Shown one piece after another: positions 1 through 22,339 of a DNA stretch of 22,339 bases; positions within the stretch are counted from its first letter, which is position 1; each line of letters starts with the position of its first letter. The DNA is taken from positions 1 through 22,339 of the forward strand of contig PIVQ01000046.1 of the NCBI GenBank assembly GCA_003354055.1, in the 5' to 3' direction. Source of the stretch: Desulfobacteraceae bacterium. GTDB lineage: Bacteria > Desulfobacterota > Desulfobacteria > Desulfobacterales > Desulfobacteraceae. Position numbers and translations under genes: made by a program. The notes beneath the pieces are model-generated. The model worked only from the letters and a program-made list of their open reading frames with translations, ran no database searches and was not told where the DNA came from.

Positions 1-86
1 TTGAAAGAGATATTGTCAATCGCCTTGATCAACCCCGTCTTGGTCTCATATCCGATACTTAAATTTTTTACTGATAGCAGTGTCAT
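1..86 (-). CDS. Peptide-type ABC transporter ATP-binding protein, N-terminal fragment
   Basis: The first 28 residues are visible, beginning MTLLSVKNLSIGYETKTG, and the rest lies outside the window. The pattern of a short beta strand followed by GYETKTG and AIDNISF is the usual start of OppD/DppD-type ATPases, which drive import at the cytoplasmic face. It begins 5 nt after the stop of the DppC-like permease, so it is the next gene of the same operon. A GGAGGGG stretch (101-107) lies about 14 nt before the ATG, rather far for a ribosome site. Walker motifs are not in view, so the family call rests on the N-terminus and position. Confidence 0.8.
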   Translation of the reverse strand, partial: MTLLSVKNLSIGYETKTGLIKAIDNISF

Positions 87-91
87 GGGTC

Positions 92-985
92 TTAAGATTG
101 CCCCTCCTTTCTTAACCTGGGATCCAGAACTTCATCCATAGCCCGGCCCAGCATATAAAAGGCCAGGGTCAGAAAAGAGATACTGATACCCGGTGGAATC
201 AGCCAGTAGGGGGCCTGGAACATGTGCCCTGATTTCCATACCCATTGAAGCATCATTCCCCAACTCACCTGGGAGGGATCACCAAATCCTAAGAAAGAGA
301 GGGCGGCTTCCACCAGGATGGCGGATGTAACCCTGAAGGTCATGTACAAAAAGGCCAGGGGCAGTACATTGGGCATGATGTGACGAAAAATGATCCTCAT
401 GGAGGAGGCGCCTGCCACCTTTGAGGCTTCGATAAACGGCCGCTGTTTTAAGGAGAGGGTCTGGGAACGGATCACACGGGATACCGCAGGCCAGCGCATG
501 ATGGCAATGATGAACACAATCAGCCAGATGTTAAACTGACCGAAGAGCGAGGCTAAAATCAGCAGAATGACAAGTGAGGGCATAACCATGATAATGTCTG
601 CCATACGCATGAGAAAAGCATCGACCCAACCGCCGACATATCCTGCAACCATACCGATCACTGTACCGAGGACAATGGAGAACAAAGCTGAGGAGAGCCC
701 CACGATAAAGGCCACCTTGGCCCCTTCAAGCAATTGTGCAAAGAGATCCCTGCCCACATTGTCCGTTCCCAACCAATGGCTAAGGCTTGGCGGAGTGGAG
801 ACCTTGATATTGGGGTCAATTCCGGTCATGGGATCATACATCGGATTCAACAGGGGCAAGAAAAAACTGGCCAGTGCCATCAGCATGAATACGACCAGGA
901 TACCGACCCCGGCTTTCCCCACAGGGTTCTTGATAAATATCCGCCACCCCTGTACAAAGCGTTGAATATAATGATTTTTCAGCAA
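92..985 (-). CDS. DppC/OppC-type peptide ABC transporter permease, TTG start
   Basis: An inner-membrane permease that should pair with the DppB-like protein to form the pore of an oligopeptide or nickel-type importer. The open frame reaches 1069, but that part lies inside the upstream permease gene and reads MWYWWPTWWW, which is not protein-like. I chose the TTG at 985 because AAGGA (993-997) sits 7 nt upstream and just after the dppB-like stop (999-1001). This gives 297 aa, the normal length. The sequence has an N-terminal membrane segment (GVGILVVFMLMALASFF), then several further hydrophobic spans. It also carries the EAA loop, EASKVAGASSMRIIFRHIMP, which contacts the ATPase. The CTG at 982 is a less likely alternative start. 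Confidence 0.9.
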   Translation of the reverse strand: MLKNHYIQRFVQGWRIFIKNPVGKAGVGILVVFMLMALASFFLPLLNPMYDPMTGIDPNIKVSTPPSLSHWLGTDNVGRDLFAQLLEGAKVAFIVGLSSALFSIVLGTVIGMVAGYVGGWVDAFLMRMADIIMVMPSLVILLILASLFGQFNIWLIVFIIAIMRWPAVSRVIRSQTLSLKQRPFIEASKVAGASSMRIIFRHIMPNVLPLAFLYMTFRVTSAILVEAALSFLGFGDPSQVSWGMMLQWVWKSGHMFQAPYWLIPPGISISFLTLAFYMLGRAMDEVLDPRLRKEGQS

Positions 986-992
986 AGCACCA

Positions 993-997
993 TCCTT
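993..997 (-). promoter_or_regulatory. Ribosome binding site deciding the TTG start of the DppC-like permease
   Basis: AAGGA on the minus strand, 7 nt before TTG (983-985) and 1 nt after the upstream stop codon. No ATG lies nearby in frame, so this site is the main argument for a TTG start. Confidence 0.6.
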
Positions 998-998
998 A

Positions 999-1970
999 TC
1001 AATAGGTAATCCTCGGATCCAAATACGCATAGAGGAGATCCACCACCAAGTTGGCCACCAGTACCACAAGGGCGATCAGCAGAAAACAGGCCTGGGCCAG
1101 TGGGTAGTCATTATTGCTCACAGCAAAGATCAACTCACGGCCTATCCCTGGCCAGGTAAAAATCTGCTCGGTCAATGCCCCGCCATTGATGGAAAAGGCA
1201 AGGCTTAAGCCCACACTGGTGATCACAGGTAACGCGGCATTTTTGGCTGCATGCTTATCCCGGATTATTTTTTCGCTCAACCCTTTGGCCCGGGCCGTGA
1301 TAATATAATCCTCCCGGAGTACGGACAGCATGGAAGACCGCATGAGCAAAAGATACGACCCCAGGTTGATAGTAAACAAAGTCATCAAGGGAAGAATCAT
1401 GTGGTGGATCAGGTCCAAAAGCTTAACAAAGGAAGAGGAATTGCCTACCCAGAGTTCAGGGGAAAGGACGCCTCCAAGGGGAAACAGCTGGAACTTGAAT
1501 CCCAGAACCCAAAGCAAAATAAGGGCAAACCATGGGATAAACAGGGTATAGCATACCAGTGCGGATATAGACATGAAGTTGTCCAGCCGGCTGCCCTTGT
1601 TCCAGGCGGCCACCTTCCCTAAGAAAACCCCCACCACGGCGGCAAGTACCGTTGCTGTCGTAAACAACAGGATGGTCCATCCCAGACGCGCCTTGATGAT
1701 CTGGGATACAGGCTCGCCGTAGTGAAAGGAGACCCCGAAATTACCGACGATAAAGTTTTTTAGATAAATAACGTATTGTTCCCACATGGGTTTGTCCAAC
1801 CCCATCTGGGAAATCAGATGCCTCATGTCTTCCGGTGTGAGCATGGGATCCACGATCTTTGAAATGGGGTCTCCGGGACTCAGCCTGAACAAAAAGAACA
1901 ATACAGTCAGAATAATAAAAAAGATAAAGGCAATTTCAATGAGTTTACCAATTATATACTGGAGTCTCAT
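999..1970 (-). CDS. DppB/OppB-type peptide ABC transporter permease
   Basis: A 323-aa integral membrane permease, the partner of the DppC-like protein. It shows the classic family start: an N-terminal transmembrane helix ending in FLFRLSPGDP, then a large loop, then about five more spans. The EAA-type loop is TARAKGLSEKIIRDKHAAKN, followed by the LPVITSVG helix. The C-terminus (LVVDLLYAYLDPRITY) matches the DppB end consensus of a Tyr-hydrophobic-DPRI/V pattern. The start ATG lies 3 nt after the stop of the solute-binding protein gene, so translation is probably coupled. The substrate cannot be read from the permease; peptide, nickel and glutathione importers all share this fold. Confidence 0.93.
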   Translation of the reverse strand: MRLQYIIGKLIEIAFIFFIILTVLFFLFRLSPGDPISKIVDPMLTPEDMRHLISQMGLDKPMWEQYVIYLKNFIVGNFGVSFHYGEPVSQIIKARLGWTILLFTTATVLAAVVGVFLGKVAAWNKGSRLDNFMSISALVCYTLFIPWFALILLWVLGFKFQLFPLGGVLSPELWVGNSSSFVKLLDLIHHMILPLMTLFTINLGSYLLLMRSSMLSVLREDYIITARAKGLSEKIIRDKHAAKNAALPVITSVGLSLAFSINGGALTEQIFTWPGIGRELIFAVSNNDYPLAQACFLLIALVVLVANLVVDLLYAYLDPRITY

Positions 1971-1973
1971 AGG

Positions 1974-3710
1974 CTATTCCACAGGCCGAAGGACACACAT
2001 GGACCAGATATTTCCAATGCCGTCCACCTTGGCCACCCATCCCCTGAAATTTTCATTGAGAGTAGCCTCAATAATATGGGGATTGTACAGGGGCAGGTAA
2101 GGGACATCTTCCAGAACCATCCGTTGCATCTCCAGAATCAGTTTTTTCCTTTCAGCCGTATCGACCAGAGTTCTCTGCATATCTGCGATTTCATCAAATG
2201 CAGGATTATTATAGCCGCTCATATTCCAGCCCCTGGGCTTGTCGTTTTTTGAATAAAAGAACGCCCGCAGATAGTCCGGATCCAGATTCAACTTTCCATA
2301 TCCCAGTACAAAGGCATCGAATTCGTGCTTCCCCTTAACCGTATCCAGAAGAGAGTTAAAGGCCATGGGACGAGAAAAGGCAGGCAATCCCAATTCCCTG
2401 ATCCACTCCTGAATCATGGTACCGGCAAATGCCCGTTTGGGATCATAATCGGCCGGCGGGGTCAGGATGACGAATTTATCCATCTTCTTCCCGTCGGGCA
2501 ATAAAATATCCGAAGGGGTAACAATTTTTCCGTCCTGCGTCACCGGCGGTGTTTTCCAGGAATATCCGGCATCGGTCAAAATTTGAGCAGCCTCTTTGAT
2601 GCGAGTGGCTTTGGATTTACCGTAGCTGTATTTTTTCACATCCGGATTGTGCCAAAAATGGTTGCCCGACGGAATGATGGAATGCATGGGCGTTCCGAAA
2701 TTCTGCAGGATACGGGTCAGGATAAACTCTTTATCAATAACCGTTGCAACGGCCAGGCGCACAGCCTTGTCATTAAAAGGGGCCTGACGGAGGTTGAACC
2801 CCAGGTAGTAGAGCGCGCTCTTTTTATTGAAATAAAGATCAACATTGTCCTGCTCTTTAAGGTCTTTTATATATCCGGGCTGAATGTCCCCCCAATAATA
2901 ATCAATATCACCTTTTTTCAGAGCAAGGATGGCCACATCAGATGTGCCGTATATCTGAAACAGAATATCATTCACATAAGGTCCCAGCACATGGCCGCCG
3001 ATTGTCTGGCCCGCACCAAAAAAATGAAGATTTTTCTGCATGTGGAGAAAGGCACCTTTTTTATACTCAGCCAGTATAAAGGGGCCGGTTCCCATGGGTT
3101 TTTCAACACTGTGATCCTGAAGGGAACGCAGGGGTTTTTCTTTGGTCAGCGCCTCTTTGGCCACAGCCTCCCATTCCTTCCTGGAAACAATGGGGGCGGT
3201 CAACACCCGGGACATAAAAATGGCAGAGGGTTTCTTCAAATAGAAGACCACGGTGTGCGCATCAGGAGCTTCCACCTTCTCTATAATCTTCCATTTGGAA
3301 TAGTACCTGGGGATCTTAAAATCAAAGAACAACTGCTTGGTAAACAGAACATCGTCACTGGTAAACTCAGAGCCGTCGGACCATTTTGCCTGGCGTAGTT
3401 TTACCGTATAGGTGAGGGCATCTTTGTCAAATATGGGATCTTCGGCCGCCAGCCATGGGATAATCTCAAGGGTTTCAGGATGGCGATCGTAAAGGGGCTG
3501 GTAGATCTGGCTCAAAATTTTTCGGGAATTGGCATCTGTTCCCAGCCAGAGGTTCAGAGATCTTGGTTCTTCTGGCAGTCCGATTTTTAAAAACCGGTTT
3601 TCTTCTGTTTTCTGGCAGGCTAAAAACATTATAGAGGCCAGGGTTAACACCCCTGCCAATAAAAGGAATCTAAAAATGCATTCAGTCTGCGTTTTTAACC
3701 GATGGGCCAT
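1974..3710 (-). CDS. Extracellular solute-binding lipoprotein, peptide/nickel family (SBP_bac_5)
   Basis: The ligand-binding subunit of the importer, held on the outer face of the inner membrane. From the ATG at 3710 the protein is 578 aa. It has a charged start, a hydrophobic stretch (FLLLAGVLTLASIMFLAC) and a lipobox Cys at residue 32. The mature part has family landmarks: NLWLGTDANSRKILSQIYQP, YTVKLRQAKWSDG with SDDVLFT, and near the end a VLEDVPYLPLYNPH motif. The frame is open to 3770, but starting there would add 20 residues before the signal peptide. The chosen start overlaps the upstream ATP-grasp gene by 29 nt, with no strong ribosome site, which suggests coupled translation. The ligand is unknown; the gshB-like neighbour makes a glutathione-like or modified peptide worth considering. 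Confidence 0.9.
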   Translation of the reverse strand: MAHRLKTQTECIFRFLLLAGVLTLASIMFLACQKTEENRFLKIGLPEEPRSLNLWLGTDANSRKILSQIYQPLYDRHPETLEIIPWLAAEDPIFDKDALTYTVKLRQAKWSDGSEFTSDDVLFTKQLFFDFKIPRYYSKWKIIEKVEAPDAHTVVFYLKKPSAIFMSRVLTAPIVSRKEWEAVAKEALTKEKPLRSLQDHSVEKPMGTGPFILAEYKKGAFLHMQKNLHFFGAGQTIGGHVLGPYVNDILFQIYGTSDVAILALKKGDIDYYWGDIQPGYIKDLKEQDNVDLYFNKKSALYYLGFNLRQAPFNDKAVRLAVATVIDKEFILTRILQNFGTPMHSIIPSGNHFWHNPDVKKYSYGKSKATRIKEAAQILTDAGYSWKTPPVTQDGKIVTPSDILLPDGKKMDKFVILTPPADYDPKRAFAGTMIQEWIRELGLPAFSRPMAFNSLLDTVKGKHEFDAFVLGYGKLNLDPDYLRAFFYSKNDKPRGWNMSGYNNPAFDEIADMQRTLVDTAERKKLILEMQRMVLEDVPYLPLYNPHIIEATLNENFRGWVAKVDGIGNIWSMCVLRPVE

Positions 3711-4704
3711 CCACTGGGTGTTTGGGTGCAATGATCTTCTCCTCAATAAAATCCACAACCTTTGACTCAAGCTTCACATCATTAAACCGGTTGATCCTGG
3801 GAATTCCTCCCGGGCTGACGCAATTTATTTCAACCAATTTATCCGCGATTATATCAATCCCCACAAAATAAAGTCCATCTTTAATCAAGCGGGGTTTAAT
3901 TCTTTTGCATATCTGCCTCTGTGCCGGTGTGATTTCATGCTTAAACGCCTGGGCACCGGCATGCACATTTGTCCGAAAATCGCCTGTAACCGATTTTCTG
4001 CCCATCGCACCCAGGATCTCGCCGTTGAGCAAGAGAATTCTTATATCACCCTCTTGTTTTACGGTTTTCAGATACTCCTGGACCATGATGGGGGTCCGAG
4101 CAGGATAGGGTTTACTGGCCCGGACATAATAATTGATCAGGGAACTTAAATTTTCCTGATCACGGTTAGAGACCTTGATAACCCCGTGACCGCCGTGGCC
4201 CTGGAGCGGCTTGATCACCATGTCTCCGCCAAAATCATCAATGATTTTCCTTAACCTATTGGGATCTCTGGACACGTGGGTCTGAGGTATAATATCAGGA
4301 AAATTAAGTATATATGCCTTAGAGCTCCCATTGATCTGCCCATAGGTTGCATTGAGTATGAAGACATCATCGCTCACAGGTCCTAAAAATGCCATGACCT
4401 CGTAATTTAAAGGCGGATCTTTGCGCAAAAACAACGCATCCAGATCGGTTACCGTTTCAAATATAAGTTCATCCTGCTCCAGGCAATGGAGCAAAGCCTG
4501 CCAGTAGAGCTCAAGGCCTAAGCCCGCAGGAACCGTAATGTTCCTCATCCTGGCCACAACCTTATTGTTCCGGATATAAAGATCATGGGGCTCTAAAAAG
4601 AACACGGAATGCCCACGCTGATTGCATTCATACATGATATGGGCAGTGGTCTCCCACACAGGATCAATCTGCCTTAAATCATCCATTAAAAATCCGATTT
4701 CCAT
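3682..4704 (-). CDS. gshB: Glutathione synthetase-like ATP-grasp ligase
   Basis: GshB joins gamma-glutamylcysteine to glycine using ATP in the cytoplasm. The 340-aa product aligns well by eye with E. coli GshB over its length. It has the N-terminal MEIGFLMDD and an LFLRKDPP motif (~92-98), then an ATP-grasp loop, VIKPLQGHGGHGVIKV (~163-178). A DIRILLLNGEILGAMGRK segment follows, then FVGIDIIADKLVEINCVSPGG (~280-300) with the metal-binding Glu/Asn. The frame is open to 4887, but the GshB homology begins at the ATG at 4704. AAGG lies about 11 nt upstream of it. It heads the importer operon and overlaps the binding-protein gene. No gamma-glutamylcysteine ligase gene is in the window, so a related peptide ligase acting on another substrate is possible. 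Confidence 0.85.
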   Translation of the reverse strand: MEIGFLMDDLRQIDPVWETTAHIMYECNQRGHSVFFLEPHDLYIRNNKVVARMRNITVPAGLGLELYWQALLHCLEQDELIFETVTDLDALFLRKDPPLNYEVMAFLGPVSDDVFILNATYGQINGSSKAYILNFPDIIPQTHVSRDPNRLRKIIDDFGGDMVIKPLQGHGGHGVIKVSNRDQENLSSLINYYVRASKPYPARTPIMVQEYLKTVKQEGDIRILLLNGEILGAMGRKSVTGDFRTNVHAGAQAFKHEITPAQRQICKRIKPRLIKDGLYFVGIDIIADKLVEINCVSPGGIPRINRFNDVKLESKVVDFIEEKIIAPKHPVDGPSVKNAD

Positions 4705-4907
4705 AACTCTATTACCTTGGCACGACTGGCTCAACATATCACCTACATTTAAATGAAAAGGACACAAGATAAGGTTCTTTTTATGCCATGGGGCGTAAGT
4801 TGTCAAACGCTTATCTTTTTTATGGGGAAACTGCGGGACAAACCCGTTCAATTGATGTATCTTGGCTTTTTCTGAACTATAAAACAACGACCAAATGAGA
4901 GACCGAT

Positions 4908-6140
4908 ATGAGCGACACCCTTTTCATTCAATTCTACGGCAAAACCAACAGCGGATGGTATGACCTGTGCAATGGATTTTCAGATACCTGGGACCTGTGT
5001 AAATCAAAGGGAGATTTTCTCTGGCTGCCACATGTTCAGGATGCAAACAAGTGGTACGATCCCGATGCATACGGAGATCAGCCCCTGCCCATACAAAAGG
5101 GAACTGCCTATGTCAGTGCCAGCTATGTGAACCATCTCTACCAGGCCTATATATGGGCCACCCAATACCCGAATATCAAATTTATAGTGGGCGGACCTGT
5201 GGCTGCCGAACGATGCGGTGACGGCAACGGCTGGAATTCCGTACATTTCAAGGTGGAAGGAAATCTGCCGTCCAACCTGCATCTCACAGGAGCTAGTGTG
5301 GAATCCCTGTTTGATGTACCCGAATTTTCCGGAACCTGGAAGCTTTCAATCCCGGAGAATGTACCGGACGGCAGCCGGGTCTATTTTTCCTACACCCTTG
5401 AAAATCTCTGCTATTGGAAAAAATGCCCCTTTTGCTCCATTGCCCAGCACACCCTTGACCATGCCAGAAAACGACCGGAATTCGGCCTGGAGTTCAAAGA
5501 CCTGGACTTCAACGGTCATAAAATCGTCCGCCTTAACACAGGGTCCATTACCCCCGAACACATTCGTAAAATTCTTCCCGATCTTCCTAAAAGAGATGAC
5601 ATTGAATACCGGTATTTCATGCGGGCAGCCAAGGCAGAGACCAATGCCCTGAGAGAAGTACTGGATAAGATGAAAGGTGACCTGCCGGCCTCAACTCTGG
5701 GATTCGGCATTGAATTTCCCTCGGACCGCATGTGGAAATACCTGAACAAGGGCACTCGCATGGATGAGGTCATTGAGACCCTTGATTTCTGCCGGGACGC
5801 AGGTTTCAAGGTCAACGCCAATGTCATCCTGGGCTGGAACAATCTCATTGACCAGGACCTCAAAGATCTTGAAACCTTCATGGACAGCCTGGCAGAAAAC
5901 GCCGTCACCTCCCTGCAGCTGCGCTGGCTCTTTGCCCATCCCTATACAAAAATCTATGAAGAATACGACGGGGTAGAGGACAGCATCCGCCTAGGCCCCT
6001 TCTACTGCGGCTTTAATGTAAAGGTTGATGACCACCAGAAAAAGATGAACATGGCAGCAGCCGATATCATCAAGGAAAAATGCGACACCAAAAACATAAA
6101 ACTGGAAGGCTATAAAAACCTGAAAAAAGGAGACTTGTAA
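4908..6140 (+). CDS. Radical SAM protein with B12-binding-like N-terminal region
   Basis: A 410-aa protein of the radical SAM superfamily, enzymes that use a [4Fe-4S] cluster and S-adenosylmethionine for radical chemistry. The cluster motif is CYWKKCPFC (Cys168, Cys173, Cys176). The spacing is CX4CX2C rather than the usual CX3CX2C. The N-terminal ~150 residues resemble the vitamin B12-binding-like fold of many such proteins: alternating strands and helices with YVSASYVNHLYQAYIWATQ and KFIVGGP. Later segments (LGFGIEFPSDRMWKYLNKG, VNANVILGWNNL) follow the barrel pattern of B12-binding radical SAM proteins. It is transcribed away from the gshB-like gene, with a 203-bp gap. Substrate unknown; some relatives modify peptides. 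A decayed paralogue fragment lies at about 13300-13395. Confidence 0.85.
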   Translation: MSDTLFIQFYGKTNSGWYDLCNGFSDTWDLCKSKGDFLWLPHVQDANKWYDPDAYGDQPLPIQKGTAYVSASYVNHLYQAYIWATQYPNIKFIVGGPVAAERCGDGNGWNSVHFKVEGNLPSNLHLTGASVESLFDVPEFSGTWKLSIPENVPDGSRVYFSYTLENLCYWKKCPFCSIAQHTLDHARKRPEFGLEFKDLDFNGHKIVRLNTGSITPEHIRKILPDLPKRDDIEYRYFMRAAKAETNALREVLDKMKGDLPASTLGFGIEFPSDRMWKYLNKGTRMDEVIETLDFCRDAGFKVNANVILGWNNLIDQDLKDLETFMDSLAENAVTSLQLRWLFAHPYTKIYEEYDGVEDSIRLGPFYCGFNVKVDDHQKKMNMAAADIIKEKCDTKNIKLEGYKNLKKGDL

Positions 6141-6234
6141 CCGGCAGTAATCCACAAGCCTTAAAACTACCGCACACCTGATGTATCGGCAAATACCCGG
6201 CAGCCAAAGGCGCGGCGTACTCCGCTAATATCCC

Positions 6235-6370
6235 TTAGGAATCGTTACAAAATAACTTGATCTAAATACCCTGAAGGGCAGAAACTTGTTTCCAAAAACC
6301 CTCAAAAGACTGCTTAAAGCGGCGGGTATTTGGAAAACAAAAGATCAAGTAATTTTGGAGCCGATCCTTA
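6235..6370. mobile_element. MITE-like element, family 1, copy 1 (136 bp, full length)
   Basis: A short non-coding element with 28-nt imperfect inverted ends (6235-6262 and 6343-6370). The inner parts of both ends read AACTTGATC and GATCAAGTA. The core is bounded by GGAATCG at the left and CGATCC at the right, and is flanked on both sides by TTA, consistent with a 3-bp target duplication. Copies 2 and 3 lie at 13402-13447 and 18518-18622. Internal AATACCC and GGGTATT extend the hairpin potential. It carries no ORF, so any movement would need a transposase elsewhere. The 3-bp TNA target would fit the IS5 family (IS427/IS1031 groups), which is inference. Confidence 0.75.
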
Positions 6371-6460
6371 GGTCGTCCTGACCTGCGGAATAGCGGAAAT
6401 TTCCGTGTCTTTCAGTCCTTGACGCCCCGAAAATTTACGTGTGACCTTCAGGTTACGCCG
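6371..6460 (+). repeat. 90-bp dispersed repeat, copy X
   Basis: This segment matches the reverse complement of 11252-11341 over 90 bp without a gap, at about 80% identity by eye. The last stretch, ending ACGTGTGACCTTCAGGTTA then CGCCG, is identical. It begins directly after the right end of the MITE-like element at 6370, so that element probably inserted at or cut off one side of this repeat. The start can fold as GGTC-GTCCT-GACC. No coding potential was seen. Confidence 0.7.
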
Positions 6461-7001
6461 CTACGCACCCCACCCCTCCGGCTGCCTGATCCCCCAGGTA
6501 TGCTGACGTTAATGATGAAATCCAATAACTCATTTAGTCTATTAAATGCACAGAACAAAAATTTTCCAATTGATTTTTTTTAAATGAATCAGTATCTCAA
6601 AATATATTGATTCTCACACCATTGAAATTGAAGATTGGGGTATACCAGATACTGTGGTCTAAAAAATTTAAAAGAAGCGACCAATTACAGGGATAGTCTG
6701 GGGTTCTCATCACACCCAAAAAGGAGTTTGCACTTGGACGTAGTCCTCACTGCCTGGCAGTTTTAAATTCCTGAGTCTTCTTTTGGAAGTTATCGCAGCA
6801 TTAGAAATTTTATTCGTTACGGATGATACCATCCAGATACCGTTATTGTGATACAATAATCGATTAGATGATTTTCCATCATTGTAGGGTTCCAACCCGG
6901 AAAAAATAGTCAATTTAAGGATATCTTTTAAAATTTCTCCCTAAAGCTCTACTTTACGGGACATGATGAAATCTCCAAGACTGAATCCTAAAATAATTTA
7001 C
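6461..7001. other. Gene-free stretch between repeats and the ubiquitin-like operon
   Basis: About 540 bp, AT-rich after 6530. I find no convincing gene. A 67-codon minus-strand frame (6913-6710) lacks a ribosome site and resembles no family I know. A small perfect inverted repeat, TTATTGT-GAT-ACAATAA (6843-6859), is present. The stretch lies downstream of both the radical SAM gene and the DUF6527 gene, so it separates convergent units. No strong terminator with a T-run was found. Confidence 0.5.
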
Positions 7002-7490
7002 TCATGCTTTCCAGTGCCTTTTTGTCGTGGATTTCTTTTTTTGAGGATCTCTATAAAGGGCAGGTTTTTCAATCCAAGGTTTACGTCCGGTGTTATTGCA
7101 AAAAAATACTCTTCCATCCTTTATCCAAAAGTGGCTACAGCAGCCTCTGTTTTGCCAAATTGATGGGTGCAGAGTTGGTCTACCGCTCGGGCTTTTTCTC
7201 AAATTCCAATGCGGTTTATGAATTGACTGTAATGACAAAGAAATAACGTTGCCACAACCGCAAGGGCATTTAAAAAGAACCCAATAAGGTTTCCTCTGAT
7301 GCATAACCGCAATGAAATCTCTTTGACCAACAGCATTATTTGATGGGGTTTTATCCAGTATTTTTACCGAATGATAAAAAATATCTGGTTTTGTTGCTTG
7401 TCGAGGGGCTTCAGGACGAATTTTAACATTTTTTGATGTAGGTCTAAAAAGATCTGAGAAAAAACGTTTCAGCCACTTAACTATTGCCAT
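7002..7490 (-). CDS. DUF6527-family protein (putative peptidase of the ubiquitin-like system)
   Basis: A 162-aa protein, last gene of the operon. The N-terminal ~35 residues are basic and low in order. The core has a Cys cluster, FKCPCGCGN (Cys75, Cys77, Cys79), then HKPHWNLRK and TLHPSIWQ (His108, Ser110). NRGCCSHFWIKDG (Cys117, Cys118, Ser119, His120) and a final VFFC follow. This CPCGC / TLxPSI / SHFWIxxG pattern is what I associate with DUF6527, a zinc-binding-type small domain found beside bacterial Ubl, E2 and E1 genes. From memory, it has been proposed as the peptidase that matures or removes the Ubl. The ATG at 7490 is preferred (AGGTG 6 nt upstream); a GTG at 7499 is the alternative. 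It overlaps the E1 gene by 14 nt. Confidence 0.8.
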   Translation of the reverse strand: MAIVKWLKRFFSDLFRPTSKNVKIRPEAPRQATKPDIFYHSVKILDKTPSNNAVGQRDFIAVMHQRKPYWVLFKCPCGCGNVISLSLQSIHKPHWNLRKSPSGRPTLHPSIWQNRGCCSHFWIKDGRVFFCNNTGRKPWIEKPALYRDPQKKKSTTKRHWKA

Positions 7491-8940
7491 TGATTTCACC
7501 TAATAGTGGTATTTCTAAACGATATTTCCCTTCATCTCTGAGCAGGAAGGTGTGCAAGCGACAATAATCGCATTCAGGATTGTCAACAGGCGTATTAGAG
7601 TGTATTTCCATATGCACAAAATCTATCCATATATTATCCTGTCGTAAATCATCCGGGAGACAGCGATATGGTTTTATCAGATTCATAAATGTGGCAACAG
7701 CATTATCCGCGGATCCACTAGTGAAAGGTCCCACGCCTGGTGCCTGTTCACCTCCCCCTGTTAGATAATATTCCTGCGCCAATGTTTCAGCATCAAGTTT
7801 GGCTAGTTGAGGATTGTCTTTGGTGGCCTGCTCATAATCAAGTTTAGTCTGGGTGACAACGCGTTGACAGCACAGGCAAGCACCATGTTCCGGCAGAATA
7901 CAGCTGACACGCCCCCGATGGTCTCTTAAATATGGAGATCCCTCTGAATCAACATCAATTTTACCCGTCAAGCCGACATCGATAAGGGCTTGAGCATAAT
8001 AATACAGAGCTTGATTCATGAAGTCTCTGCCAGCAACGTCATCAGTGCAACCGAATATGACATCTGCACTTGAAAGTGCATCAAGGGCTTCTGGGGATTC
8101 ATTTAAATATTTATCAAATGCCGCAACAGACAGATTTTTTAATTCAAGACTGTTGATATAATCTGCAAGAATCCGTGCTTTATTTTTCCCAATATCCTTA
8201 GACCTGAAGCCCCGAACCCGGTTCAGGTTTGATCCTTCCAAGTCATCGCCGTCGATGAGTATCAGTTCCCCTATGCCGGCACGGGCCAAAAGTGTGGCAA
8301 GAGGCGAACCTGTTCCTCCAACTCCAACGACTGCCGCACGCAGTGAATTAAGTATGGTATTAAAAGGTTTGCCAAATGCGGCTTCCTGCCGCTTCAAAGT
8401 TTCTGAAGGCTCATTGTCGCCGCTAAATCCATGAAGTTCGATTTTGTCACTGAGGACACTGATATGCCTTACTGGAATGATCTGATTTGGATCTGTCCCT
8501 TGCCGGATTCTGGCTTGCCATTTCCCATCATGTAGCACCATGGAAACCAAAAAGGCCGCTTCCCCATTGGAGCCGGAAAGGCCGCGTAAAATATTGAGTT
8601 CATTGATATTATCTTTAACTGAAAAGCCCCGATACCCATTAGGATGGTTATGGACAAAACCCAAGTGCAGATTTTCAGTTTCGCAACGAAAATAAACCTC
8701 AGGCAATTTGCGCATATTAATTTTTAGGTGGGTTTCTGAGCTATCTATTATCCAATCGTCAACGAGCTTAATGGTTTCCACTGCCATAAATCTGTCCGAT
8801 TTCGGCAAAGTTTTAACCGTTCTACTTAAACAGCGGAACAGAACGAAAGCACCACGTTCATGGCCATCCGGGTGATCACACAACCAGCTTTGAAGTTCAT
8901 TATTTAAAGAACCAAGTAATGTAATTCTGTTTCCTGTCAT
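7477..8940 (-). CDS. JAMM-E1 fusion: JAB-type isopeptidase plus ThiF/E1-like adenylating enzyme
   Basis: A 487-aa fusion. Residues ~20-160 form a JAB/JAMM metalloprotease domain: Glu28 in HERGAFVLF, then the zinc motif HNHPNGYRGFSVKD (His97, His99, Ser107, Asp110), all intact. Residues ~185-460 form an E1-like domain. It has nucleotide loop VGVGGTGS (206-211), IDGDDLEGSNLNR (Asp230, Arg241), Lys254 and CTDD (298-301). Two zinc half-sites are CLCC (355-358) and CDYC (457-460). It should adenylate the Ubl C-terminus, and the JAMM part may process the Ubl or release targets. Unusually, there is no Cys between 359 and 426, where MoeB has LTC; here the matching text is LTGGGEQAPGVGPFTSGS. Start ATG overlaps the E2 stop by 4 nt. 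Confidence 0.92.
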   Translation of the reverse strand: MTGNRITLLGSLNNELQSWLCDHPDGHERGAFVLFRCLSRTVKTLPKSDRFMAVETIKLVDDWIIDSSETHLKINMRKLPEVYFRCETENLHLGFVHNHPNGYRGFSVKDNINELNILRGLSGSNGEAAFLVSMVLHDGKWQARIRQGTDPNQIIPVRHISVLSDKIELHGFSGDNEPSETLKRQEAAFGKPFNTILNSLRAAVVGVGGTGSPLATLLARAGIGELILIDGDDLEGSNLNRVRGFRSKDIGKNKARILADYINSLELKNLSVAAFDKYLNESPEALDALSSADVIFGCTDDVAGRDFMNQALYYYAQALIDVGLTGKIDVDSEGSPYLRDHRGRVSCILPEHGACLCCQRVVTQTKLDYEQATKDNPQLAKLDAETLAQEYYLTGGGEQAPGVGPFTSGSADNAVATFMNLIKPYRCLPDDLRQDNIWIDFVHMEIHSNTPVDNPECDYCRLHTFLLRDEGKYRLEIPLLGEINGNS

Positions 8941-9353
8941 TTGTTAGCGTCCGGATTACGTAAAGCCCACTCAATACGGTCAAGAATTTTCTGAATATTA
9001 TCGACTTTAGGCTTCCAAGTATTGGGCTTGTAGTGTCGTGACCATCGACAATATTCTTTGCCTTTAAAATGCCTTGGGTCAGATCCGCCGACTTCAGAGA
9101 CATTGGGGATGTTTTTCCCATCAGCACGTTTTAATAAAGGAAAAACCCAGAACATATCACAGCCAATTGTGTTGTAATTCCCGGGGATAACGACAAGGAT
9201 TTCAACTGTTTTTAAAATCTTTCCATCAGAAACGTATTTGCCATCCGGTAAAGGATAATTCTTGATCACTAAAAATCGTACCGATTCTTCTTCTACATAT
9301 TCCAACCCTGAATCTTCTAAAATTTGATAATCATTTTCGTGAAGAAGTGGCAT
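8937..9353 (-). CDS. E2-like ubiquitin-conjugating protein (prokaryotic E2 family E type), Ser in place of catalytic Cys
   Basis: A 138-aa protein with the condensed E2 fold. Early text is LVIKNYPLPDGKY, then ILVVIPGNYNTIGCDMFW (the central strands), HFKGKEYCRWSRHYKPNTW and a C-terminal helix DNIQKILDRIEWAL. In eukaryotic E2s the catalytic Cys stands eight residues before a conserved Trp (C-LDILRSQ-W in UbcH5). Here Ser105 of WSRHYKPNTW stands exactly eight residues before Trp113, and Cys102 is three residues off register. The protein should therefore receive the Ubl on Ser, if it does so at all. It overlaps the E1 fusion (ATGA) and the Ubl gene (TAATG), so the three are translationally linked. 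Confidence 0.88.
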   Translation of the reverse strand: MPLLHENDYQILEDSGLEYVEEESVRFLVIKNYPLPDGKYVSDGKILKTVEILVVIPGNYNTIGCDMFWVFPLLKRADGKNIPNVSEVGGSDPRHFKGKEYCRWSRHYKPNTWKPKVDNIQKILDRIEWALRNPDANK

Positions 9354-9592
9354 TATTTATGGCCTGCCTCAGAACTTGATTCCTGGGCATAAAACTTTTC
9401 AATCCCCTTCTCACTCAGGTCAATTTTCTCATCGAGTTCAACAAGGCGACCTGGATTGCCTCTGACCTTTAAAAAGAGATCCATACTTTCAGGTATACCG
9501 GGGCCTAATCCTCTTACTTCCCTTCCTGAAATAAACTGGGTGTCCCATTCGTACATAGTGTTTTCAATTTTGAATTTGAATTTTTCTTTCAT
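9353..9592 (-). CDS. Ubiquitin-like protein, single multiubiquitin-type domain
   Basis: A 79-aa protein, one beta-grasp domain. It follows the multiubiquitin pattern: KFKFKIENTMYEWDTQFISG, REVRGLGPGIPESMDLFLKV, then RLVELDEKIDLSEKGIEKFY. Such proteins are the modifiers activated by the neighbouring E1 and passed to the E2. The family often has several domains in tandem; this one has only one. The C-terminus reads AQESSSEAGHK, so it lacks the usual exposed GG. Cleavage after the Gly (third from the end) by the JAMM domain or DUF6527 protein may be needed. AGGAG lies 6 nt before the ATG. The gene follows the DUF2188 gene by 12 nt. Confidence 0.88.
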   Translation of the reverse strand: MKEKFKFKIENTMYEWDTQFISGREVRGLGPGIPESMDLFLKVRGNPGRLVELDEKIDLSEKGIEKFYAQESSSEAGHK

Positions 9593-9604
9593 TTTTAACT
9601 CCTA

Positions 9605-9853
9605 TTAATTTTCAATATCTCTCGGAGGGAAGGGGTCATTGCCAGGTGCTATGGTATCTTTGCTTCTGATTCTGCCATTAACACCTTTTGTCGTTAACTC
9701 CCCGCCACCCTGAGTAACCAGCATTTTCTTTGCTGCATCTATCGCCTGCTTTTGGGTTTCATGCAGGCTGGATGCGCGGCTTGCATCATTCCTTTTATTA
9801 ACCCAGTCCCCTTGTGAATTTTTGTAAACCATGCGGTCACGATACTTACTCAT
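9605..9853 (-). CDS. DUF2188-family small protein, first gene of the Ubl operon
   Basis: An 82-aa protein. It shows the family pattern: an early strand ending GDWVNKRND, then RASSLHETQKQAIDAAKKML, GGGELTTKGVNGRIRSKDTI and GNDPFPP at the end. The function of DUF2188 is not known to me. Many copies occur as stand-alone small proteins, often in stress or mobile contexts. Its place right behind the operon promoter, 12 nt before the Ubl gene, means it is co-transcribed and could be a substrate, partner or regulator. I start it at the ATG at 9853; a TTG directly before it is a weaker choice. GGGAG sits 8 nt upstream. Confidence 0.85.
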   Translation of the reverse strand: MSKYRDRMVYKNSQGDWVNKRNDASRASSLHETQKQAIDAAKKMLVTQGGGELTTKGVNGRIRSKDTIAPGNDPFPPRDIEN

Positions 9854-9872
9854 CAAAAACTCCCTTCTAAAA

Positions 9873-9892
9873 TAGGATTATTTTATATCCTA
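9873..9892. promoter_or_regulatory. Candidate operator 1, palindrome AGGA-N10-TCCT
   Basis: TAGGATTATTTTATATCCTA has matched arms TAGGAT and ATCCTA. It lies just downstream of the -10 box of the Ubl operon promoter, over the expected transcription start. It shares AGGA-N10-TCCT with operator 2. The centres are 63 bp apart, six turns of DNA. Binding by the divergent WYL regulator is inferred. Confidence 0.55.
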
Positions 9893-9896
9893 ATTA

Positions 9897-9925
9897 AACA
9901 TAAACACGAATACTTTTTATGTCAA
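9897..9925 (-). promoter_or_regulatory. Sigma-70-type promoter of the Ubl operon
   Basis: Minus strand TTGACA (9920-9925), 17-nt spacer, TATGTT (9897-9902). The -35 is a perfect consensus match and the spacing is ideal. Transcription would begin near 9890, about 37 nt before the DUF2188 start codon. Candidate operators lie on either side. Confidence 0.65.
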
Positions 9926-9932
9926 TATATTT

Positions 9933-9958
9933 TTTAAGGAAAATTTAATATCCTTAAA
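9933..9958. promoter_or_regulatory. Candidate operator 2, palindrome AGGA-N10-TCCT
   Basis: Perfect 8-bp arms TTTAAGGA (9933-9940) and TCCTTAAA (9951-9958) around a 10-nt AT spacer. It sits just upstream of the -35 box of the Ubl operon promoter, between it and the WYL gene. Confidence 0.55.
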
Positions 9959-10001
9959 TTGACTTGGATTAAAATATAAAATAGGTTAAAGTCTGATGGT
10001 G

Positions 10002-10007
10002 TATAAT
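10002..10007 (+). promoter_or_regulatory. Possible -10 box of the WYL regulator gene
   Basis: A perfect TATAAT lies 31 nt before the regulator's ATG. No good -35 is found at 16-18 nt upstream. A TTGACT at 9959-9964 is too far for this box but could pair with TAGGTT (9982-9987). The gene may rely on an activator or be weakly expressed. Confidence 0.35.
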
Positions 10008-10038
10008 GGATTTTTTTATTTATGGAGAATTATAAGCA

Positions 10039-10926
10039 ATGCGGCGGAGCCAAAAAAAAAGAATAGAATTTATAGAAAACAGACTTTATTGGGAAGGAAA
10101 GATCAGCAGAAAAGACCTGACGGATTATTTTGAAATTTCAATCCCTCAAGCGACAAAGGATATAAAGGCTTATATCGAAAAAACCCCTGATAATATTTTT
10201 TACGACAACAGTGCAAAACTTTATTTGCCTTCTGACAAGTTCAAGCCCGCTTTAATATCACCAGACAGTGAGCTATATCTAAATCGGTTGCATTCAACAG
10301 ATAGTGGAAACGATTACTTTTTCTTTGGTGCTGTACCAAATTCATATATGCTGCCAACTGTTAAAAGAAAAATAGAGCCGTCAATATTAAGGTCTCTGTT
10401 GGATAGTATTCGAAATAACAATGCAATTTACATAGAATACCAGTCTATGAGCAACCCGAAACCTTCCTGGCGGTGGGTTACTCCTCATGCTATCGGTTTT
10501 GACGGGTACCGTTGGCACACAAGAGCTTTTTGCCACAACAGCAAAAAATACAAAGATTTTCATTTGGGACGGATTTTAAAGATAGGTGCTGAAAAAGAGC
10601 ATATTGGGGATCATACAAGTGATTTCGCATGGTTCAACAACATCACTTTTGAAATTGCACCTCATAAAGAATTGTCAGATGGACAAAAAATATGTGTCGA
10701 GTTTGACTTCTGTATGGAAAATGGGAATTTGAATTTTGATGTTAAAGCAGCATTTATTTTTTACGTCATGAGATCCTTTGGATTCGACTCTAAACATTAT
10801 GAAAGATCTCCTAATGAGCAACAAGTGATTCTTTTAAACAGACAAGAAATAATAACCCAAAAGAAAATTATGGAACAAATGTCTGAAAAGAAAATGGCAG
10901 ATACTGCTGTTTTTAATAATAATTAA
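10039..10926 (+). CDS. WYL-domain transcriptional regulator divergent to the Ubl operon
   Basis: A 295-aa DNA-binding regulator. Residues ~3-60 form a winged helix-turn-helix (KKRIEFIENRLYWEGKISRKDL, then DYFEISIPQATKDIKAYIE). Residues ~125-200 form a WYL domain with YIEYQSMSNP, WRWVTPHAIGFDGYRWHTRAF and FHLGRILKI. The C-terminal ~80 residues resemble the extension of CapW/BrxR-type regulators. Those proteins control phage-defence islands and are thought to sense nucleic acid or nucleotide ligands. It is head to head with the Ubl operon over a 185-bp gap containing two matched palindromes, so it most likely represses that operon. The start ATG follows GGAG at 11 nt. Confidence 0.88.
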   Translation: MRRSQKKRIEFIENRLYWEGKISRKDLTDYFEISIPQATKDIKAYIEKTPDNIFYDNSAKLYLPSDKFKPALISPDSELYLNRLHSTDSGNDYFFFGAVPNSYMLPTVKRKIEPSILRSLLDSIRNNNAIYIEYQSMSNPKPSWRWVTPHAIGFDGYRWHTRAFCHNSKKYKDFHLGRILKIGAEKEHIGDHTSDFAWFNNITFEIAPHKELSDGQKICVEFDFCMENGNLNFDVKAAFIFYVMRSFGFDSKHYERSPNEQQVILLNRQEIITQKKIMEQMSEKKMADTAVFNNN

Positions 10927-10935
10927 TGAGTAAAT

Positions 10936-11074
10936 ATGAAAATCTATTTTGATACTGCATTTGATGGGTGACATAGCCCTGGCTCAATTTGGGGAAGGTG
11001 CTTTTTTTACTGCAGATTATGTCAAAAATGCCCTCCCCACTAATGCCGAATATAAACCCCCGGACTATTATTAA
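10936..11074 (+). pseudogene. Possible gene remnant with a frameshift
   Basis: ATG at 10936 opens MKIYFDTAFDG and then stops. A frame shifted by one base continues LAQFGEGAFFTADYVKNALP to a stop at 11072-11074. The joined text reads like the start of one protein that suffered a frameshift or internal deletion. An ATG at 10964 would also give a 36-aa frame without a clear ribosome site. I do not recognise the family. It follows the WYL gene by 10 nt. Confidence 0.3.
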
Positions 11075-11480
11075 AAAAGCTCAGTTTTTTCAAAAAAAGC
11101 CCAACACAAAATATTTGGGTTGAAGAAAATTGCATTTGATTTACGAAGAATCCTAATTATAGAGGTTCCTTTCAGTAAAAAATAACCATCCACGTTTATA
11201 TAACTGATATCAAACCACGAGGGTTCAGGCATATGGGGGGAAGGGTCGAGGCGGCGTAACCTGAAGGTCACACGTAAATGTGCGGGGTGTCATGGACTGA
11301 AAACACCGGGCATTTCCGCTTCTCAAACGGTCACGACGACCGGTTGAGATTTAGCTGAGCGCCCTTCCCCCCATATGCCTCCTCCTCAATTGGCACCCCA
11401 TTTTAATAAACACACTCAGATCCATTATATACAATTTTAAAAAAACAGAGTTGATAAGCATTCCGTCAGCATCACACGGT
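11075..11480. other. Gene-free stretch holding a repeat element
   Basis: No gene is supported. A 66-codon minus-strand frame (11271-11071) crosses the repeat and looks accidental. The right half holds the inverted-repeat element at 11227-11380, described separately. The left part is AT-rich. Confidence 0.45.
11227..11380 (-). repeat. Repeat element with perfect 19-bp inverted ends, copy Y
   Basis: AGGCATATGGGGGGAAGGG (11227-11245) and its exact complement (11362-11380) bound a 154-bp unit. Inside, 11252-11341 is the reverse-complement match of repeat X (6371-6460). The unit also holds a strong hairpin at 11321-11349: 12-bp arms with one mismatch around loop ACGAC. No coding potential and no clear target duplication. 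The outer right flank plus end, CCATATGCCTCCTCCTCA, recurs at 18908-18925. It may be a short non-autonomous element or a structured palindromic repeat. Confidence 0.7.
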
Positions 11481-12452
11481 TTATTCCCGGCAGAACTTTG
11501 TCCGGTATTCTTTTGGCAGAAGATTGGTGTGTTTTTTAAAGAGCTTTCGAAAGAAGCTTGTGTCCTCGTATCCCACCGAGACTGCAATCTCACTGAATGA
11601 TCCCGAAGTTCTTTCCAACTGATGTTTGGCAAACTCAACCCTTAGCCGTTGAAGGTACAGAAGCGGGGTATTTCCGGTTGCCGCTTTGAATCGGCGTTCA
11701 AACACCCTGCGGCTGAGGCCGAAGTTTTCGGCAAGGGATTTGATATCGATATGCCGGTTGTAATTTTCTTCCAGCCATTTTTGTATAGACCGGATCTTTG
11801 AGTCGTTATGCTCTGTTGCAAACTGATAAACGGCATAGGGTTCCTGGGACTGTCTGCCGATATCGTGGAGCATGGCCTTGGAGCTTTCAAGGGCGATATC
11901 CCTGCCGCAATATCTTTCAACCAGGTAAATAGAAAGATCAATGTATGAATTGCATCCCCCTGAGCTTAATAAATTTCCCTCGTCAGTAATTATCTTTTGG
12001 GATTGCAAATCAACTTCCGGGTACCTTTTTCTAAAATCATTTTCAAATCCCCAGTGAGTGGTGGCAGTTTTCCCGTTAAGTAATCCTGTTTCAGCGAGGA
12101 TGTAGGTTCCGGCACAGACACTGGCGATGGTAGCCCCGTTTTTGTTTTGTGTCTTCAGCCAGTCAATGGCTTCATAGCTTGTCTCAAGGGTGCGGTAATC
12201 TGAGAATGATGAGATGAGTATCAGATCAGGGGATTCAATATTCCAAATTGAACAATGGGGGTAAACGGGTGTCTGATTTTTACTTCGGACAGGTTTTCCG
12301 TCCTTGGACACAATTTTCACATCAAAATAGGATACCTCATCTTTTCCGGTAATAAAATTCCAGGTCGCGCCGGTCTGACAGAAGACATCCATCGGCCCCA
12401 TGACTGAAGAGGCTAAGACATTATCCAAGGCAAGTATGGCAACGGTAATCAT
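11481..12452 (-). CDS. GlxA-family transcriptional regulator (DJ-1/PfpI-like domain plus AraC-type HTH)
   Basis: A 323-aa two-domain regulator. Residues ~1-170 form a class I glutamine amidotransferase-like (DJ-1/PfpI) sensor domain with LDNVLASSVMGPMDVF and the nucleophile-elbow text SVCAGTYILAETGLL (Cys113). Residues ~220-320 form an AraC-type pair of helix-turn-helices (IKSLAENFGLSRRVFERRF and FSEIAVSVGYEDTSFFRKLF). Such proteins bind a small ligand, often an amine-derived compound, and activate nearby catabolic genes. Starting at the ATG at 12452 puts GGAG 8 nt upstream and drops nine extra residues. It faces away from the transglutaminase-like gene; its target is unknown. Confidence 0.92.
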   Translation of the reverse strand: MITVAILALDNVLASSVMGPMDVFCQTGATWNFITGKDEVSYFDVKIVSKDGKPVRSKNQTPVYPHCSIWNIESPDLILISSFSDYRTLETSYEAIDWLKTQNKNGATIASVCAGTYILAETGLLNGKTATTHWGFENDFRKRYPEVDLQSQKIITDEGNLLSSGGCNSYIDLSIYLVERYCGRDIALESSKAMLHDIGRQSQEPYAVYQFATEHNDSKIRSIQKWLEENYNRHIDIKSLAENFGLSRRVFERRFKAATGNTPLLYLQRLRVEFAKHQLERTSGSFSEIAVSVGYEDTSFFRKLFKKHTNLLPKEYRTKFCRE

Positions 12453-12557
12453 ATAATTTCTCCATATTGACGCAATCAACTCTTTTTTAGTCGTTTTTGC
12501 CGCTTTTCACTTTTTTGTCAAGTGATATTTATGGGTTACGGAACGTATGTGATTCCC

Positions 12558-12675
12558 TTAGGCCGAGTATCAAAAATAAACCTCCCAGGTGGTTGGCGCG
12601 GCATTTTCAAAGGCTGCTATCCACAGGGACCGCTCACTTTTGCGCGGACTGTTTTATTTTGATGCCGCGCCTTAA
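12558..12675. mobile_element. MITE-like element, family 2, copy A
   Basis: About 118 bp. Its ends are complementary over ~24 nt: the left reads GGCCGAGTATCAAAAATAAA and the complement of the right reads GGCGCGGCATCAAAATAAAA. TTA flanks both ends as a direct repeat. A subterminal copy of the end motif, GGCGCGGCAT, occurs at 12595-12604. The same structure recurs at 16539-16657. No ORF. It ends 24 bp before the transglutaminase-like start codon and so may carry part of that gene's control region. Confidence 0.7.
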
Positions 12676-12699
12676 ACCAAAAAATGAAAGGATAAATCC

Positions 12700-13371
12700 A
12701 TGAAATCTTCATTGGAAGAGACCTATTTTTGCAATTACAGCCATCCGTCAATTCAAACGCCGGCCCGAAAGCTTTCCGAACAGACAGACAATCAGGCAGA
12801 GCTTGCAAAGAGGACATTTTACTATGTCAGAGATACGATTGTTACCGGATATGACCTATATAAAACCCGGGCATCCGACATATTGAAAAAAAGTTACGGT
12901 ATCTGCTGGGGCAAATCCCTTCTTCTGATTGCTTTGCTCAGATGCAATAACATTGAGGCCAGATTTGGAACAATCCCTGTTCACAGAAAATTTATAGAGC
13001 CCCTGATCGGACAATTCTATTATCTGGCAAATTCCCCGTATAACCATTGTGTTGCCCATGTACTCATAAATGATAAATGGACGATTCTCGACCCGGTACT
13101 TGATAAAAACACCTATGAAACATTTTTTGCACCGAAACAGGTTCCATGGAATATTGAATGGAACGGAAGAGATGATTGCCGACTGTATACTGATCACGTG
13201 GTTGGCGGGCTGAAAACATATGAAGATATCGACGGGGCAATTAATAATAAAGCCGGCAATAAAGAACTGCCGGCATTTATAGCAACCCCGGTATATAATT
13301 TCCTTAACAAAAGGATCTGGACGAGATCATTGAAACCCTTGATTCCTGCGGGGAGCCAGACTTCAAAGTAA
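12700..13371 (+). CDS. Transglutaminase-like superfamily protein with a recombined C-terminus
   Basis: A 223-aa protein with the cysteine-protease-like transglutaminase core. The catalytic set is visible: Cys69 in YGICWGKSLLLIALLR, His120 in NHCVAHVLINDKW and Asp131 in TILDPVLD. Bacterial members of this fold are mostly proteases or amidases. The C-terminal tail from about FLNKRIWTRSL is not native. At the DNA level it is a piece of a radical SAM gene read partly out of frame (see 13300-13395). The gene may thus be a truncated or hybrid version of a longer one. AAGGA stands 7 nt before the ATG. A family 2 MITE lies directly upstream. Function unknown. Confidence 0.8.
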   Translation: MKSSLEETYFCNYSHPSIQTPARKLSEQTDNQAELAKRTFYYVRDTIVTGYDLYKTRASDILKKSYGICWGKSLLLIALLRCNNIEARFGTIPVHRKFIEPLIGQFYYLANSPYNHCVAHVLINDKWTILDPVLDKNTYETFFAPKQVPWNIEWNGRDDCRLYTDHVVGGLKTYEDIDGAINNKAGNKELPAFIATPVYNFLNKRIWTRSLKPLIPAGSQTSK

Positions 13372-13395
13372 CCGCCAATGTTGTTCTGGGCTGAA
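13300..13395 (+). pseudogene. Remnant of a second radical SAM gene
   Basis: Starting at a FLNK codon run in the transglutaminase frame and then shifting frame, the DNA reads DLDEIIETLDSCGEPDFKVT then ANVVLG and a stop. The intact protein at 4908-6140 has MDEVIETLDFCRDAGFKVNA then NVILGW (residues ~284-306). The nucleotide match to about 5739-5832 is clear by eye. It ends abruptly at a stop codon shortly before a family 1 MITE. Only some 30 codons survive, so this is a deletion scar, not a gene. Confidence 0.75.
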
Positions 13396-13401
13396 AGAAT
13401 C

Positions 13402-13447
13402 TTAGGAATCGTTACAAAAGATCAAGTAATTTTTGAGCCGATCCTTA
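13402..13447. mobile_element. MITE-like element, family 1, copy 2 (internally deleted)
   Basis: The first 18 nt of the element (to ACAAAA) are joined directly to the last 28 nt (from GATCAAG). The flanking TTA at each end is kept. In the full copy ACAAAA occurs at both junction points, about 90 bp apart, so a deletion between these short repeats explains the 46-bp form. Confidence 0.7.
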
Positions 13448-13462
13448 TTGACAAGGATCGGC
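13437..13462. repeat. Perfect 10-bp hairpin overlapping the MITE right end
   Basis: GCCGATCCTT, loop ATTGAC, AAGGATCGGC. The right arm is the outer end of a second family 1 element in opposite orientation, so two element ends may meet tail to tail. No T-run follows, so a terminator is less likely. Confidence 0.55.
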
Positions 13463-13556
13463 ACTGGGCTCGGGAGTTTCATATAAATATGTCATGGCCA
13501 GTCTTTGTCGTGTATCCCTTTGAGTTGCAGGATCTGATGATATTGGGTTCTGTTTG

Positions 13557-13586
13557 TTGACGTTTAGGATGGACTGTGAATAAAAT
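13557..13586 (+). promoter_or_regulatory. Promoter of the DMT permease gene, possibly giving a leaderless transcript
   Basis: TTGACG (13557-13562), 18-nt spacer, TAAAAT (13581-13586). The expected start of transcription falls at or next to the ATG at 13593. No ribosome site is present before the ATG. Confidence 0.5.
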
Positions 13587-13592
13587 CATTTT

Positions 13593-14459
13593 ATGAATTG
13601 GTTTTTTTATATTGTTTTGGCCATAGTCACTTATGGCGTGCTGAATTTTTTGTACAAACTGGCTGCACAAAAGGGTTTGCCTGGTGCTGCGTTGGTGAAT
13701 AAGTCGGCGATTACCGTTGTAGCTTTAGCAGCTGGTGCCGCTTGGCTTCTCGATTGTTCTTTTTCGAACTGGAAACAAATACTGTTTTTTGCGTTGTTTA
13801 ATTCGGCTTTTTTTGTGTTGGAATCCCTTTCTAAAGTAAAAGCGTTAACCTTTATTCCCACGTCGTATTATTTTAGTTTGTCCAATTTTAACCTTATTAT
13901 TGTGCTGGTGTTATCTGTCACTGTTTTAGGTGAACGACCCGATGTTTTTCAGTGGTGTGGTATTGGCGGTATTTTTGCGGTCATGGGTCTTTTGGCTATT
14001 GATTCGCAAAAATCAAAAATTAGTGTTTTATATCTCAAAAAGGGACTTTTTTATTTATTGCTCGCTGTATTGGGATTGGGATTGTCGGTCTTTGTGGGCA
14101 AACTGGCTTCCACTCGGGTTGATCGGGTTGTGTATATTTTATTTTCGTACATACTCACCACTGTATATACGTTTGCAGTTTCAAAAATAAGTCAAAAACG
14201 GCGAGAACCGGTAGACAACATTAAACGACAGTATACTTATGCCATGGGGTGTTTGATAGGCGTACTTAACTTTATTGGGTATTTTTGCTTGTTAAAAGCG
14301 TTTTCTCTGGGGCCGCTCAGCTTGGTGCAAAGCACGTTTTCGTTGGTTATGGTTATCCCGGTTTTATTATCCGTATTAATACTTAAAGAGGAATTCAGTC
14401 AAATAAAATTGCTGATGTTAGCTGTAGCGTGTGGTGCTGCAGTTTTGATTAATTTTTAA
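13593..14459 (+). CDS. EamA/DMT-superfamily transporter
   Basis: A 288-aa, ten-helix inner-membrane protein of the drug/metabolite transporter superfamily. The two five-helix halves are visible. The first starts MNWFFYIVLAIVTYGVLNFL and contains SYYFSLSNFNLIIVLVLSV with LGERP. The second starts KGLFYLLLAVLGLGLSVFVG and ends VIPVLLSVLILKEEFS before a last helix. These repeated 'LGE' and 'LKEE' texts at the fourth-fifth helix turn are typical. Members mostly export amino acids, nucleosides or drugs. The codon use is T-rich compared with the operon at 1-4704, a hint of foreign origin. It converges on the amidohydrolase gene, with a shared terminator hairpin between. Substrate unknown. Confidence 0.88.
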   Translation: MNWFFYIVLAIVTYGVLNFLYKLAAQKGLPGAALVNKSAITVVALAAGAAWLLDCSFSNWKQILFFALFNSAFFVLESLSKVKALTFIPTSYYFSLSNFNLIIVLVLSVTVLGERPDVFQWCGIGGIFAVMGLLAIDSQKSKISVLYLKKGLFYLLLAVLGLGLSVFVGKLASTRVDRVVYILFSYILTTVYTFAVSKISQKRREPVDNIKRQYTYAMGCLIGVLNFIGYFCLLKAFSLGPLSLVQSTFSLVMVIPVLLSVLILKEEFSQIKLLMLAVACGAAVLINF

Positions 14460-14486
14460 GCTATCTGCTGTGAAAGTGGCGTTATT

Positions 14487-14512
14487 CCTTCTCCCTACCG
14501 GGCAGGAGAAGG
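14487..14512. terminator. Hairpin between convergent genes
   Basis: CCTTCTCC, a 10-nt loop, GGAGAAGG. It lies in the 83-bp gap between the ends of the permease (plus) and amidohydrolase (minus) genes. T-runs are poor, so it may be a weak two-way terminator or an mRNA 3'-end stabiliser. Confidence 0.5.
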
Positions 14513-14542
14513 TTAGAATAAGAGTAAAAATTGACTCTTGGG

Positions 14543-15826
14543 CTATGTTTGTAGTGGCTTGCCGCTGATTTGAGTTCCCCCGACTATTACTTGGTTTACA
14601 TTTCGATCGTCACCACGAAACACCAGTGCGGCTAACAGATCTTCGATTTCTTCGGGTTCGTTTAATGGTGTTAGTTGTGCCGGCATTGTGGGTGATACAA
14701 CAATAAGGTCTGCTTCTTTGCCTTGCTCTATCGAACCGATTGTTTTTTGGAGTCCCAGTGCTTTTGCGCCACCAAGTGTTGCTAAGTTAAAGAGTTCGTG
14801 AATCGATAGCTGAGGTGAAACTTTAAGCGCATCTTCCATTACATTAAACATGGACATTCCTTTGCCACCCCCTAAATCACTGCCTAGTCCGCAGGGTATT
14901 TGATAGTCTGAAAACAACCCAAGATCGCATTGTTTCCCTCCGGCCAACAAATTTGCTCGTGGACAATGGGCAATGGCTGCGCCGGATTCGGCCAATAATT
15001 GGGGATCTTTGTTTTCTAAGTACACCCCGTGGGCCAATACCGTTTTGGGCGTTAATAGTCCCATTTCCAAATAGATTTCTGTGTCACTTTGTTTCCCGGG
15101 AAAAAGTTTCAACATGCTGGATAAACCCTCTTCATCTTCGGACAAGTGATTTTGAACTCTGCCATCAAATTCTTTTGCCGCCCACGCCATGCCTTCCATT
15201 AGGTCTGCAGATGCACAATACGCTGGTCGAACGGTAAAGCAATAACGGAGCCGGTCGTTTTCGGTGCGGTTCCAATGTTTCCAAAGACGAATAGAATCCG
15301 AAATGTTTTGTTTTGCTGGCCGCGAAAGTGGGTCTGGTAGATTTTGATCACCGGTATTCATTCCCATGATCACTCGCATACCTGACGTCTTTGCTAAGGT
15401 AAAAGCGATATCGGTGGCATTGTAAAAATAAGGGCCATGTGCACAAACGGTTGTGGTTCCGGTACTAATTAAATCGGCAAAAAAACGTTCCGCAGTGAAT
15501 GCCGCGTATGCGTCTTCTTGAAAGCGCAGTTCCAACGAGTAGATAACTTTTAGCCACGTCATCAGATCTGGTATCATTGTACACCAGTCATAGTGGCAGA
15601 CGTGCTGATGGCAATCAATTAGCCCAGGTAAAATTAATTTATCCGGCATATCAATGCGTTGTCTCTTTGGAAACTGTTGGACGATCTCAGCGTTGTGACC
15701 CATAGCCTCTATTTTTCCGGCGGCGTCGATTGCGATGGCACCATTTGGGATGTCCAGCCAATCTCCCTGGACTAACGGCGTATAAACTCGTCCACCAAGG
15801 ATGGTTCCTTTAATTGATGTCTTCAT
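14543..15826 (-). CDS. Guanine deaminase-like metal-dependent amidohydrolase
   Basis: A 427-aa member of the amidohydrolase superfamily, in the guanine deaminase/ATZ-TRZ branch. Metal ligands are visible: HQH (His73, His75) in PGLIDCHQHVCH, QNHLSEDEEG (His227, Glu230), LAHGVYL (His266) and GLGSDLGGG (Asp317). The segment SGAAIAHCPRANLLAG and the ending ATLGGAKALGLQKTIGSIEQ then GKEADLIVV match GuaD closely by eye. It should hydrolyse an amino or amide group on a small ring compound in the cytoplasm. The guanine substrate is only a suggestion, since the region after the HxH motif (CHYDW) differs from GuaD. It overlaps the GNAT gene by 4 nt (ATGA). Confidence 0.87.
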   Translation of the reverse strand: MKTSIKGTILGGRVYTPLVQGDWLDIPNGAIAIDAAGKIEAMGHNAEIVQQFPKRQRIDMPDKLILPGLIDCHQHVCHYDWCTMIPDLMTWLKVIYSLELRFQEDAYAAFTAERFFADLISTGTTTVCAHGPYFYNATDIAFTLAKTSGMRVIMGMNTGDQNLPDPLSRPAKQNISDSIRLWKHWNRTENDRLRYCFTVRPAYCASADLMEGMAWAAKEFDGRVQNHLSEDEEGLSSMLKLFPGKQSDTEIYLEMGLLTPKTVLAHGVYLENKDPQLLAESGAAIAHCPRANLLAGGKQCDLGLFSDYQIPCGLGSDLGGGKGMSMFNVMEDALKVSPQLSIHELFNLATLGGAKALGLQKTIGSIEQGKEADLIVVSPTMPAQLTPLNEPEEIEDLLAALVFRGDDRNVNQVIVGGTQISGKPLQT

Positions 15827-16485
15827 TGGTCTAACGAATTGATCATGGCCAGCCCATGGTCAGCGCTCTCGACATCAGATTCCATGCATTGGACGATGAT
15901 GCCCAGTGCTTTAAATCCCAATTGTTGGTACATGGCCACTACCGGTTCAAATACTTGACCGCTTAGCACCTGTCCCACATATGTATCTGCAGTAGCCCCG
16001 CGATTTTTCACTAAAAAGCTGGCCAAACCCGGAAGTCGGGTATCGGTCAACACCAGTTTTAATCCAAGCCGACGACCCAAGTTCAGTCTTCCTTGATTGA
16101 GCAATGTACCAATTTTTTTTCCCCGCGCGTCGGGATGCACACAAACCGACACAAAGTGTAGGCAATTGCCTGTGGGTGTATGAGTTTTACTGATCCAACC
16201 ATCTGCGCAAAGTTCTGACCAGGAGATGGGTTTTATATCCGAGGTAAAATTTATGATTTGACAAGTAGCCATTCCCACCAATCGATTGCCTATGAACGCC
16301 CCCAAACAACCTTTTCCAAAAGTATTCATTCTCTCACGTAGTTGAATCGCTGATGCTTGCACATCAACAGGCCATGACGCTTGCTCCAACTCCATAATGA
16401 TGGGAAGTTCGTTCTGTTCCAGTTGGCGTACCACTGGTGTAGTTAGTTGATCTTGTCCCTTTTTAGTTTCATTTATTGTTTCCAT
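15823..16485 (-). CDS. GNAT-family N-acetyltransferase
   Basis: A 220-aa acyl-CoA-dependent N-acyltransferase. The acetyl-CoA binding motif A is clear: FVSVCVHPDARGKKIGTLLN (~111-130), with RGKKIG as the pyrophosphate loop. The C-terminal part FEPVVAMYQQLGFKALGII matches the last strand-helix of the fold. The frame is open to 16605, but that portion runs into the family 2 MITE. I choose the ATG at 16485, preceded by a G-rich GGGGGGGAGG that ends at the start codon. This is an unusual ribosome site with little spacing for the AGG part. The stop overlaps the amidohydrolase start, so the pair is coupled. It might acetylate the amidohydrolase substrate or product. Confidence 0.87.
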   Translation of the reverse strand: METINETKKGQDQLTTPVVRQLEQNELPIIMELEQASWPVDVQASAIQLRERMNTFGKGCLGAFIGNRLVGMATCQIINFTSDIKPISWSELCADGWISKTHTPTGNCLHFVSVCVHPDARGKKIGTLLNQGRLNLGRRLGLKLVLTDTRLPGLASFLVKNRGATADTYVGQVLSGQVFEPVVAMYQQLGFKALGIIVQCMESDVESADHGLAMINSLDQ

Positions 16486-16538
16486 CCTCCCCCCCCATGT
16501 AAAAATACCGTGTGTAGAGTTTACTTCTCTGTAAACGC

Positions 16539-16657
16539 TTAAGCCCGGTCTCAAATTAAAACCACCCAGGTAGTTGGCGTGGCATTCCAATCCACAGCCA
16601 CTCACCTGGGATGGTTAATTTTGTACCGAAAGATTTAATTTTGACGCCACGCCTTAA
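16539..16657. mobile_element. MITE-like element, family 2, copy B
   Basis: About 119 bp, matching copy A (12558-12675) at both ends and in its subterminal CCCAGGTAGTTGGCGTGGCA. The left end reads AGCCCGGTCTCAAATTAAAA and the complement of the right end GGCGTGGCGTCAAAATTAAA. TTA flanks both sides. It fills most of the gap between the bicupin stop (16661-16663) and the GNAT start. It may split an ancestral operon or carry the promoter for the last two genes. Confidence 0.7.
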
Positions 16658-16660
16658 GCC

Positions 16661-17533
16661 TCACCCTTTGTGAAGGATTGTATTTGTGGGGATGGGCGCG
16701 TTTACAAAGGGCATGTACACGTCTTCGGTACCGGTGTTTATCGTATAGTTGGTCAAATGATGTGAATGAATTGCGTCCCCTTTTTTAAACGGCGCACTGT
16801 GACATTGCCCCCCTTGAAGATAAAACATGGTACCATGGCCAGAGGCGATATAAAACAAATCCTCTTCTCCAGCCTCTATGGGATGGGTGTGCCACTGAGA
16901 GCCTTGCCCCGTTTTTTCTAAGGCAATGCCAAATCTTGCCCTTTTACAACCCACATTATGGGGAAACAATAATTGCCGATTCATGATACCCCGATTACCA
17001 AACTTAACTTCAGCCACATCCTGGGTTCGCACCAACTGGGGCGGTGTTAATGAAGGCAAATCCGCAAAGATGTGTTCAGTTGTTTTATTACGAGAAAAGT
17101 AACGATTTGTTTCCGGAAGAGGCGAGATCGAAAACAAAACCAACAGGGGCACACTATTCGGGTTTTTTAAACAATGGGTTAAGTGCCCGGTAAGGACTCC
17201 ATCGCCAGAATTCAATTCAATGGCATGTTCCACTCCTCCCTGTTTATAGTTTAAAGTTCCCTGACCCTCCAAAACATACAGATATTCTTCCTCTTGGGTT
17301 TCACAGGGATGTGTGTGCCATGGAGAGCAGTCTCCCGACTGGGCCAAAAACAGTCCCATATTAATATTTTTGCATCCGGCGTTTTTTTCTGTCAGCAAGT
17401 ATTTTACTTTTCCACCGCCACCTGGAATCACCTCCCATTCCAGATCAGCGGCATGCACGATAGTCGGCGAGGCTAAGATTGGATCGTCGACAGGCAACGG
17501 ACTCAAATTTGGAAAATTCCCTTTTTTCATCAT
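16661..17533 (-). CDS. Bicupin-fold protein
   Basis: A 290-aa protein with two cupin domains. Each has its metal motif: SPWHTHPCETQEEEYLYVLEG (from about residue 71; His73, His75) and SQWHTHPIEAGEEDLFYIASG (from about 213; His215, His217). The later Gly-His text of each domain is GVLTGHLTH and AIHSHHLTN. Bicupins include dioxygenases, ureidoglycine aminohydrolase and oxalate decarboxylase; no signature settles which. AAGGA 6 nt before the first of two adjacent ATGs supports 17533 as the start; 17530 is possible. It lies 38 nt after the cyclase-family gene in the same direction, so the two probably act in one pathway. Confidence 0.85.
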   Translation of the reverse strand: MMKKGNFPNLSPLPVDDPILASPTIVHAADLEWEVIPGGGGKVKYLLTEKNAGCKNINMGLFLAQSGDCSPWHTHPCETQEEEYLYVLEGQGTLNYKQGGVEHAIELNSGDGVLTGHLTHCLKNPNSVPLLVLFSISPLPETNRYFSRNKTTEHIFADLPSLTPPQLVRTQDVAEVKFGNRGIMNRQLLFPHNVGCKRARFGIALEKTGQGSQWHTHPIEAGEEDLFYIASGHGTMFYLQGGQCHSAPFKKGDAIHSHHLTNYTINTGTEDVYMPFVNAPIPTNTILHKG

Positions 17534-17571
17534 TATGATTCCTTTCCTCTCAAACAGATGAGACAAAAATT

Positions 17572-18402
17572 CTATTCATGTATATCCCCTGGCACCGCCG
17601 CAACAATGCGACACATGGAAGATTCCAACTCAATGCCCTTTAATGGAAAACATCCAATCCACGCACGACGATTGCTCAATCTATCGATATCGCCACCTAA
17701 ATTTTCGGCATGAACAATTCGCTTGGGAAACAGTTTTAAATGCATGACCTGGTAGTAATCGTCCGGAGGAAAATAGTCATCCCAACTCTGTGCATTCCAC
17801 TTTTGTTTTAGATGCTCCTCTGCCGCTTTAAAAAGATCGGGATGTTGATGCCGAATAATTGTGTTCATCGGATGATCTGCACTGCCGCAATCCACGCCAA
17901 TCCACTTAAGCTCCCGCTCGATGGCCCAATTATGAAAATCTTTGCCCGGGCCGGGGTGTTTTACAAAATAACGAATTTCATCAGCTTCAGGTTGATCCCA
18001 ACTATACCGATGGTATCCGGTGCGTACAATCAGAATATCCCCTTTTTTCACAGTCACTCTCTCCGTAATCATCTCAGGAGTATACAAATCATAATCACAC
18101 AGTACACCGCTCAAATCCACAACGACACCTTCGCCCACCCATTCGTTTAGCGGCACTTTTCCAATGGGGCGTCCAGCGGGGTAAAAATGAATTTCGCCAT
18201 CCATGTGCGTTCCCACATGATTACTGGTAGTCATAATTTGTCCATTGGCGCCCTGCCCTTGATGGGCCCCCGCAATTCGTTTAAAATACTGAAGTCCAAG
18301 CGGCATATAACTTGGCCACGGCGGCGTATGAATACTCAAATCTTGAGTCAAGTCATACAATATCAGATCACTCATAAACTTAAAAAAATCCGCTTCGTTC
18401 AT
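17572..18402 (-). CDS. Cyclase-family hydrolase (kynurenine formamidase-like fold)
   Basis: A 276-aa member of the metal-dependent 'cyclase' family (PF04199 type), which includes kynurenine formamidase and isatin hydrolase. The signature NHVGTHMDGEIHF (His62, His66, Asp68, His72) holds the metal ligands. The start, LILYDLTQDLSIHTPPWPSY, is typical. Later GDILIVRTGYHRY, WIGVDCGSADHP and HAENLGGDID complete the family pattern. It should open an amide or lactam-type bond. GGAG lies 9 nt before the ATG, the strongest ribosome site of the island. It is the first gene of the minus-strand run to the amidohydrolase, so the cluster looks like a degradation route for a small cyclic nitrogen compound. 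Confidence 0.88.
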   Translation of the reverse strand: MNEADFFKFMSDLILYDLTQDLSIHTPPWPSYMPLGLQYFKRIAGAHQGQGANGQIMTTSNHVGTHMDGEIHFYPAGRPIGKVPLNEWVGEGVVVDLSGVLCDYDLYTPEMITERVTVKKGDILIVRTGYHRYSWDQPEADEIRYFVKHPGPGKDFHNWAIERELKWIGVDCGSADHPMNTIIRHQHPDLFKAAEEHLKQKWNAQSWDDYFPPDDYYQVMHLKLFPKRIVHAENLGGDIDRLSNRRAWIGCFPLKGIELESSMCRIVAAVPGDIHE

Positions 18403-18925
18403 TTTAATTCACTCCTCAACTAATATTGTGAAATATTTGCCATTTTGAACGGTATGAGCTCAGTGCCTATTTCTCCACTCGGTTTGATAATTGGTAAATG
18501 TTGTTCCTTTAGAGATATAAGGAATCGTTACAAAATAACTTACCCTAAATTCTTTCCAAAACCCCTTAAAAGACAGGGGATTTTGAAAACAAAAGGTTAA
18601 GTACTTTTGAAGCCGATCCTAAGTAGTTGACCGAGTCCAGATATCTTTCATAAGTTGATAACGAACCGTATATTATGTGAATATGAAGGATATACGATGC
18701 TGATATTTTCTTTATATCTGCCAAATGTCATACCAGTATTCAGTAAACGTGTAAAGGGACTCTATGATGAATTTGTGTTTCGGTAAATTGACCTCTTGGA
18801 AGTTATGCATAACTTGCTTGATAGTGGATTCAATTTATAACGAGCCACGATCTATCCTTATTCGTTAGGCAGTAGTACCGAAAACCCGTGCTTGGACGAG
18901 AATTTACCCATATGCCTCCTCCTCA
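18403..18925. other. Gene-free stretch with MITE copy 3 and scar sequences
   Basis: No gene is supported. A 29-codon plus frame at 18697-18786 (MLIFSLYLPNVIPVFSKRVK...) is the best candidate and resembles nothing known to me. The stretch contains the family 1 element and ends in CCATATGCCTCCTCCTCA (18908-18925), shared with the edge of repeat Y. It separates the island from the chemotaxis gene. Confidence 0.5.
18518..18622. mobile_element. MITE-like element, family 1, copy 3
   Basis: About 105 bp. The left end (GGAATCGTTACAAAATAACT) is identical to copy 1 over 20 nt. The right end reads GAAGCCGATCC. The flanks are TAA on both sides, where copies 1 and 2 have TTA. This supports a real 3-bp target duplication rather than element sequence. 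The middle is shorter and diverged, with the ends still complementary. Confidence 0.7.
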
Positions 18926-21064
18926 TTATTGCACCTTAAACTGATTCACTGTCTTTTTAAGCTCTTCAGACAAATGACTCAATTCATCTGCACTGCCTTT
19001 GATATGAGAAATAGTGCCGGACATCTGGCTTGATGCCTGGTTCACATCTGCTATATCCAGCGCTATTTTACTGGCAACACTTGAAGTCTGTGTCACGTTT
19101 AAAGTGACTTCCTGAATCCCGCAAGCCGCCTGGCTAACGTTGTTGGCAATTTCCTTAGTGGTCACGGACTGTTCCTCGACTGCTCCGGCGACATTGTCGA
19201 TCATGTCGTTTACATCTGTGATGGCAACTGTAATCTCCTCAATTTCAGAAACGGTTTCCTGTGTAGACCCTTGAATGTTCTCGATCTTATTTTTAATTTC
19301 CAGTGTTGCCTTTGCAGTTTGTTGTGCCAGGTTTTTTATTTCACCAGCCACGACAGCAAAGCCACTGCCGGCTTCTCCTGCCCGGGCGGCCTCAATGGTG
19401 GCGTTTAATGCAAGCAGGTTGGTCTGTTCTGAAATATCATTTATGGTTTCTACCACCTTTCCAATCTCCCGGGCAGATTTGCTTAAGTTCCCAATATTTT
19501 CAGATGCTTTCTTTGTTCGGGAGACTGTCTGATTACTTGTGACACGAGTTTTTTCAGTATTTTGTGCAATGTCACCGATGGTTGCTGTCATCTCTTCTGT
19601 TGCGGCAGAAACCATGCTGATATTTGTTGAAGATTGTTCAGCGGCGGAGGCGACCGATGCCATATTGGAACTCATTTCCTCGGCTGCTGCTGCAACTGTA
19701 TTGGATTTATCAGACATTGTATCGGCACTTTCCGACATCTCTTTTGCAATGGTTAATAGTTGACTTGAAGCGTTGTTAAGCTTTTCAGAATTTTTTGCAA
19801 TACCCAAAATCATACCCGTAAGTTTGTCAACAAACATATTGAACCATTTACCTAATCTGCCCATTTCATTTTGTGCGGAATCATCGAGCTTAAGTGTGAG
19901 GTCCCCTTCTCCTCTGGCAATATCTTTTAACATTACAATAGCCCGGTTAATGGGGCGTGTAATAAACCCGGAAACAATAATCCCCACGGCAAGGGCTAGG
20001 ACAAGGGCAATAACCATAAAGACGACCTGTATATACTGCCACCGGCTGATAAGTCCTGTACTTGATGCCATTGTTTGTGCAACCGTTGAATTCAGCTGCT
20101 GACCATCTGCCAGCATATTGTTTTCAACAGTATTCATAAACAAAGCGATGTTGCCGGATTTCTGACTGAATTCGTCCAAAGCTTTGATTTCAGCTCTCTT
20201 TGCCTCAATCATCTGCTCAAAAGAACTGGATAATTCGTGTAGCAGTTCAATAATATCCTTTGTTGTCCGGTCTTCAGGCAGTTCGATAAGCTCACTGTTA
20301 ATCCTGCCCTTTAAAAAATTGATCTCATCTTCTGCTTTTTGCAGAGCAGGCTCATCACGGGCAGTGACAATATTGTTTACCACAACCAATTGCCTGTTGG
20401 CCTTTGACTGGACAGAAATCGCTGCCCGTACTGATGAAATAGACATGCCGGATATCATAACCATTTCATCCATCATGTCTCTGATGCCTGCCTTTGCAAG
20501 AACGGCGTTACTATCGGTTGCATGCGATGCCTGATGCTTCAACACCTTGACGAAAGCCAAGTCTATGGAATCGATTTGCTTTTCAATAGCTGCAATAGAG
20601 CTATCCTCAGAAGTACTAACCGATTCAACAGTGTGCTTGGTGATTTTTTCCAAAGTTACAATATTTTTTCCCAACAAATCATATAGCTCCTTTAATGCTG
20701 ATATCTGATTCTGTCTATATTCAATCAGTTCTTCTGTTGATAGATAAATCTGAAGAATGGCATTGTTTGCAGGATCGGTCTCATTTCTCATACCAGAGAA
20801 ATCGGACTTGATTTGGTGTAGCTCCTCCATAGTCTCAGCATCAGAGATTTGGATAATAATTTTTCGAAGAGGGATAAGTTGCTGTATCTGCATGTTTTGC
20901 AGATTAATATTCTGAGTTATATCTGAAGTGGTTTCCGTCATGGTGGTCATGATCTGGGACAACGAAAATACGCCTGCTCCCCCTGAAAGCCCGGTGAGGA
21001 ATGCACATGACAGGAATCCACAGATAAGCTGTGCTCTTAATGACGTTTTAGACAATAAATTCAT
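18926..21064 (-). CDS. Methyl-accepting chemotaxis protein
   Basis: A 712-aa transmembrane chemoreceptor. It has an N-terminal membrane helix (~14-35) and a long, all-helical ligand region (~40-335). A second membrane helix follows ([20 protein letters not shown]), then a HAMP domain ([20 protein letters not shown] onwards). The coiled-coil signalling domain carries the near-invariant tip [20 protein letters not shown] then [18 protein letters not shown], which contacts CheA and CheW. Methylation-region Glu/Gln pairs are present. It lacks a CheR-binding pentapeptide at the end (FKVQ). AAGGTG lies about 11 nt upstream of the ATG. No che genes are adjacent, so it is an orphan receptor; its ligand is unknown. 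Confidence 0.95.
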
Positions 21065-21110
21065 AATCTATGTTCACCTTGATATATTAATTTAGTCAAA
21101 TCCTGCATTA

Positions 21111-21174
21111 CCATGGCAAGATATGTGCCGGAGGCTTTATCTTCTCTTGTAGCAAAGCCAGAAGCACGCCATGG
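21111..21174 (-). promoter_or_regulatory. Nested hairpin in the leader of the chemotaxis gene
   Basis: Three nested stems, given on the plus strand: CCATGGC/GCCATGG (21111-21117, 21168-21174), GTGC/GCAC (21125-21128, 21164-21167) and GGCTTT/AAAGCC (21133-21138, 21154-21159). Together they form a 64-nt imperfect hairpin 46 nt before the chemoreceptor ATG. It does not match the c-di-GMP-I riboswitch core I know. It could be a control element on either strand. Confidence 0.45.
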
Positions 21175-21307
21175 CAGGTGCTATTTGCATGGTTTGGCCA
21201 CGAATTGAAAAATCCATCATATTAATCATGTGTTCAAATATTGTTAACAAAGTATTAAGGTGTTAACGAGAGACTACCATTTGGCCATTACTACATTTTT
21301 TTACAAT

Positions 21308-21324
21308 CAGCGCCACTGGCGCTG
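21308..21324. promoter_or_regulatory. Short perfect hairpin upstream of the promoter at 21327
   Basis: CAGCGCC-ACT-GGCGCTG, 7-bp arms and a 3-nt loop, 2 nt before the -35 box. It may be an operator or part of a terminator. The T-run is not adjacent, which argues against a terminator. Confidence 0.4.
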
Positions 21325-21326
21325 CA

Positions 21327-21354
21327 TTGACATTTTTTCCCAGGTGCTTATTTT
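21327..21354 (+). promoter_or_regulatory. Promoter of the gene at 21382
   Basis: TTGACA (21327-21332), 16-nt spacer, TATTTT (21349-21354). Transcription would start near 21361, leaving a ~21-nt leader with AAGGAGG before the ATG. Confidence 0.5.
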
Positions 21355-21381
21355 TGTCTATTCTTATTAAGGAGGAATGCA

Positions 21382-22339
21382 ATGGATAACCATATCTTAG
21401 GCAAGGATATCAACGCCAGTGTCAGCCTGGAACCCCTTCTGGACTTCTGGGAAAAAAGCATGGCATGCAAATGTGACCACATGGCGTCCATGTACACCCA
21501 CATTAAAGAGCGAATCAGTCAAACGCCGGATATTCTGGGGAACATTAAAGATGTCGGCATCCTCAATGAACACTATGATGTTATCAAACCGTTGATGACG
21601 GCGGTGTTTCCGCCTGCCACCTTTGATAAGGATATCCTGGGTGCCCTTACCCCCTGCACGTTTGAGCCTTTTTTTGTCAGTCCTGAATTCCAGCGCATTT
21701 TCATAGACAATGACAACTTTGTAAAATCCGTTAGCCAGAATAATGAGGAAGAACAATTCCGAAAAAAAAGACTGAAAATCTATCTGCTGATTCTGGAACG
21801 GCTCTATGGTATCAGCTGCCAGCTTCTGGAAAGTGTGGATATCAAGATTGTTCCGGATCAGGATACAGGCCTTGACAGGTATTTCGGCTTCACTGTCGAC
21901 TTCCAGTTTGTCAGGATCAATCCTTTAACACAGCCAAGAGAATTGTCAGATGAAGAGTTGACCATCATTAACGACAATCTCACAAATATCAAAGTATTGG
22001 AAAAGTATATTGACCTGGCCCAATATGAGTTTTCAGGATTTACCCTGGTCCGGGCGCTGGATGTAACTGAATCCGAAGTTGTTTCAGCCCTTGAGCGGGA
22101 TCTCATTGACCAGCAGTCAATTTTTTCTTCCGATGGCATCCGCCTTCTGGAGACCAGGCTTCAGACCCTGTTCCAGAAACCTTCGTTGTCAATTGGTATC
22201 GGTGCGGTACAGGGAGACCAGGTCATGCTCATTAAAAATGACTGCAACTCTAATATCAACTGCCTGTTTTCCAACTCCCACCATATCCTTATAGATGAAA
22301 TCCAGGGATCGGTATGGATGCAGGCCGCCCTTGGAAAAG
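21382..22339 (+). CDS. Uncharacterised protein, possibly GAF-domain containing, 3' end cut by the window
   Basis: The frame runs open from the ATG at 21382 to the window edge, giving 319 residues. A strong AAGGAGG lies 6 nt upstream. It starts MDNHILGKDINASVSLEPLL, with PLMTAVFPPATFDKDILGAL (~71-90) and FEPFFVSPEFQRIF. This resembles from memory a family of large proteins, common in Bacteroidetes, with a leading helical region followed by a GAF-like sensor domain. The part from about residue 255 (GIRLLETRLQTLFQKPSLSI) may begin that domain. No catalytic motif is visible. It is divergent from the chemoreceptor gene over a 317-bp gap, so both could answer to shared signals. Confidence 0.7.
   Translation, partial: MDNHILGKDINASVSLEPLLDFWEKSMACKCDHMASMYTHIKERISQTPDILGNIKDVGILNEHYDVIKPLMTAVFPPATFDKDILGALTPCTFEPFFVSPEFQRIFIDNDNFVKSVSQNNEEEQFRKKRLKIYLLILERLYGISCQLLESVDIKIVPDQDTGLDRYFGFTVDFQFVRINPLTQPRELSDEELTIINDNLTNIKVLEKYIDLAQYEFSGFTLVRALDVTESEVVSALERDLIDQQSIFSSDGIRLLETRLQTLFQKPSLSIGIGAVQGDQVMLIKNDCNSNINCLFSNSHHILIDEIQGSVWMQAALGK

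Follow-up and report, generated by a model that had tools for sequence, protein, structure and literature searches.

Can an E2-like protein carry its ubiquitin-like partner (Ubl) on a serine? The question is raised by a gene at 8937..9353 (minus strand) of the window, a stretch of 22,339 nucleotides from a Desulfobacteraceae bacterium, whose 138-residue product an earlier note had read as an E2-like protein with serine at the catalytic cysteine position. Our preferred reading, to which we give a probability of roughly 85%, is an operon of the Bub (bacterial ubiquitination-like) type in which a single-domain Ubl, an E2, a JAB-E1 fusion and a DUF6527 protein each have a gene of their own, placed beside a CapW-like WYL regulator; the E2 would carry the Ubl on Ser105 through an oxyester bond.

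Gene content and layout of the operon

The open reading frame at 8937..9353 encodes a BubB-like protein with a Prok-E2_E match of 1.3e-32 (Pfam), and its predicted structure is E2-like, so this part of the earlier description stands. So does the placement of the gene within a Ubl/E1/JAB operon, and the proteins of the operon match the BubA, BubB and BubCD proteins of solved Citrobacter structures. Upstream lies the gene for a BubA-like Ubl of 79 residues (9353..9592, minus strand) with a single Multi_ubiq domain (PF14452, 4.7e-9, 36.8 bits against a cut-off of 24.5) and a conserved Gly77 followed by His-Lys; among solved structures it matches multi-ubiquitin 9d59 (1.8e-10), BilA 8u38 (5.3e-6) and, weakly, Citrobacter BubA 9ea8 (0.0022). 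Downstream is a BubCD-like JAB peptidase-E1 fusion of 487 residues (7477..8940, minus strand), with a ThiF domain at residues 183-363 (PF00899, 3.8e-32), followed by a DUF6527 gene (7002..7499, minus strand; PF20137, 1.4e-21) that starts at GTG 7499 or ATG 7490 and thus overlaps the end of the E1 gene from 7477 to 7490 or 7499. Base 9353 belongs to both the stop of the Ubl gene and the start of the E2 gene, and the end of the E2 gene runs into the start of the E1 gene within 8937-8940; overlapping in this way, the genes form one operon by layout.

The operon opens with a DUF2188 gene (9605..9856, minus strand; PF09954, 1.6e-17; PADLOC PDC-S16, 4.6e-20), which precedes the Ubl gene by 12 bases and is likely co-transcribed with it. 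No homologue was matched at 1e-4 in the DNA of the related loci L001-L045, where flanks are often short, so the gene looks like a local addition. DUF6527 follows E1 in 21 of the 22 loci L001-L022, the DNA of L009 ending inside E1. Its model is mostly beta (pLDDT 84.9), with no close solved fold found, and an alignment of 47 relatives has 18 invariant columns, including the cysteines of a CPCxC motif, Cys117, Ser119 and His120 (162-residue numbering). We regard it as a putative second enzyme or binding module of the pathway; no mention of it was found in the literature searched. At L015 (6395-8242) E1 and DUF6527 share one open frame, and at L001 (7855-8274) the DUF6527 match is divided between two frames.

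Divergent from the operon is a WYL regulator gene (10039..10926, plus strand; PF13280, 2e-11), whose product matches Stenotrophomonas maltophilia CapW (7tb6) at 2.8e-50 over residues 2-271 and is, on that match, a relative of CapW; a WYL relative adjoins the operon in 3 of the loci L001-L022 (3/22). The promoter region between them holds an inverted repeat with perfect 8-bp arms, TTTAAGGA-N10-TCCTTAAA (9933..9958, no strand assigned), which is a possible operator, and a second inverted repeat at 9870-9895; neither was seen in L002, L005 or L006. Further away is a perfect 19-nt inverted repeat with arms at 11227-11245 and 11362-11380, 116 nt apart, for which Rfam gave no match. No Rfam family reached its gathering score in the window, no tRNA was found, and no PADLOC model matched the E2, the Ubl or DUF6527. 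The flanks (92-6140 and 11481-21064) carry genes of transport, metabolism, regulation and chemotaxis, among them a peptide ABC transporter, glutathione-synthetase-like, radical SAM, amidohydrolase, cyclase and MCP genes and an AraC-type regulator; there is no evident defence island around the operon.

Ser105, Trp113 and the cysteine at position 102

The motif stretch of the E2, KEYCRWSRHYKPNTWKPK, contains Cys102, Ser105, His107 and Trp113; the codons of its RWSRH core (residues 103-107) lie at 9033..9047 (minus strand), with that of Ser105 at 9039-9041. Citrobacter BubB is the closest solved E2 (2.1e-8) and the only solved E2 recovered by a profile built from 46 homologues. The two proteins have WSRH in common, Ser105 aligning with its serine, and BubB has Gln at the position of Cys102. 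The HPN tripeptide that precedes the active site of canonical E2s is absent from the 138-residue sequence. The earlier note had placed Ser105 at the UbcH5 catalytic register from its distance of eight residues to Trp113. The serine and the fold were borne out, and the distance is eight in the window protein and in 128 of 132 homologues among the matches listed, but in only 20/39 rows of a wider genome set, the remainder ranging from 5 to 12, and the spacing is by itself not enough to set the register against UbcH5. Alignment of the family to UBE2D2 with hhalign gave nothing significant (E 0.094 over 10 columns, 0.36 in global mode), and Ser105 was not placed on UBE2D2 Cys85 by this sequence-profile comparison. 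With the register taken from fold and motif, the protein would depart from the canonical catalytic-cysteine type: the site residue is Ser in every row aligned, and Cys102 is not family-wide.

The earlier note had also proposed a homologue alignment, with a variable Ser105 counting against its reading. Ser was present without exception in 171 aligned rows, made up of 132 homologues among the matches listed (120/120 close homologues plus 12 proteins from a profile search) and 39 rows from the wider genome set (Ser 39/39, Trp113 39/39, His107 38/39). Ser105 and Trp113 are the only invariant columns; Tyr60 and His107 come next, each at 170/171. Such retention of serine goes far beyond chance. The 39 rows represent 38 different E2s, L044 having entered twice, and the 171 include the window protein in both sets (P0001 among the 132), which can overlap wherever a listed protein comes from a genome locus. 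The homologue samples were the best 120 of 168 and the best 120 of 477 matches, and a distant cysteine version could lie beyond these. Identical sequences were removed before counting (L024, L030, L039 and L045 duplicate earlier loci, and L019 duplicates L018). The patterns used to find loci L001-L022 included YCRWSRH, which is a source of bias; the HMM and plasmid sets are free of such patterns. HMM searches of 395, 398, 395 and 299 genomes (1487 in total) returned 4, 9, 9 and 1 matches (23 in total), of which 4 were already known, 3 were judged not to be E2s and 16 were new; all 16 carry the serine and one (L041) has Cys102. The three set aside (L033-L035) fell below the Pfam cut-off, had stops in 2/3 and showed no E2, Ubl or E1 profile match there, while L026, also under the cut-off (23.6 vs 25 bits), was retained since its neighbours on either side are a Ubl-like ORF and a JAB-E1. 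No relatives were found in phage records at E 1e-5, and 110 pattern matches in viral contigs included no relative.

Invariance of this kind has a second possible meaning: Ser105 could be structural, since Trp113, which is no nucleophile, is equally invariant. Carried further, this would make the protein a pseudo-E2, a UEV-like scaffold, with targets receiving the Ubl directly from the adenylate on E1. A site without Cys and an E1 without a crossover Cys would suit such a scaffold, as would the conservation around Ser105 of Arg103, Trp104, Arg106 and His107, kept in 165 to 170 of 171 rows. Against it, none of the other proteins scanned in the window matches an E2 family (20 scanned in all), and only Ser105 and Trp113 are invariant, as expected for a nucleophilic serine. 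We consider the scaffold unlikely.

Cys102, three residues from Ser105, could instead be the nucleophile, in which case an ordinary thioester would form on it and Ser105 would be structural. It is near-fixed in close relatives (117/120 close homologues and 128/132 overall among the matches listed; Cys65 is Cys in only 20/120). It is present, however, in only 18/39 wider genome rows and in none of the seven plasmid loci that were read, from 46 plasmid records with a match; all seven have the serine, with Gln at the Cys102 position. BubB has Gln there too, and in the predicted model Cys102 sits within strand 99-103. A tree of 45 E2 sequences places the window protein inside a 23-row clade (support 100/99) that contains all 18 Cys102 rows. 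Five loci inside this clade (L013, L016, L017, L020 and L021) lack Cys102 yet keep Ubl, E2, E1 and DUF6527, and for that reason Cys102 appears dispensable for the pathway. On the tree this position needs four changes, in keeping with a single gain plus three losses (to Asp, Leu/Phe and Ser); strongly supported branches alone force at least two changes. This count is only a sketch, because column 102 was left in the tree alignment and L026, L044 and L043 form long branches. On its distribution we reject Cys102 as a shared nucleophile of the family, and an ordinary thioester on Cys102 in this protein is very unlikely. Joint use of Cys102 and Ser105 within the clade, such as a Cys-to-Ser relay or redox gating of an oxyester E2, we hold to be distinctly unlikely; if true, it would mean carrier chemistry unlike that of both classical E2s and Citrobacter BubB. 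The Cys102-bearing clade forms a natural contrast set.

The E1, the Ubl and a proposed route through Ser105

The N-terminal region of the E1 fusion has an HNHP...S..D pattern (His97, His99, Ser107 and Asp110), which we take to be the JAB metal motif; Pfam returned the ThiF domain alone, with no match for a JAB domain, and conservation is 38/38 rows for both His97 and His99 and 37/38 for Asp110. Citrobacter BubCD (9ea4) is the best solved match of the fusion, at 8.7e-29 and spanning residues 3-430. Read by eye from the alignment, columns 386-408, presumably the crossover region in name and role, contain no Cys in any row that spans them (36 of the 38), and this fits a thioester-free route. Cysteines found elsewhere are Cys298, kept in 35/38 rows in a GCTDD stretch that we assume to be common to ThiF/MoeB proteins, and the zinc-type cysteines 355, 358, 457 and 460, present in 28, 28, 27 and 24 of 38 rows. 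The ThiF and MoeB models of NCBIfam also match the fusion (best 9.8e-21), as they might if the Ubl/E1 pair were a sulfur carrier system or served small-molecule biosynthesis and not protein conjugation. All 25 NCBIfam matches, however, lie under the curated cut-offs, BubCD ranks first among the solved matches, related loci have an E2 gene or domain next to JAB-E1, and a CapW-type regulator is present, which together leave that role extremely improbable.

Gly77 of the Ubl is kept in 22/22 close and 12/14 far rows, and eight Ubls terminate exactly at this glycine (L003, L018, L022, L041, L043, L046, L050 and L052). At another eight loci (L023, L027-L029, L037, L038, L040 and L042) Ubl and E2 share one open frame with the glycine kept ahead of the E2, so that there it must be released by cutting, a task that would fall naturally to the JAB domain.

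From the observed gene content, predicted fold, invariant Ser105, patchy Cys102, Cys-less E1 crossover and conserved Ubl glycine we infer a route through Ser105 whose chemical steps, the oxyester bond included, would run as follows. The JAB domain would trim the Ubl after Gly77, taking off His-Lys, and the ThiF domain would adenylate the exposed glycine. As the E1 crossover has no Cys, the Ubl would then move from E1 onto Ser105, forming an oxyester with the E2 and not a thioester, probably straight from the adenylate. The E2 would hand the Ubl on to its target, presumably an amine, and JAB, perhaps with DUF6527, may reverse or edit the products. The thioester-free idea is testable from three sides: Ser105 of the E2, the Cys-less E1 crossover and the single-glycine end of the Ubl.

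Relation to known Bub systems

Among the plasmid loci, Nostoc pC052_E, Synechocystis pSYSX and Paracoccus pMARC5 share the four genes of the window operon and their order (annotated multiubiquitin, E2/UBC, ThiF and DUF6527), with E2s that are 33-35% identical to ours and in which Gln replaces Cys102; DUF6527 is annotated in 6/7 of the plasmid loci read. Upstream of these three operons (L046, L050 and L047, respectively) is an ImmA/IrrE peptidase gene and not a WYL gene, with an annotated HTH gene also upstream in the Nostoc and Synechocystis loci. In a Citrobacter koseri plasmid (L049), ATP-binding and DNA-binding genes lie upstream of the Bub-like operon. Beside the Nostoc operon lie two gene pairs, methyltransferase-restriction and nucleotidyltransferase-SAVED. 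Plasmid records of Synechocystis PCC 6803, a common laboratory strain, carry a Bub-like operon; in strain IPPAS B-1465 the plasmid that corresponds is called pSYSX. With these loci, the serine-E2 pattern now reaches seven plasmid loci in addition to the 171 aligned rows (132 among the matches listed).

One report counts 544 Bub operons, 219 of them adjoining CapW or CapH+CapP, and states that protection against phage has not been shown for Bub operons (PMC13373217); another describes such systems as appearing mainly active in phage defence (PMC12687455). We therefore call the operon a stress- or defence-linked conjugation system and not a proven defence system.

The E1 matches BubCD far better than CBASS Cap2 (8.7e-29 vs 1.5e-7), and E1 and E2 are separate ORFs here (7477-8940 and 8937-9353), unlike the PADLOC E1-E2 or CBASS Cap2 type. 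Bil (BilA-D) and CBASS Cap2 follow the same bacterial Ubl/E1/E2/JAB logic as the window operon. Compared with the canonical E2s Ubc8, UBE2S, UBE2L6 and UBE2D2, the window E2 lacks both the site cysteine and the HPN tripeptide. The closest known system is the Citrobacter Bub pathway (BubA, BubB and BubCD; PDB 9ea4, 9ea5, 9ea8, 9eae and 9eav), whose structures we take to be those of Ye et al. 2026 and whose published mechanism reportedly passes through an oxyester intermediate. The numbering of 9eae_C (238-361) and a C. koseri plasmid protein of 363 residues that carries WSRH point to a single chain made up of BubA and BubB in Citrobacter. The window system differs in having separate Ubl and E2 genes, one Ubl domain and Cys102 in its E2, and its E1 keeps all four zinc-type cysteines, the first pair of which is missing in Citrobacter BubCD.

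In conclusion, with a Multi_ubiq-type Ubl, a Prok-E2_E protein related to BubB, a JAB-E1 related to BubCD and Ser at the E2 motif, the operon belongs to the recently described Bub pathways. The serine noticed at the outset is confirmed, its interpretation is supported and the chemistry is inferred. Within the Bub pathways the system stands as a good further example, from a clade with separate genes and a single Ubl, and does not amount to a novel kind.
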